This document shows positions 1 through 64,000 of a DNA stretch of 64,000 nucleotides, one piece after another; positions within the stretch are counted from its first letter, which is position 1, and every line of letters begins with the position of its first letter. Below the pieces are notes generated by a model. The model had not been told where the DNA came from and searched no databases. It saw only the letters and a program-made list of their open reading frames with translations. Origin of the DNA: Aphrocallistes beatrix (Eukaryota; Porifera; Hexactinellida; Sceptrulophora; Aphrocallistidae); the NCBI GenBank assembly GCA_963281255.1, contig OY725500.1:1178001-1242000 (forward strand), given 5' to 3'. A program made the position numbers and the translations under genes.

Positions 1-231
1 GCATAATTGCTGTGTAATTGGGAGGTATCTTGACAAATTGAACAAATTAGCTATAAGTAGGTAGGTAGGTTAATATTAACATACTCGTAGTCGTGATAGC
101 CGCATTTGCGTTGTGGCTGAAGAATTTGTTAGAGCCAAGATAGTCTCAATCTAGAATAACACACAAAATCAGATTTAATAACTCATTCTATAAAGCTTAG
201 TATTAGAATGTGAATATTCCAAACAACATAC

Positions 232-404
232 CACAGGATCTCTGAGTGGGTCGGAGACTAGCTCTTGTGTGCTGCCGTCGTCACCACCACCCAGTCTGGT
301 CCCGGTGCCAGTGAACGCCTTGCTCTGCTTGGCTTGACTGTGGATAACCCCGGAGAACGACTTGTGACTCAGTCCTGAACCCGACTCTCCATCCCAGTTC
401 CCCA
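232..404 (-). CDS. VCPIP1: VCPIP1 exon 13 (last one in window)
   Basis: Residues 928-985. It encodes HSQAKQSKAFTGTGTRLGGG and a Gly/Asp-rich stretch comparable to the SEQLHNVTAFQGKG region of human VCPIP1. Acceptor CTACAG, donor GTATGT. The remaining C-terminal exons should lie left of the window. Confidence 0.78.
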
Positions 405-3400
405 CTGTAGATGTAATGTAACGTAACAAGGATAACATTGCAGTTTTAATGAAAGGAAAATAGTTTACTGATCAAAACTAATGTACGTACCGTCTTTCTC
501 TGAACAAGCGTCCGGAGCTTAGTTCTTAATGCACCATAAACCCCCAGAGTTCAAAGGTTTAAAGCGCCATATGTTGAAAAACAGTCAGATTTGTAACAGA
601 TAAACGATTTCCAATCCCAATACTAATCACTAAGAGTATTCACAAATACAACTAGGCATAACAAATGGTTTCCATACCTTAAAATGTTCGCATCTTATCT
701 AACCCCGGCGCTTATTTAGAGAAAAACGGTATGTGTATCTGCTAATATTTTGTATATAATTAATTAAGTAGAAATAGCTGTCTTAAATGCTTGGTAACAA
801 GATGTGTCCCCGTATATCTATGAACCCTTCCTTCGGTGTGGTAATATAAACAGAAGACAATGTGGAATAATAACTAACGCTGTATTCTAGCCTCCTTCTT
901 CCTCTCTTCCACCATTTCCAGAACTTTATCGGTGATAGGCTGTACATGCATATGCACTCCATCTGCAGAATAAGAGGCAATAATAGCTTAAGTATGTGAA
1001 ATAAATCAATAAGAAAAACAAATAAACAAACAAACAAACCATAGCACAAGAAAAATTCGTCTTCTTGCTTGTTATAAAAGAAAGTTTTTCCAGGCATCAT
1101 ATCGCATTGGAAATGGGAACTCGTCGAAGTTTCTGAATCAAAGTTCTCCATAAACATGTTATAGTACTGGCCTCCTCTCTGAAAGTACTCGCGCTTAGCA
1201 GCAACGATGTCGAATATGTCTACTTTATCCCTCAGCCCGTTAGTTAACTCTAGGAGTGCGTCTCTTGGCGAACTGGACCAGTTGGACTGTCGTTTAGGGG
1301 ATTCTTGGGCTGGACGCTTGGGGGTGGGGTTATACGCGTTGGAGGAGGAAGGGGAGTAGGGAGGGGGGAGAGATGGTTCTATATTTTCAACTGTTATGCT
1401 GTCTCCGCTTGAAACCTAGATTATGGACCAAAATAATACAATTATCATTTTATTAGTTCAATTGAAGGTACAGTTGCATAATTGAACAACAACAAACTAG
1501 ATACAAGTTCATGTTGAGACTGAATAGTTGATTTGTTACAAAGTACATAGTACTGGAGTACTGCAAATCAATAATTTGATATGGCAAAAACAAACCTGCT
1601 CTGTTATACAATGCAAATTAGAGTAAAGCAAATTGATGGATAAATTTAGCACAAACATTGCACTCTCATAAATCGATACTCTATTGCGATGTAGAAATGT
1701 TCTAGAATATAATAGAACATTAACTTTCTGAACAAACAAGATTGGAATGAAATGCAAAATGTCTTTAATTGAACTAACCATGAGAGGCTCGGTTGGTTCC
1801 ATTTTCAAGATTTTAGGCGGGAATCCCATTTTGAATTTCTGTTTACTCTCACTGATCCCGAACTCAGTCTCTGCCAGCTGTACCAGCCTCCCGAAGGAGA
1901 GTTCAGGAGTGATGTCCACCACGACACTCCGAGTGCCGGACCCCTCCTGCTTGTAGGTCAGTTTGAAGCTCTTCTTCACCACTTTCGGCTGAGTGGACTC
2001 GAGCTGAGGAGGTTTCACTGGTGAGGTGGGGGAGGATTTAACAGGAACCTAAACCCAGGAATTATTGAAAATCTTCCATGATAATAGTTATTACATTTAT
2101 AAATCATGATTAAAATAATGGTAGTTCTCATCCCTGAAATTAATGAAGTAGCCACATGTTATTTATTATTTCAAGAAAGTGATGGTTACACATATGATAT
2201 CATTTAAATATGACATTGCATATGGTAATTCACAGGTAGTCATTGTTTTAACGAAATTCATCATAATTCAAATTTTTTTAATAAAATACTACTATGTAGT
2301 ATATTAAAATGCTCAGATTTTGTTTGTCAATTTGTTGAAGAACTTAGAACTTCTTTGCAAATCGTTTGCAAATTTTCACTCCTATATTCAAAAACAACAA
2401 ACGAAGTACGTATGTCACATTTGCTAGCCAGACAGTGAATATTAACAGAAAGCTTTCAACTGCTGGTCTAGAGTTTTTAGGGGTACAGATTCTGAATATC
2501 GTATTTTCGAAACTACACTGCCTGAACAAAACTATCCGTACACCCCATAATTCCCCATACAAATTGTTATAATATTGATTTATTTATCGGGTCAAGGTAA
2601 TTAATTGGTAAGAGATACGCTTAATTTAACTTCAAATTCGAATTCTCCATATTCGAATTACTCACTTTTTAATCTTTTAACTTGTTTACACTCCCACAAA
2701 GTTCACCAATGCCATCATATACAATGGTGATCACTCGCGACATGTGGCATGGAAAAGCAAATGCTGAAAATATTTAATCTTGAAGAAGAGTAATTAAGTT
2801 GAAAACTAATGAAGTGGGTAATTTGAATGTGGAGAATTCGAATTTGAAGTCAAATTAAGTGTATCTCTCATAAATTAATACTCCTCAAACGCTAAATAAA
2901 TAAATATTATAACTATTTGTATGGGGAATCATGGGGTGTACGAATACTTTTGTTCAGGCAGTGTATATGTTGCAGTCAAAGTGCGTTTTCAGCCAAAACG
3001 CGTTTTGGCTAGTCAGAACGCGTTTGGACTAGAAAGTCAGTCAAAACGCGTTTGGACTGAAATTTTCAGTCAAAGTGCGTTTTCAGCCAAAATGCACTTG
3101 GACTGCAACATATTCATTACTTCTAGGCCAGGAAAAATTAGATGTCATAACCAATGAAATTCGCATCCTCGAAAGCATATCCGTTGCTGAGTTACATAAG
3201 AGTATCTAAGAAATTAAAATAATTTCAAGTGATAAGATGAAATATCTAAATGGAACCTCCTAATAAATATGGTAGTAATTTGATTGAAGAACCTAAAATA
3301 AAAGAATATATTATTCTATCATATAAAATGTAATAAATCCGATTTTATATTTCAATAACTAGATTCATAGCATCAAAGTCAAATAATGATTTTAAATCAT

Positions 3401-6400
3401 CATATAAAACGCACTTTGACTGAAAATTTCAGTCCAAATGCGTTTTGACCAGTCAAAACGCGTTTTAACAGATTTTCTAGTCCAAACGCGTTCTGACTAG
3501 CCAAAACGCGTTTTGGCTGAAAACGCACTTTGACTGCAACATATATACGATATGATCAATATTGTTTTATTTTTTTACATATTAATAAAGTAAAAATGTC
3601 TAAAGTACTATAAATTATCTTCAATGGTCTTTATCATGAGTGACAGGTGTTGAATATCAGATTTGGGAAGAACATGGTGAATATCTTTGTGGAATAATAA
3701 TTTTGCAAGATTATTTGTTAGGTGAGAGTCGTCCAAGGACGATTGAGACAGACACAGTGTTGGTAGGCCGCGCAGCGTATGCGATCGACGCGCGCTAGAA
3801 AATATATCCAACTCCATCATAATAATTTTTAGTCTACTGAATTCAACCTCAACAAACAAAAGCATTTGATACTGTGTGATCGAGAACTAAGTACTTTTCT
3901 TTGGATTTAGCTCACGGAGCAAAAACAATAACATGGTGGGTGAGTAATTAGATTTGTCTGAAGATACTATAGTAGAGGTCAATTAAAATTAAACTTCAAC
4001 ACCAATATTTCAATTCGACTTAAAAATGAGAGTAGCGTTCCCACTTCCTTGAGTACAGACTGTAATTAAATACAATATACTTTTAGGTATCAAATAACAA
4101 TCATGAATGAATAACAGCAACAAAATATTGGTACTTGACTAAGGTTAAGATTCTATCGAGTATAAATATACTGAATAGTTGAAGAAAATAAAGTGAACTT
4201 TCAACATGAAATTCCAACTTCACGTCATAACCATATTATTGTGCAATGCATTCTATCTTGCTAACTGCAAGAAAGATATCAATATCGCTGGATTGTATCG
4301 ACTAGATTCAATCTTCAACAGTTCCACTGCGTTAACAGAACTGGCCATTAAGGAAATAAACGCTAGAGATGATATACTACCAGATTACAATTTGGTGATT
4401 GAGTGGAAAGAGACTAATTGCCACAGGTTTTATGCCTATGCATCTCTCATCGAGTTTATGAACCATGAGAACGAGTCTTATCCTATCGTGTTCGGATTGC
4501 CTTGTTTAAATTCCATCGAATCAATCGCTAACATCATAACTGTGTATAACGTGCTGCTATTCACTTTTAGTGCATTCGCTCCTAAGTTCTACCATTTCGA
4601 CGATGTCATAAATGGATTTCCAACTGGACGTACTGCAGTCCTCGCTCAGATCAAATTCATTCAAGACCATGGATGGAATCGAGTAGCTATAGTTAACTCG
4701 GATCAACCATACTACATAGATTTGGGCTACGAGTTAAAAGGAGCTTTATACTCGTTGGATATTGAAAGCATTTTTGAAACCATATCGTACGATATCGACG
4801 AAGAAACTCGAAATGAACAAATCGATAGTGTCATTGATACCATAGTGTCAGCAGGATATAGAATCATACTTTTCAACGCCTTTGGTGTTACCGTCAACAG
4901 GTTTTATTGTCGTATAAGTAACAGAAGTTTGAATTTTGAAGAATTCACCTTCATTACACAGGAAATCGATCCAGAAAGTTGGGAGAATTCTACAATCTGT
5001 CCATTAGAACATCTTCAAGAATTAGTAAAAGGTACCATCGGAATTATCGAATATGCTCGAGTTGAAGATTTGGTTTCCATGAGTCGATATACTATTTCAG
5101 GTCTTCCAACTGCAACTCTAGCCACAGAATATGGACTGAATGATTCACCTCCTCTCGATGCTGAAATATTGGATGTAATGAGTCTCTATATGTATGACGG
5201 TATGTGGGCATTGGGACTCGCATTAAATCAGACCATTAGTGAGGGATATACTCCAGAGCGAAATCGTAGATACCTCCCTTATGTCCTTTATGACAACATC
5301 CACAAGGAACAGTTCAAAAGTGTAACAGGAGATGTTGATTTTGAAAATGGTTTACGAGTAACGCATCAAGCACAGATATTGGAGTATTCATTCACAGAAA
5401 CACACTTTCGAGGTCTGTACGTAAACTTACCTTCAGATCTTTCTCAAGTAGAAAACCTCACAAAAGCTAGTTTAATTAATGCTTCAAACTTTATATACTG
5501 GGACCCTACATCATCGGACGGAGTCGAAAACAAATACTCTCACATATCCATCTTCATCCTAGCCACACTGTTAGCATTCGCAGTAGCAGTGTACATCGTC
5601 ATTCTCATCATAATCATCGCAGTCGCAGTTTACAAAAAGTATCCTCCTGCCACATGCTCGGAACCCTACATGAATATCTTCCTTCTCAGCGCAAACCTGC
5701 CTCTCCTTGTGTTCGCGGTTCTTCTCACCATTGATGGGAAATTCGCATACTTCGAATCAAATGCACATGAATGCAGTCTCTATTGTCATGTCCTTGTCTG
5801 GCTAGCAAGTGTGACTTGTAGCTTGATTCTGGGTGGAGTGTTGGCTAAAGCATTGAAGTTGTACGCTTTGTGGGTGTTGAACCGATTTGATAAGGAAACC
5901 AGAAAGTTTCTCCGATTCCGTTTCCTCGTGCTCCTCCCTATCCTCCTCGCCTCCATAGACACGCTGGTGATAGCATTGTGGGGAATCTTTAAGCCAATTC
6001 AATATGAGTCACATATCATGAAATCTGACGTAGTTGATCCTCCTCTCTACCGATTAGCATTCTGCAAATTTGGTCCTGATGCACCCCTATTCATTCTACT
6101 TATCATCAAAGTAGCACTGATTATTATTTCCATCTTTCTCGCTTACCATTTGCGAAATATCACACATAAATCACAACGTTACACCTTCATCATTAGCTTC
6201 ATTATATACAGCGTGTCATTCTTCTCCATTTTCATTGTGCTTGTGATTGGATTCGTGAATCATTTCGACACAAAGATAGGATTAGCCTCATTCATGTCCA
6301 TACTGGCTGCTGCCATTACAGCATCAATCATTGGTATCCCTGTTTTGTACTATCTGTACAAAGATCCTAACGGTAAAACACTCTTCAATGTGAATAACAT

Positions 6401-9400
6401 GAAGGAATTTCCTGAAGATGACAACCTCCTACGTCAACGTATTGAAGCTCTGGAAAGGGATCTAGAGGTTTACACTACAGACATTAATAATTCTTCAGGA
6501 ATTATTGGCGTGTACCCCCAATTAGAAGCAGAAAAAACATTCGAAAAAACATTCGAAAAAACTTTGTAATAGTCTATGTACTTTTGTATTCTCCCTTGTT
6601 AGTAAAGAAAACCCTTCACATAAAAAGGCATTAAACTCGCGCGAAATATTAGCTTTTATAGGCAATCAGCTGTAGAAATGTATATTTTTGTACAAAATGA
6701 CATGTTGCAATACATTTATGTTTATAATAGTGTACAATATATTAATAAAGTTTGTTTTGTCAAATCTTCCCATGAGCCAGATTAAATTGAGCTAACTACT
6801 TACCTACAGGGTTGCGAGGGAATAGGATCTCACTACCCATGAAATGGGAAGGAAATGTGAGATTATTTTCGTGGTGGTACTGGACATATTTTCTGGGGGA
6901 GGAGGGAAGGGGGTCTTGATATACAATTTGGCCGATGCTACGCTCTTAAATGGACCGACAAAATAATCCATATTGTTATTTTATAACATTACTAGTGTTG
7001 AACTGTTTGTATCTCTTTTTTTAATAATAAGCTTTTTAAGGTGTGAATTTTTTAAAAAAAGTGGACAATAATCAGGACTGTGCGAGTCGATCAATTAGAG
7101 TATGAAGGTGGAGCAGGCGTATTCCTTAGCAGGATGGGTAAGCCCAATACTTTAATATTATAGGCTGATCAATGGTGGGAACACGTGTCCTCCAAAATGG
7201 CCCTAGTTGTGCCTAGGTGTAGACACTCCCTGGACCAAGGTATTCGTACGCCTCAATACTTTCGATCTAAATTGTTATTATAATAATTCATTTATGAATA
7301 AAAAAATGTTTAATCACTAGATATATGGCAAATCTGACTTCAAATTCTTCTCAAATTCTCACATTCAAATTACTCACTATATAAGCTTTCAACCTAATTA
7401 CTCTCCTTCAAGATTAAGTGTTTTCAGCAAATGCTACCCTATACCACATGTCAAGGGTTATCTCCATTGTATATGGTGGCATTAGTGGTATGAGGTGGCA
7501 TTAGTGGTATGAGGTGGCATCGTTTAAAAAGTTCAACCTCATGAGAGAGTAATTGAGTTCAAAGATTCAAAAGTGAGTAATTCGAATTTGAGGAAAAATT
7601 ATCTTACAAACTAAATGTTCTTACTCAATAAATAGATTAGTATTATAACTGTTTGTATGAAACATATTTTCTACCCGTAGAATAAAAGAGCTTATTTGAA
7701 CACACAGAATTAATACGCAGAAGTAATACATTATTATACTAACATGAATCTAATGAGAGTAGGGTCAAATAGCAGACTTATAGGAGCAATAAAGAAACAA
7801 ATCCAGAAAAAGCCTCAACATAGGAAATATTTCTCAGAAGTAATAGAGCAGACCGAGCAGATACAAACAAACAGGAAATGACAAAGTAATAAAACACACA
7901 AGGAATCAGTTAAGAAACGCTAGGAAAATTCTCACTGACCTCCTCCTTTAAATTAGAATAGTTAACAGGAACAGGATGCTTGGAGTTGGTGTGAACTTCG
8001 ATGCCATTTTCCTGGGGTTGAATGCGTTTGCGTCGAAGGTTGTCATCCTCAGGAAATTCCTTCATGTTATTCACATTGAAGAGTGTTTTACCGTTAGGAT
8101 CTTTGTACAGATAGTACAGAACAGGGATACCAATGATTGATGCTGTAATGGCAGCAGCCAGTATAGACATGAATGAGGTTAATCCTATCTTTGTGTCGAA
8201 ATGATTCACGAATCCAATCACAAGCACAATGAAAATGGAGAAGAATGACACGCTGTATATGATGAAGCTAATGATGAAGGTGTAACGTTGTGATTTATGT
8301 GTGATATTTCGTAAATGGTAAGCGAGAAAGATGGAAATAATAATCAGTGCTACTTTGATAAGAAGTAGAATGAATAGGGGTACATCAGGACCAAATTTAC
8401 AGAATGATAATCGGTAGAGAGGAGGATTAACTATGTCAGATTTCATGATATGTGACTCATATTGAATTGGCTTAAAGACTCCCCACAATGCTATCACCAG
8501 CGTGTCTATGGAGGCGAGGAGGATAGGGAGGAGCACGAGGAAACGGAATCGGAGAAACTTTCTGGATTTCTTATCAAATCGGTTCAATACCCACAAAGCG
8601 TACAACTTCAACGCTTTAGCCAACACTCCACCCAGAATCAAGCTACAAGTCACACTTGCTAGCCAGACAAGGACATGACAATAGAGACTGCATTCAAGTG
8701 AATTCGATTCGAAGTATGCGAATTTCCCATCAATGGTGAGAAGAACCGCGAACACAAGGAGAAGTAGGTTTGCGCTGAGAAGGAAGATATTCATGTAGGG
8801 TCCTGAGTATGTAGCAGGAGGATACTTCTTGTAGACTGCGACTGCGATTATTATGATGAGAATGAAGATGTACACTGCTACTGCGAATGCTAATATTGTG
8901 GCAGGGATGAAGATGAATATGTGAGAGTATTTGTTTTCGACTCCGTCCGAAGATTCAGAGTCCCAGTATATAAAGTTTGAAGCATCAGTTAAACTAGCTT
9001 TTGTAAGGTTTTCTACTTGAGAAAGATCTGAAGGTAAGTTTACGTACAAACCTCGAAAGTGTGTTTCTGTGAATGAATACTCCAATATCTGTGCTTGATG
9101 CGTTACTCGTAAACCATTTTCAAAATCAACATCACCTGTTACACTTTTGAACTGTTCCTTGTGGATGTTGTCATAAAGGACATAAGGGAGGTATCTACGA
9201 TTTCGCTCTGGAGTATATCCCTCACTAATGGTCTGATGTAATGCGAGTCCCAATGCCCACATACCGTCATACATATAGAGACTTGTTACATCCCATATTT
9301 CATCATTGAAGGGAGGTGAATCATGCAGTCCATATTCTGTGGCTAGAGTTGCAGTTGGAAGACCTGAAATAGTATATCGACTCATGGAAACCAAATCTTC

Positions 9401-12400
9401 TACTCGAGCATATTCAGTGAATCCGACGGTACCTTTTACTAATTCTTGAAGATTGCTCAATGGACAAGTCGTAGAATGTTGCCAATCACTGGGACTGATT
9501 TCCTGTGCAATGAATGTGAATTCTTCAAAATTCAAATTTCTGTTACTTATACGACAATAAAACCTGTTGACGGTAACACCAAAGGCGTTGAAAAGTATGA
9601 TCCTATATCCTGCTGACACTATGGTATCAATGACACTATCGATCTGTTCATTTCGAGTTTCTTCATCGGAATCGAACGCTATGGTTTCTAAAATGCTTTC
9701 AATATCTAAGGTGTACAGAGCTCTTTTTAACTCGTAGCCTAAGTCAATAAAGTATGGTTGATCTGAGTTAACTATAGCTACTCGATTCCACCCATGGTCT
9801 TGAATGAATTTGATCTGAGCGAGGGCTGCAGTACGTCCAGTTGGAAATCCATTTATGACATCGTCGTAATGGTAGAACTTAGGAGCGAATGCACTGAAAG
9901 TGAATAGCAGCACGTTATACACAGTTATGATATTTGCGATTGATTCGATTGAACCTAAACAAGGCAATCCAAACACGATAGGGTACGACTCATTCTCGTA
10001 GTGCATGAACTCAATGAGAGATGCATAGGCGTATATCCTGTGACAAAAAGTCTCTTTCCACTCAATCACCAAATTGTAATCTGGTAGTATATCATCTCTA
10101 GCGTTTATTTCCTTTATGGCCAGTTCTGTTAGCGCAGTGGAACTGTTGAGGAAGGGATGTAATGGATACAATCCAGCGATATTGATATCTTTCTTGCAGT
10201 TAGTAATGTAGAAAGTATTACATACAATTAATAGAGATATAATTTGAAGTTTTAACTCCATTAGTATTTCAAATATTTGATTTTTTCTTGGCAGTTGATT
10301 TTAGTGACACTACTTGAGAACCAAACGTATTTATAGAGAGTTGAGTGTCAAAGAACAGTGACATTCCTGCTGTGCTTGCTCCATTATGTCATCTCATATA
10401 CTTATAAAAGAGATTAACTCAGAGAAAAAGCATTGAATGAACTTTACGAACAAACTTTTACTTACGCTTTTGGTCATTTGATCTGCTGGTCTAGTATCGA
10501 CTTTATGAACAGTGAACCTGAATGAGAGTTCGTATTTCTCTATCTATAGTCAAGGTCGCGGAAGGTCAGGTTAATACGGAGCAGTCCCATAGCCAGTCAG
10601 GTTATATATTATTTATAGACGACGAATTAGCTAATACCACTTCAACGTTATTCTTATTGTACGAGTACATGTCTCTCCTGAGTTCGTGGCTGGCTGCACC
10701 GATTGTGATAGTACTATTCCCTTCACCAAAAGTATTCGCACTCCCCAATATTTCCCAATTAAATTGTAATATTTAAAATGAAGTCAACAACATTCAGTCA
10801 GTATTAATCTAGGTTGACTAATTCATGAATTAATGAATAATTCGAATAATTCGAATAATTCATAATTCATTAAGCCTGAGAAGAATTATTCAAAATTGAA
10901 AGTTTTTGCAACAAAATATCATAAATTATATGAATGAATTTTTCGAATATTTCTTAATTCAGGATTCTGAATCATTCGAATAATTCATATTTCCTGAATT
11001 ATGAATAATTCCTAATTCAGGAATTATGAATTATTCATTAATTCATGAATTAGTCAACTTAGCTTATGGTTGACTAATTCATGCTTGAATTATGAATTAT
11101 TCGAATAATTCATAATTCTTTGCCATTTTTTAATGAATTAGTCAACTTAGGTATTAATGCAAATAGTCAAGTTCACAAGAGAAAGAAACCAATTCCGAGC
11201 GAGCGGAATTGACTTAACTCTCAAATTGTGTATTTGAGGACTATATGCTAAATATGTCGTCGTTATTGTTGTTGTTGTTAATGTTTTTTATAAAAAATAC
11301 ATACCGTAAAGTAAACACATCAATTTCGAAAAATTTTGCTTGAAAAGTTAATTTTGGTCTAGCAGGATTATTTGATAGGGGAGAGTCGCCCAAAGGGCGA
11401 GTGAGAGCGCTTGTAACTCATCATATATTGACAATACTACTTTTCAAGTACATTATATGAATTTTGCAAGGTACAAGGGTGGGCTGAAAAGTTTTGGGAA
11501 CTAATACTATTTTTGTAAGCTGGTCAACTTTTAACAGCATTAAATTGATGATCCATATGTGTTTAGTGATTATAAACAATCGCAAGTATCTAAAGTACTC
11601 CCAACAAGTGGAATTTTACTTTTCTTTGTCTGGTGGTCAACTAAAAAGGATTTTTGAAAATTGAGCATCGTGCTGTGATCCTGTACACACATCTCGTGTC
11701 TCACAGGCCGGAATTAAACATTGCGGTTTCGAAGAACTCAACCATCCCCCACACCGTCATGATTTGGCTCCAAGTGACTGTACTTATTTGGAAATTGAAA
11801 TGTCACTTAAAGGGAACCCGATTTGAGGACGATGAGTCCTTGAGAACGGAGGTTGACACATGATTAAAGTCCAGTCAGAAAAGTTTTACTATTCTGGAAA
11901 CCAGGCGTTAAAGTCTATATGTACTCACTAAACACATATGGATCATTAATTTAATGCTGTTAAAAGTTGCCTAGCTTACAAAAATAGTATTAGTTCTCAA
12001 AACTTTTCAGCTCACCTTGTAAATGTCCTATATTAGCCATTGAGATCTCGAAAAAAATAGAAGCAGCACATCCACATCATAAAATGATCCTACATGCGAA
12101 TTTTGCTAGTAATTGGACTAAATTTGAAATAGGTATGGACAGGGCCGCACCTAGAAATAGTTATTGGGGGGGAGGGGGGGTGTCGACCTAATTTTGCCGA
12201 CTGCCGACTATTTAGGAAATAACCGACTACATTAAAATAAAAGAAACGTGAAACTGCCGACTAAAATGTGAAGCTGCTGACTATATTGAAAATAACCGAC
12301 TACATTAAAATAGTGGGGGGTGTCACACCCCCCCACACCCCCCCGTAGAACCGGTCCTGGGTATGGAATCTATGGGTGGAAGTGATACAACGTCCATATC

Positions 12401-15400
12401 GCCCAAGTAAGGACACGACATCTTGCTATCGCACTAAATATATTTAAAGGGAAAAGATAATGTTTATGAGACTGTCTATATTGATCTGAAATATGGAATT
12501 CGTTTTGATTAGTATTGAAATCCCACATTTCTGATCAAAGTTCTACATTGGTTTTCTGATCAAAATATAGTTTCATATTTATCAGCGATAAAAAAACAGA
12601 CTCAAACGTAGCACCAACTTGATTAATACTGCAAAACCAACGCTGGTACTTCTCAGTATACAGGAAATGGATGGAGACGTCAGAGAATAAACGATACGCA
12701 AAACGGCAAAAGAGATTATGTAATTATTATCTAACCTCATCATGTGTTTGTAAAAAGAATAGCTCAGAAAATTAGCATAGAATGAACTCTAAGGTTGTAA
12801 AATATTCACATTACAGCAAATTAAATTGTACATTATCACGAGCAATTGTTCAAATGGGAGTAAAGGATAAAGAAAAAAGTATTCATGTTAGCTCCTCCTA
12901 AAAATATATTTTATGCTAAGATGCTTATGAGCATATTAGCATGGTAAATATGTACATATGTATAGTATCATTCAGGAGTCCACTGCTTACGAGCTACGTA
13001 ATTAATGTAGGTCACATATGTTGATTGGCAAATTATTCAGTTCGATTAAAGTATAATATAATTACAAAATTAAAATTAAGGTTAAAACTTAAAAAACAAA
13101 ACAAATAATGCCATTTTTAAGAATGTCAGTCAACTCTTACAAGTCAACAGAAATTTCTGCTTTTCGCTATGTTCTTACTAATATCTCATCCAAAATGCTA
13201 TATAAATTGTACACTTCATTTTCATTTTTGTAGTTGGTACGAGTTGACTGGTTCCCAATTTTAAAGAGTACAGAAAACAAATTAAAATACAACACGAACA
13301 CAAAACAAAAACAAATTTTGTTATTCAAGCATAGTTAGTAATTCTTATATGATTCTACCCTTTCCTGGTTCTAATGCGTAAGGAAAATATTCAATGAGTT
13401 AGATATGTATAATCAGGGTTGGATCCAGCCCTGAATTTCAGAGGGAGGCTTTCAGGGGGGTGCTGGGGTGGCTACTGTAGGGCTGGGTAGATTTTGTACT
13501 TTAAGGTGTAAACGAGTTCTCAATGACTAATATGGTGTATATGTTGCAGTGCAAACGCGAGATTGGTGTACACGCGTGTACACCAATCTCGCGTTTGCAC
13601 TGCAACATATACACATTATAGAATCAGATTTTGTATTCGATCCAACCAAGTATGACTATATGCTGCTCAAATAAAGTGGAGATAAATCTGCAGCAACATC
13701 CCAGTCAGTTTCTCTTCCTTGCAAGACTGTCTTGTGAATAAATAGTATTTTGTGCTGGTAGAATACTAAATATTACCCAAACATGGCATTCACTCCTTAT
13801 TCTAACTTATGAATTAATCGGATAATTCACATACGAAATTGAACAATATCAATACTATGTAATCGATTCAAAAGTTAGGTCTCGTCTTACCGGCGTACTT
13901 TTTGTAGCTCGCTTTGATCTCTTCCGAAGGAACGACAATCTTAATCGTTTTCTCTTTCTCAGCTAATTTTATCTCCTTCACTCTCTCATTCTGAACTGCT
14001 TTATATTTCGAGCTCGCTTTAAATGAACGAAGATTTTCCATGATATTTTGCTTTAAAGTCTTCCCTTTCGGCCTCGAAGCAATTATATCACGCATTTCTT
14101 TGTTGGTTCGAAGACCGAAGTAAGGAGCAAACCTTTCATGAGTGATGGTGAGTGAGACAATGGTAGTGAACATGTTGGAAGTGAACCAATAGAGGGTGAG
14201 GCAGGCTGGGAATTGAGTGGCGATGGGAAATAAGATTACGACAAATCCTATAAGGCCGTATTTGATTATAGGACTGGCTTGCATGGCACTCCTCGATTCG
14301 CTAACGTACAAACTGATGAGAAGGGTAGTGGACGTGGAAGCAGGAAGGATGAAGTATGGATCAGGAATTACGAGATTACTGAACCAGAACAAACCACCCT
14401 CAGTCATACTCGCCAAGGGAGCTTTAGCCATGCCCCGTAGAGCCATGAAGAAGGAGATGAAGACTGGAGCCTGCACGATCACATTCGTGAACTGTTTCAG
14501 AGGAGTGATGTCATGCTTCCTGAGCATAGCCAGATACTTCATCGTCATTCTCTCCGCTTCCATGTCGTCTCCACACCCAGTGGCCCGCTTCATGGCATCT
14601 TGGACCTCCGCCAGCTGCGGCTGTACTAACAGAGCTCTCTGGGAAGCGCGCATGCTACGGACGGTGAGAGGGAAGAGGAGGGAGCGGAGAATTATCGTGG
14701 ACAGGATGATGGAGCTCCACCATGATAGTCCTCCCTGAGTGTGCAGTGCCTCCAGGATGGTCTGGAGGAGGCCGGGAGGGGTATAGCCGCCCAGACCGAT
14801 GCTAGCTAGATCAGTGGAGGTCTGTGCAGCTGACTGTAGGAGAGACGCGTCCTGTACTAGGTCGATCGTGCCGGACGATCCACTGCTAGCGAAACGGAAT
14901 GTAGCACGCGGTACGAACGAACCTATCTGATTTATCAGATGTGGACGGGAGAATAATGTGTGGAATTTTCCATATGAAGTGAGTGATTGGGTAATTGGAA
15001 ATGATCTAGTTAGTCTTTGTATTGACATATTGAGTAGCATTGTACTGAGGCAGAAAGTAGACTATAGCAACATTCATATGTAATTGCAAATTTATGGGCA
15101 AATAACATACTCAGGAAGTGGAATCGGATTTCGCAACGTAAATGTCCTATATTAGCTACTGAGATTTCAAAAAATTTGATCTAAACCATAGAATGATCCT
15201 ACATACGAATTTTAGAAATTGTACTCAATTTGAAAAAATCTTTAAGGATGGAAGTAATACACAACATCCATGTCGTCAAAGTAAGGACATGATATCTTGC
15301 CATATGAGCTGCACTAAATACGTTCAAAGGGAATAAGATTAATATTTATCAGCTCAAACGTAGCACCAGCTTGATTAATACGTGCACCAACACTGGACTT

Positions 15401-18400
15401 CTCTGCATACAGAAATGGAAAGAGACGTCAGAATACAAACGATTTGCAAAACGTCAAAAGAGATGATGCAATTATTCTTTAGCCTCAATCAATATGTTTG
15501 TAAAAGAATAGCTCAGAAAATTAGCATAGAATGAACTCTAAGGTTGTAAAATATTCACATTACAGCAAATTAAATTGTACATTATCACGTTGATGCTAAT
15601 ATTTCTTACTAACATATTATCCCAGTAAACCTGAAGAATAATACCTGTCTATAACATCAACATAAACCCAAGCAAAGAGATAACACGTTTACACGAGAGA
15701 AAATTTATATCTTTAGATTGATTCCGATAAATTCTAAGTCTCATCTTACGTAATAACTAAATTTATTCTTCTACAGAAGAGATGTACTTAGTAGTACGTA
15801 ATTGAAACAGGAATGAAGCACAATTTCCATACCTCACTTCTTCCCAATTGGAAAAGATTGTTATTTAGAAATGGCACACACAAATGCAAAGATTAAGCAT
15901 GACATGGTAATGCACATACCTTCTTCAGAGCAGCTTTAGAAGAAGCCTTGCTCTGCTGTATCGGAGCATTCTCTTGAATTCTGGCGAGCACTGACTTCTC
16001 CTGGCTGCTCACTCCAAGTTGTTCTTTGTGGAATGTGTGCTTACTCAGTCCTGTAGCTGTCAGTTTGGAGGGAATAGCTACGGAGGAGTGGATACATAAT
16101 GCAACGCCCTTCTACAGAGGTTGCTTCTAAGGTCCAGGACAGGACGGAACAGCGACACGATAGATATCCCGGTTTTCCACAAAATCCGGAATATCCCCGT
16201 TTTCCACAAAATCCGGAAATCCGGAATGAGACAATACTTAATAACGGTTCACTTTCCTATTCGACCGTTCAAATCTCTACGAATTTGATCCATCGACTTT
16301 GTTTAAAGATGCATTTTCGCTGGATGGAAGCGAAGTTCATCGATTGCGGCTAATGTCGGATATTTTCGACGGCCGATACAGCTGTCAGCCTAGAACTACC
16401 TTGATGCTGAGAGGAGTCGTTGCTGCTGTGGTAAGGGTTGTGGAGAGTGCTGCTCTCTTTTCCAGATTCTTTCTTGGACTGTTCGTACTGAGTATTGAGG
16501 ATGTTAACCCGCTTAATCAGCATATCCACCACCCCTCTGATGATACTCTCACTCCCGAACTCTCCAGGGAAGTACTCGTTCACGATCTTCCCAGCGATGT
16601 CGTACGCGTTGGAGTTGAGACTGGCGTCGCTCTCGTCTTGGAACCAGGCCACCTTCGTGTCCGCCTGCCTCTGATTAAACTCTAACCGAATCGGTACCCT
16701 GAGTAGGAAATTCTGGTTCATAATCGTTAAAAAAATAAAAATAAACTACTGTGTATACTCGAATAGTAGCCGGGGCGATTATTAATTTTTAGCCTCATTT
16801 ACCCTGAAAAAAATGGATATTTGAGATATAAGCGAGTTTTCAATGAATATTACCGCACGAGTGAGTCAAGAAATGAAGATTTGCCATTAATATTTTTCTG
16901 GCAGATACAAAAAAAAGATTAGCACCCTCTCTGGGTGGCAGATTATTCGAGGGAGGCGATTATTCGAGTATACTATACGGTATTTATCTAAATAGTTCAC
17001 ATATGTATTAACTAAGCATCGATTCTAAGTGCCGGAATGAGGCTACTTACTCGAGAGGGAGATTGTCATACTCATTCCCGTCCCAGAAGTGTTTAAACCC
17101 GCACCCACACCTCGTCCCCTGGGAGGGAGTGTTGGTCCTGTCTCCGTTCTGGTAGAGAGTGTCTCCCTCAGAGTTCACGGGGCGACAGGCAGAGTTGAAT
17201 GGACACATCTCGCACGCTACCACAGGTGTAGCGTCCATCAGTCTAGAATGATGTGTTAGGTTAATTTAAGGAGAAAGAACATACTGCGAGATTTGTGAAA
17301 CTACAAATATATCTAGACAGTTTAAAAGTAACAAGCGCGCTTCGCTTGCTTGCGCTGCGCGGCTGGCGGACACTTTGTGTCCGCCGGAGGCTCCCTTCGG
17401 TCGCCTGGAGGTGACATTGGTTAATTATAAGGGAGATATCATCTCTAAATATGTCCATCTTAGTTTTAAAATCGATATCACTGGAAAAAACACCAAATTT
17501 GTCCATTTTTAAAATTTTGATGAGTAATGATGACGTCATAACAAAGTGATGAGTCATCATGATAGTTGCATCATATGTGAGACGTGTTAGTATACAGATT
17601 CTATTAAAATTTCAGCCTTCTATCTCCTATAATGGCTGAGTTATGCTCGAATAACTCTGTTGCTTAACTTTTAAAAATGTTACAATAATTCCATGAGTCG
17701 ACATTTTCGTCTGAGCTCAGAACTTACTGGAGCCATAGCCCAAAAGACTCCCACATGCCAAAAATCAGCTTTCTGTGCCTGACAGTTTCTTCAATCAATT
17801 CGTTACAGATATATATATATATACACAAACAATAATCGAGTTTTAATAGTAAGGGATATTATTACACAATATAATCGCTAAAAATATTTTCAGAAAAAAT
17901 TGCATGTATTTGCTTAGAAAAACATAATTAATATTGATGGACAACGGATTTGCTAGCTCATTTAAAATTGATTGCAGCTTTTAATAAGTCAGGGTTATTA
18001 CAGGGGGACAAGGGGGGGGCAATTCGCCCCCCAGAAAGTCTGAATAAGCTAACTGATACAACAGTTAATTTTTCTCCTGCCCCTCCTATCTTTTCATAAA
18101 TGTCAAATTGCCCCCCTGATTTTTTTCTAGAAAAATCACTGTAAGTCATCTCAAAAACTAGCATTTCCCTGTTTAATACCAGGCTTTATTGAATATCATC
18201 CTAATAGACCTCGGATGAAGTCGGATCGTAAACGATACAATTCCCTTTAAGATGAAAGGAGAACATTGATCTCTAAGTATATCTATCTGTATCAACTCTA
18301 ATCGCCCCGCGCTTAGAAATAGAGGACTAACTTTCTCATTAAATCTACAGTCCGAGAATCGCTCTCATCCGCTACGTGGAGAGATCTGCAGTTGAGACAT

Positions 18401-21400
18401 CGGAACAGTTTCCCTTCCTTGATTAACATCCGCGTGGAGTCTATCATCCACTTCTGATCATTCATCGTGCTGCCCAGGAACATGTTCCTCTTGATGCAGG
18501 AGTTCACCTCGGACACTAGACCTGTGCAAGTTTATGATCAAATATTTGTATAGTTAAAGTACACTACTGTCACTAATCCGAGCATTATGAAGAACAATCA
18601 AGGACTAAGAGGAATCCTAATATTTCAAAAATAAGATTCATAAACAGGGGCGCCGAACTTTCCCAAATCTAAGGAATTTCGGGGTTCCAGGGGGGGCTTG
18701 AGCCCCCCCGGGTTCGGCGCCAATGTTCATAAACATAGGCGAAACGAGGGCCATTTAGGCTTTCACATACTCACTAGTCACGCAGCGGTTTTCAACCTTT
18801 TTTGACTGTGGACCCCCTAAAGCAATTTTCTGATATTCTGTGGCACCCTTCCTATCAACCGTAATACAAAATTTCGAATCTTGTGGACCCCCTGATATCT
18901 TCTGTGGACCACTAAGGGGTCCATGGACCCCAGGTTGGGAACCACTGCACTAGTGAGTGCCCATCCTGCTAAGAACAATTAAGCGTTGTGCCTAAGATCA
19001 TAAATACAATTTCGTGGTTTATTTCATCGTCACAAACTATGAAATTTATACTTCGATTCTTTATGAGAAATCGAGTTATCAAGAAACGAGTCCAAAAAGC
19101 AAAATGGGAAACTCAATCCAACTAGCGAATATTAGTATTTCTATTAGAAAGTAAATGCGATATTCAGAACCTACATCCTCGATCAAAGTAGATGAACCTT
19201 TGAAACCTAATCTCTACCTCACTTTTTTAAAATTTGGAAATGAAAATATCCTATTATTCTCTTCAAATACTCCAATAAGTATATCTTATTATGGAAAAAC
19301 TAGGATTTTTGTTTGTTTGTTCGAATTGATAGAAATACTGGCATGTGATAGGAATATGAAAATTGGCATGTAGGTGTCAGATGTTTCTACGAACAAATCC
19401 AGACCTAAGTGAAAGTTGTCTGAAAAAAATCACACAATTTCTATACATTATACTACAACGACACTACAATACACAATTTAACACCAATATCCCACACCAA
19501 GTATATCAATGAGCGCATCTTAGGCAACACTGACCTGTGGAGACCTTGTATTTCTCTGTGAACAACTTCTCCATAGCGTTGAACATCTTGAGAATGATGA
19601 CGTCTGTCATGCACTTCTTTCCTCCGATCACACACAGATTGGTCTCACTATCAAACTTGATGTAGATGTCCAGCAGGCACTGGTCCACCCCCCACACCTT
19701 GGGGAGCAGGTCACGGGATATGACGGGGAGGGTGCGGTTCTTGATGCCGACCAGAGGGATGAAGTGGTTGTGAGCTCTGAGAGGTGGAAAGGATATTAAA
19801 TAAAGGACAAACAGCAGAACTCGGATAAGACGTACCCTTTCGGGAAGGAATTAATAGTACGTACTAGCCGAGTTTGTACTACATAGAAATCTATATTATA
19901 GGTGGATTTTGGTTCAGAGAAATGAGTATGTACTAAACCGAAGAATGTATTATCCGAGGATGTACTAACCGAGTTCTACTGTATTACTACTCATATCTGG
20001 TTATACCATATGTATAGAAACCTACTGCAATATAATGGCAGTCAAACCTGTCTATAACGGCCACCCAAGGGACTGTTCAAAATGGCCGTTATAGACAGGT
20101 AGGCGTCAGAATATACAGTGTCAGGTTGTAACGATGCAATGCAGTGACAATCTATGAATGCACTGGATATCACTGATGTATTACTACTTATGTTTCTGAT
20201 GTTAGAAACTAGATCATCATTCGGAATACGGATCTTAATAAACACACGTATGTAGTTCTAAACAGGAAGTGGCCGTTATAGACAGTTTTAAGGCCCGGAA
20301 GGGACTGAAAAAGGGTGCAACTGGCCGCGTTGAGCAGGTGACCGTCATACGCAGGTTCAATGTTATAGGAAATCGGACGGGACTGTTCTTAGGCGACCAC
20401 CATGTCCAGGAGACCGATATATAGAGATGGCTGCTAGAGCAGGTCCGACTGTACACATTTAAAGGGAAATGGGACATCATTGGGAGTATGTGTTGTGCCG
20501 GATCTCAGGTTCACAATGTATAATTACGTAGAAGGAATGTCAATCGGGAGAATGGAGTCTGCAGTATTTAGAGGTCTAGCTGTATTGTGTGTTGTATCAT
20601 TTCGAATTAACTGAAGAGATGATACGAGTAAAATTTTTAAATTACTAGATCGAAATATAACAAATAATTTTTCTGTGAAAAGTTGCTATGGATAAACTTG
20701 GTGAATGGGAATAGAAATCGTTTATTTCAATACAGATGTACCTGCTATTCCAAGCTATAACGATGGGTTTGTTCAGCTCTCCAGTGACTGGGTCAGTACA
20801 GGCGTCAGGAGGTGCGAAGGCAGGCAGGAAGGTAGCTGCGTAGTCTCCCACACTGCTGATGTGTGTCATTCTGTCCAGCAGGATGATGGGCCGCCGTAGG
20901 ATGTTGGAGAGAGCGAAGATGTGAATGTTCCGGAGTCCGAACGTCTGATCGTCTGGCGGGGTGTAGTCGGGACGAGACTCCTGGATGATGGCCTCCCACT
21001 CGTGCTCGTCCTCCAGGACAAAGTCTCTAGAATGCAGTACAGTAGCACCGACCATAATGTCCAAACTATTTATTCATATTTAAATCTAAATTTTTTTAAA
21101 GTATTGAATTTTTTCTTTCATTATTAGGAAATACTAGAGATATATAATATGCAACCTTTAAACTGACTTTGAGTATAAAACTAGCTCTAATCTCTTCGAG
21201 ATTGAAATATAATTATTCACTATTCTTCACCATTTTAAAATCATAGCTTCTAACTTAAATATATTTTCCTCCATTTTGTCCTCATTCAAGTTCTAATGTA
21301 ATATACCATGGATAATAGAATCAGGCGAAATATGAATACGTATAATGAAACTAAACATCGAGTCACCGTTTCTATCTGATTAAGATCAGATTGTATTGTA

Positions 21401-23964
21401 GGAGGGAAACAGAATTCTCAAAGCAAGGATAAGCGAGGAGATAACTGCTTCTCTCCTATTTAAATACAGTTATGTATGACTCAGTACTAACTTGAGTGCG
21501 TTCTTATAATCGATGAGTCTGGTATGCAGGTGGTTCTCCAGGTTGAGTCTCAGTGGGTGCCAGAACATCTCTCTCCCCATCAGACACTTGCTCACAGCGT
21601 GCACCAAGCAGTGCCCGTCTCCGTCTGCGTAGAGCGGCACCAGCCTCTCCTCCCCCTCATTCACCTCCTGGACCATGGAGAGGGTGTCCTTCAGGTACTG
21701 ACAGCCGTATTGGTCCCGTCCATAACCTAACATAGACATACACAGCCTCACAAAGAATATATTGGGTTGTGCAATCAAATCTTCGTTGACACATTTTGAC
21801 ACAAGTCGACACATTTTTTTCAAAGGGGAGAGGGGGGCACGTGCCTCTGTGTCCCATAAATCCGGTACTACGGTGTTAAAGTATTACTGAGATAGGGATA
21901 TGCCATTAACATACGGTTAAAGATAACTGGTAATAGGAAGCCCGAATATATATAGTACAGTGGAATTCGCTTATTAGCAACTCGAGTTTTTCTCAAGGGA
22001 GTTGCTAATAAGCAAACTCCACTGTATATTATGAAAGAATATAATCAATTGCGTTTGTTAGATGACGCAAGAGTATGATTTCAAAATCTGTGAAAATATG
22101 AGGTCGTGGTAAATCAGAAGAAAGTGTGAAATGAGTGATGGAACTTAAGAATGTTTATCCTTTTAAAATAATAAAAATTGAAAATTTCGTCACAAAAATT
22201 TGTCCCTGAAATGTTTGGTCCTCGTTAATTAATCTCGTGTCTCATCCTAGTGAAGGTATGGGATATTCACATAGGTTTCTCTTTTCCATTTTTAAGGGTT
22301 TGTGTTTTTAAGTATATTGTCACTGCTTATCGACACATGGAAATGTATGAATATAATTTTAAGTTCAAATTGGAGAGGATAGAATATGCATATCTAAGCC
22401 CAACTTAAATGATCAGTAAATAAAATAAAATCCAGAACTCTATATAGCTCAGAAGGATATACTCCTTCAGGGCCGGCACTACCGGGGGTGTCCTGGGTGT
22501 CCAGACACCCACTGCGTCCTGTTTTATCATATTGTACAATATGTATCCCTCCATAAATGGACACCCACTTTCAGAGAAATCCCTCTTAGGACACCCACTG
22601 CCGATAAAACATGGCGCGGCCATGTCCTTATTCATCAGGCACTTATTGCTATCCCAAACTTAATCTCAGTAATTCTATAAAAATAACAAATCAAGTGGGG
22701 ATAATGAAGAGGTGACAGTTCCATACTAAAAATAACAGAGCATACCGCTGATGCTGATATGATCCTTGTCTATGAGGAAGGCGCGAGAAGAGAAAATCTT
22801 GCTACAGTCCAGGAAGTCTCCATCCTCCACCATTCTATCCTTCCCCAGCAGCTCTGCCTCTCCGCTTCTTGACATCCCGTAGTGCGAGAGGAGAGGAGAC
22901 ACCAGCACACACTGCAGGTTGCTGATGCCGTTAACTTTAATTAATTCGATTGGTTTATTCGCTTGAAGTTTAGAACGCATCACCTGATAGAGAGAGTCTG
23001 TCAATCGTACACAGGTCTACCATGGCATTCGTCACAGTTGGTCATTAGTGTCGGTGGCGTACCGAGGAGGTTATTTTTATTGTGTTAGCACAAGCGCCCG
23101 GAGGACGACTCATGCGGACACGAAGTATTCGCTAGCCGCGGCGCAAGCAAGCGAAGCGCGCTAGTATTTTTCAGTGTTTACTCACATATAATACTAAATA
23201 AAGTTTGAACCAAATGGGTCAAATTAGCCGTGATCGCAAGCTGTTTCTCCTATAAGCTGTCGACTGTCAAAATAACCGAAAAATTAAACAGCCAAAATCG
23301 AAGAATTTCGCTCTCAGGAGACGAAAAATGTAAACTATAAGCAGTGTAACACATTTGTCAAATGTTCAGAAATGAATGGCAGATAAAGAAGTCTGTCTAG
23401 GCAATATCTTAGAAGGAGGACTTCCAGGACTAGTTTACATCCCATTCATATTTCATATATTAAAAAGTCCATTGCGGATCCGCAATCGTCACATGATCAA
23501 TTGACACATTGGGGAGGAATACAATCCCAATGGTGAAGAATGGAGGCTTTTAAGTTTAAGTTCAGTTGATAAGCTCGGTCCGAGGCGTTTTAGTTGGAGA
23601 TTAGATCAAAAAATGAGCGCTAAACGCTCCCGGTAGAGATTGATCATGCGGGATGGACTTTTTAATACTTCCATATTTTGCTCCTGGCGGCCCTGATAAA
23701 GCATCAGACACTGCCAATCAATGTCTATCCTTACGCACTAATCCAACTCACTTTGAATGCGTTAGTCGAGTCCACTTCCTCCACATTGAGGAGGTTCTTG
23801 GTCTGGTGTCGCTGTCCGCAGGAGATGCACTGCACCTGGTAGTCAGTGCTCGTGAACACGATGTGGGACTTGCACTGAGGGTCTGGACAGGTGCCAGATC
23901 TGTAGGTGTCTGCTCCTCTGAGCAGGTTGCTCAGGATGGGGAGCATGGAGCTGCTGATACTCAT
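232..23964 (-). CDS. VCPIP1: VCPIP1 (VCIP135-type OTU deubiquitinase), 13 exons, C-terminus outside window
   Basis: This gene encodes the ubiquitin-specific cysteine protease that works with the p97/VCP ATPase in Golgi and ER reassembly after mitosis. Coding exons on the minus strand are 23752-23964, 22746-22983, 21492-21726, 20742-21026, 19535-19776, 18332-18521, 17051-17242, 16400-16698, 15920-16077, 1779-2048, 1040-1415, 879-962 and 232-404. All inferred junctions are GT-AG and every phase fits, giving 985 residues in the window; the human protein is about 1220. Order of parts: Cys-rich N-terminus (about residues 15-50), OTU protease (about 150-340; Asp187, Cys190, His328), conserved CGCGFKHFWDG block, ubiquitin-like domain (about 700-790), then a PGKTF block and C-terminal tail. 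Identity was judged by collinear similarity to the known family. Intron 9 (2049-15919) holds three other genes. The start is the first ATG before the Cys-rich block. Confidence 0.93.
879..962 (-). CDS. VCPIP1: VCPIP1 exon 12
   Basis: Residues 900-928, a short exon after a 77-bp intron. It encodes DGVHMHVQPITDKVLEMVEE and a basic end. The donor GTTAGT overlaps an in-frame TAG, so failure to splice would end the protein here. Confidence 0.8.
1040..1415 (-). CDS. VCPIP1: VCPIP1 exon 11
   Basis: Residues 775-900. It starts GDSITVENIE, the last strand of the ubiquitin-like domain. A Pro/Ser linker follows, then FQRGGQYYNMF and MMPGKTFFYN, both matching the conserved C-terminal block. Donor GTTTGT. 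Confidence 0.88.
1779..2048 (-). CDS. VCPIP1: VCPIP1 exon 10 (ubiquitin-like domain)
   Basis: Residues 685-774. After a Pro/Ser linker comes KKSFKLTYKQ...LVQLAETEFGIS...KMGFPPKIL, the beta-grasp domain found in human VCPIP1. Acceptor GTTTAG, donor GTTAGT, both phase 0. Confidence 0.88.
2516..2963. mobile_element. TA-flanked foldback MITE
   Basis: The ends are CACTGCCTGAACAAAA and its complement TTTTGTTCAGGCAGTG, flanked by TA at 2514-2515 and 2964-2965. Terminal repeats extend about 75 bp, and a second inverted pair lies inside (about 2620-2660 with 2815-2870). No transposase is encoded. Consistent with a Tc1/mariner-type non-autonomous element. Confidence 0.8.
2964..3113. mobile_element. 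MITE of the TATGTTGCAGT family, copy 1
   Basis: It abuts the previous MITE. The ends are TATGTTGCAGTC and GACTGCAACATA, and the inside is built of repeated AAAACGCGTTTTG-like motifs. It forms an inverted pair with the copy at about 3404-3546. Confidence 0.7.
3404..3546. mobile_element. MITE of the TATGTTGCAGT family, copy 2 (inverted)
   Basis: It is nearly the reverse complement of 2964-3113, with the same ACGCGT-rich core and the CTGCAACATATA end. The left end lacks the terminal CAACAT. Confidence 0.68.
4158..4172 (+). promoter_or_regulatory. TATA box of GABA-B-like receptor copy 1
   Basis: TATAAATATA at 4161-4170 lies 36-45 bp upstream of the ATG. The same TATAAATA element precedes several other single-exon genes here. 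Confidence 0.55.
4206..6569 (+). CDS. GABA-B-like class C G-protein-coupled receptor, copy 1 (single exon)
   Basis: A 787-residue plasma-membrane receptor. Residues 1-21 look like a signal peptide. A periplasmic-binding-like (Venus flytrap) ectodomain covers about 24-435, with several N-glycosylation sites such as NSS and NES. Seven membrane spans lie at about 447-718, with LILGGVLAKALKLYALW at the cytoplasmic end of the third. The tail has a short leucine-rich helix (LLRQRIEALERDLEV) that could form a coiled coil, then a repeated KTFE motif. Length and order fit the GABA-B receptor family, which has no Cys-rich linker. The ectodomain loop reads LPCLNS where mammalian GABA-B1 has its GABA-binding serine, so GABA is probably not the ligand (inference). 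It lacks introns and lies inside VCPIP1 intron 9, in the opposite orientation. An AATAAA follows near 6743. Confidence 0.88.
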   Translation: MKFQLHVITILLCNAFYLANCKKDINIAGLYRLDSIFNSSTALTELAIKEINARDDILPDYNLVIEWKETNCHRFYAYASLIEFMNHENESYPIVFGLPCLNSIESIANIITVYNVLLFTFSAFAPKFYHFDDVINGFPTGRTAVLAQIKFIQDHGWNRVAIVNSDQPYYIDLGYELKGALYSLDIESIFETISYDIDEETRNEQIDSVIDTIVSAGYRIILFNAFGVTVNRFYCRISNRSLNFEEFTFITQEIDPESWENSTICPLEHLQELVKGTIGIIEYARVEDLVSMSRYTISGLPTATLATEYGLNDSPPLDAEILDVMSLYMYDGMWALGLALNQTISEGYTPERNRRYLPYVLYDNIHKEQFKSVTGDVDFENGLRVTHQAQILEYSFTETHFRGLYVNLPSDLSQVENLTKASLINASNFIYWDPTSSDGVENKYSHISIFILATLLAFAVAVYIVILIIIIAVAVYKKYPPATCSEPYMNIFLLSANLPLLVFAVLLTIDGKFAYFESNAHECSLYCHVLVWLASVTCSLILGGVLAKALKLYALWVLNRFDKETRKFLRFRFLVLLPILLASIDTLVIALWGIFKPIQYESHIMKSDVVDPPLYRLAFCKFGPDAPLFILLIIKVALIIISIFLAYHLRNITHKSQRYTFIISFIIYSVSFFSIFIVLVIGFVNHFDTKIGLASFMSILAAAITASIIGIPVLYYLYKDPNGKTLFNVNNMKEFPEDDNLLRQRIEALERDLEVYTTDINNSSGIIGVYPQLEAEKTFEKTFEKTL
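6570..7909. other. Spacer between the tail-to-tail receptor genes
   Basis: No gene seen. It holds the 3' ends of both receptor genes. About 7230-7680 is a degenerate relative of the 2516-2963 MITE (CAAATTACTCACT and GTGAGTAATTCG as inverted inner repeats), with a short direct repeat of GGCATTAGTGGTATGAGGT at about 7472-7515. Confidence 0.6.
7910..10261 (-). CDS. GABA-B-like class C G-protein-coupled receptor, copy 2 (single exon)
   Basis: A 783-residue paralogue of the 4206-6569 receptor, very similar over most of its length. It has the same plan: signal peptide, Venus-flytrap ectodomain and seven membrane spans, with identical stretches such as SVTCSLILGGVLAKALKL. The genes are tail to tail, 1.34 kb apart. 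The proteins part company after KEFPEDDNL: this copy has RRKRIQPQENGIEVHT, which lacks the leucine heptads of copy 1 and contains a proline. The ectodomain loop reads LPCLGS, again without the GABA-contact serine. The start ATG at 10261 is followed by a hydrophobic leader. It lies on the same strand as the VCPIP1 intron that hosts it. Ligand and partner are unknown. Confidence 0.88.
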   Translation of the reverse strand: MELKLQIISLLIVCNTFYITNCKKDINIAGLYPLHPFLNSSTALTELAIKEINARDDILPDYNLVIEWKETFCHRIYAYASLIEFMHYENESYPIVFGLPCLGSIESIANIITVYNVLLFTFSAFAPKFYHYDDVINGFPTGRTAALAQIKFIQDHGWNRVAIVNSDQPYFIDLGYELKRALYTLDIESILETIAFDSDEETRNEQIDSVIDTIVSAGYRIILFNAFGVTVNRFYCRISNRNLNFEEFTFIAQEISPSDWQHSTTCPLSNLQELVKGTVGFTEYARVEDLVSMSRYTISGLPTATLATEYGLHDSPPFNDEIWDVTSLYMYDGMWALGLALHQTISEGYTPERNRRYLPYVLYDNIHKEQFKSVTGDVDFENGLRVTHQAQILEYSFTETHFRGLYVNLPSDLSQVENLTKASLTDASNFIYWDSESSDGVENKYSHIFIFIPATILAFAVAVYIFILIIIIAVAVYKKYPPATYSGPYMNIFLLSANLLLLVFAVLLTIDGKFAYFESNSLECSLYCHVLVWLASVTCSLILGGVLAKALKLYALWVLNRFDKKSRKFLRFRFLVLLPILLASIDTLVIALWGVFKPIQYESHIMKSDIVNPPLYRLSFCKFGPDVPLFILLLIKVALIIISIFLAYHLRNITHKSQRYTFIISFIIYSVSFFSIFIVLVIGFVNHFDTKIGLTSFMSILAAAITASIIGIPVLYYLYKDPNGKTLFNVNNMKEFPEDDNLRRKRIQPQENGIEVHTNSKHPVPVNYSNLKEEVSENFPSVS
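10328..10335 (-). promoter_or_regulatory. TATA box of GABA-B-like receptor copy 2
   Basis: TATAAATA on the minus strand, about 67 bp before the ATG at 10261. Confidence 0.5.
10810..11150. mobile_element. Two adjacent palindromic MITEs (GTTGACTAATTCATGAATTA ends)
   Basis: The first lies at about 10810-11061 and the second at about 11068-11150. Each starts GGTTGACTAATTCATG and ends with its complement, and they are filled with ATTCGAATAATTC-type repeats. A short relative is at about 63859-63900. Confidence 0.65.
11474..12019 (+). mobile_element. Internally deleted mariner-like transposon
   Basis: Terminal inverted repeats of about 95 bp (CAAGGGTGGGCTGAAAAG and its counterpart at 12019) are flanked by TA at 11472-11473 and 12020-12021. 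Between them is a frameshifted remnant of the transposase C-terminus: HDLAPSD, then LKGTRFEDDESL. HDLAPSD holds the third catalytic Asp of mariner enzymes. The remnant cannot encode a working protein. Confidence 0.8.
12018..12840. repeat. Left direct repeat flanking OXA1L
   Basis: A diverged copy of 15137-15590. The last 78 bp (12763-12840 against 15512-15589, beginning GCTCAGAAAATTAGCATAGA) are almost identical. This copy is interrupted by the hAT-type MITE at 12140-12359. Confidence 0.8.
12140..12359. mobile_element. hAT-type MITE with 8-bp target duplication
   Basis: The ends are CAGGGCCGC and CGGTCCTG. The 8-bp duplication GGTATGGA is at 12132-12139 and 12360-12367. The paralogous repeat near 15240 lacks it. 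The interior has GTGTCGACC-type and C-run motifs but no coding potential. Confidence 0.82.
13535..13614. repeat. Perfect 80-bp palindrome
   Basis: The two 40-bp arms are exact reverse complements about a centre at 13574/13575 (CACGCGTG). The outer part GTGTATATGTTGCAGT matches the ends of the MITEs at 2964-3113 and 3404-3546, so this is probably a minimal member of that family. Confidence 0.9.
13868..15040 (-). CDS. OXA1L: Mitochondrial inner-membrane insertase OXA1/YidC family (single exon)
   Basis: A 390-residue protein that inserts mitochondrially made and imported proteins into the inner membrane. The first ~60 residues are rich in Arg, Ser and Thr without acids, as in a mitochondrial presequence. 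The YidC/Oxa1 core follows: GLSWWSSIILSTIILRSLLFPLTV, then a charged matrix loop (QPQLAEVQDAMKRA), then spans at APVFISFFMALRGMA, GGLFWFSNLVIPDPYFILP and PIATQFPACLTLYWFTSN. The C-terminal tail is lysine-rich (SSKYKAVQNERVKEIKLAEK), consistent with the ribosome-binding tail of Oxa1. Length is typical for mitochondrial Oxa1. The gene has no intron and sits in VCPIP1 intron 9 on the same strand, between two direct repeats (12018-12840 and 15137-15590). Confidence 0.92.
   Translation of the reverse strand: MLLNMSIQRLTRSFPITQSLTSYGKFHTLFSRPHLINQIGSFVPRATFRFASSGSSGTIDLVQDASLLQSAAQTSTDLASIGLGGYTPPGLLQTILEALHTQGGLSWWSSIILSTIILRSLLFPLTVRSMRASQRALLVQPQLAEVQDAMKRATGCGDDMEAERMTMKYLAMLRKHDITPLKQFTNVIVQAPVFISFFMALRGMAKAPLASMTEGGLFWFSNLVIPDPYFILPASTSTTLLISLYVSESRSAMQASPIIKYGLIGFVVILFPIATQFPACLTLYWFTSNMFTTIVSLTITHERFAPYFGLRTNKEMRDIIASRPKGKTLKQNIMENLRSFKASSKYKAVQNERVKEIKLAEKEKTIKIVVPSEEIKASYKKYAGKTRPNF
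15137..15590. repeat. Right direct repeat flanking OXA1L
   Basis: Direct repeat of 12018-12840 without the MITE. It also begins with the dispersed motif TCCTATATTAGC, which recurs in the tandem repeat at 36296-36900. Confidence 0.8.
15920..16077 (-). CDS. VCPIP1: VCPIP1 exon 9
   Basis: Residues 632-684. It encodes SKHTFHKEQL (family: KTLHKEEL) and a Lys/Ala-rich end. The acceptor is TCCGTAG and the donor a strong GTATGT, which opens the 13.9-kb intron 9. The phase matches exon 10 without needing any missing exon. Confidence 0.87.
16400..16698 (-). CDS. VCPIP1: VCPIP1 exon 8
   Basis: Residues 532-632. It encodes VAWFQDESDASLNSNAYDIA and FPGEFGSESI, both conserved in the family, then a Ser/Gln-rich linker. 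The acceptor is CTACTCAG. The donor GTAGTT is inside CAAGGTAGTT; read-through would add about 16 residues before a stop. Confidence 0.9.
17051..17242 (-). CDS. VCPIP1: VCPIP1 exon 7 (CGCGFKHFWDG block)
   Basis: Residues 468-532. It encodes ACEMCPFNSACR, then YQNGDRTN and RCGCGFKHFWDGNEYDNLP. This last stretch is a hallmark of VCPIP1 and the strongest single identifier of the gene. The cysteines suggest a metal site. The acceptor is TTCTAG and the donor GTAAGT. Confidence 0.94.
17331..17412. repeat. GC-rich dispersed motif with hairpins
   Basis: GCGCGCTTCGCTTGCTTGCG followed by CTGCGCGGC and the hairpin GGCGGACACTTTGTGTCCGCC. Related copies are near 23092-23163 (reverse), 32032-32068 (reverse), 32164-32235 and 61537-61550. 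It is a clear GC spike in AT-rich DNA. Confidence 0.7.
17648..17890. repeat. Dispersed repeat, uninterrupted copy
   Basis: Shares GAATAACTCTGTTGCTTAAC and the following ~180 bp with 42447-42628, then the TCGAGTTTTAATAGTAAGG end with 43125-43150. At 42.6 kb a 481-bp foldback is inserted into the AT run that this copy keeps whole. Confidence 0.7.
18332..18521 (-). CDS. VCPIP1: VCPIP1 exon 6
   Basis: Residues 405-468. It encodes LVSEVNSC and GKLFRCLNCRSLHV, corresponding to the KCLLCG-type Cys pair of the family. The acceptor is GCACAG and the donor GTTAGT. Phases agree with exons 5 and 7. Confidence 0.88.
18655..18725. mobile_element. 71-bp hAT-type MITE
   Basis: The ends are CAGGGGCGCCGAAC and GTTCGGCGCCAATG, with the 8-bp duplication TTCATAAA at 18647-18654 and 18726-18733. 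Confidence 0.8.
18783..18947. mobile_element. hAT-type MITE (CAGNGGTTNNCAACC ends)
   Basis: Terminal repeats CAGCGGTTTTCAACC and GGTTGGGAACCACTG resemble a widespread class of hAT MITEs. The target duplication is imperfect (CACTAGTC against CACTAGTG). Confidence 0.7.
19535..19776 (-). CDS. VCPIP1: VCPIP1 exon 5 (OTU catalytic His)
   Basis: Residues 324-405. NHFIPLVGIK carries catalytic His328. LLPKVWGV and CVIGG follow as in the orthologues. The acceptor is CTCTCAG and the donor GTCAGT. Confidence 0.91.
19812..19982. mobile_element. MITE with ACTCGG/CCGAGT ends, degenerate copy
   Basis: Diverged relative of 62149-62340. It shares GAAATCTATATTATA-, CAGAGAAATGAGTA- and TACTAACCGAGTTCTACTG-type segments. 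Confidence 0.62.
20048..20455. mobile_element. MITE region of the ATAACGGCC family
   Basis: Contains CCTGTCTATAACGGCCACC, GGCCGTTATAGACAGG and diverged repeats ending AGCAGGTCCGACTGTA. A shorter relative with the same head lies at 60813-60890. Confidence 0.55.
20742..21026 (-). CDS. VCPIP1: VCPIP1 exon 4 (OTU core)
   Basis: Residues 229-324. It encodes WEAIIQESRPDYTPP, GLRNIHIFALSNILRRPIIL and NKPIVIAWNS, the conserved middle of the OTU domain. The acceptor is TTCTAG and the donor GTACAT. Confidence 0.92.
21492..21726 (-). CDS. VCPIP1: VCPIP1 exon 3 (OTU catalytic Asp and Cys)
   Basis: Residues 151-229. It carries YADGDGHCLVHAVS, the OTU signature, with Asp187 and catalytic Cys190. Both are intact, so the enzyme is expected to be active. 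The donor is GTTAGT. Confidence 0.92.
21958..22024. mobile_element. 67-bp palindromic TA-flanked MITE
   Basis: CAGTGGAATTCGCTTATTAG pairs with CTAATAAGCAAACTCCACTG across a short loop, with TA on both sides (21956-21957 and 22025-22026). Confidence 0.72.
22468..22624. mobile_element. CAGGGCCGG MITE with 5-bp duplication (TCCTT)
   Basis: Starts CAGGGCCGGCACT and ends GGCGCGGCCATG. TCCTT is repeated at 22463-22467 and 22625-22629. Same end type and duplication length as the elements at 27145, 33753, 40747 and 48441. Confidence 0.75.
22746..22983 (-). CDS. VCPIP1: VCPIP1 exon 2
   Basis: Residues 72-150 plus one base. It encodes ELIKVNGISN...SPLLSHYGM and ends RAFLIDKDHIS, matching the stretch before the OTU fold in the family. 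The acceptor follows a pyrimidine tract ending CTATCAG. The donor is GTATGC. Confidence 0.88.
23752..23964 (-). CDS. VCPIP1: VCPIP1 exon 1 (start codon, Cys-rich N-terminus)
   Basis: Residues 1-71. The ATG is at 23964 and the donor GTGAGT follows position 23752 (phase 0). The exon contains CPDPQC followed about 20 residues later by CISCGQRH, a zinc-ribbon-like four-cysteine arrangement, and then NVEEVD, as in the animal orthologues. The 5' untranslated region and promoter were not resolved. Confidence 0.88.
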
Positions 23965-24407
23965 GGGGATACCTCTACGTATTCAGGGGATCTAATATAT
24001 AATATTATTCTGATAATATATTTATAATAGTTTTTCAAGATTATCAGTCAAAGCTAGTGGTTACATAAACGAGAATAGAATAGTCCGAGTTTCGAGAGAT
24101 ATTATCAAGTAAATAAAATTAGGTGAGTGCCGAATATAGTCGAAGTCTGTTTTTTGTTCAATTGATTTCATTGCCTAGGCGACAAAAAAAACGACGGACA
24201 AAAGCCCTCGACTGTTTTGTAATGGAGTTTCTACGACTAATAAAAAATGTCTACAGAGCCCTAAGGACAAAAAAAAACAACCTTTCCCTCAAAAAAATTG
24301 CCACTCTTAATTAAGAAGGAATTTCATTCCACCACTTTGAATATAGGTAGATAGATAATGGTAAAAATAAGCTGAGTTACTGTGACGAATTTCTTTTCTG
24401 ATATATA

Positions 24408-25757
24408 CAGTCTGTCACATAAAAATTGAGAAAAGCTAATTTGTATGATGCGATTACATTACTCGCTTTATCATTGAATGGTTATCACTAAATATTGGCA
24501 ATACATTCCTGATCAATACTTTATTGGAAATCCGCCTGATTCAATTACCATCTGGCAGCGACGTGGCATTGAATTAATGTATGGCTGCAGGAAATCGGGA
24601 CTTATATTTGACCATAGAATTTCTAACTCCTTCTTAAGTTCCTTGACAGTTCTAGGACCTTTTTTTGAAAGCTCTTGCTTTACCCAACCAAATAAGTTTT
24701 CAATGGGATTCAAATCAGGGCTTTGTGATGGCCAGGGTAGCTGTTGAGGTATGTTCTTTGCAATAAATTCCTTGGTAACTTTGGCGGTGTGCTTAGGGTC
24801 ATTGTCCATGGCCAAACGCCACTCGTTCTGGTGAAAAACATCCGCCTGTCTTAGTAAATGTCCTTCTAGTATGCTTATGAACATCTCACTATTCATATTC
24901 TCTGTAAAAATGCATAGTGGAAACGTTCCCATCGAGCTAAATGCCGCCCATACATTGATTTTAGGGACATGTTTGGTTGTTGGGACAACGCGAATTTTGT
25001 TAGACTTTGTCCACATTTTTATTTTCCCTCTAGAGAGCCAGATAGACATCTCATCTGCGAATATTGTTCGATACCAGAACTTTTTAGGATCTTTGTTCTT
25101 CCTAGCCCATTTTACCCGATAGATACGATTCGTTTCACTAACTAGAGGAGGATTAGATGGATAGTTCTTCTTATAATCTAGTCTTTTTAAGGCTCGCCGA
25201 ACTGTCTCATACGATGGCCTACCGGGAGCAAGATTGGCTAAGGAACGCAAGGATAAGTATGGCTTATGCTTGATTTGCTGGGCCAAACTTCTCTGAATAG
25301 AAAGCCTAAGCCGAGGTGGCCTGCCAGACCCTTTCTTGCGTCCCAATCCTACGCTCTTGGAAATCCTGGACCCTACCCTATATACAGTGGACAAACTAAC
25401 ACCCAAAGAATTGGATATAGCTTTCATTGAAAGTTGACCACGCTTTAGGAGAACATCAATAGCCTCACGAATCTGTTTCTGATCCATAACTAATAGAAAT
25501 GAGTTCACAATCAGCTAATAAAGTTTAAACGAAAATATAGTAAGAAAATAAAGTAAATGACGTCATCAAAAATAATGTAGGTGGTCTTACTAGTCATTAT
25601 CAATCAATTGTGGGATAGCCAAATTTGTTTCTGAGTAGAGCTAATAGAGTATATCGCTAAGTAAATGCATTTGTATTGAAGCTTCTGTACTTCTAATGGA
25701 TGCTAATTATGGTAGAATACTAATAAAGATTTTTCTCAATTTTTATGTGACAGACTG
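24408..25757 (-). mobile_element. Apparently intact Tc1/mariner transposon, 1350 bp
   Basis: Two 27-bp terminal repeats (24408-24434 and 25731-25757, starting CAGTCTGTCACATAAAAATT) are exact reverse complements. They are flanked by the TA duplication (24406-24407 and 25758-25759). The element encodes one full-length transposase. It lies about 440 bp upstream of the VCPIP1 start codon. Perfect ends and an open frame suggest recent insertion. Confidence 0.94.
24513..25487 (-). CDS. Tc1-family transposase (DD34E)
   Basis: A 324-residue nuclear cut-and-paste enzyme. The N-terminal third has two helix-turn-helix motifs (KAISNSLGVSLSTVYRV; SLRSLANLAPGRPSYETVRRAL) joined by a GRPPR AT-hook-like box at about residues 54-58. 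The catalytic DDE domain follows: Asp in FADEMSIW, Asp in MDNDPKHTAK and Glu in PDLNPIENLFGWV. There are 34 residues between the second Asp and the Glu, as in Tc1. There are no stops or frameshifts. I place the start at the ATG at 25487 (MDQKQIREAI); an in-frame GTG at 25508 is less likely. It could be active. Confidence 0.93.
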   Translation of the reverse strand: MDQKQIREAIDVLLKRGQLSMKAISNSLGVSLSTVYRVGSRISKSVGLGRKKGSGRPPRLRLSIQRSLAQQIKHKPYLSLRSLANLAPGRPSYETVRRALKRLDYKKNYPSNPPLVSETNRIYRVKWARKNKDPKKFWYRTIFADEMSIWLSRGKIKMWTKSNKIRVVPTTKHVPKINVWAAFSSMGTFPLCIFTENMNSEMFISILEGHLLRQADVFHQNEWRLAMDNDPKHTAKVTKEFIAKNIPQQLPWPSQSPDLNPIENLFGWVKQELSKKGPRTVKELKKELEILWSNISPDFLQPYINSMPRRCQMVIESGGFPIKY

Positions 25758-25759
25758 TA

Positions 25760-28680
25760 AATGTGAAGCAAAAATGTTTCTGTTATTTGATACGTTATTT
25801 GATATCAGAGAGGAAAGAAAAGATTTAAATTTCACTTTTTCCACACACTCTTCGAATGAAAAAAAATCTGAGTAGTATATTGATGCGTGATCCATGAGCT
25901 ATGTAGGACTTCAGTTTAAAGGCTTCGGAACAAATGCCACGATCTCAAAACGAAACCCTAAAATCTCTCAGTCTAGACAAAAATCTCAAATTTGCGTGAT
26001 ATCAGGATCTCCTCTATCTGTGTAAAAAATCTAAATAAATTAAAAAACTCTAACGATGATGATGAGGCGTTCAATCTAACGGAAATGGCAGGACACGATT
26101 GGAAGGTGTATGTTGTTATCTCAAATATCGGAACATAATAGAAAATATGGTGAAAAGTGAGGCAGTGCTGAAGATCAACTCAATATTCTTTGGATAAAAT
26201 TGGGATATCGTTTGGCATTTATGTAAGCCATTTATTTGATTATGTTTATAACGAGGATATAGGAATGAAAAAGGAATTTGAGAGTTGGCAAAGTAAGAGA
26301 ATTTGAAGAGCACTGCATCTAAAGAATCCTGAGAATTCTGAAAAAATGAAAACAGAGCATACATAATATATCTCTAAACGATACTCGTTATTTAGCGATC
26401 AGATGTGGAGAAAATACAAGTGCATAATATGAGCATTGGATAGCTATTCTGCTCTATAATATTATAGCAGAGTATAGGAGCAGCTAGAAAGCTTTATTCT
26501 TCATAAATGAGCTCATCTGAGAGGATCGAGTCAAAGAAGTCTCACATGAATGGAAATGAAATAGCTATAGGATTCTATATAAAGTTGACAACAACCAATA
26601 GACAAAAATGATAAAAAGAATAGAGGGAGAAAACTTGGAGGAGTTTATCACTGCTAATGAGCCACTTGAAGACTCTATAATGAATAAACAAGATTGGCAC
26701 TTGAATGCTCGTGACTTCTCTCTGATTTTAACATGGCTATGAGTTATCAATGTCTTTCTTATAACAGAGCTCAGCCTTCGTTAATATAACGACCATTGCC
26801 GCCCCACTTTTCATGAGCTCTCGACGGCCCCGGATAATAGTTAAATAGTGAAACTCAAATCAGGACATCCTACAGACTGTCCTAAAACGACACGAGGTGA
26901 CCTGATTAAAGGGTTTGGGAAAGATTAGATGAAGAAAAAGTATTAAAAATATGCAATTAATTATAATTATTCTTTATTAAAATTAGTAGGAAATTACATA
27001 AGGAATTTGCCCATTTTTGTTTGACTGGACACTTGTGACCTTTTTTAGCTGTGTAAGTTCGACATATGACTTCGGTGTCGTGAACATTCATAATTATCAG
27101 TGGTCGTAAAGAGAGGTGAACGGATTACTGAATTAATAACAACTCAGGGCCGGCGCCACCAGTCCGGTTGGTCCGGTTTTAACCGGACCACTTTTAGACA
27201 AGTTTAATACAATTACTATGTAAAATAGTCCAGTTCGTGTGGTTTAACCGGACCACTTTTCAATAGTTGTATCTTTTAACCGGACCACTCTAAAATCCAT
27301 GGCACCGGCTATGCAACTGTATATTCATTAATGTAATTTTTCAAGAGACTATGAAATAATGACCGTATCAGGGGGGTAACTGCTTGGAGGAGTTTTACTG
27401 TAATTATAATCATGTGTAAAAAAGTTCGACTGAAGTATATTTAAAACGGGAGACATACAACTTTGGTTGTCTAGATTTTATCCGAATATTATGTATTCAT
27501 CCTACTACGCATCTTTACTCAGAAACTGATTAAAACCCTCCGTGCCCCTGGAATGTGTCGCGTCATTTCCGGTTTAATAATTAAACCATTTTGGGTGGGA
27601 AGCCATATAAATTCGGGGTATTTACTATAAATAGAAAAAAACCCCAAGCCATCCGGGGGAAATAAGGGAGGAAAATATGAAGAATGTTCTACTAAACCTG
27701 GATCTGTATGAATTCTGGAGAAAGGCCTAATAATTGTCTTGAGAATGGATATAGCAAATTACTTTATTAAACACTAACTTGAACTTAGCCAACCAGTTCG
27801 CAGTACAAATAGGTGGAGTTTACAGCAAATCAATAGCTGCCTAATGAAGGGTGCCAAAGTGAAATATCCAAATACGTAATTAATGACTGTGCTGTAAGAC
27901 ACCACTAATGAACACGAAAAGTAAGAATATATCGCAGAACTAAATTCTATTGTACTATATATGAAGTAATGTCAAAAATTACAATGTCAGACTTTCATCA
28001 GACATCTATGCAGGATATCAGATATCTCACGAAACGTTTTTTAGGCTTTTGAGAACTTAGATTTATGGATGAAAGAGTCAAGTATATTACGTTATTATTC
28101 TAATTTCATAGTTTACGATGATATTGCATAGTAAACTTGATTATAATATATTGTTAATTACTTTGAGAAGTATCTACATAGGCAATTGACACATCACATT
28201 CGAGATCAATGCACCGCCAATGCTTTGATTAATTAACTTCAGCTTTTGCCCATTTCTGCTCGTAGGCTGTCTCTTAATGAATTTGCAATATGTTCCATTC
28301 CTCTATCTGCACTTCAATAGTAGGTATGAAATAATAGAATAATCGGAAAATAAAAAAAAAACAAAAAGCGATTCTTCTAATCGCCACTGATAATATGGAA
28401 TGAAAACATGTCTCCTATAAAATAACTCTTCTTTGCCAACATTATTCCTTCTATAAATTTTGTTTATTTAAAACACTAATCTTTTACTATGAGTTATTCA
28501 TCTCCATCACCTTTCATAAAGCTTCATAAAATGACCATAAATAATCTGATACTTTTGGCTCCTCCGAATGAAATAGCTGGCTACGCCACTGGGTCCACCA
28601 ATCCATATCCATAGTCTACATTCCTGTTGTGTATAGAATTATGGTGAATCATTGGTGATAGTTATATATATATATAGAGA
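25760..28680. other. Gene-poor stretch upstream of the 2-hydroxyacid oxidase
   Basis: No convincing gene on either strand. It contains the MITE at 27145-27313, a fragment of the GGCCGTAGC-type MITE near 26785-26830, and at 27536-27640 a copy of the repeat found at 41453-41545 and 43148-43245 (GGAATGTGTCGCGTCAT). Short open frames here show no recognisable motif. Confidence 0.55.
27145..27313. mobile_element. CAGGGCCGG MITE with 5-bp duplication (CAACT)
   Basis: Starts CAGGGCCGGCGCCACC. CAACT is repeated at 27140-27144 and 27314-27318. The inside repeats AACCGGACCACTTTT. Confidence 0.75.
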
Positions 28681-28737
28681 GTTCACTGGAAGTGTCAATG
28701 AGATATATATTTTATTATTTTGAAACTAATCGTGGTG

Positions 28738-29970
28738 ATGACTTTAATTGCAGAAAAGAACAGGCTAAAATCTGCCCTGGAAAATTATCTAATCAGCCTA
28801 TCTCGTATCAGCCCACCGGCCCACCTCCTACCCATCCACCCGGAAATTTCCCGCTCTCCCAATGGCGTAGTCCGTCCCTGCGAGTCAATCGAACAAATAT
28901 TATGCATCAAAGATCTTGAAAAATACGCCTTTTCACGCCTTCACAGGGACGCCTGGGCTTATTTCAGTGCAGGTGCAAATGCCGGGATTACAGTAGTCGA
29001 GAATGAGAAAGCTTTCCAGCATTATAAGATCCGTCCACGTGTGCTGCAAGCTGTCGGCCAGGTGTCTCTCAGCACAACCATACAAGGAGACCGCATCTCC
29101 ATGCCCATATGCATAGCTCCCACTTCCCTCCAATGCCTCGCACACCCTGAAGGGGAAAAGGCCACAGCTAGAGCTGCGACATCTTCCGACACGTGTATGT
29201 GTGTGAGTACTTCCAGCACATTCCCTATTGAGGACGTAGCGCGGTCAGGGGGAACAGGCTTAAGATGGTTTCAATTGAGCATTTTGACGGATCAAGAGAA
29301 AAATGTCCATTTGATTAGGCTAGCAGAAGAATGCGGTTACAAATGCTTAGTCATTACTGTAGATATCCCAATTGTTGGTAGAAAGTATCAATTGACCAGA
29401 AAAAATTTCAAACTCCCAGGAAATCCATGTCTAGCGAATTTCGGAGAAAAAGCAGAGGCTACCCCTGGATCCCGTGACTGTTACTCTGCTAGTTTAGACA
29501 GGTCTTCATCATGGGACTCGGTTAGGTCCATCATGTCGAATACACATCTGCCTGTTATACTGAAAGGCATCCAGACTGCAGAAGACGCTGAGATTGCTCT
29601 CAAGCTTGGAGTTAAAGGGATCTGGGTGTCAAACCATGGAGGAAGGCAGCTAGACACAGTTGTACCCACCATTGACGTGCTACACGAAATCGTACAAGCA
29701 GTGGACCTGGACAAGATAGAAGTGTATTTGGATGGAGGCATTCGCTATGGAACTGATGTGCTGAAAGCGTTAGCATTGGGAGCTCGTGCTGTGTTCGTGG
29801 GGCGTCCTGTGCTGTGGGGGCTGGCAGCTGGTGGAGAGAGAGGTGTGAGGTTAATGTTAGAGTTGCTAAGGAAGGAATTGGAGGAGGCTCTAATACTCTC
29901 TGGATGCAAAGACGTGCATTCTATTCCTAGGACATTGTTAACTGAGAAGAAAATCTATTCAGATTTATAA
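28738..29970 (+). CDS. FMN-dependent 2-hydroxyacid oxidase (glycolate/hydroxyacid oxidase family, single exon)
   Basis: A 410-residue member of the flavoprotein family that oxidises glycolate, lactate or longer 2-hydroxy acids and makes H2O2, usually in peroxisomes. Family features, counting from the ATG at 28738: YFSAGAN (Tyr75), SMPICIAPT, VDIPIVGRK, WVSNHGGRQLD (His300 base, Arg303), YLDGGIRYGTDVLKALALGA and FVGRPVLWGLA. Two pocket positions differ from typical glycolate oxidases: Ser159 sits where a Trp is usual, and Ser181 replaces the conserved Tyr of FQLY. The N-terminus is about 50 residues longer than usual. The C-terminus is SDL, a weak match to a peroxisomal SKL signal. A possible acceptor (TTAATTGCAG at 28743-28752) means a first exon upstream cannot be excluded. 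Substrate is uncertain. Confidence 0.9.
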   Translation: MTLIAEKNRLKSALENYLISLSRISPPAHLLPIHPEISRSPNGVVRPCESIEQILCIKDLEKYAFSRLHRDAWAYFSAGANAGITVVENEKAFQHYKIRPRVLQAVGQVSLSTTIQGDRISMPICIAPTSLQCLAHPEGEKATARAATSSDTCMCVSTSSTFPIEDVARSGGTGLRWFQLSILTDQEKNVHLIRLAEECGYKCLVITVDIPIVGRKYQLTRKNFKLPGNPCLANFGEKAEATPGSRDCYSASLDRSSSWDSVRSIMSNTHLPVILKGIQTAEDAEIALKLGVKGIWVSNHGGRQLDTVVPTIDVLHEIVQAVDLDKIEVYLDGGIRYGTDVLKALALGARAVFVGRPVLWGLAAGGERGVRLMLELLRKELEEALILSGCKDVHSIPRTLLTEKKIYSDL

Positions 29971-30407
29971 TAAATGAGCGCACCCACCATCTTCCAGCAT
30001 GCTTGTTTTCTAATTTCATATTTTTGTTGTTTGTTCGTGACAGTAAGTGATATTTTGCTATTTCTTAAAATTCTTTTAAGGTTCGATTGTAATAGAGTTC
30101 TTTGGCTTTAATTTGCAGCCAATCTAGACTCTAGAGTGAAATAAATGAAGAGTAAGTTTTATGCAAAGGATTTCAGCAATCATTTAATCCTAATTGAAGA
30201 ACGTATAACACATTGCCAACAATTATAAAATTGCTGAAACGACAATTGTCTACTTTTAAAGAAAAGGAAGTAATCAAAAACCTAGGCGGTCAATAAGTGA
30301 AGATATTTCAATGCATATTATCTTAATCTCGATAATAAGGAACAACCATGCTTGGAGAGTAACGATAAGCGTGCGAGAGAATGTATGATTAGCATTCTAC
30401 ATGCAGT

Positions 30408-30775
30408 CAGGGCTGAGGTTGGTTAACCGATTTTATGGTTCGGTTATTTTGGTTTCCTCCAGGGCTGTTAACCGGTTAACCGATACCAGTATTAATTGGT
30501 TGAAATATGGATTTTGGACTAAGCTTTAACCTGATATTGAAAAAATTGATAATTTTCAGTGGTCACGAAATATACTTTGTGGTTAGAAAATAGGAATTCT
30601 ATTACATTTACAAATTTTTAGAAGTGATATTCTTGAATCTCCTTCGAAAAACAAAGAAATTAATGTGAATCTTTAGAAAATAAAGCAGATCGGTTAACCG
30701 ATCTAAGATTTCCTTAACCGTTAACCGAGATTGACGGTGGTTAGCCGGTTAACCGGTTAACCGAATCCAGCCTTG
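30408..30775. mobile_element. MITE rich in GGTTAACCG, copy 1
   Basis: The ends are CAGGGCTGAGGTTGGTTAACCG and its counterpart CCGAATCCAGCCTTG, with ATGCAGT repeated at 30401-30407 and 30776-30782. Same family as 34850-35497. Confidence 0.72.
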
Positions 30776-31529
30776 ATGCAGTTAAACATCTTATCTATTA
30801 AAACGCAATGGTTTTTTTGTTTGTGCAGAATTGATTGAGAAACTGGAAGGTGCTAGAAATATGAAATTTGACCCACAGGTAAATAATAATGGGTCTACGA
30901 TTAAGTTCGAAGATCTAAGCGAAATCTTCACACCTCGCCGAGATAGGTGACAAATTGTGCTGACCAATCAAATACTGAATACAGCTCTTTTGAGTCTACA
31001 TATAATTTGATTGTTAAAAGTTATTTAATGATCAAATTGATTGATAATAGCATACAACACACTTTAATTGTTGTTAACGACATGGACTGAAATTGGTTGA
31101 TTATTCAAGTATAATAATCTTTCGTAATGTGAACTTTGTGGATTCAAAATTGGCCTTGCATTCAGGATTAGTTGACTTAATACGAAGTAAAATTATCACG
31201 AACCTAAATTTTCGCTACAGTTCTGAATACAATAGATCGTCATTGTTATTAATACTTCAAAGCCACAACTTATGTTTGATATCTTAAATGTACTATAGTG
31301 CAGGGTTTTTTTAAGGGCGATCGTGGTGTAAAAATTCCACCACGAATTTTGGGAGTTACACCACGATTTGGGTCGGCCGCTGCAGCGTGGGCAATATTTG
31401 GTTAATATTTTTTCGGTGGTTACACCGTGATTAAGCTGAGTTACACCAAGGTCTCAACCTTAAAAAAAACTCTGCTATAGTGTATAGCAATAAAAAAGAT
31501 TATGTGCATATTTTCACACCTTTATATAC

Positions 31530-32000
31530 ATTTTTAACAACATTTAACAAATTTTGAAAATTATGCTAGAGACTAGCTTCCAACGGGTGACATGGGGTTT
31601 TTAGGGGTGTAGATTTCGAATATCATATTTTCAGATCTATATGACAAATTTTTGTTTACTTTCGTTTACATTAGATACATAAAGTAAACAAATCTCAAAA
31701 ATATGCTAGAAACTTGCTTTCAACGGTTGACATGGGTTTTCAGGGGTGTAGAATTCGAATATTATTAGGGTGTAGATTTCGAATATCATATTTTCAAGTA
31801 AGTTTGATAATTAATTTGTTTACTTTTGTTTTCAATAGATACACAAAGTAAACAAATTACAAAAATAGGCTAGAGACTAGCTTCCAACGGTTGACAGGGG
31901 GTTTTTAGTGCTGTTGATTTCGAATATTATATATTCGGATTCATATGAGAAATTATTCGTTAACTTCTGTTAACAATATGTATATAAAGGAAAAAAAAAT
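31530..32000. repeat. Tandem repeat, three units of about 145-170 bp
   Basis: Each unit has GCTAGAGACTAGCTTCCAAC-like, TTAGGGGTGTAGATTTCGAA-like and AAAGTAAACAAAT-like blocks in that order. Related single units lie at about 61310-61520 and near 2475-2500. GC-rich motif copies follow at 32032-32235. Confidence 0.7.
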
Positions 32001-32431
32001 CCCAAAATTGACTAGATTGAGTAACTCCCCCCCGCCCGCAGGTCGCGCAGCGCAAGCAAGCGAAGCGTGCTTGTCTTTCATAAAATATTGAGAAACCGCC
32101 TTAAAAAGCAATAATAACAAAATAATATCCTTAATATTCTAACAATACAAATTTATTCGAGTACAAGCGTGCTTTGCTTGCCTGCGCTGCGCGGCTTGCG
32201 GACACTCGTGTCCGTAGAGTCGCCCTGCGAGCGCCGGAGGTATCAAGGAAGCAAATTTTCTCTGGATTATACTGTGTGTTTGGACGAAATTAATTAATGT
32301 ATTACATAGTATACGTATCAGATTATCTTGATTTTTAGACTAGAATATTCTATAGATTCAGAATGGAAATTATTGATACCATTCATCAAATAAAAAGCTG
32401 TATTAGATAATACTTTCAAAGTCAATGTATG

Positions 32432-33620
32432 AAAATTAGTCTAAGACCTGGAACTGTGTTTTGTATGGTGAGTTTTGTTGAGAAAAATTGTGTCGTGGCA
32501 CGCAGCGAAAATCGCGAATCAGGGTCCACTGTTTTCAAATTATCTTTCTAGAATCTTCGAATTCTAGGAAAAAATTAACTTACAAATTCTCCTCGAACAC
32601 TCTAAATTTATAGAAATACAGGATGTTTAGATCAGTACATATTGAAATGCAATTTTGGGTAATTTTGCAAAATGTACTAATTTGGACTCGTGAAATAATA
32701 ACTTTCTCTTGTTTCTGATAATGAATTCAATGGATTTGTGAATTATTTATATGGTGAATGAAAGGTTTCTGGTGCTAAATCGTCATGGAACATCGATTAT
32801 GAAGACATTTTTTACAGAATCAGTGGAGGGGACGCAGCATTAGTTCGAAGTTCAAAGTAGTCGTTAGTTCGAATTTTGCATGTAGTCGTTAGTTCGAATC
32901 GAATTTGGGCATGTAGTCGTTAGTTCGAATCGAATTTGGGCATGTAGTCGTTAGTTCGAATTGGAATTTGGGTACGTAGTCGTTAGTTCGAATCGAATTT
33001 GGGCATGTAGTCGTTAGTTCGAATCGAATTTGGGCATGTAGTCGTTAGTTCGAATCGAATTTGGGCATGTAGTCGTTAGTTCGAATTGGAATTTGGGTAC
33101 ATAGTCGTTAGTTCGAATCGAATTTGGGCATGTAGTCGTTAGTTCGAATCGAATTTGGGCATGTAGTCGTTAGTTCGAATCGAATTTGGGCATGTAGTCG
33201 TTAGTTAGAATCGGATTTAGACATAAACAGGGAGTTGTAATTTGTGGGGACGCAGCATTAGTTCGAATAGATTTTCAATGTTGTACTGTCATTGAGTGGC
33301 ATTTGGAAGAGATATTTATAAGAACTGAGGGAAAAGAAGCATTTTCTTTAGAGAATAGTAGAAAATTGAGGATGAAAAAGGCATTTCTGAACAAAGGGGG
33401 TAGTTGAGTGCCATTATGGAGAGCTAATGATAATGAGTATATGCCCAAATTCGATTCGAACTAACGACTACATGCAGAATTCGAACTAACGACTACATAC
33501 AGAATTCGAACTAATGCATGCGCCTCTCAGTGGACCCTGATTCGCGATTTTCGCTGCGTGCCAGGACACATTTTTTCTCCACAAAACTCACCATACAAAA
33601 CATAGTTCCAGCTCTTAGAC
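32432..33620. mobile_element. 1.2-kb foldback element containing a minisatellite
   Basis: The left arm (about 32441-32533, GGAACTGTGTTTTGTATGG onward) is the near-perfect complement of the right arm (about 33528-33620). Between them is the 31-bp minisatellite and, near the right arm, three units of it in inverted orientation (33441-33512). No transposase seen. Confidence 0.8.
32857..33216. repeat. 31-bp minisatellite, about 11-12 units
   Basis: The unit is TAGTCGTTAGTTCGAATCGA followed by ATTTGGGCATG. Two units are variant, with TTGGAATTTGGGTAC. Spacing is regular, so array length may vary between individuals. Confidence 0.9.
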
Positions 33621-33752
33621 TCAAAAATCTTTTAAAATCATCGAAAATATTCGAATTACAATCTCTAAAGACCATAATAAATAATATTGTTCGAGTATAA
33701 TTTTTTTTTGCGTTGGTGAGGGTGAGATGTGGAGGAACATTTTCATTTTTAT

Positions 33753-33899
33753 CAGGCCCGGCGGAAGCAACTTTTTATTGGTCCGGCCATAGCGAAAGTT
33801 GGTCCGGCCAAAAGCAAATTTGCATATGAAAATAAGCCATAATGACATAAAATTGGTCCGGCCAAAGCCGGACCGACCGGGCCTATTCCGCCGGCCCTG
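33753..33899. mobile_element. CAGGCCCGGCGGAA MITE, copy 1 (TSD TTTAT)
   Basis: 147 bp with ends CAGGCCCGGCGGAAGCAAC and CCGCCGGCCCTG. TTTAT is repeated at 33748-33752 and 33900-33904. The interior contains repeated GGTCCGGCCAAAG. Confidence 0.85.
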
Positions 33900-34285
33900 T
33901 TTATGGCAGGCCTTATAGTAGAGCATGGGTCGGCAACCTATGTCACGCGAGCCTAAATTGATGGCATGCGGAGTTGAAAATATATGTGGGTCGACAGACC
34001 GACATTTATGTATATTCAAGAGTTGGTAACTCTAGGCAGGCGTGCCACTGGCACACAAGGCCATATAATATTGACATTATCCGTAAACTGGCACACTTGG
34101 TTCAAAAGGTTACAGGCCTCTAGTAGAGTATGGTATGATTCGACTAACGATTTTATAAAATCGATGAATAATAAATAGACCACAACTTGTTGACATTGTA
34201 CTCAGCATTGATTTCTTTTCTTTTCTAATTTATAAATTAGTTATATAGTATTTAGTATTAGTGAAAATTTTAATTATTCTCTTTT

Positions 34286-34520
34286 CTATAATGATAAATG
34301 GGCTCGTACCCCGGAATAGGAGACTCACCCACCATCCTACTAGAGGATGCTAACTTTTATACAACAGACACGTTGAATGAAAAGAAGTTACTGAGAGACA
34401 TATTTATTTCTGAATTACAAGAATAAGTTATGGGTTTGCTTGAATTGAATATAACCTGATCTGGACTTTGGTAACTTGATCGGAATTATCTTTGATTCTG
34501 CATTGAATATTTCATTTATG
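34286..34520. repeat. Dispersed repeat, copy 1
   Basis: Shares GGGCTCGTACC, GACTCACCCACCATCCTACT and AACCTGATCTGGACTT blocks with 57385-57640 over about 235 bp. It is probably a transposon fragment; a SINE origin is possible but no clear A and B boxes were found. Confidence 0.65.
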
Positions 34521-34849
34521 TATAATATTTTACTACTACTATAAGTTCCTAATATCATTCACATCTGCAAATAATACGTACAAATTTTACATTGACTTTT
34601 GACACTGACTGGCGGTCTCTTATAAGTAGCTATTCCCATAGTACCTTAATCAGATAAATTTGTATAAAAGCTCGTTCAACTTGTCACAATGAAATTCGGC
34701 AGTTTTGAATGACCTGAGTGAATTGAATGTTACATTAATTCGAAATCCGCTCATTGTAAAAGTCTGTACACTAACCGGCGAGGTGAATAATTCGTGAAAT
34801 TTGTGGACATTTCAACAGCTAAAGATGCATTTGAGACCTTACCACTGAT

Positions 34850-35497
34850 GGAGCCAGGTTGGTTAACCGATTTTAGGGCTCGATTATTTTGGTTTCCTCC
34901 AGGGCGGTTAACCGGATAACCGATGTCAATATTAATTGGTAGAAATATGAATTTTGGGATCTTTAGCTTGATACAATACACCCTCGCTAATCCGAACAGC
35001 TCTGTGCCAATGATCGAAAAAATCGTTCTCAGATTAGTGAATTTGTTCCGATTAGTGAAATAACACTAATTCAATGGGGTATTAACTAAAAAAATTTGAA
35101 TTGTTAGAATATAAAGGATAATATTTTGTTATGATTGTTTCTTTAATGAGGTTTCTCAATCTTATTGAAATATATAATATTATAAACGTTGATGGTGAAT
35201 AATATTATATTTCGGGTGTTCGGATTGTAAGAATGAAGTGTTCGGATTAGCGAGGGTGTACTGTATTGAAAAATGTGATAATTTTCAATGGTCTCGAAAT
35301 ATACTATACGATTAGAAAATAGAGATTATATTGTATTATCAAATTTTCAGAAGTAATATTCATGAATCAAAGTCGAAAGACAATGAAAATAGTGTAAATA
35401 TTTAGAAATAAAAAGCAGATCGGCTAACCGATCAAATATTTTCTTAACTGTCAACCGAGATTGACGGCGGTTAGCAGGTTAACCGAACCCAGCCTTG
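34850..35497. mobile_element. MITE rich in GGTTAACCG, copy 2, interrupted by another MITE
   Basis: Flanked by the 8-bp repeat CCACTGAT (34842-34849 and 35498-35505). It matches 30408-30775 except for a 290-bp insertion at 34974-35263. Confidence 0.78.
34974..35263. mobile_element. TA-flanked MITE nested inside another MITE
   Basis: The ends CAATACACCCTCGCTAATCC and GGATTAGCGAGGGTGTACTG are complementary, with TA at 34972-34973 and 35264-35265. The other family copy (30408-30775) lacks this insertion, showing the order of events. Confidence 0.85.
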
Positions 35498-36295
35498 CCA
35501 CTGATTAAGTTCTCAGGTCTTAAATGAGTGCGTACTACCCTAGTGTAGTGTGCTATAGCCGTGAGTGGGTTGTTGATATTTCAGAGTACTTATGTGAACA
35601 AGGATTCTCTGCACCTTTCTTTATAAAAAACAGATTTCGTTCTCGTTTAAGCGTAGAGCCTGATCTTCGTATCGCTTTGTGACTTTGTCTAAGACTGGAC
35701 CCAGAATTGAAGCACTGGTGGAAGCTAAGCAAGCACAGCCCTTCCATTGAAAGTCATGTCCCAGCTTGAAACATTTATTAATGTTCTGAAAACTATTTGC
35801 TAATTCTCCCAACAAATAATGATATATTCTTCCAATTTTGCAAAGTGTGATTTTACGGAACTTCGCTTGATTGTAACTGTAGTGACTAAACTCTAGAGTT
35901 ACTAGACTGTTTCTCTAATGCCGGATACGTGACACCTCATCTTGAGATAAAAGGGTAACAACCCGGAAAAGGTTGAGAACCACCGTCTTAACTTAACGTT
36001 GCGTTTGAAGATATCGATAATATTGAACGGTTAGTCTAGTATATTTGATTATGTAGTATTCATTTTTCACATAAATGCTTATAGTGTAAATTTAGTTATT
36101 ATCATCGTATACCTTCATAAACAATTTAACACTATTTATATAAATTTATATTAAGTTAGAGGAGATATCTCATAGGCTAATATGCCTAGATGGGGCAAAG
36201 GAGACCAGATTTTTGAAATGTCGGTCGACAGACCGATAGTGCAGCTCCAGGAAGTGACTCGAAGGAACATGAAATATGAATACCGGAATACATCG

Positions 36296-36900
36296 GCAAA
36301 TACTCATTTTAGGACTTTCTAAGTATAAAATTTGAAATCTACATATTGAAATATCCTATAGTACAAGTATTAGCTGTTGAGAACTAGCTTTTACCATAAA
36401 AAAAGAATTTTTCAGGAGGTGTGAATATATATATATATATATGTGCTAATAACCCATAAAATATTCACATTATTACTTTTAAAATGTGAAAATCGGATTC
36501 AACATATTAAAATACCGTATATTAGTCGTTGAGAACTCGCTTTTACCATAAAATAAGAATTATTCAGAAGGTGTGAAAATATGTATATAAACTTATGTAG
36601 TAACTCATAGTAACATCATATATTATCACTTTCAAAGTGCGAAATTCGGAATCTACATATTAAAATATCCTATATTAGCCGTTGAGAAATCGCTTTTGGC
36701 ATAAAATAAGACTTTTTTTAAAAAAGGTATGAAAATATGTATACATCAATATATTGATAACCAATGAAATATTCATATTATTACTTTCAAAGCGCGAAAA
36801 CCGGATCGTACATGCCGAAATATCCCATATTAGTCGTTGAGATCATACTTATATCTTTAAACAAAGCTTTGCAGTGGGGGTGTTAAAATATGAATATATA
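36296..36900. repeat. Tandem repeat, about four diverged units of 120-160 bp
   Basis: Each unit carries TATCCTATATTAGCCGTTGAGA-like, CTTTTACCATAAAATAAGA-like and TATTCACATTATTACTTTTA-like blocks. The first block recurs near 12020 and 15140. Confidence 0.65.
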
Positions 36901-37370
36901 CTTATGAAAACCGGAAGTGATGAGATTTTGTGAAAAAATGTTGACGGTGCACATCTACACCATAATGAGATCCTACATGCGAAATCTGGTAAATATCAGA
37001 CTTAGATATCGCAGTAGCGCGCGTACGGACATACATACATACATACGGACGGACGGACGAGATACTCAGTCCATGCCGATGCCATAAGGGCATCTCCCTA
37101 TAGGAGCGGCACTAAAAATGAAAAGCAATTAACAGGGAAGCTTTCACATCAATAAAATAATGAAAACAAGAATAGGGATACAAAGAGTTTATTTGTAAAC
37201 ACACAAGGAATGTCTAGCTGCCTCCACTATATACTTGGGGCAAATCTAAATAACTAAACTAGCAAAACTAAATCCTAACTACGCATACACTAAAACTAAC
37301 TACCCACACTCTAATAGAAACTACCCACACTCTAGAACTAACTATCCGTCATTGACCGCACACAATCAGC

Positions 37371-40300
37371 TTAGGTTTGGTCTGTTGGAATAGTGACTGG
37401 TATCATCATGCTGCCAGAGATGAAGAATGTCAGCGAATCGTAATCCATTCCTCCCACCCAGAAATCCAAACCCCAATCCTGGTTCGTCATGAATTCTACT
37501 TTCTTCAACTTTGGATCAGTGCTATTGTTTTCAGCAACCAAGTAGTTTCCTACTAGCGCGTTCAATGGAGACTGAAATAAATATTGCAATTCCAGTTGCT
37601 TGAAATATCCATCAACGTTTATGCTCTTCCTGATTTTCGCCATTTGAAGATATCTCGAGCAAAGGTACGACAGTCTATTCCTATCCTCAGGTTTGATCCC
37701 AGTCATTAGGGCCAGGACGATCAGTTTTGAAGAATAAAAATTAATGAAATTCATTATCAATGAAGCCAACGGATCGCCGCTATACTTTTTAACAATCTCT
37801 TCGATGTCCTTTTTAATGTTGTCGCATCGCTTTGTCATAAAGGTGTAAAAATCCCACTTAAACTGCCCCGTCCCGCTGTTAGCATTGATAGTATTAGAGT
37901 TAGACAATGCTCCTGGATTGGGTTGAAAGGGATTCTCCCATTGCGGATAACCTCCACTCTTCGGGAGACGATCATCAAGGATCATTGGATATGCAGCGAA
38001 ATTGTCACTTAGCTTTAAACATGCAGCGATGAAATCGATCGAAGCATCGAGCTCTTTAGTCTCAGGGTTTCTAATCAGGTTAGCTCTTCTGACGTTGAAA
38101 TTCCCTGTTTGAAACCCTACAAATACTGGATCTACAGCTCTATGTCTTGTGATCGCCTTGTTGAGTTGAGGAAAAGTTGGCCAGTAAGTAACACAATTAT
38201 TCTCCAAAGGATAGAAACAGAAATCAGAGTTTACAAGTTCCTTCTCAAGGAGTTGTTCGACATCCTTCATTTCTTTATTTTTTTCCTCAGTTCCATCATA
38301 ATAACAGGGATAGACTAGTTTTGCAGCTGTTATTTTCACACCTTCGTAAAATGCATCTGGAACATAATCTCTTCTAAACTTCCCATCTTTGGATTTGGGG
38401 CTGAGATTTTGGTTTTGAGTGTGGAAAGCACCGTCAAAGTCAGGATCGCCAGGAAACTCGTACATAAACATATTCCCACCGAATCCCCTTGGGTCAAATG
38501 TTGGGTCTGGGTCAGAGGCTTGCATGAAAATGGCACGTCCATTAAACTGAATGTTAAGGTAGTACTTGTCTGTGTAGACTATTTCCTTGGAAGGTATTTT
38601 ATCACCGGTTGGTTTTTTATCACTGGGTGGAGCTTTCGGAGAAAGACCATTAGTCATTCCCAAATATAAAACTTGGATAGTTTTTTGAATATTCTTCAGT
38701 AGAACACTAACTCGCTTAACGACAGCTTTGTTGTCTGTAAGCCACATACCAACTGATGAGTCTAGTTTTTTGTAGAAATCTTGATCAAAGTATTTGAAAC
38801 TATCTTCATGGAGCATTTTCAATGTCAGTACAACATCATGAAACTTATCGAGTGGATCGACGAGTGTGGAATCGTTTTCATTAAGCATAAACGGGAAACC
38901 AGCTGTGCAATTCTTCTCATCCTCACTCAGTTGGAAGTAACTGAGGATCTCTCCCAATGGATAAATAAGCACTGTCATGATGGGGAAGAATCTGATGTTG
39001 TTGTACCGTTGAGTTATTTTGTATTTTTCATTTAGTTCCTCGGGAATGGCAACCATCGAGCCTTCCAATATTTTGAGAAGGAGGTGAAAGGATGTGTTTG
39101 CGATCTTAATAACTTTTTCTGTTGCTTCTGTGTATCCTTTTTTGGGAGCTGGCATTGATGGACGGGAAAATAATGCACTAAAGTCCTCATCATTCTTCTT
39201 CTCACTTTTCATTAGAGTGAGGTAATTGATGATCATTACAAGAAATCTACCCCAATGCGATGGTTCAATTTTTAAAAGATCCAGAAATCTATTCTTAGTA
39301 ATCGGTGGGGAGGGTAAACCTAAGTCTTCCCATTCATCTAATAGTTTAATTGCACGGTTTACATCTTGTAGTAGCAGGAGTGTTTCATCAATTTCCCCCA
39401 ACAATCTCTGTCCAATTTTCGAAAGTTCTGTGCTCTCTGCCCTTTTTCTTTTTTTCTTCTGGCAAGGAATCAGGAAACTTCACATTTTTTACCCATTCAA
39501 TTAAATCATGGATAGCCTCGTAGTACAGCTTTCCCCCTCCTGCACCTTCTCCTTGTGTCTCGATTGTAGTGATATCTTTTAAACAGCTGTCAACATCAGT
39601 GTACTGCTGTATGATCGGTTGCATGTTCGGTTTCATAGTAAACATATGGTCACCTATTTGTTCATGGATATTCTTAAAACCATCGCTGATAGCATCGTAA
39701 AGTTGTGCGATACTTAGATAGGCGAAATCATCCTCCTTCTTATCTTCCCCTTTATTCCCAAACTGTATGAATCCTGACTTTGGTTGAGGTTGTGATTGAT
39801 CTTCAGGGTATGGTTCTTCATTTTTTGCGAAACGTAACAATGACACCAGATTCAATCGAGTTAACTTCGTTGGCATATGACATTCTCCATAACTGGAAGG
39901 AAATTTGACAATTTGCAAGTCTGGAACTCCTCCGATTGAGATGAGCATGTCGCTGGCCATTCTGAAATGTTGCATCTCTTGAATGCAAATGAAGATGAAT
40001 TGGTTTTTATATTCTCTGCGAATTTCAGAATAATAAGCTGAATTTTCATCTTTTTTCTCAACTTCATCCGAGTTGTTGATGACACTGAAGCAAGCGAACA
40101 AATATTCAAACATGACAGTCAATTCTAACTCAATTGCGATCTGTAGAGCTTCTCTTAGCTGGTTGATGGTTTGAATTTCTGTTAGAGACTTGGCTTTATC
40201 AGCGCTCAGCTTTAATACGAATGGTTTCATGTTGTGAAGATGCTCACTGATAGCTGAAATCACTTCTGGATGCTTTTTATCATATTTGCTGACTAAATGT

Positions 40301-41153
40301 CCGATTATGTTCTCTGTTTTGGCTAGTTGTGAATCCAGGAGCAATCGAGTGCCTGAAAAATAGAGAAAAATTCTAGTCATCTGTGATGTGCACTATTACT
40401 TAAACCAAGGTTGAAATTTAACCTGAATTAAATAGGTTTAGCCCAGCCCATTGAGCTGAACCCGATTTAACCCGGGTTTAACTCGTTTTTTCCCGATATT
40501 ATCCTTGGGTTGGGTCTTAATTAATCGTTAAATAATAATTCATAGATATCACTGTCAGTGTCAGAATACATTTTTTTAAACTGTCGACTCTACATATAAT
40601 TAACTCAAACTCAACAGAGCGAGTTGACATGATTATTAAATAGTAGCGCATGATAATTAGTTTTCGTAAAACGCTTCAAATAATTATAAATTCCATGAAT
40701 TCCTATTAGTACGGTAGTCATTATATTTATTGTTAATTATATATTTCAGGCCCGGCGGAAGCAACTTTTTATTGGTCCGACCAAAGCGGAAGTTGGTCCG
40801 GCCAAAAGCAAATTTGCATATGAAAATAAGCCATAATGGCATAAAATTGGTCTGGCCAAAGCCGGACCAGTCGGACCAGTTCCGCCGGCCCTGTATTTTG
40901 ACATAATATTGATTCTCTATATTATCGCAAAATGCATATGGGCAAATAAAGTTGATTCGCTTAGAATAATGAGGTTTAACCCGGTTTCACCCAGGGGGTG
41001 AGTTAAACCTACCAACCCTGATTTGAACACTTCATAAATAAACGACTCGGAACTAAAAAGTATATGAGTAGATTGAATAATTTAAACTAAACAAAAGACA
41101 GTTAAGAACTTACTTTTCAATATTGATTCACCTTTTGCACTCACTGTTGCCAT
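37371..41153 (-). CDS. Large protein with VioB/RebD-type ferritin-like domain (two exons, frame break in assembly)
   Basis: Exon 1 is 41114-41153 (MATVSAKGESILK) and exon 2 is 37371-40352, joined across a GTAAGT/TTTTTCAG intron. The reading frame changes near 39440-39450, inside a GAAGAAAAAAAGAAAAAGGG tract. Dropping one A joins the two frames into a protein of about 1000 residues, close to the length of bacterial VioB. Residues about 84-160 look like the ferritin-like domain of iminophenyl-pyruvate dimer synthases (Pfam family of VioB/RebD): LQIAIELELTVMFEYL, then QEMQHFRMASDMLISIGG with the Glu and His ligands. The second part is unassigned; it has GFGGNMFMYEFPGDPDFDG and a C-terminal WGLDFWVGGMDYDS. 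Bacterial relatives couple oxidised tryptophan in violacein and rebeccamycin synthesis; the role here is unknown. An inverted pseudogene copy follows at 43537. Confidence 0.72.
39430..39455 (-). other. Frame break in A-rich tract of the VioB-like gene
   Basis: The upstream frame would end at the TGA at 39388-39390 (ENWTEIVGGN). The downstream frame has no ATG nearby and reads KIGQRLLGEIDETLLLLQD through the junction. This suggests one coding sequence with an extra A: a homopolymer error, a real mutation or ribosomal frameshifting. Confidence 0.75.
40747..40893. mobile_element. CAGGCCCGGCGGAA MITE, copy 2 (TSD TATTT)
   Basis: 147 bp in the intron of the VioB-like gene. TATTT is repeated at 40742-40746 and 40894-40898. 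The inverted gene copy on the other side lacks it at the corresponding place (near 43790). Confidence 0.85.
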
Positions 41154-41210
41154 CTCTTCACTTCTGTAACACTATTAAAAAACTATTGCGTTTAAGAATG
41201 ATGTCTACAC

Positions 41211-41220
41211 GTATTTAAAC
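41211..41220 (-). promoter_or_regulatory. TATA-like box of VioB-like gene
   Basis: GTTTAAATAC on the minus strand, about 58 bp before the ATG. It is preserved in the inverted copy near 43470-43480. Confidence 0.4.
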
Positions 41221-41547
41221 CAGTTGTTGAAATACGTTGAATTAAGCCATCAAAGGGAATGATGACAATATATTTACATTTTACATTCTGTGGAGCAATC
41301 ATATTGTTTATAGATTTCTAATTGTGCTCATGAATTAATACTTTCTCAGAAAAAAGCAACTAAATAATAAACAGTTCGAGTCAGGTTATTTTACTCCAAC
41401 GTTTTGTCTTTTTTTGTGGCTGCCTAGCCACCTCTGTAGACATATTTTAAACCCACGGTTGCCCCTGGAATGTGTCGCGTCATTATCACTTTAAGCCACG
41501 TTGGGCGGAGAAGCGATACAAATTGGGGTATTTGCTATAAATAGAAA

Positions 41548-42442
41548 AATTCCAGGGGTAACCGTAATTAATAGTGATAGTGATCGGTTTTTGTCACCTA
41601 GGCTAGTAACTCAATTGAAAAAACGACTTCGATTCTATTTATACAGCATAATAAGTGATGTAGGCTGGTATATTGTTATTCAATACAATTCTAAAACGCA
41701 ATTATGATCTGTTTTAGAAAATAATTGTAATACAATACACTGGTTACCATTTACCACTATTTATATATTAAACATAACGTGGCCTTTTATAGTAAATATC
41801 AGTGAGCAGTGAGCAGTGAGTAGATCATATTTGCATATTTTGGTTTTTGGAGGTAATGCCTTTGTTTTTGCAACTATACGGTAGACCAAATTAAAACAAG
41901 GAAAAGTGCGGTAGAGAAAGTGGAAAATTTTAATATTGTACATTCTTTTTTATTCATGTTTATTAATACCTTCAATTAAATATTGTTGTTTAGTGAAATC
42001 TAGTAAAGTTAGATCACATTTTTCCGTACCACTTGTTTCAGAATTTGCATTTACAAATATGGTAACAATTTTTCTGCCGTAGCACTTTCAGTTTGCTTCC
42101 ATCTGCTTGATTGACAAACAGCACATGAGGACAAAGGCATTAACTCCAAAAACCAAAATATGCAAAGATGATCTACTCACTGTTCACTGATATTTACTAT
42201 AAAAGGCCACGTTAAGTTTAATATATAAATAGTGGTAAGTGGTAACCAGTGTATTGTATTGCAATTATTTTCTAAAACATATCATAATTGCGTTTTAGAA
42301 TTGTATTGAATAACAATATACCAGCTCTACATCACTTATTATGCTGTATAAATAGAATCGAAGTCGTTTTTTCAATTGAGTTACTAGCTTAGGTGACAAA
42401 AACCGATCACTATCACTATTAATTACGGTTACCCCTGGAATT
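41548..42442. mobile_element. Foldback element between the inverted gene copies
   Basis: The first ~310 bp (from TTCCAGGGGTAACCGTAATT) is the near-perfect complement of the last ~340 bp, centre near 41995. The central ~240 bp is unique. Its centre differs from that of the surrounding gene duplication, so it is a separate insertion or a remnant. Confidence 0.75.
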
Positions 42443-42630
42443 TTTGTCCGAATAACTGTGTTGCTTAACTTTTAAAAATGTGACAATGACGTCATAATTC
42501 CATGATGAGTCGACATTTTCGTCTGAGCTCAGAACTTACTGGAGCCATAGCCAAAAGACTCCTACATGCCAAAAATCTGCTTTCTGCGCCTGGCAGTTTC
42601 TTCAATCAATTCGTAACATATATATATATA

Positions 42631-43111
42631 CTCTAATCGGACATAAGTATTTGAAATCCTTACTATCTTCCATCATAATTAGTGATAAAGTGGATCTATT
42701 CATGAGTGAAATGTAATCAAACTGTTATAGATATTATAATTTCGATTTAAAATTCATATTCTACACATTCGAATTACTCAGATTAGATGCCTTATATTGA
42801 TTAATTCACTTCCAAGATTAAGATTCATCAAACTGTGCCACTTTGTGCCACTCCTCGTCATCATGTCTAATGGTAATGGGAGTGAAAAGTGGCACAAAGA
42901 GTTACATAGATTGATAATAATTCAACTTATGAATGAATATAGTAATAGAAGGCTTCAAACCTGAGTAATTCGTATGTGTAGAATATGAATTTGAAATCGA
43001 AATTACAGTATCTGTTACAGTTTGATTACATATCTCTCCACGAATAGATCCACTTTATAACTAGTTATGATGGAAAATGTAAGAATTTCAAATACTTTTG
43101 TCCGGTTAGAG
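42631..43111. mobile_element. 481-bp foldback MITE in a TA run
   Basis: The ends CTCTAATCGGACATAAGTAT and ATACTTTTGTCCGGTTAGAG fold together over about 200 bp per arm. It interrupts the AT-run repeat that is whole at 17648-17890. Confidence 0.82.
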
Positions 43112-43149
43112 TATATATATATATATAGATTAATCGAGTTTTAATAGTA

Positions 43150-44095
43150 AGGATAGTAAATACCCCAATTTGTATCGCTTCCCCGCCCAACGTGCCTTAA
43201 AGTAATAATGACGCGACACATTCCAGGGGCAACCGTGGGTTTAAAATATGTCTACAGAGGTGGCTAAGCAGCCACAAAAAAGACAAAACGTTGGAGTAAA
43301 ATAACCTGACTCGAACTGTTTATTATTTAGTTGCTTTTTTCTGAGAAAGTATTAATTCATGAGCACAATTAGAAATCTATAAACAATATGATTGCTCCAC
43401 AGAATGTAAAATGTAAATATATTGTCATCATTCCCTTTGATGGCTTAATTCAACGTATTTCAACAACTGGTTTAAATACGTGTAGACATCATTCTTAAAC
43501 GCAATAGTTTTTTAATAGTGTTACAGAAGTGAAGAGATGGCAACAGTGAGTGCAAAAGGTGAATCTATACTGAAAAGTAAGTCCTTAACTTCAAATGTCT
43601 TTTGTTTAGTTTAAATTATTCAATCTACTCATATATATTTCAGTTCCGAGTCGTTTGTTTATGAATTGTTCAAATCAGGGTTGGTAGGTTTAACTCACCC
43701 CCTGGGTGAAACCGGGTTAAACCTCATTATTCTAAGCGAATCAACTTTATTATCCCATATCCATTTTGCCATAATATAGAGAATTTAAAAAAAAGAAGTA
43801 CTATAATTAACAATAAATGTAATTACTACCGTACTAATAGGAATTCATGGAATTTATAATTTTTTGAAGTGTTTTAACGAAAACTAATTATCATGCGCTA
43901 CTATTTATTAATAATCATGTCAACTCGCTCTGTTGAGTTTGAGTTAATTATATGTAGAGTCGACAGTTTAAAAAAATGTATAATAATAATAATAATATAC
44001 ATTTATATAGCGCAGATTCCATAATAATATGTTCAAGTGCGCTTTTATACTAGTGTATATCACAGATGACTAGAATTTTTCTCTATTTTTCACGA
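43150..44095. repeat. Right arm of large inverted duplication
   Basis: Reverse complement of 40352-41545 without the MITE. It carries the duplicated promoter, exon 1 and intron of the VioB-like gene. Confidence 0.85.
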
Positions 44096-44655
44096 ACTCG
44101 ATTGCTCCTGGATTCGCAACTAGCCAAAACAGGGAACATAATCGGACATTTAGTTAGCAAATATGATAAAAAGCATCCAGAAGTGATTTCAGCTATCAGT
44201 GATCATCTTCACAACTTGAAACCATTCATATTAAAGCTGAAGGCTGAAAAATCCAAGTCTCTAACAGAATGGTGTCATTGTTACGTTTCGCAAAAAATGA
44301 AGAACCATACCCTGAAGATCAATCACAACCTGAACAAAAGTCAGGATTCATACAGTTTTGGGATAAAGGGGAAGATAAGAAGGAGGATGATTTCCCCTAT
44401 CTAAGTATCGCACAACTTTACGATGCTATCAGCAAAGGTTTCGAAACGATCCATGAACGAATAGGTGACAATATGTTTACTATGAAGCCGAACATGCAAA
44501 CCATCAAAAAGCCATACACTGATGTTGACAACTGTTTAGAAAGATATCACTACAATACAGACACCAGGAGAAGGTGCAGGAGGGGGAAAGCTGTATTACG
44601 ATGCTATTCATAATTTAAACGAATGGGTAAAAAATGTGTTTCCTGATTCCTTGCC
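43537..44655 (+). pseudogene. Broken inverted copy of the VioB-like gene
   Basis: Exon 1 (43537-43576) and its GTAAGT donor are intact, but the acceptor TTTTTCAG has become TTTTTCAC. In exon 2 a deletion at about 44265-44270 joins AAGTCTCTAACAGAA to the sequence for VSLLRFAKNEEPYPEDQ. This removes the ferritin-like segment with its Glu and His ligands and shifts the frame. Similarity continues to CCTGATTCCTTGCCA at about 44655 and stops at a microsatellite. The C-terminal two thirds of the gene are absent. Confidence 0.85.
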
Positions 44656-44790
<135 letters not shown>

Positions 44791-44794
44791 ATAG

Positions 44795-45474
44795 AACCGC
44801 CTACTCCCGACTCTACAATATATTCCAAATTTGGTCCAAGATTGGGTCATAAATACTTTTGGACAACAGGGAAAGGTATTAGTGGATCAGGCACTAACTC
44901 CTTACCATATGAAGCAGGATCTTTCGATGCAGCATTATGCGAAGCCAAGATAGGGAACGCTAATATCCCATCATATTCTTCAGTATTTCCCAAGGATGCA
45001 CAAGAGTACGATAGGAATGATTACTAGACAACATGGGGCGAGGTAGTAGAGGTTATACTCGCTAATACACATGGGTCGGTGGCATATGGGGAACAATCCA
45101 CTAAGTTAGCGTCTGGGCTGCTCCAGTCACAAGTCTTCGAAAGAAACATGTTCTTAGATAGCTTCGCTTGCGAGTATTCAAGCAACTCGGACTCAGGCGG
45201 TAATCCAAGTGAAGATGAATTTCAGAGTATCACTTTTCAGGATATCTACGAAATGATTGAAAAGTGTTACGGAGAAATAGCCGAACCAGAGTCAGAGATG
45301 AAAATGGGCAAGATGATGTATACAAAAGATGGATTGCATTCGTTTACTCCGTTTAAAAGAAATTATGATGAGCTGGTAATACCTGTGCCCATAAAGAAAA
45401 AGGGTGTTAACCATGGAACGGTTCTAGCAGGCATAGTTTTCACAGAATGGTTATACCCACAGGTATCATAGTAC
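44795..45474 (+). pseudogene. Pyruvoyl-dependent arginine decarboxylase-like gene fragment
   Basis: One frame, open except for a TAG at about 45025-45027, resembles bacterial pyruvoyl-dependent arginine decarboxylases (AaxB/PvlArgDC): KYFWTTGKGISGSG, then LPYEAGSFDAALCEAKIGNA and NIPSYSSVFPKDA. The Ser-Ser pair in SYSSVFP is where family members self-cleave to make the pyruvoyl group. Further on, GEVVEVILANTHGSVAYGEQ and GTVLAGIVFTEW match the family's later strands. These enzymes convert arginine to agmatine without pyridoxal phosphate. No ATG is seen before the microsatellite, so the 5' end is missing. Reading it as a pseudogene fits best; a very recent nonsense mutation or a hidden intron are alternatives. 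A bacterial origin is inferred. Confidence 0.6.
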
Positions 45475-47337
45475 GCTTTTAGTGACAGAGTGAGTGCTTT
45501 GCCCCCCAGTTTTAGTTTTAGTAAGAAATCCCACTGATGCTAGATCTAGCATAATGTGACCCTGTCTAGCATAACTCTAGCATAATGACATTTTCGAGCA
45601 TAGTGGGATTTTATCATAATTCATCGCTAGCAAAATTAGAATTGAATGGCGGAAAATTCGTAACTAATGCATAAATAAGAATATAACCGGTATCCACTGT
45701 ATTCCCATTTTCGGATGATTTCGAGTCTTAGCGGCTAAAATCAAGACATCTAGACAGTACAAGCTTGTACATAAGCTATGGCCGTAATGCAAATCCCATG
45801 ATTACATTATCATGCGCCTAAAATGCCATATCACGTGACTACTTTAATTCTCCATCTCAAAAGCCTCTTTGACACCTGATTTCGAGCTCCATTCCTCCTT
45901 TCAAATGCAATCGGCCTTCGGCCCCCTCATCATATCTCCACACCCAAAAGCATCCACTTATTTCACATTGTACATACAACTTAGGTTTCCGCGACGAATT
46001 TTCCGTTAAAGATATTTTATAATCCTTGCTCTCAGATATGCATGAGCCGTTGATTTGTAGTTATATTCTAAACATAGTATTCATTTTAGTACAATTTCTA
46101 ACATTAATTCTAGCATAGCTCTCTAATACAATTCGTTCTTGAATTTAAGATTAATTGTTTTAAAACTGACCCATAACATTGCTAAAGTATAACTTTATAA
46201 TAAGGTAACTTGGAGTTAATTCATTGCTTTATAAACTTCAACAAACTTCATACAAAAACTAAATACAGGTAAGTTGATTTCATTGCTCTGGGTTTCAATC
46301 CGATACCCTTACAATTATAAAAAGAAATTTTTGTGCATTTTTAATACTGCAGCATATAACCAACAATTCATCAACTCATTCAAAGCAATAATTACGTAGT
46401 ACACTCGAACCTCTCTTATCCGGACCTCCGATATCTGGGCACCTCTCTCAACCGGGCAGCCCTTTCGACATTTAGTCAATATGCATTGTCTTATTTTCAA
46501 GTCAATTATTAACCACAATTCCAGCATGTAATATTATTTAATGAACTTTGATAATGAATTTGGAAGATAATTGCGGCATCTAATATATTCAGGGTAAATA
46601 CTGCTTAAAATGTATTAATTAATCAATCGCAATGGAATAGTTTCTTTCCCTTTATAGAATATCTATTTTTACAATCACCTCTCTTATCCGGAACTCAAAT
46701 TTTGATAACCTCTAAGTTCCGTGCACTAGATATTGTTTAAACTCACCCAATATACAAATTGAAAGTTTTAACACTATAAACTGCTATTCAAGTTGATTTC
46801 TGAGTTACGGGCACCTCTCTTATCCGGACCTTCGATATCCGGGCACCCTCCGGTCCGGCACTGCCCGATAAGAGAGGTTCAAGTGTACTTTCTTTTCTCT
46901 ACAAGGTAATCTTGTTTTCCGAAGTAAACAAAATTAGTAAAAACAGCTTTTTTTAAAAAAAGGTAAGTGACTTTCCCCTCCTACAAAGATATATCGACCC
47001 CACACATGTAGTTGATTGTACCTAGACAAAGATATATACAATGTTCCATTACCTTAATTCGAGGTTTCTTAGATTGATATTCTGCACAATCCCGGAAGTT
47101 GTTGGGACATATAGTACGTATCAATGGGTATTATCACAAAGAAGACCATAATGTGAGGAAAGATGGTGTATAATATATGTATGTGATGTTAATTATTGGG
47201 ATATTCTAAAGAAGTTATGCTTAACATGGTCTAACGCCCTCTTGTCAAGTTGTCAAGGTGCGTCCAAAATGCAATGTCAAGGTTTTAAATATAGATAGTA
47301 CAAACCTGCTGTATATAAAACCCAAGGGACTGCAAAG
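45475..47337. other. Gene-free stretch before the membrane-protein array
   Basis: No gene seen. It holds clustered CTAGCATAATG-type motifs near 45540-45610 and the 484-bp MITE at 46402-46885. Confidence 0.55.
46402..46885. mobile_element. TA-flanked MITE (CACTCGAACCTCTCTTATCC ends)
   Basis: Complementary end GATAAGAGAGGTTCAAGTG, TA at 46400-46401 and 46886-46887. It contains further internal CCTCTCTTATCCGG repeats. Confidence 0.82.
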
Positions 47338-48055
47338 ATGAAATAAATCTTGTAACTTGCATAGTGAAACGAGGAATTTTATGTTTTTTAAGACTAGTAA
47401 TAACTTAGTAATCCTTATACCGATTCTAGCGAATTACCTCATCATTACTCAAATCTTCTATTCCACATTGGAAATACCATTTCTAGTTTTCGATATTTAT
47501 GTCCTTTTAAAAGTGAGTGAGAAGTTCTATCTTCTACTGAAAGGAATGTGCGAGGAAGCTAAATGGCACTCTACGCCACAAGAATATAAAGAGAAACAAA
47601 GAACAACAAAAACATTCGCAATCCTCCAACCAATAACGTTGTTTACATTCATCTTCTGCTTGATATTAGTTGTGACAGAATCAATTCGCGAGTGGACTTC
47701 TCTAACTAACTATCATCTAACTAACGGTTACTGTTTAGTGCAATATTTATTCCCAAACTATCCAATCAGTTTCACAATACCAGAAAACATAATAGATACT
47801 TCATCGATGATATATGAGGGTTGTTCGATCATAACAGCAATCTGCAATGGAATTATTAGTGTCATAGCATTTCTAGCAAACTTTGCAATCCTCACTTCAA
47901 TCATTGTAAAGCTGTTGAGAAGAAGAAAGAAGTACATCCATGTGAATGAGTGGATAACTCGCCCTCTCATGGAGAGGTACAGAGCTGATGTGGAAAGACA
48001 CATAGAAAGGAGACCTCCATTCATTCAAGCCTTCAGATCTCAGATAATATACTGA
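47338..48055 (+). pseudogene. 7TM-like family member 1 (D-type), truncated and deleted
   Basis: It corresponds to copy 3 (50882-52027) from the NKSCNLHSETRNFM region to the stop but lacks the first ~340 bp. An internal deletion of about 111 bp joins ATTCTAGCGAA to TTACCTCATC, removing the conserved LRRAYLSVPYRRWIIGY block. The rest is open and ends in the family's constant C-terminus. No ATG at a suitable place. Confidence 0.8.
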
Positions 48056-48440
48056 CACTTGTGACAGTGTCTCTGTGTGTGTTGATGTGTCCAGATATCT
48101 GGGGTGGATCCAGCTACGGATTTCAGGGGAGTTAGGAGGCTAACACCCTGAGGGAGTGGCTGGATGCACCCTGAAAAATATCTGTACTATTTTAATTTGT
48201 GGCTCCAATTTGATTTTGTCTTAATTTATTTTAATAATTTGATTATGGATGAGAGCATCAATGCAAAATTTAAGACATAATATTACATAGGTGAAGAGGA
48301 ATGCATTTGCATCAAGGTTGGACTGAAATCAGCTCAGGGTTTCACATTTCTAACATTCGATATTAAGGTTAACGAAGGGAGTTCGATATATATTCTTTTT
48401 CGATAACAGCTAAGTCCAGTCAATTGACACTTTACTGAAG

Positions 48441-48578
48441 CAGGGCCGGCGGAACTGGTCCGGCTTTGGCCGGACCAATTTTATGCCATTATGGCTTATT
48501 TTCATATGCAAATTCGCTTTTGGCCGGACCAACTTCCGCTTTGGCCGGACCAATAAAAAGTTGCTTCCGCCGGGCCTG
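48441..48578. mobile_element. CAGGCCCGGCGGAA MITE, copy 3 (TSD TGAAG, inverted)
   Basis: 138 bp with TGAAG at 48436-48440 and 48579-48583. The duplicated unit at 52410 has the undisturbed site (CTTTACTGAAGCCGTTG). This gives a filled and empty site pair in one window. Confidence 0.92.
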
Positions 48579-49070
48579 TGAAGCCGTTGTGACATTTGGC
48601 CTAAGATACCCAGAGAGTGAAAATAAGATCTAGATTCTAGAGCTATCTTACTAAGATCAATGAAGTTTATTCTTGCCCAATACTTCCGTGGAACATCCAA
48701 GGTTTAACCCTGAAGGTGCGATTCGTTTGTATTAGTTTTGTCTTTGTGCAATTATGTTAAGTGTCTGATGGAAAAAATATGCAAACTGGCAGAGATTGTA
48801 CCAAATTCGGCCTTAATAGACCAAATTCTAGAAATGATGATAGGAGGTGGCTTTGTGGAACAAAAGCACTCTTTTTTAAAATGAAAGTGAACCAAAATTT
48901 CAAGATTAGACAAAATAAACATTCATAAATGGATGTAAGAAATATCAAGCTAGTAAGTTTCATTATAAACCCCATCTTAATTAATGTAGTTGTGTCTAGT
49001 GACGAAGAGACATTTTGATAAAATATTCATTGCTTTCAATTCCATAGCTTATAACGATGGATAACGTATG

Positions 49071-49080
49071 TATAAATAAG
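49071..49080 (+). promoter_or_regulatory. TATA box of I-type copy 2
   Basis: TATAAATAAG, 33-42 bp before the ATG. Identical boxes precede copy 4 (52907-52916) and copy 6 (55684-55693) at nearly the same distance. Confidence 0.6.
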
Positions 49081-49112
49081 AAGTTAGTCTCTAACAGAAT
49101 ATACACAAAGAC

Positions 49113-50253
49113 ATGATTTCAACTGAACAAATTGATCGAGTAGTTTCATTTTCACTCGTTCCTTATCTGGTCATTACTGTCTTCACAATACCATACTACA
49201 TACATCAGAAAATCCTGATTTCACAGAGGATAAAGAACATACCAGCAACAACCATCTTTTCAACCGATCTCAGCAAAGTGAAAAAGAATCTCAAGATTCA
49301 ATCATTGATTTATAACTTCATCATAATCATCTCCAGCTTCGAGGCTCTTGGATGCTTGTTAATCACGGTTGATCATATATGCACCCATTTCAGTCATTGT
49401 AAAGCAAAATATCTCATAGTGAGGGTAGTAAACACAAATACAAATAAATCTTGCAACTTTCATGGTAAAACGGGGAATTATATGTTTACTCAGATTAGTG
49501 GTAGCCTAATGTTCCTTCTACCGATCCTAGTGAACTTGTTCCTATCGTACTGAGGAGAGCATATCTGAGTGTTCCATACAGAAGATGGATAATCGGATAT
49601 TCTGGCTACTTCCTGTTCAGGCTAGTTTACTTAATTCTCTCAGATTACTTCATCGTTACTCAATTCTTCTATTCCACATTGGAATTACCATTTCTAGCCT
49701 TCGATTTTTATGCCTTTTTAAAATTAAGCAAGAAGTTCTATCTTCTACTGAAAGGAATGTGCGAAGAAGCTAAATGGCACTCTACGCCACAAGAATATAA
49801 AGAGAAACAAAGAATAACAAAAACATTCGCAATCCTCCAATCAATAACGTTGTTTGCATTTATCCTCCTTCTGATATTGGTTGTGGCAGAATCGATTCAT
49901 GAGTTCACTTATATAACTCAAGGTTATTGCTTAGTGCAATACTTATTCCCAAACAATCCATTCAGTTTCACAGTGCCGGATAACATTATATACATACTTC
50001 AGATATAATAAGATACTGCAATAGTATCATAATAAAAATATGCAGTGGAATTATTGGTGTCATAGCATTTCTAGCAAACTTTGCAATCCTCACTTCAATC
50101 ATTGTAAAGCTGTTGAGAAGAAGAAAGAAGTACATCCATGTGAACGAGTGGATAACTCGCCCTCTCATGGAGAGGTACAGAGCTGATGTGGAAAGACACA
50201 TAGAAAGGAGACCTCCATTCATACAAGCCTTCAGATCTCAGATAATATACTGA
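49113..50253 (+). pseudogene. 7TM-like family member 2 (I-type), two frameshifts
   Basis: Starts ATGATTTCAACTGAACAAAT. A one-base deletion near 49543 (CCTATCG where others have CCTAATCG) and a TA gain near 49988-49992 break the frame. With these set aside, the gene aligns with its relatives from start to the common C-terminus. It is nearly identical to copy 4, which shares the second lesion but not the first. Confidence 0.85.
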
Positions 50254-50881
50254 CACTTGTGACAGTGTCTCTGTGTGTGTGTTAATGTGTCCAGATATCT
50301 GGGGTGGATCCAGCTACGGATTTCAGGGGAGTTAGGAGGCTAACACCCTGAGGGAGTGGCTGGATGCACCCTGATATATATTCATAGTTTTTTAACTTTG
50401 TGGCTCCAATTTGATTTTGTCTTAATTTATTTTAATAATTTGATTATGGATGAGAGAATCAATGCAAAATTTAAGACATAATGTTACGTAGGCGAAGAGG
50501 ATATGCATTTCCGTGGCCGTTTTGTTTGTGTCCGTTTTGACTAGCAACCCATTCATTGATCATGGCCGTAGGAAGTGGTGCCGCTGGTGAGGCCATGGCT
50601 TTACCACTTTTTATGAGTTTGCATAATTGTTTCCTTCTGAACCTAATCTTAATTAATAATCATATTGTGTGTAGTGATGAAGAGACATTATGATAAAATA
50701 TTCATTGCTTTCAATTCCATAACTTATAATGTACATAGAAAGTAACTACTGGTAAAAGGACATAGTGGCGTTGTCAACATATAAAACGTGTACATGCTTC
50801 CAAACGCAACTTCCCATTGTAAACAGTCATAGTAGATAAATAAGAGAAAAGAAGAAATAAAATAAGAAATTCTACAACAAC

Positions 50882-52027
50882 ATGGATTCAACATTTTATG
50901 ATCGAATTAACAAAGTCATTTCATTCGCACTCATTCCTTATCTGATCATTACTGTCTTCACAATACCATACTTCGTACACCAGAAAATACAGATTTCACA
51001 GAGAATAAAGAACATACCAGCAACAACCATCTTTTCAATCGATCTCAGCAAAGTTAAAAAGAATCTCAAGATTCAATCATTGGTTTATAACTTCATCATA
51101 ATCATCTCCAGCTTCGAGGCTCTTGGATGCTTGTTTATCACGGTTGGTGATATATGCAACAATTTCGATCTTTGTCATTCAAAATATCCCATAGTGAGGG
51201 TTGCAAACACAAATACAAATAAATCTTGTAACTTGCATAGTGAAACGAGGAATTTTATGTTACTTAAGACTAGTAATAACTTAGTAATCCTTATACCGAT
51301 TCTAGCGAACTTGTTCCTAATCGTACTGAGGAGAGCATATCTGAGTGTTCCATACAGAAGATGGATAATCGGATATTCTGGTTACTTCCTGTTCAGGCTA
51401 GTTTACCTAATTCTCTCAGATTACCTCATCATTACTCAAATCTTCTATTCCACATTGGAAATACCATTTCTAGTTTTCGATATTTATGTCCTTTTAAAAG
51501 TGAGTAAGAAGTTCTATCTTCTACTGAAAGGAATGTGCGAAGAAGCTAAATGGCACTCTACGCCACAAGAATATAAAGAGAAACAAAGAATAACAAAAAC
51601 ATTCGCAATCCTCCAATCAATAACGTTGTTTACATTTATCCTCCTTCTGATATTGGTTGTGGCAGAATCGATTCAGGAGTTGACTCGTATAACCAACGGT
51701 TACTGCTTAGTGCCATACTTATTTCCAAACGATCCAACCAGTTTCACAACACCAGATAACATCATACATATTTCACACATAATATATCAAGGTTGTTTGA
51801 TCATGATAGGAATCTGCAATGTAATTCTTAGTGTGCTAGCATTTCTATCACACTTGGCAATCCTCACTTCAATCCTTGTAAAGCTGTTGAGAAGAAGAAA
51901 GAAGTACATCCATGTGAACGAGTGGATAACTCGTCCTCTCATGGAGAGGTACAGAGCTGATGTGGAAAGACACATAGAAAGGAGACCTCCATTCATTCAA
52001 GCCTTCAGATCTCAGATAATATACTGA
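50882..52027 (+). CDS. Unknown 7TM-like membrane protein, D-type, intact (copy 3)
   Basis: A 381-residue protein of a family I do not recognise. Hydrophobic segments lie at about 12-32, 66-88, 131-149, 162-189, 192-206, 242-261 and 304-333. Basic residues fall in the 1-2, 3-4 and 5-6 loops and in the C-terminal tail (LLRRRKKYIHVNEWITRPLM), so the N-terminus should be outside and the tail inside, as in a G-protein-coupled receptor. The 2-3 loop is outside, with cysteines and an NKS glycosylation site. LRRAYLSVPYRRWIIGY after span 3 sits where rhodopsin-type receptors have DRY, but it is not that motif. It is the only complete D-type gene in an array of three D/I units. Single exon. It could be a chemoreceptor-like protein, a channel or another transporter. 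Confidence 0.72.
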   Translation: MDSTFYDRINKVISFALIPYLIITVFTIPYFVHQKIQISQRIKNIPATTIFSIDLSKVKKNLKIQSLVYNFIIIISSFEALGCLFITVGDICNNFDLCHSKYPIVRVANTNTNKSCNLHSETRNFMLLKTSNNLVILIPILANLFLIVLRRAYLSVPYRRWIIGYSGYFLFRLVYLILSDYLIITQIFYSTLEIPFLVFDIYVLLKVSKKFYLLLKGMCEEAKWHSTPQEYKEKQRITKTFAILQSITLFTFILLLILVVAESIQELTRITNGYCLVPYLFPNDPTSFTTPDNIIHISHIIYQGCLIMIGICNVILSVLAFLSHLAILTSILVKLLRRRKKYIHVNEWITRPLMERYRADVERHIERRPPFIQAFRSQIIY

Positions 52028-52906
52028 CACTTGTGACAGTATCTCTGTGTGTGTGTGTGTCGATGTGTCCAGATATCAGGGTTGGGTCCAGCTACGGATT
52101 TCAGGGGAAATTAGGGGCTAACTCCCCTGAGGGAGTGGCTGGATGCACCCTGAAAAATATCTGTACTATTTTAATTTGTGGCTCCAATTTGATTTTGTCT
52201 TAATTTATTTTAATAATTTGATTATGGATGAGAGCATCAATGCAAAATTTAAGACATAATATTACATAGGTGAAGAGGAATGCATTTGCATCAAGGTTGG
52301 ACTGAAATCAGCTCAGGGTTTCACATTTCTAACATTTGATATTAAGGTTAACGAAGGGAGTTCGATATATATTCTTTTTCGATAACAGCTAAGTCCAGTC
52401 AATTGACACTTTACTGAAGCCGTTGTGACATTTGGCCTAAGATACCCAGAGAGTGAAAATAAGATCTAGATTCTAGAGCTATCTTACCAAGATCAATGAA
52501 GTTTATTCTTGCCCAATACTTCCGTGGAATATCCAAGGTTTAACCCTGAGGGTGCGATTCGTTTGTATTAGTTTTGACTTTTTGCAATTATGTTAAGTGA
52601 CTGATGGAAAAAATATGCAAACTGGCAGAGATAGTACCAAATTCGGCCTTACTAGACCAAATTGTAGAAATGATGATAGGAGGTGACTTTGTGGAACAAA
52701 AGCACTCTTTTTAAAAATGAATGTGAACCAAAATTTCAAGATTAGTCAAAATAAACATTCATAAATGGATGTAAGAAATATCAAGTTAGTAAGTTTCATT
52801 ATAAACCCCATCTTAATTAATGTAGTTGTGTCTAGTGACGAAGAGACATTTTGATAAAATATTCATTGCTTTCAATTCCATAGCTTATAACGATGGATAA
52901 CGTATG

Positions 52907-52916
52907 TATAAATAAG
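52907..52916 (+). promoter_or_regulatory. TATA box of I-type copy 4
   Basis: TATAAATAAG, same position relative to the ATG (52949) as in copy 2. Confidence 0.55.
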
Positions 52917-52948
52917 AAGTTAGTCTCTAACAGAATATACACAAAGAC

Positions 52949-54090
52949 ATGATTTCAACTGAACAAATTGATCGAGTAGTTTCATTTTCACTTATTCCTT
53001 ATCTGGTCATTACTGTCTTCACAATACCATACTACATACATCAGAAAATCCTGATTTCACAGAGAATAAAGAACATACCAGCAACAACCATCTTTTCAAC
53101 CGATCTCAGCAAAGTGAAAAAGAATCTCAAGATTCAATCATTGATTTATAACTTCATCATAATCATCTCCAGCTTCGAGGCTCTTGGATGCTTGTTAATC
53201 ACGGTTGATCATATATGCACCCATTTCAGTCATTGTAAAGCAAAATATCTCATAGTGAGGATAGTAAACACAAATACAAATAAATCTTGCAACTTTCATG
53301 GTAAAACGGGGAATTATATGTTTACTCAGATTAGTGGTAGCTTAATGTTCCTTCTACCGATCCTAGTGAACTTGTTCCTAATCGTACTGAGGAGAGCATA
53401 TCTGAGTGTTCCATACAGAAGATGGATAATCGGATATTCTGGCTACTTCCTGTTCAGGCTAGTTTACCTAATTCTCTCAGATTACTTCATCGTTACTCAA
53501 TTCTTCTATTCCACATTGGAATTACCATTTCTAGCCTTCGATTTTTATGTCTTTTTAAAATTAAGCAAGAAGTTCTATCTTCTACTGAAAGGAATGTGCG
53601 AAGAAGCTAAATGGCACTCTACGCCACAAGAATATAAAGAGAAACAAAGAATAACAAAAACATTCGCAATCCTCCAATCAATAACGTTGTTTACATTTAT
53701 CCTCCTTCTGATATTGGTTGTGGCAGAATCGATTCATGAGTTCACTTATATAACTCAAGGTTATTGCTTAGTGCAATACTTATTCCCAAACAATCCATTC
53801 AGTTTCACAGTGCCGGATAACATTATATACATACTTCAGATATAATAAGATACTGCAATAGTATCATAATAAAAATATGCAGTGGAATTATTGGTGTCAT
53901 AGCATTTCTAGCAAACTTTGCAATCCTCACTTCAATCATTGTAAAGCTGTTGAGAAGAAGAAAGAAGTACATCCATGTGAACGAGTGGATAACTCGCCCT
54001 CTCATGGAGAGGTACAGAGCTGATGTGGAAAGACACATAGAAAGGAGACCTCCATTCATACAAGCCTTCAGATCTCAGATAATATACTGA
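52949..54090 (+). pseudogene. 7TM-like family member 4 (I-type), one frameshift before span 7
   Basis: Open for 298 residues from ATG through span 6, then stopped at 53843-53845 after a TA gain near 53826. Beyond it the frame for the seventh span and common tail is intact. It could make a six-span truncated product, but by comparison with copies 3 and 6 it is most likely a recent pseudogene. Confidence 0.82.
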
Positions 54091-54718
54091 CACTTGTGAC
54101 AGTGTCTCTGTGTGTGTGTTAATGTGTCCAGATATCTGGGGTGGATCCAGCTACGGATTTCAGGGGAGTTAGGAGGCTAACACCCTGAGGGAGTGGCTGG
54201 ATGCACCCTGATATATATTCATAGTTTTTTAACTTTGTGGCTCCAATTTGATTTTGTCTTAATTTATTTTAATAATTTGATTATGGATGAGAGAATCAAT
54301 GCAAAATTTAAGACATAATGTTACGTAGGCGAAGAGGATATGCATTTCCGTGGCCGTTTTGTTTGTGTCCGTTTTGACTAGCAACCCATTCATTGATCAT
54401 GGCCGTAGGAAGTGGTGCCGCTGGTGAGGCCATGGCTTTACCACTTTTTATGAGTTTGCATAATTGTTTCCTTCTGAACCTAATCTTAATTAATAATCAT
54501 ATTGTGTGTAGTGATGAAGAGACATTATGATAAAATATTCATTGCTTTCAATTCCATAACTTATAATGTACATAGAAAGTAACTACTGGTAAAAGGACAT
54601 AGTGGCGTTGTCAACATATAAAACGTGTACATGCTTCCAAACGCAACTTCCCATTGTAAACAGTCATAGTAGATAAACAAGAAAAAAGAAGAACCAAAAT
54701 AAGAAATTCTACAACAAC

Positions 54719-55347
54719 ATGGATTCAACATTTTATGATCGAATTAACAAAGTCCTTTCATTCGCACTCATTCCTTATCTGATCATTACTGTCTTCACAA
54801 TACCATACTTCGTGCATCAGAAAATACAGATTTCACAGAGAATAAAGAACATACCAGCAACAACCATCTTTTCAACCGATCTCAGCAAAGTTAAAAAGAA
54901 TCTCAAGATTCAATCATTGGTTTATAACTTCATCATAATCATCTCCAGCTTCGAGGCTCTTGGATGCTTGTTAATCACGGTTGATCATATATGCACCCAT
55001 TTCAGTCATTGTCATTCAAAATATCTCATAGCGAGGGTGGTAAACACAAATACAAATAAATTTTGCACCTTGCATGGTAAACGGGTAATTATATGTTTAC
55101 CCAGATTTGTGGTAGCTTAGTAATCTTTCTACTCAACTTGTTCCTAATCGTACTGAGGAGAGCATATCTGAGTGTTCCATACAGACGATGGATAATCGGA
55201 TATTCTGGCTACTTCCTGTTCAGGCTAGTTTACCAAATCCTCTCAGCTTACTTCATCGTTACTCAATTCTTCAATTCTACATTGGAATTATTTCTCGAAT
55301 ATCCAAGCTTTGACCCTGAAAGTGCACGATTCGTTTGTACGTATTAG
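54719..55347 (+). pseudogene. 7TM-like family member 5 (D-type), frameshifted and lacking its 3' half
   Basis: The first ~118 codons match copy 3. Small indels near 55079-55130 shift the frame. After span 4 the coding sequence is fused at about 55290-55295 to what is 3' flanking DNA in the other units (compare CGAATATCCAAG with 52527), so spans 5-7 and the tail are deleted. Confidence 0.85.
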
Positions 55348-55683
55348 TTTTGTCTTTTTACAATTATGTTAAGTGTCTGATGGAAAAAAATATGCAAACT
55401 GGCAGAGATTGTACCAAATTCGGCCTTATTAGACCAAATTGTAGAAATGATGATAGGAGGTGACTTTGTTGAACAAAAGCACTCTTTTTAAAAATGAATG
55501 TGAACCAAAATTTCAAGATTAGACAAAATAAACATTAATAAATGGATGTAAGAAATATCAAGCTAGTAAGTTTCATTCTGAACCCCATCTTAATTAATGT
55601 AGTTGTGTCTAGTGACGAAGAGACTTTTTGATAAAATATTTATTACTTTCAATTCCATAGCTTATAACGATGGATAACGTATG

Positions 55684-55693
55684 TATAAATAAG
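55684..55693 (+). promoter_or_regulatory. TATA box of I-type copy 6
   Basis: TATAAATAAG, 29-38 bp before the ATG at 55722. Confidence 0.55.
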
Positions 55694-55721
55694 TAGTCTC
55701 TAACAGAATATACACAAAGAC

Positions 55722-56864
55722 ATGATTTCAACCGAAGAAATTAATCGAGTAGCTTCATTTTCACTCGTTCCTTATCTGATCATGGCCTTATTCATAATAC
55801 CATACTTCATCCATCAAAAAATCCTGATTTCACAGAGGATAAAAAACATACCAGCAACAACAATCTTTTCAACCGATCTCAGCAAAGTTAAAAAGAATCT
55901 CAAGATTCAATCATTGATTTATAACTTCATCATAATCATCTCCAGCTTCGAGGCTCTAGCTCTTCTGCTAAGTACTACTGAGTATATATGTTCAATTTTC
56001 GGATTGTGTCAGGAATATTTTCACGAGGTGACAGTAGAAAATACAAATACAAATAAATCGTGTGAAATTTTGTATAACACGAATCTAGGTGTCTTTTTTG
56101 TTGTTAGTAGTAGCCTACCATTCCTTCTACCGATTCCAATCAACTTGTTCCTAATCGTACTGAGGAGAGCATATCTGAGTGTTCCATACAGAAGATGGAT
56201 AATCGGATACTCTAGCTACTTCCTGTTCAGGCTAGTTTGCATAATTTCAACAGAATTATTCCTCCCTACTCAGCACTTTAAATTTCTGATGGAATTACCA
56301 TTTTCATTTTTTGATTTTTGCGTTTACGTGAATGCGAGTAAGAAGTTCTATCTTCTGTTGAAAGGAATGAGCGAAGAAGCTAAGTGGCATTCCACGACAC
56401 AAGAATATAAAAGGAAGAAAAGAGAAGCAAAGGTATTTGGCATCTTAAGATCCATCTACTTATTCACCTTGACATTCTGCTTGATAATAGTTATTATGTA
56501 TTCAATCGCAAACCTGACAAGAATCACAATGAACAGCAGCTGTTTACTACAGTACGCATTCCCAAATCTTCCAATCAACTATTCTGTGCCAGGAAACTTC
56601 ATCACTATCCTAGTTAGGATAAGACTTTACTGTCGAGTTATACGGAAGATTTGTACAGGAGTAGTTGGTGTGCTAGCATTTCTATCAAACTTGGCAATCC
56701 TCACTTCAATCCTTGTAAAGCTGTTGAGAAGAAGAAAGAAGTACATCCATGTGAACGAGTGGATAACTCGCCCTCTCATGGAAAGGTACAGAGCTGATGT
56801 GGAAAGACACATAGAAAGGAGACCTCCATTCATTCAAGCCTTCAGATCTCAGATAATATACTAA
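55722..56864 (+). CDS. Unknown 7TM-like membrane protein, I-type, intact (copy 6)
   Basis: A 380-residue relative of copy 3 with the same arrangement: short outside N-terminus, about seven hydrophobic segments, a basic first loop (HQKILISQRIKNIPATTIF), LRRAYLSVPYRRWIIGYSSY after span 3 and the same basic cytoplasmic tail. The outer loops and spans 3-6 differ strongly from copy 3 (EYICSIFGLCQEYF; IISTELFLPTQHFKFL), while the loops facing the cytoplasm and the last ~55 residues are nearly identical even in DNA. It is the only complete I-type gene. Such a pattern fits receptors whose outer faces diversify while inner faces stay fixed, helped by gene conversion. No introns. Function unknown. Confidence 0.72.
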   Translation: MISTEEINRVASFSLVPYLIMALFIIPYFIHQKILISQRIKNIPATTIFSTDLSKVKKNLKIQSLIYNFIIIISSFEALALLLSTTEYICSIFGLCQEYFHEVTVENTNTNKSCEILYNTNLGVFFVVSSSLPFLLPIPINLFLIVLRRAYLSVPYRRWIIGYSSYFLFRLVCIISTELFLPTQHFKFLMELPFSFFDFCVYVNASKKFYLLLKGMSEEAKWHSTTQEYKRKKREAKVFGILRSIYLFTLTFCLIIVIMYSIANLTRITMNSSCLLQYAFPNLPINYSVPGNFITILVRIRLYCRVIRKICTGVVGVLAFLSNLAILTSILVKLLRRRKKYIHVNEWITRPLMERYRADVERHIERRPPFIQAFRSQIIY

Positions 56865-58177
56865 CACTTGTGACAATGTCTCTGTGTGTGTTGATGTGTC
56901 CAAATATCAGGATTGGATCCAGCCACGGATTTCAGGGGGATGAGGAGGTTAGAGGTCTAAAGTATATTCAGGAGGCTACACCCTACTACGTAGATATCAT
57001 ACTTTTTTTTTCGTGGTTCGAATTTGATTTTGTCTTAATTTATTTTAATAATTTGATTAATGATGAGAGCATCAATGCAAAACACATAATGTTACGTAGG
57101 TGAAGAGGATATGCATTTACGTGGCCGTTTTGTTTGTGTCTGTTTTGACTAGCAACCCATTCATTGATCATGGCCGTGGTGCGGCTAGTGATGCCATGGC
57201 TTTGCCACTTTTTGTGAGTTTATATATACGTACTACAAGATATCTATGAGTATGTACAAGTACTGTTTTTAGTCAAAAAATCAAAGTAATTTCGTTTACC
57301 AGCAGGGGGTGCGAGAGTTGATTTTGAAATCTAAAAGGGTACGGAAGTCTGAAGAAACACTAGTCTATATACGTATAACTAGGCTTCATTATTCTCTTTT
57401 CTATAATATAAATGGGCTCGTACCTCGGAATAGAGGACTCACCCACCATCCTACTAGAGGATGATAACTTTTATACAACAGACACGTTGAATGTACTGAG
57501 AATTTACTGAGAGTTGAATATATTCCTGATTTACAAGAATAAGTTATGGGATGACTTAAATTAAATAAAACCTGATCTGGACTTGGGTAACTTGATCGGC
57601 ATTACTATTGATTTGCATTTAATATGCATTTCATCTGTATTGTACGTTCTTAATTCAATTTATCTATCTTCTGTGATATGGAGTTTGGGATATATGAAAA
57701 GATTCAGGTCGATGGTGCTTCTCCATTAAAAGGAAATGACAGGAGCATTACTATCTATAGTAAGCGGAAATAAGTACAAGTATTCAGTATTCACATATTG
57801 TATACATTTTCGTAACCTCAAAATTGGACTCTAATGAGATAAATGAAATATACATGACTAAAACTCTATTTATATATTAACAAATATGCTTGCAAACGTG
57901 CGCTAAGCGGCTGGAAGATCAGGTTTCCGCATGAGGCACCTGGTGAAATAGAGTAATTATCACCCGCCTAATATTGATACTTGAATTAACCTCTGGTAAT
58001 GTGACAATGACAAGGTCTAACCTCGTGGATACAATTTTAATTCTAATATGCGGTGCTTTTTATTTATTTCTTAAGTAAATGGTTTGTTATTTTCAATTCC
58101 AACAATAGGAAACTATCACAAATACAAATAACAAATTGAGAAGAAAATACAATGAATTTAAGTAGCATTTATTTGTA
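56865..58177. other. Flank of the array and repeat
   Basis: No gene. The first ~370 bp is the degenerate 3' flank common to all array copies (GATCCAGCCACGGATTTCAG; GACTAGCAACCCATTCATTG). A repeat shared with 34286-34520 is at 57385-57640. Confidence 0.65.
57385..57640. repeat. Dispersed repeat, copy 2
   Basis: See 34286-34520; same orientation, with a few indels. Confidence 0.65.
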
Positions 58178-59350
58178 TTAAAAGAATTTAACCGAATAAG
58201 ATATAGAACACACAAGAGTATTATCGCTAGTAACTGCTATTCCCGTAGGAAATCCCTCACAATTAATGATATGTATGAACTGTCCTTCCAGTGTAAATAT
58301 TTGTATTGATTTATGGTTGCAGTCGCTAATTATGATATTACTGAACTGATCAAAACACATGAACATCCCCCATGTATCATGTCTCACACTTATCATACTG
58401 TGCAACAGATCACCTGATTTCGAAAATACATGCACATTATGAAGTGTATTCATGTCAACTGCGAAAATTTTGCCTGAATGAGTTTTCACATCACATGGAA
58501 AGTGAAGGATTTCTTTTCCTACCTCTCCTGTAAACTTTAAATCCAAATTTAGAACAACTATTCTATTATTATCATGATCTGCAACTAACACTTCGTCTTC
58601 AGCCGTTATGCCATTTGGAGATTTAAGATCTACTTCTACGCTCTTTTTCACTAACTTAAAATTAGATTTTTGGAATTTTAAGATTGAACCTAACCTCCAG
58701 TCACTTACGAACGCCCAATTGTCATCGACTGCTATGTCGTGAGGCCGAATTACTTGTCCTTTCCCGAATTCGGTTAAAAAATCGCCATCTTTAGAGAAAA
58801 CTTGAATTCTGCTGTTGTTGTAATCACACACATAGATTTTCTCTTCTTCATCGATTCTGATACCACGAGGCTCGTTTAGATCTCTCTTGTTTCCTTCATT
58901 CCCAATACTCTTGACCGGTTCCAGTTTGTCAGAGTAGAGTTTGCTTACATTTTGAATAGTTGCTACACTCTCCAGCTGTTGCAGGAGAGATTGTAGGTCT
59001 TTCGTGCTGAAGAGAATGATAGGAGCAGGAGATGGCTGTTCGACCTTTACCAGTTCTTCTTTAGTTTTTATAATGTTTTCATCCATTAGAATTATATTAT
59101 TATTCTGATGAACACTAACCTTAATCATATGTGCAACCAACTTCTCCAACTCTCGGGCCTGTTTCTTCCTCAGTTCTTCCTCGTTCAGATAGACTAGCTT
59201 CATATCGTTGAGTTGCTGGAGCAGCTCCTCTCTTTTGATAGTCACTGACTGGATGATTTTGTCGAAAAATGATCGAATCTCTTGTTCCAATCTTGTAAAC
59301 TTGTCCACTGGGATGTCGATTGGGTTTATTTGTGGGGAATTTGTTGCCAT
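58178..59350 (-). CDS. Coiled-coil NHL-repeat protein (TRIM-like without RING or B-box)
   Basis: A 390-residue protein, single exon. Residues 15-145 are a charged helical region (FTRLEQEIRSFFDKIIQSV; LRKKQARELEKLVAHMI), probably a coiled coil for self-association. Residues about 150-390 form an NHL beta-propeller: LNEPRGIRIDEEEKIYVCDY, NNSRIQVFSKDGDFLTEFG, RPHDIAVDDNWAFVSDW and later blades, including FSNIIISDCNHKSIQIFTLE. In TRIM-NHL proteins this propeller binds RNA or proteins, but here no RING or zinc B-box is present. Function is unknown, probably cytoplasmic. A TATAAATA box is at 59403-59410 on the minus strand, 53 bp before the ATG. Confidence 0.82.
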   Translation of the reverse strand: MATNSPQINPIDIPVDKFTRLEQEIRSFFDKIIQSVTIKREELLQQLNDMKLVYLNEEELRKKQARELEKLVAHMIKVSVHQNNNIILMDENIIKTKEELVKVEQPSPAPIILFSTKDLQSLLQQLESVATIQNVSKLYSDKLEPVKSIGNEGNKRDLNEPRGIRIDEEEKIYVCDYNNSRIQVFSKDGDFLTEFGKGQVIRPHDIAVDDNWAFVSDWRLGSILKFQKSNFKLVKKSVEVDLKSPNGITAEDEVLVADHDNNRIVVLNLDLKFTGEVGKEILHFPCDVKTHSGKIFAVDMNTLHNVHVFSKSGDLLHSMISVRHDTWGMFMCFDQFSNIIISDCNHKSIQIFTLEGQFIHIINCEGFPTGIAVTSDNTLVCSISYSVKFF

Positions 59351-59402
59351 AACGTGTTGAATTGTGCCCTTGTGTTAAATAGAGCACAAGTTGATGAGAG
59401 TG

Positions 59403-59410
59403 TATTTATA
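59403..59410 (-). promoter_or_regulatory. TATA box of the coiled-coil NHL gene
   Basis: TATAAATA on the minus strand, 53-60 bp upstream of the ATG at 59350. Confidence 0.5.
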
Positions 59411-59865
59411 CGAGTTGAGATCTGGTTGTGTGTATTGGAATATAATTGTAATTGGAAGTGAAAGTATAAAGTGGTTAGATTATGAGCGTAAGAGTTGTGC
59501 CTCGTGTCTCCATTAATTGTTTGATAAGATATCAAAGCTTACAAATCAAATAATTGTGGAAATCAATCGCACCCAAAGTAGGAAAGAGCACCAAATAATG
59601 CAAATACACAAATATTTTAGATAGTTGGATTTGGACACTCAATATGGAAGTACTACATTTATAATTTTAACACATACGTATATGGTAGTCAAACTACTGC
59701 TGCTCGTTGAAGTATGGATGTTTTGTTACCTCCATCACTAACATAGGTCAGATTGAAATCGGGCAGGTTCTATCTGGTGCTGATAATATCATCATGAATC
59801 TTTTCAGCTCGTTTTTAATCATCTATATTTTGCACTTCATATGCATTGTTTTTTCTTTGAAAGTA

Positions 59866-60004
59866 GGGGTGGCGTCGAGGGAGTAGGGGTGGCTGCAGCC
59901 CCTCCGTCGGGGAAAATTAATCTATCGGGGAAAGAATTGAAAGAAATTTAGAAAAGACACTCTAATTTAGCCCCCTGCCGGGGAATTCCTGGCGCCACCC
60001 CTGT
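59866..60004. mobile_element. hAT-type MITE (AGGGGTGGCG ends)
   Basis: The ends AGGGGTGGCG and GGCGCCACCCCTG are complementary. TTTGAAAGT is repeated at 59857-59865 and 60005-60013, an 8-9-bp duplication. Confidence 0.72.
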
Positions 60005-60139
60005 TTGAAAGTGGCTGGAGCAGTGAAGCCACTTGCTCTTGGATCCCCATTGACAGAGTCTACTTGCTTTGCAATAATCTCATAGCCATTAGTTTTGGTA
60101 GATGCATTCTAGTCATCTTTCAGAGCAGCGATTCGAACT

Positions 60140-60810
60140 TGTTTTTTACCCTGCGGAGCTTAGCGTCTTTGATGTCCATTTCTAATGCAATTGTTTCAAT
60201 TTCCCAGGATTGAGCTTACATCCATTTTCGTAATAAAACGCAAGTGTTTCCACTTTCGTAAAGTTTATTCAATTCGCATCTTGGTACCTTATCTCAATTT
60301 GGACAAATTCTGTCTGTCTGAATTGGTCCTTTCTACTACATTTGGATCCCATATATCCTGGCGGCTTTCTGGAAAGGTACTTGGAGGTTTGCACCAACAT
60401 CTCCAGCATAGAATTTCTGCTTTGGCTATATATGCTACTTGAATAGGATTCGCATTTTTATCATCTTGTATTTTTCTTTCAGTATTTTTGCTCCGCCTAT
60501 CGCTAAGTACCACATGGTACTTGAGAGATTTGTATTTTCTTCTTTCATTCCTACAAAATCGTTCCATTTTTTACTATCCTTTATCAACTCTCGAAATTAT
60601 TTCGCCTTTTTCCTTTTTTTTTCTTTCTGCGTTGTTTGGGTAACGCATAGAAAGCAGTTCTTATTTTCACTATCAAAATCAACAATATTCTCATATTTTA
60701 ACATATCAAATTTTCCGTTTGGATACTGATCGCTAGCTGTCTGGTATATTAGCTGTACTATTAGTGTTGTTCTGTTAACAGAATCAGGTGCAATATTCAC
60801 ATTTTCAATA
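60140..60810 (-). pseudogene. Possible degenerate coding region of unknown type
   Basis: Minus-strand frames hold protein-like pieces in different phases: TASDQYPNGKFDMLKYENIV near 60700, then NPIQVAYIAKAEILCWRCW near 60420, then METRIKDAKL-like residues near 60160. Each piece ends in stops. It may be a decayed transposon gene or a spliced gene I could not resolve. Low confidence. Confidence 0.25.
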
Positions 60811-60814
60811 TACA

Positions 60815-60890
60815 GTGGAACCTGTATATAACGGCCACCTAAGGGACTGGACAAAATTGGCCGTTATACACAGGTGACCGTTATATACAG
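60815..60890. mobile_element. Truncated ATAACGGCC-type MITE
   Basis: CAGTGGAACCTGTATATAAC preceded by TA, with GGCCGTTATACACAGG repeats. The other end was not found. Related to 20048-20455. Confidence 0.55.
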
Positions 60891-61733
60891 GTGATTGCCT
60901 TAATCCCCAAAAGGTATCAACGTAGTGCAATAAATATCTAGTTTTTAGAAATATATTACTTGAAGTAATTACATGAAACTATTTATATTATACATGATAA
61001 GTGAGGACAACTTTTTCATACATGATAATGTTTTGTTCAAGACAATTATATATGGAATTTACGACTGGAAAAATCTATTTCATATATTTGTAAGGGCATC
61101 GGATAGACACCCAGAGCATAGAGCTCAACTTACCTGTATTTAGTTTTGTATGAAGTTTTGTAGAAGTTTTATAAAGCATTTAAAATTAGTTTAGGCTAAC
61201 TTAAATATAATTTTATTAGAGCAATATTATGGGTTTGTTTTAATATAATTATTCTCAATACACATTTAGTGTAATAAGGTTTATAATATCTCTATTGTTT
61301 AGAGTTGATTAGGTTTCAGTTCTAACAGTTGATATGGGATTTTTAGTGATGTAGGTTTAGAATATCAGATTTTCGAATCTATTTGATAAATTATTCGGGG
61401 GTTTTCTGTTTACAATATATATATACATAAAGTAAACAAATCTAAAAAATATGCTAGAACTAACTGTTGAACTAGGTTTTTACTGATGTAGATTTCAAAT
61501 ATCTTACTTTCGAAGAGTTCGCTATCCACGCTATGCAAGCGCGCTTGTCCATAGTATTTCCCAAGGACATATTTCCACTTTAAGCTCAAAGTAAGGCGCG
61601 AAATTGTTATTCATTAGATCCTACACCTGTATGTGCGTCATGACTCATTAAGTTAATCTAATAAGTACGAACAAGATTATTCTGCTTATGGGACGCTTTT
61701 ATTAATTAATTATTTAAATTAAACTCATGTACC

Positions 61734-62000
61734 CAAGGCCGTAGCAACCGGTACGGCTGGTACGGCCCTTACATCTTAATGATTTTGTATTCAATAAGTG
61801 AACCTAAATACCTAATAGTACTATTTACAAAAATGAACTATTGTTGCTTGATAAGAACTGCTGATATCGATATTTGAGCCTATAAGGTTCAAAATATTTG
61901 TGGCGGGCAAGCCCGCAAGACCCCATATGGTTGCTCGCTACGATCGGTCTGATCCACCAAGAATGGCCGTACCACTTTTCATGAGCTTGCTACGGCCCTG
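61734..62000. mobile_element. hAT-type MITE (GGCCGTAGCA ends)
   Basis: The ends CAAGGCCGTAGCAACC and GCTTGCTACGGCCCTG are complementary. CATGTACC is repeated at 61726-61733 and 62001-62008. Inner fragments resemble 26785-26830. Confidence 0.8.
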
Positions 62001-62035
62001 CATGTACCAAAATGTAGAGCTATTTAAAAGTAAGT

Positions 62036-62102
62036 AGCGCATGCGCTGCATTTGAGTAGCGCATGCGCTGTACTACTCAAATGCAGCGCATGCGCTACTT
62101 AC
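62036..62102. repeat. Short palindrome of GTAGCGCATGCGCTG units
   Basis: AAGTAGCGCATGCGCTGCATTTGAGTAG is followed by its reverse complement over about 60 bp. Each half contains the self-complementary GCGCATGCGC. It could form a cruciform. Confidence 0.8.
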
Positions 62103-62148
62103 TTTTTAAATATATGAAATGTATTATTTTTTGGAATGTTTAATAATA

Positions 62149-62340
62149 CAGTGGAACTCGGTTAGTACGTACCCCTCCGGGAAGCGAATAAAAGTACGTA
62201 CTATCCGTAAGTACGTACTAACCGAGTTGATATTACATAGGAATCTATATAATAAATGAATTCTGGATCAGAGAAATGAGTACGTACTAAGCTGAAGTAC
62301 GTTGTATATACCCCTAGTACGTACTAACCGAGTTCTACTG
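62149..62340. mobile_element. TA-flanked MITE (CAGTGGAACTCGGTTAGTAC ends)
   Basis: 192 bp, complementary end GTACTAACCGAGTTCTACTG, TA at 62147-62148 and 62341-62342. Related to 19812-19982. Confidence 0.82.
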
Positions 62341-62633
62341 TATATATTAGAGGTATCTTGTATCCTAGCCAGAGTGAATCCAGTTCAATGAGTCATTTGA
62401 ATCTGTAACTTCCCTCAATTGATACTTTTCCTTTCTAGGGCTTATCGTCAGACTAGATGGGTGGTCCATGTAGGTCACGAGAATCAGAGCAATCCGATAT
62501 ATTATCTTTGTTCTCTCCCTCACATCGATAGCTACTGCTCTTATAAATACGAAATAAGAGACATTTTATAGCATATGCTAACGATCAAATTGCTTTATAC
62601 TTTGATATTTTATTATTAATCTTAAAAGAAGAA

Positions 62634-63521
62634 ATGACATTTCGTTTTTCTGATACGGCGAAACAATTAGAGCTCTTGGAATTAGGTATCGACTACTGTT
62701 ACGATCATCTGGTAGCTGTGGGGAAGCAAGGTAAAAATCCCGGAGAACTTGGGTACCCTAGCTGTGTTGCCATCGATTCTAGCAACAACCAGATCTATGT
62801 CACAGAAGGTGATCCCCCGCGTGTGTCAATCTTCTCAGAGACGGGTCGATTTCTAAACACATTCTCAGATAAACTAATGAGGCGGCCATATGGTATAGCG
62901 ATCCATAAAGATAATATCTACGTGACGGACTCATCAGAACACTCAGTATTGCAATTCAAAGTGTCTGTCGACATCTGTCTCGTGGCTAGACTAGGACGTG
63001 AAGGGTCAAGGATAGGACAATTCGATAGCCCCAAACAGCTCACTATCTGTACCCTCGGAAATGTCTACGTTACTGACTGCAACAACAATCGAGTCCAAAT
63101 CCTCAGTGAGGGATTACACTATCAGCATCACATCTCGCACCATTCCATGACACGACCCTATGACATTAAATTGACTGACTTTGAAGTTTGTGTACTGACA
63201 GCTAACTCACCCTGCGTCCACATTTTCAAATACAGTGGTGAAAAGATACGTTCTCTCATCAAAAGTAGGGATATTGGAATGCATATATTTTATTCGTACT
63301 CATTCTGTCTAGATGCTGATAAGAATTTCATTATCAGTGATCCCTCTCTTCACCAACTCAGAATATATTCAAAAGAAGGAACATTCCTGAGAACATTGGG
63401 AGAACGGGATTGGGGAGGGAGGATGTTATACTTTCCACAAGGAGTAGCTCTAATTGACAATCTCAAATTAGTTGTCGCCTCTTGGAACAGAGACTGTGGT
63501 TTACAAATATTATCTTGTTAA
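62634..63521 (+). CDS. NHL-repeat beta-propeller protein
   Basis: A 295-residue protein that is almost entirely an NHL propeller. Blades can be seen at PGELGYPSCVAIDSSNNQIY, RRPYGIAIHKDNIYVTDS, GQFDSPKQLTICTLGNVYVT (ending DCNNNRVQIL), DADKNFIISDPSLHQLRIYS and YFPQGVALIDNLKLVVAS. There is no RING, B-box or coiled coil and no signal peptide. I chose the ATG at 62634 because it is followed directly by a conserved-looking FSDTAKQLELLELGIDY leader; an upstream exon cannot be ruled out. This is a different subfamily from the 58178-59350 protein. Function unknown. Confidence 0.8.
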   Translation: MTFRFSDTAKQLELLELGIDYCYDHLVAVGKQGKNPGELGYPSCVAIDSSNNQIYVTEGDPPRVSIFSETGRFLNTFSDKLMRRPYGIAIHKDNIYVTDSSEHSVLQFKVSVDICLVARLGREGSRIGQFDSPKQLTICTLGNVYVTDCNNNRVQILSEGLHYQHHISHHSMTRPYDIKLTDFEVCVLTANSPCVHIFKYSGEKIRSLIKSRDIGMHIFYSYSFCLDADKNFIISDPSLHQLRIYSKEGTFLRTLGERDWGGRMLYFPQGVALIDNLKLVVASWNRDCGLQILSC

Positions 63522-64000
63522 TAATATTTATTTGATTGCGTTGGTTATTAAATTGAGTCTTCTCCATTTTGTAGTTTTATTGACAACAAACTCCAGTTTG
63601 CAAAGTTCCGGAGTCAGAATATCAACGTCTTTACAACCCAAATCACTGTCATCCCTCCGAGCATGGCGACTTTTTGATTGGATGCGGCGTTTTATGTGTG
63701 CATAGTGTACAGTTCTAACTTAAAGCAGTTCCAACTTGTTAAAATGTGAAACCCGAGACTCCATTTTCTCGTAACGTTAATTGCGTAATCCAATGTAAGT
63801 AAATACTCGTCTTGAGGAATGGAAAATTAAATATTATGGTACAAGTACTGAGGATATCTAAGTTGATTAATTCATTTAAAATTCACGGTTAGTCAACTTA
63901 GCAGACTGGTAGTATGATAAATTCAATATAAAGAACAAATCATAACTATATATATTGAAATATTACAAAGATTAAAATCTAGCGAAAATGGATGAATAAA
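63522..64000. other. Right end of window
   Basis: No gene. There is a short palindromic AGTTGATTAATTCATTT/ TTAGTCAACTTA element at about 63859-63900 related to 10810-11150. Confidence 0.5.

Follow-up and report, generated by a model that had tools for sequence, protein, structure and literature searches.

The stretch of DNA analysed here, referred to as the window, spans 64,000 nucleotides (C14:1,178,001–1,242,000) of a genome of 100.5 Mb in 28 contigs. At 47,341–56,864 it contains six related 7TM-like copies, all on the forward strand, where an initial annotation had reported related gene copies (47,338–56,864) and sorted them into two types, D and I. Its observation that one gene of each type is intact holds: exactly two full-length open frames are present in the array, D2 and I3, and the other four copies are broken. 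The features are as follows:

47,341–48,055, forward strand: D1, broken D-type copy, its 5′ part missing up to about residue 113 and an internal piece deleted at 47,433
48,454–48,578, no strand assigned: dispersed 125-bp repeat, an insertion separating D1 from I1
48,579–51,460, no strand assigned: tandem duplication, copy 1, comprising I1 and the 5′ half of D2
49,113–50,253, forward strand: I1, broken copy with an I-type 5′ end and a D-type body; stop at codon 147
50,882–52,027, forward strand: D2, intact single-exon gene of 381 aa with a predicted GPCR-like 7TM fold
52,415–55,287, no strand assigned: tandem duplication, copy 2, comprising I2 and D3
52,949–54,090, forward strand: I2, broken copy, D-type in its body and I-type at its 5′ end, with a stop at codon 299 (53,843)
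54,719–55,290, forward strand: D3, D-type copy broken by a stop at codon 134 (55,118) and lacking its 3′ half
55,722–56,864, forward strand: I3, intact single-exon gene of 380 aa; the sole I-type body within the window

Duplication and exchange within the array

The array is the product of tandem duplication, and most of its copies are dead. A 2.88-kb block is present twice (48,579–51,460 and 52,415–55,287; 97.2% identity over 2,884 columns), and across their coding stretches I1 and I2 are 99.3% identical, with eight substitutions and one gap. The codon-147 stop of I1 goes with a gap of one base against I2. The codon-299 lesion, after which the tail of I2 continues in another frame, is common to both; as the two copies share this lesion and sit in the duplicated block, the duplicated unit already carried a broken gene. 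D1, which lacks any 5′ end, matches the region of D2 on both sides of its deletion (47,341–47,433 against 51,217–51,309, 97.8%; 47,433–48,441 against 51,420–52,420, 92.3%). D3 ends at about 55,290; directly after it, from 55,297, comes a stretch resembling the DNA upstream of I1, so that I1 and I3 have this upstream sequence in common (48,691–49,811 against 55,297–56,420, 85.8%). Further copies of the 125-bp repeat, at 96.7–97.6% identity, lie at 40,747–40,871 and 33,753–33,874 (122 bp). The window also holds a true class C receptor at 4,206–6,569, and class C matches in the C14 cluster number nine.

The initial annotation described two protein types alternating as D, I, D, I, D, I, an order that is found only at the 5′ ends. 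When the copies were typed at positions where D2 and I3 differ (nine N-terminal and 115 body positions), I1 gave D:I matches of 2:5 in the N-terminus and 64:22 in the body, and I2 gave 3:4 and 64:21, the I label of both copies resting on their 5′ ends, for which the N-terminal call is itself weak. Their first 22 residues lean towards I (71–76%, against 50–56% for D), whereas residues 133–275 match D2 at 86, 70–75, 97 and 85–88% per segment, against 71–77, 40–45, 77 and 42–45% for I3. Typed by body, the six copies run D, D, D, D, D, I. Mosaicism is also seen outside the window, in a clear chimera at C20:229 kb that joins an I-type N-terminus (7 to 1) to a D-type body (18 to 57), while the N-terminus at C20:1,525 kb is ambiguous (3 to 4). 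Synonymous differences between D2 and I3 range from 0.07 in the tail up to 0.96 in TM6, as would be expected if copies had exchanged tails, TM7 and ICL2 through gene conversion or recombination.

A constant pairing of D with I had suggested that the two might work together as an obligate two-subunit receptor or channel with paired genes, and counting copies had been proposed as a check. Seven arrays were read (the window; C20:226–252 kb; C20:1.52 Mb; C1:6.43 Mb; C1:7.22 Mb; C8:1.01 Mb; C8:2.53 Mb), and a body was counted if 20 or more diagnostic positions matched. Excluded from the count were four shorter pieces (three D and, on the opposite strand in C8, one I), three whose type was ambiguous, among them a distant member of the family, and those with nothing but a 5′ end. 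The arrays contain 18 D-type and four I-type bodies, two of the latter being fragments, and an I-type body is absent from three of the seven arrays, which is at odds with regular 1:1 pairing. Transcription runs D before I in the window and I first in the other three I-bearing arrays. The expected linkage did stand, in that each of the four I-type bodies has a D copy on the same strand no more than about 7 kb away, and in the array at C20:229–245 kb, as in the window, both types are intact; pairing would fit this closeness too, but tandem co-duplication explains it. In a tree of 78 rows (quick IQ-TREE, SH-aLRT support only), D and I each receive 100% support and join as sisters at 99%, deep within one branch of a much larger family, and 70 of the 78 rows fall outside their clade. 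On the evidence of body types, copy numbers, gene order and the shared lesion, D and I were rejected as functional subunits, and an obligate D/I pair is highly improbable; the supposed two-gene unit is best explained as a pattern of duplication whose name comes from the 5′ ends.

A large family with a conserved cytoplasmic face

A six-frame search with D2 located at least 108 places in the genome, 23 of them at C4:820–905 kb; 55 of the 108 rows are free of internal stops and cover at least 330 of the 388 query residues. Chance open frames are ruled out by this number of homologous places (over 100) with matched conservation. A divergent subfamily at C8:4.6 Mb and C19:2.7 Mb joins the main family by profile comparison (E 3e-47). 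The only named relative is a hypothetical protein of the hexactinellid sponge Oopsacas minuta. Among 93 collected family proteins (four from the window), 29 match the sequence collected from this genome at 97% identity or more over at least 90% of their length; P0067, recovered by protein search, has 39% identity in its best-scoring match here, so the public contigs with relatives include at least one further species. As far as seen, the family is distributed over glass sponges and related public contigs, and it is probably hexactinellid-specific. Pfam models for known 7TM sets find one place (PF00001), three places (PF01534), 31 places over cut-off of 36 listed (PF00003) and 134 place rows, many being two pieces of one gene (PF00002), in the same genome, so the family is one of its largest 7TM sets, not clearly the largest.

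Conservation is concentrated in the segments assigned to the cytoplasm. ICL1, ICL2, ICL3 and the tail show low column entropy (0.96–1.27 bits) and ECL1–3 high entropy (2.76–3.06), and the main family carries cytoplasmic motifs in ICL1 (SKVKKNL), ICL2 (LRRxYLxxPY), ICL3 (FYxLLKGRxxEAxxHST) and the tail (WITRPLMERYRA...RPPFIQAFRS). Invariant or nearly so are an acidic residue in TM2 (Glu or Asp, 70/70), Arg150 at the end of TM3 (71/71), Pro157 seven residues later (67/71), an acidic residue in TM5 (Asp or Glu, 70/70) and Glu221-Ala222 in ICL3 (71/71). Measured on four disjoint pairs of closely similar copies, pN/pS comes to 0.21 for the cytoplasmic segments (bootstrap 0.11–0.39; 133 codons, helix ends included), against 0.98 for the outer segments (0.68–1.41; 94 codons) and 0.92 for the membrane segments (0.67–1.32; 154 codons). 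Constraint inside, freedom outside, many young duplicates and dead copies together resemble, by analogy and not as proof, the typical picture of a chemoreceptor family.

Predicted fold and relation to known receptors

Structure prediction of single proteins, which the initial annotation had put forward as a check alongside sensitive profile searches, yielded a seven-transmembrane-helix bundle as in GPCRs, with long helices that run unbroken through ICL3 and the tail. All 50 matches listed for two models are GPCRs, a result that comes from re-ranking Foldseek’s top 1000 only and hence does not exclude other folds; they include GPR34, CB2, FZD1, P2Y12/P2Y14 and TAS2R (classes A, F and T), with one class B row, GIPR, for one model, and the listed rows show 4–13% sequence identity. 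A structure matching a known non-receptor family would have told against the annotation; the fold predicted matches a known family, but one of receptors. Mean K+R counts are 3.1, 4.1, 8.1 and 11.2 for ICL1, ICL2, ICL3 and the tail, and 0.9, 3.0 (with 2.9 D+E), 0.3 and 1.9 for the N-terminus, ECL1, ECL2 and ECL3; by the charge rule, this cytoplasmic excess fits an outside N-terminus and inside C-terminus, as had been suggested. On these models, the proteins probably constitute a GPCR-fold receptor family.

Profile searches returned no credible known family. For 63 members, no 7TM family occurs in the best 25 of 27 Pfam rows, among which 7tm_2 (Adhesion/Secretin; no match for D2 or I3 either), 7tm_3 and 7tm_6/7tm_7 were looked for, and the other two rows rank below E 0.56 with one member each. 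The weak rows, of which the best is TMIE (E 0.0029, 2/63 members), were set aside as scattered and low-scoring. D2, I3 and two divergent members gave no match to 7tm_1 (PF00001), the family gave no sequence match to the Frizzled 7TM model (PF01534), and a search of this genome with PF08395 found nothing, its positive controls being silent too. No relative was found by PDB sequence searches, no credible family by an NCBIfam search, and no relative among the 28 pattern stretches of an IMG/VR scan; nothing in a viral fold library matched convincingly (best E 0.13, with a viral GPCR ranked 15th at E 0.95). With hhalign, probabilities were 0.1% against this genome’s class A receptor and 0.6% against the window’s class C receptor, both weak tests with a single-sequence template. 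The short N-terminus also leaves no large extracellular domain of the class C kind. The 7TM family, rightly described at the outset as unrecognised, is real, large and unrecognised by the libraries searched.

Nor was a description of it found in the literature on sponge genomes and GPCRs, supplements aside (PMC10280926, PMC10282587, PMC12716839, PMC4302439, PMC11526382). In the parts covered here, the Oopsacas paper gives one paragraph to G proteins and GPCRs, with eight G-alpha genes and FzdB named (PMC10280926), and the Aphrocallistes paper reports tandem clusters without functional prediction, its main text containing neither ‘GPCR’ nor ‘receptor’ (PMC10282587).

Probable receptor identity and proposed mode of action

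D2 and I3 rather probably belong to a large, probably hexactinellid-specific family of single-exon, GPCR-fold proteins of about 380 residues, oriented N-out, whose members are receptors acting alone or with like members. Each would respond to varied outside cues, with ligands bound by the fast-evolving outer loops and the helix bundle, and the conserved cytoplasmic face would pass on a single shared signal, with a heterotrimeric G protein as its most plausible recipient. The family expands through tandem duplication and loses copies to frameshifts and truncations, with 5′ ends and tails swapped between copies by recombination or gene conversion, and the D/I array is one young outcome of duplication, loss and exchange. 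Of this picture, the family itself, its conservation, its duplications, its mosaic copies and its broken copies are observed here; the fold is a prediction, and the topology, the binding of ligands, the coupling to G proteins and the origin of the window in a glass sponge are inferred.

In class A GPCRs, the Arg of the DRY motif and the following ICL2 Pro are spaced as DRY(x5)P. The spacing of Arg150 and Pro157 is the same, some of the best fold matches are class A structures, and there is one PF00001 place here against the 126 Rhodopsins reported for Amphimedon queenslandica by a Pfam-based survey (PMC4302439), all of which would suit a highly diverged branch of sponge Rhodopsin-like receptors that had drifted beyond Pfam. 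However, the acidic residue before Arg150 is missing and, as the initial annotation had noted, the rhodopsin signatures are lacking: [DE]R[YFWH] occurs in none of 71 members (residues 101–220 of each) and NPxxY in one. Across the 71 members, no TM6 column has more than one Pro, which leaves no counterpart of CWxP, and no conserved proline was found in TM6 or TM7. An ECL2 Cys is present in only 7/71, and a pre-TM3 Cys tends to occur with an ECL3 Cys (of 69 rows, 27 have both and 28 neither, with 13 and one mixed), a co-occurrence that is inflated by related rows and that, with the rarity of the ECL2 Cys, suggests a candidate ECL1–ECL3 disulfide instead of the class A type. As the class A signature motifs are lacking, and with no link in the hhalign comparison above, a weak test, such an offshoot is unlikely; the family also has a conserved tail motif of its own.

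The proteins known as insect gustatory and odorant receptors (GR/OR) are about 380 residues long, and 7TM ion channels of this type (7TMICs) have a topology opposite to N-out. A 7TMIC, or another non-GPCR 7TM membrane protein, would match the family in length, seven helices and large lineage-specific expansion, and would accord with its having no sequence link to GPCRs. The K/R distribution points to the reverse orientation, the Pfam matches listed for 63 members contain no 7TMIC model and insect receptors are absent from the fold matches listed, all of them GPCRs, within the limits of the re-ranked search given above; this identity is improbable.

A bolder version of the favoured receptor reading, considered rather unlikely, is that the family forms a separate GPCR class serving as the glass sponges’ main environmental chemoreceptors in place of class A, and signalling to a partner through its loop and tail code (LRRxYLxxPY; EAxxHST; WITRPLMERYRA...RPPFIQAFRS). 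This code was found in none of the families searched, and while the structural matches are to class A, F and T receptors, the low identity and lack of a listed Pfam 7TM match set the family apart from them. To our knowledge, sponges have no neurons and chemical sensing in them is poorly known.

Lineage-restricted or expanded 7TM families have likewise been described for insect GR/OR 7TMICs and nematode NEMCH receptors, in the portion of the source used here (PMC11526382), although no nematode chemoreceptor model is among the Pfam matches listed, and a chemosensory role in glass sponges is a candidate only. The Rhodopsin-like groups of A. queenslandica are, in the part of that survey consulted, similarly large sponge-specific 7TM sets without bilaterian orthologues, but they were gathered by Pfam search (PMC4302439). 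As the glass-sponge family has no listed Pfam 7TM match, a survey of a glass sponge built on Pfam would be expected to pass it over: more than 100 places would be missed in a genome where class A is recognisable at one. If its members are receptors, the glass-sponge GPCR repertoire is undercounted, and the conserved cytoplasmic code would offer a handle on the signalling partner; G-alpha genes are present in the same genome.

Other receptor genes in the window and the genome

The largest array of the GPCR-like family lies on another contig of the genome (C4:820,300-904,806), where 23 of the 108 places, the latter count being a lower bound, fall within 85 kb, with copies on both strands. Two class C GPCR genes are found 37-41 kb from the window array, on its upstream side:

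4,206-6,569, + strand: class C GPCR gene, intact, single-exon (Pfam ANF_receptor and 7tm_3)
7,910-10,261, - strand: class C GPCR gene, intact, single-exon

Both belong to a cluster of nine PF00003 matches in ~77 kb (C14:1,109,791-1,186,899). PF00001 is matched at one place only in the genome, in a stretch of contig C10 designated L033, over the full Pfam profile (E = 2.9e-28):

L033:2008-3864 (G000:C10:4,157,008-4,158,864): class A GPCR, intact, single-exon, 618 aa

By eye, this receptor carries DRF and NPIIY motifs, and a W in ECL1.

Genes and repeats around the array

The remaining features of the window include a transposase, a minisatellite, within which 94- and 125-bp periods are nested, and genes of two further types:

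24,513-25,487, - strand: Tc/mariner-type transposase, intact frame (DDE_3 and HTH_Tnp_Tc3_2)
32,869-33,218: minisatellite, 31-bp units, 11.3 copies
39,388-40,380, - strand: ferritin-like domain gene (PF12902)
44,054-45,471, + strand: candidate broken second copy of the ferritin-like gene, by eye
58,178-59,350, - strand: NHL-repeat beta-propeller protein with an N-terminal coiled-coil-like stretch
62,634-63,521, + strand: NHL-repeat beta-propeller protein

The putative ferritin-like copy, which lies beside the array, looks on inspection like a broken duplicate that an (ATA)n/(ATT)n repeat (44,656-44,792) divides in two. The NHL-repeat protein at 58,178-59,350 appears, by eye, TRIM-NHL-like.
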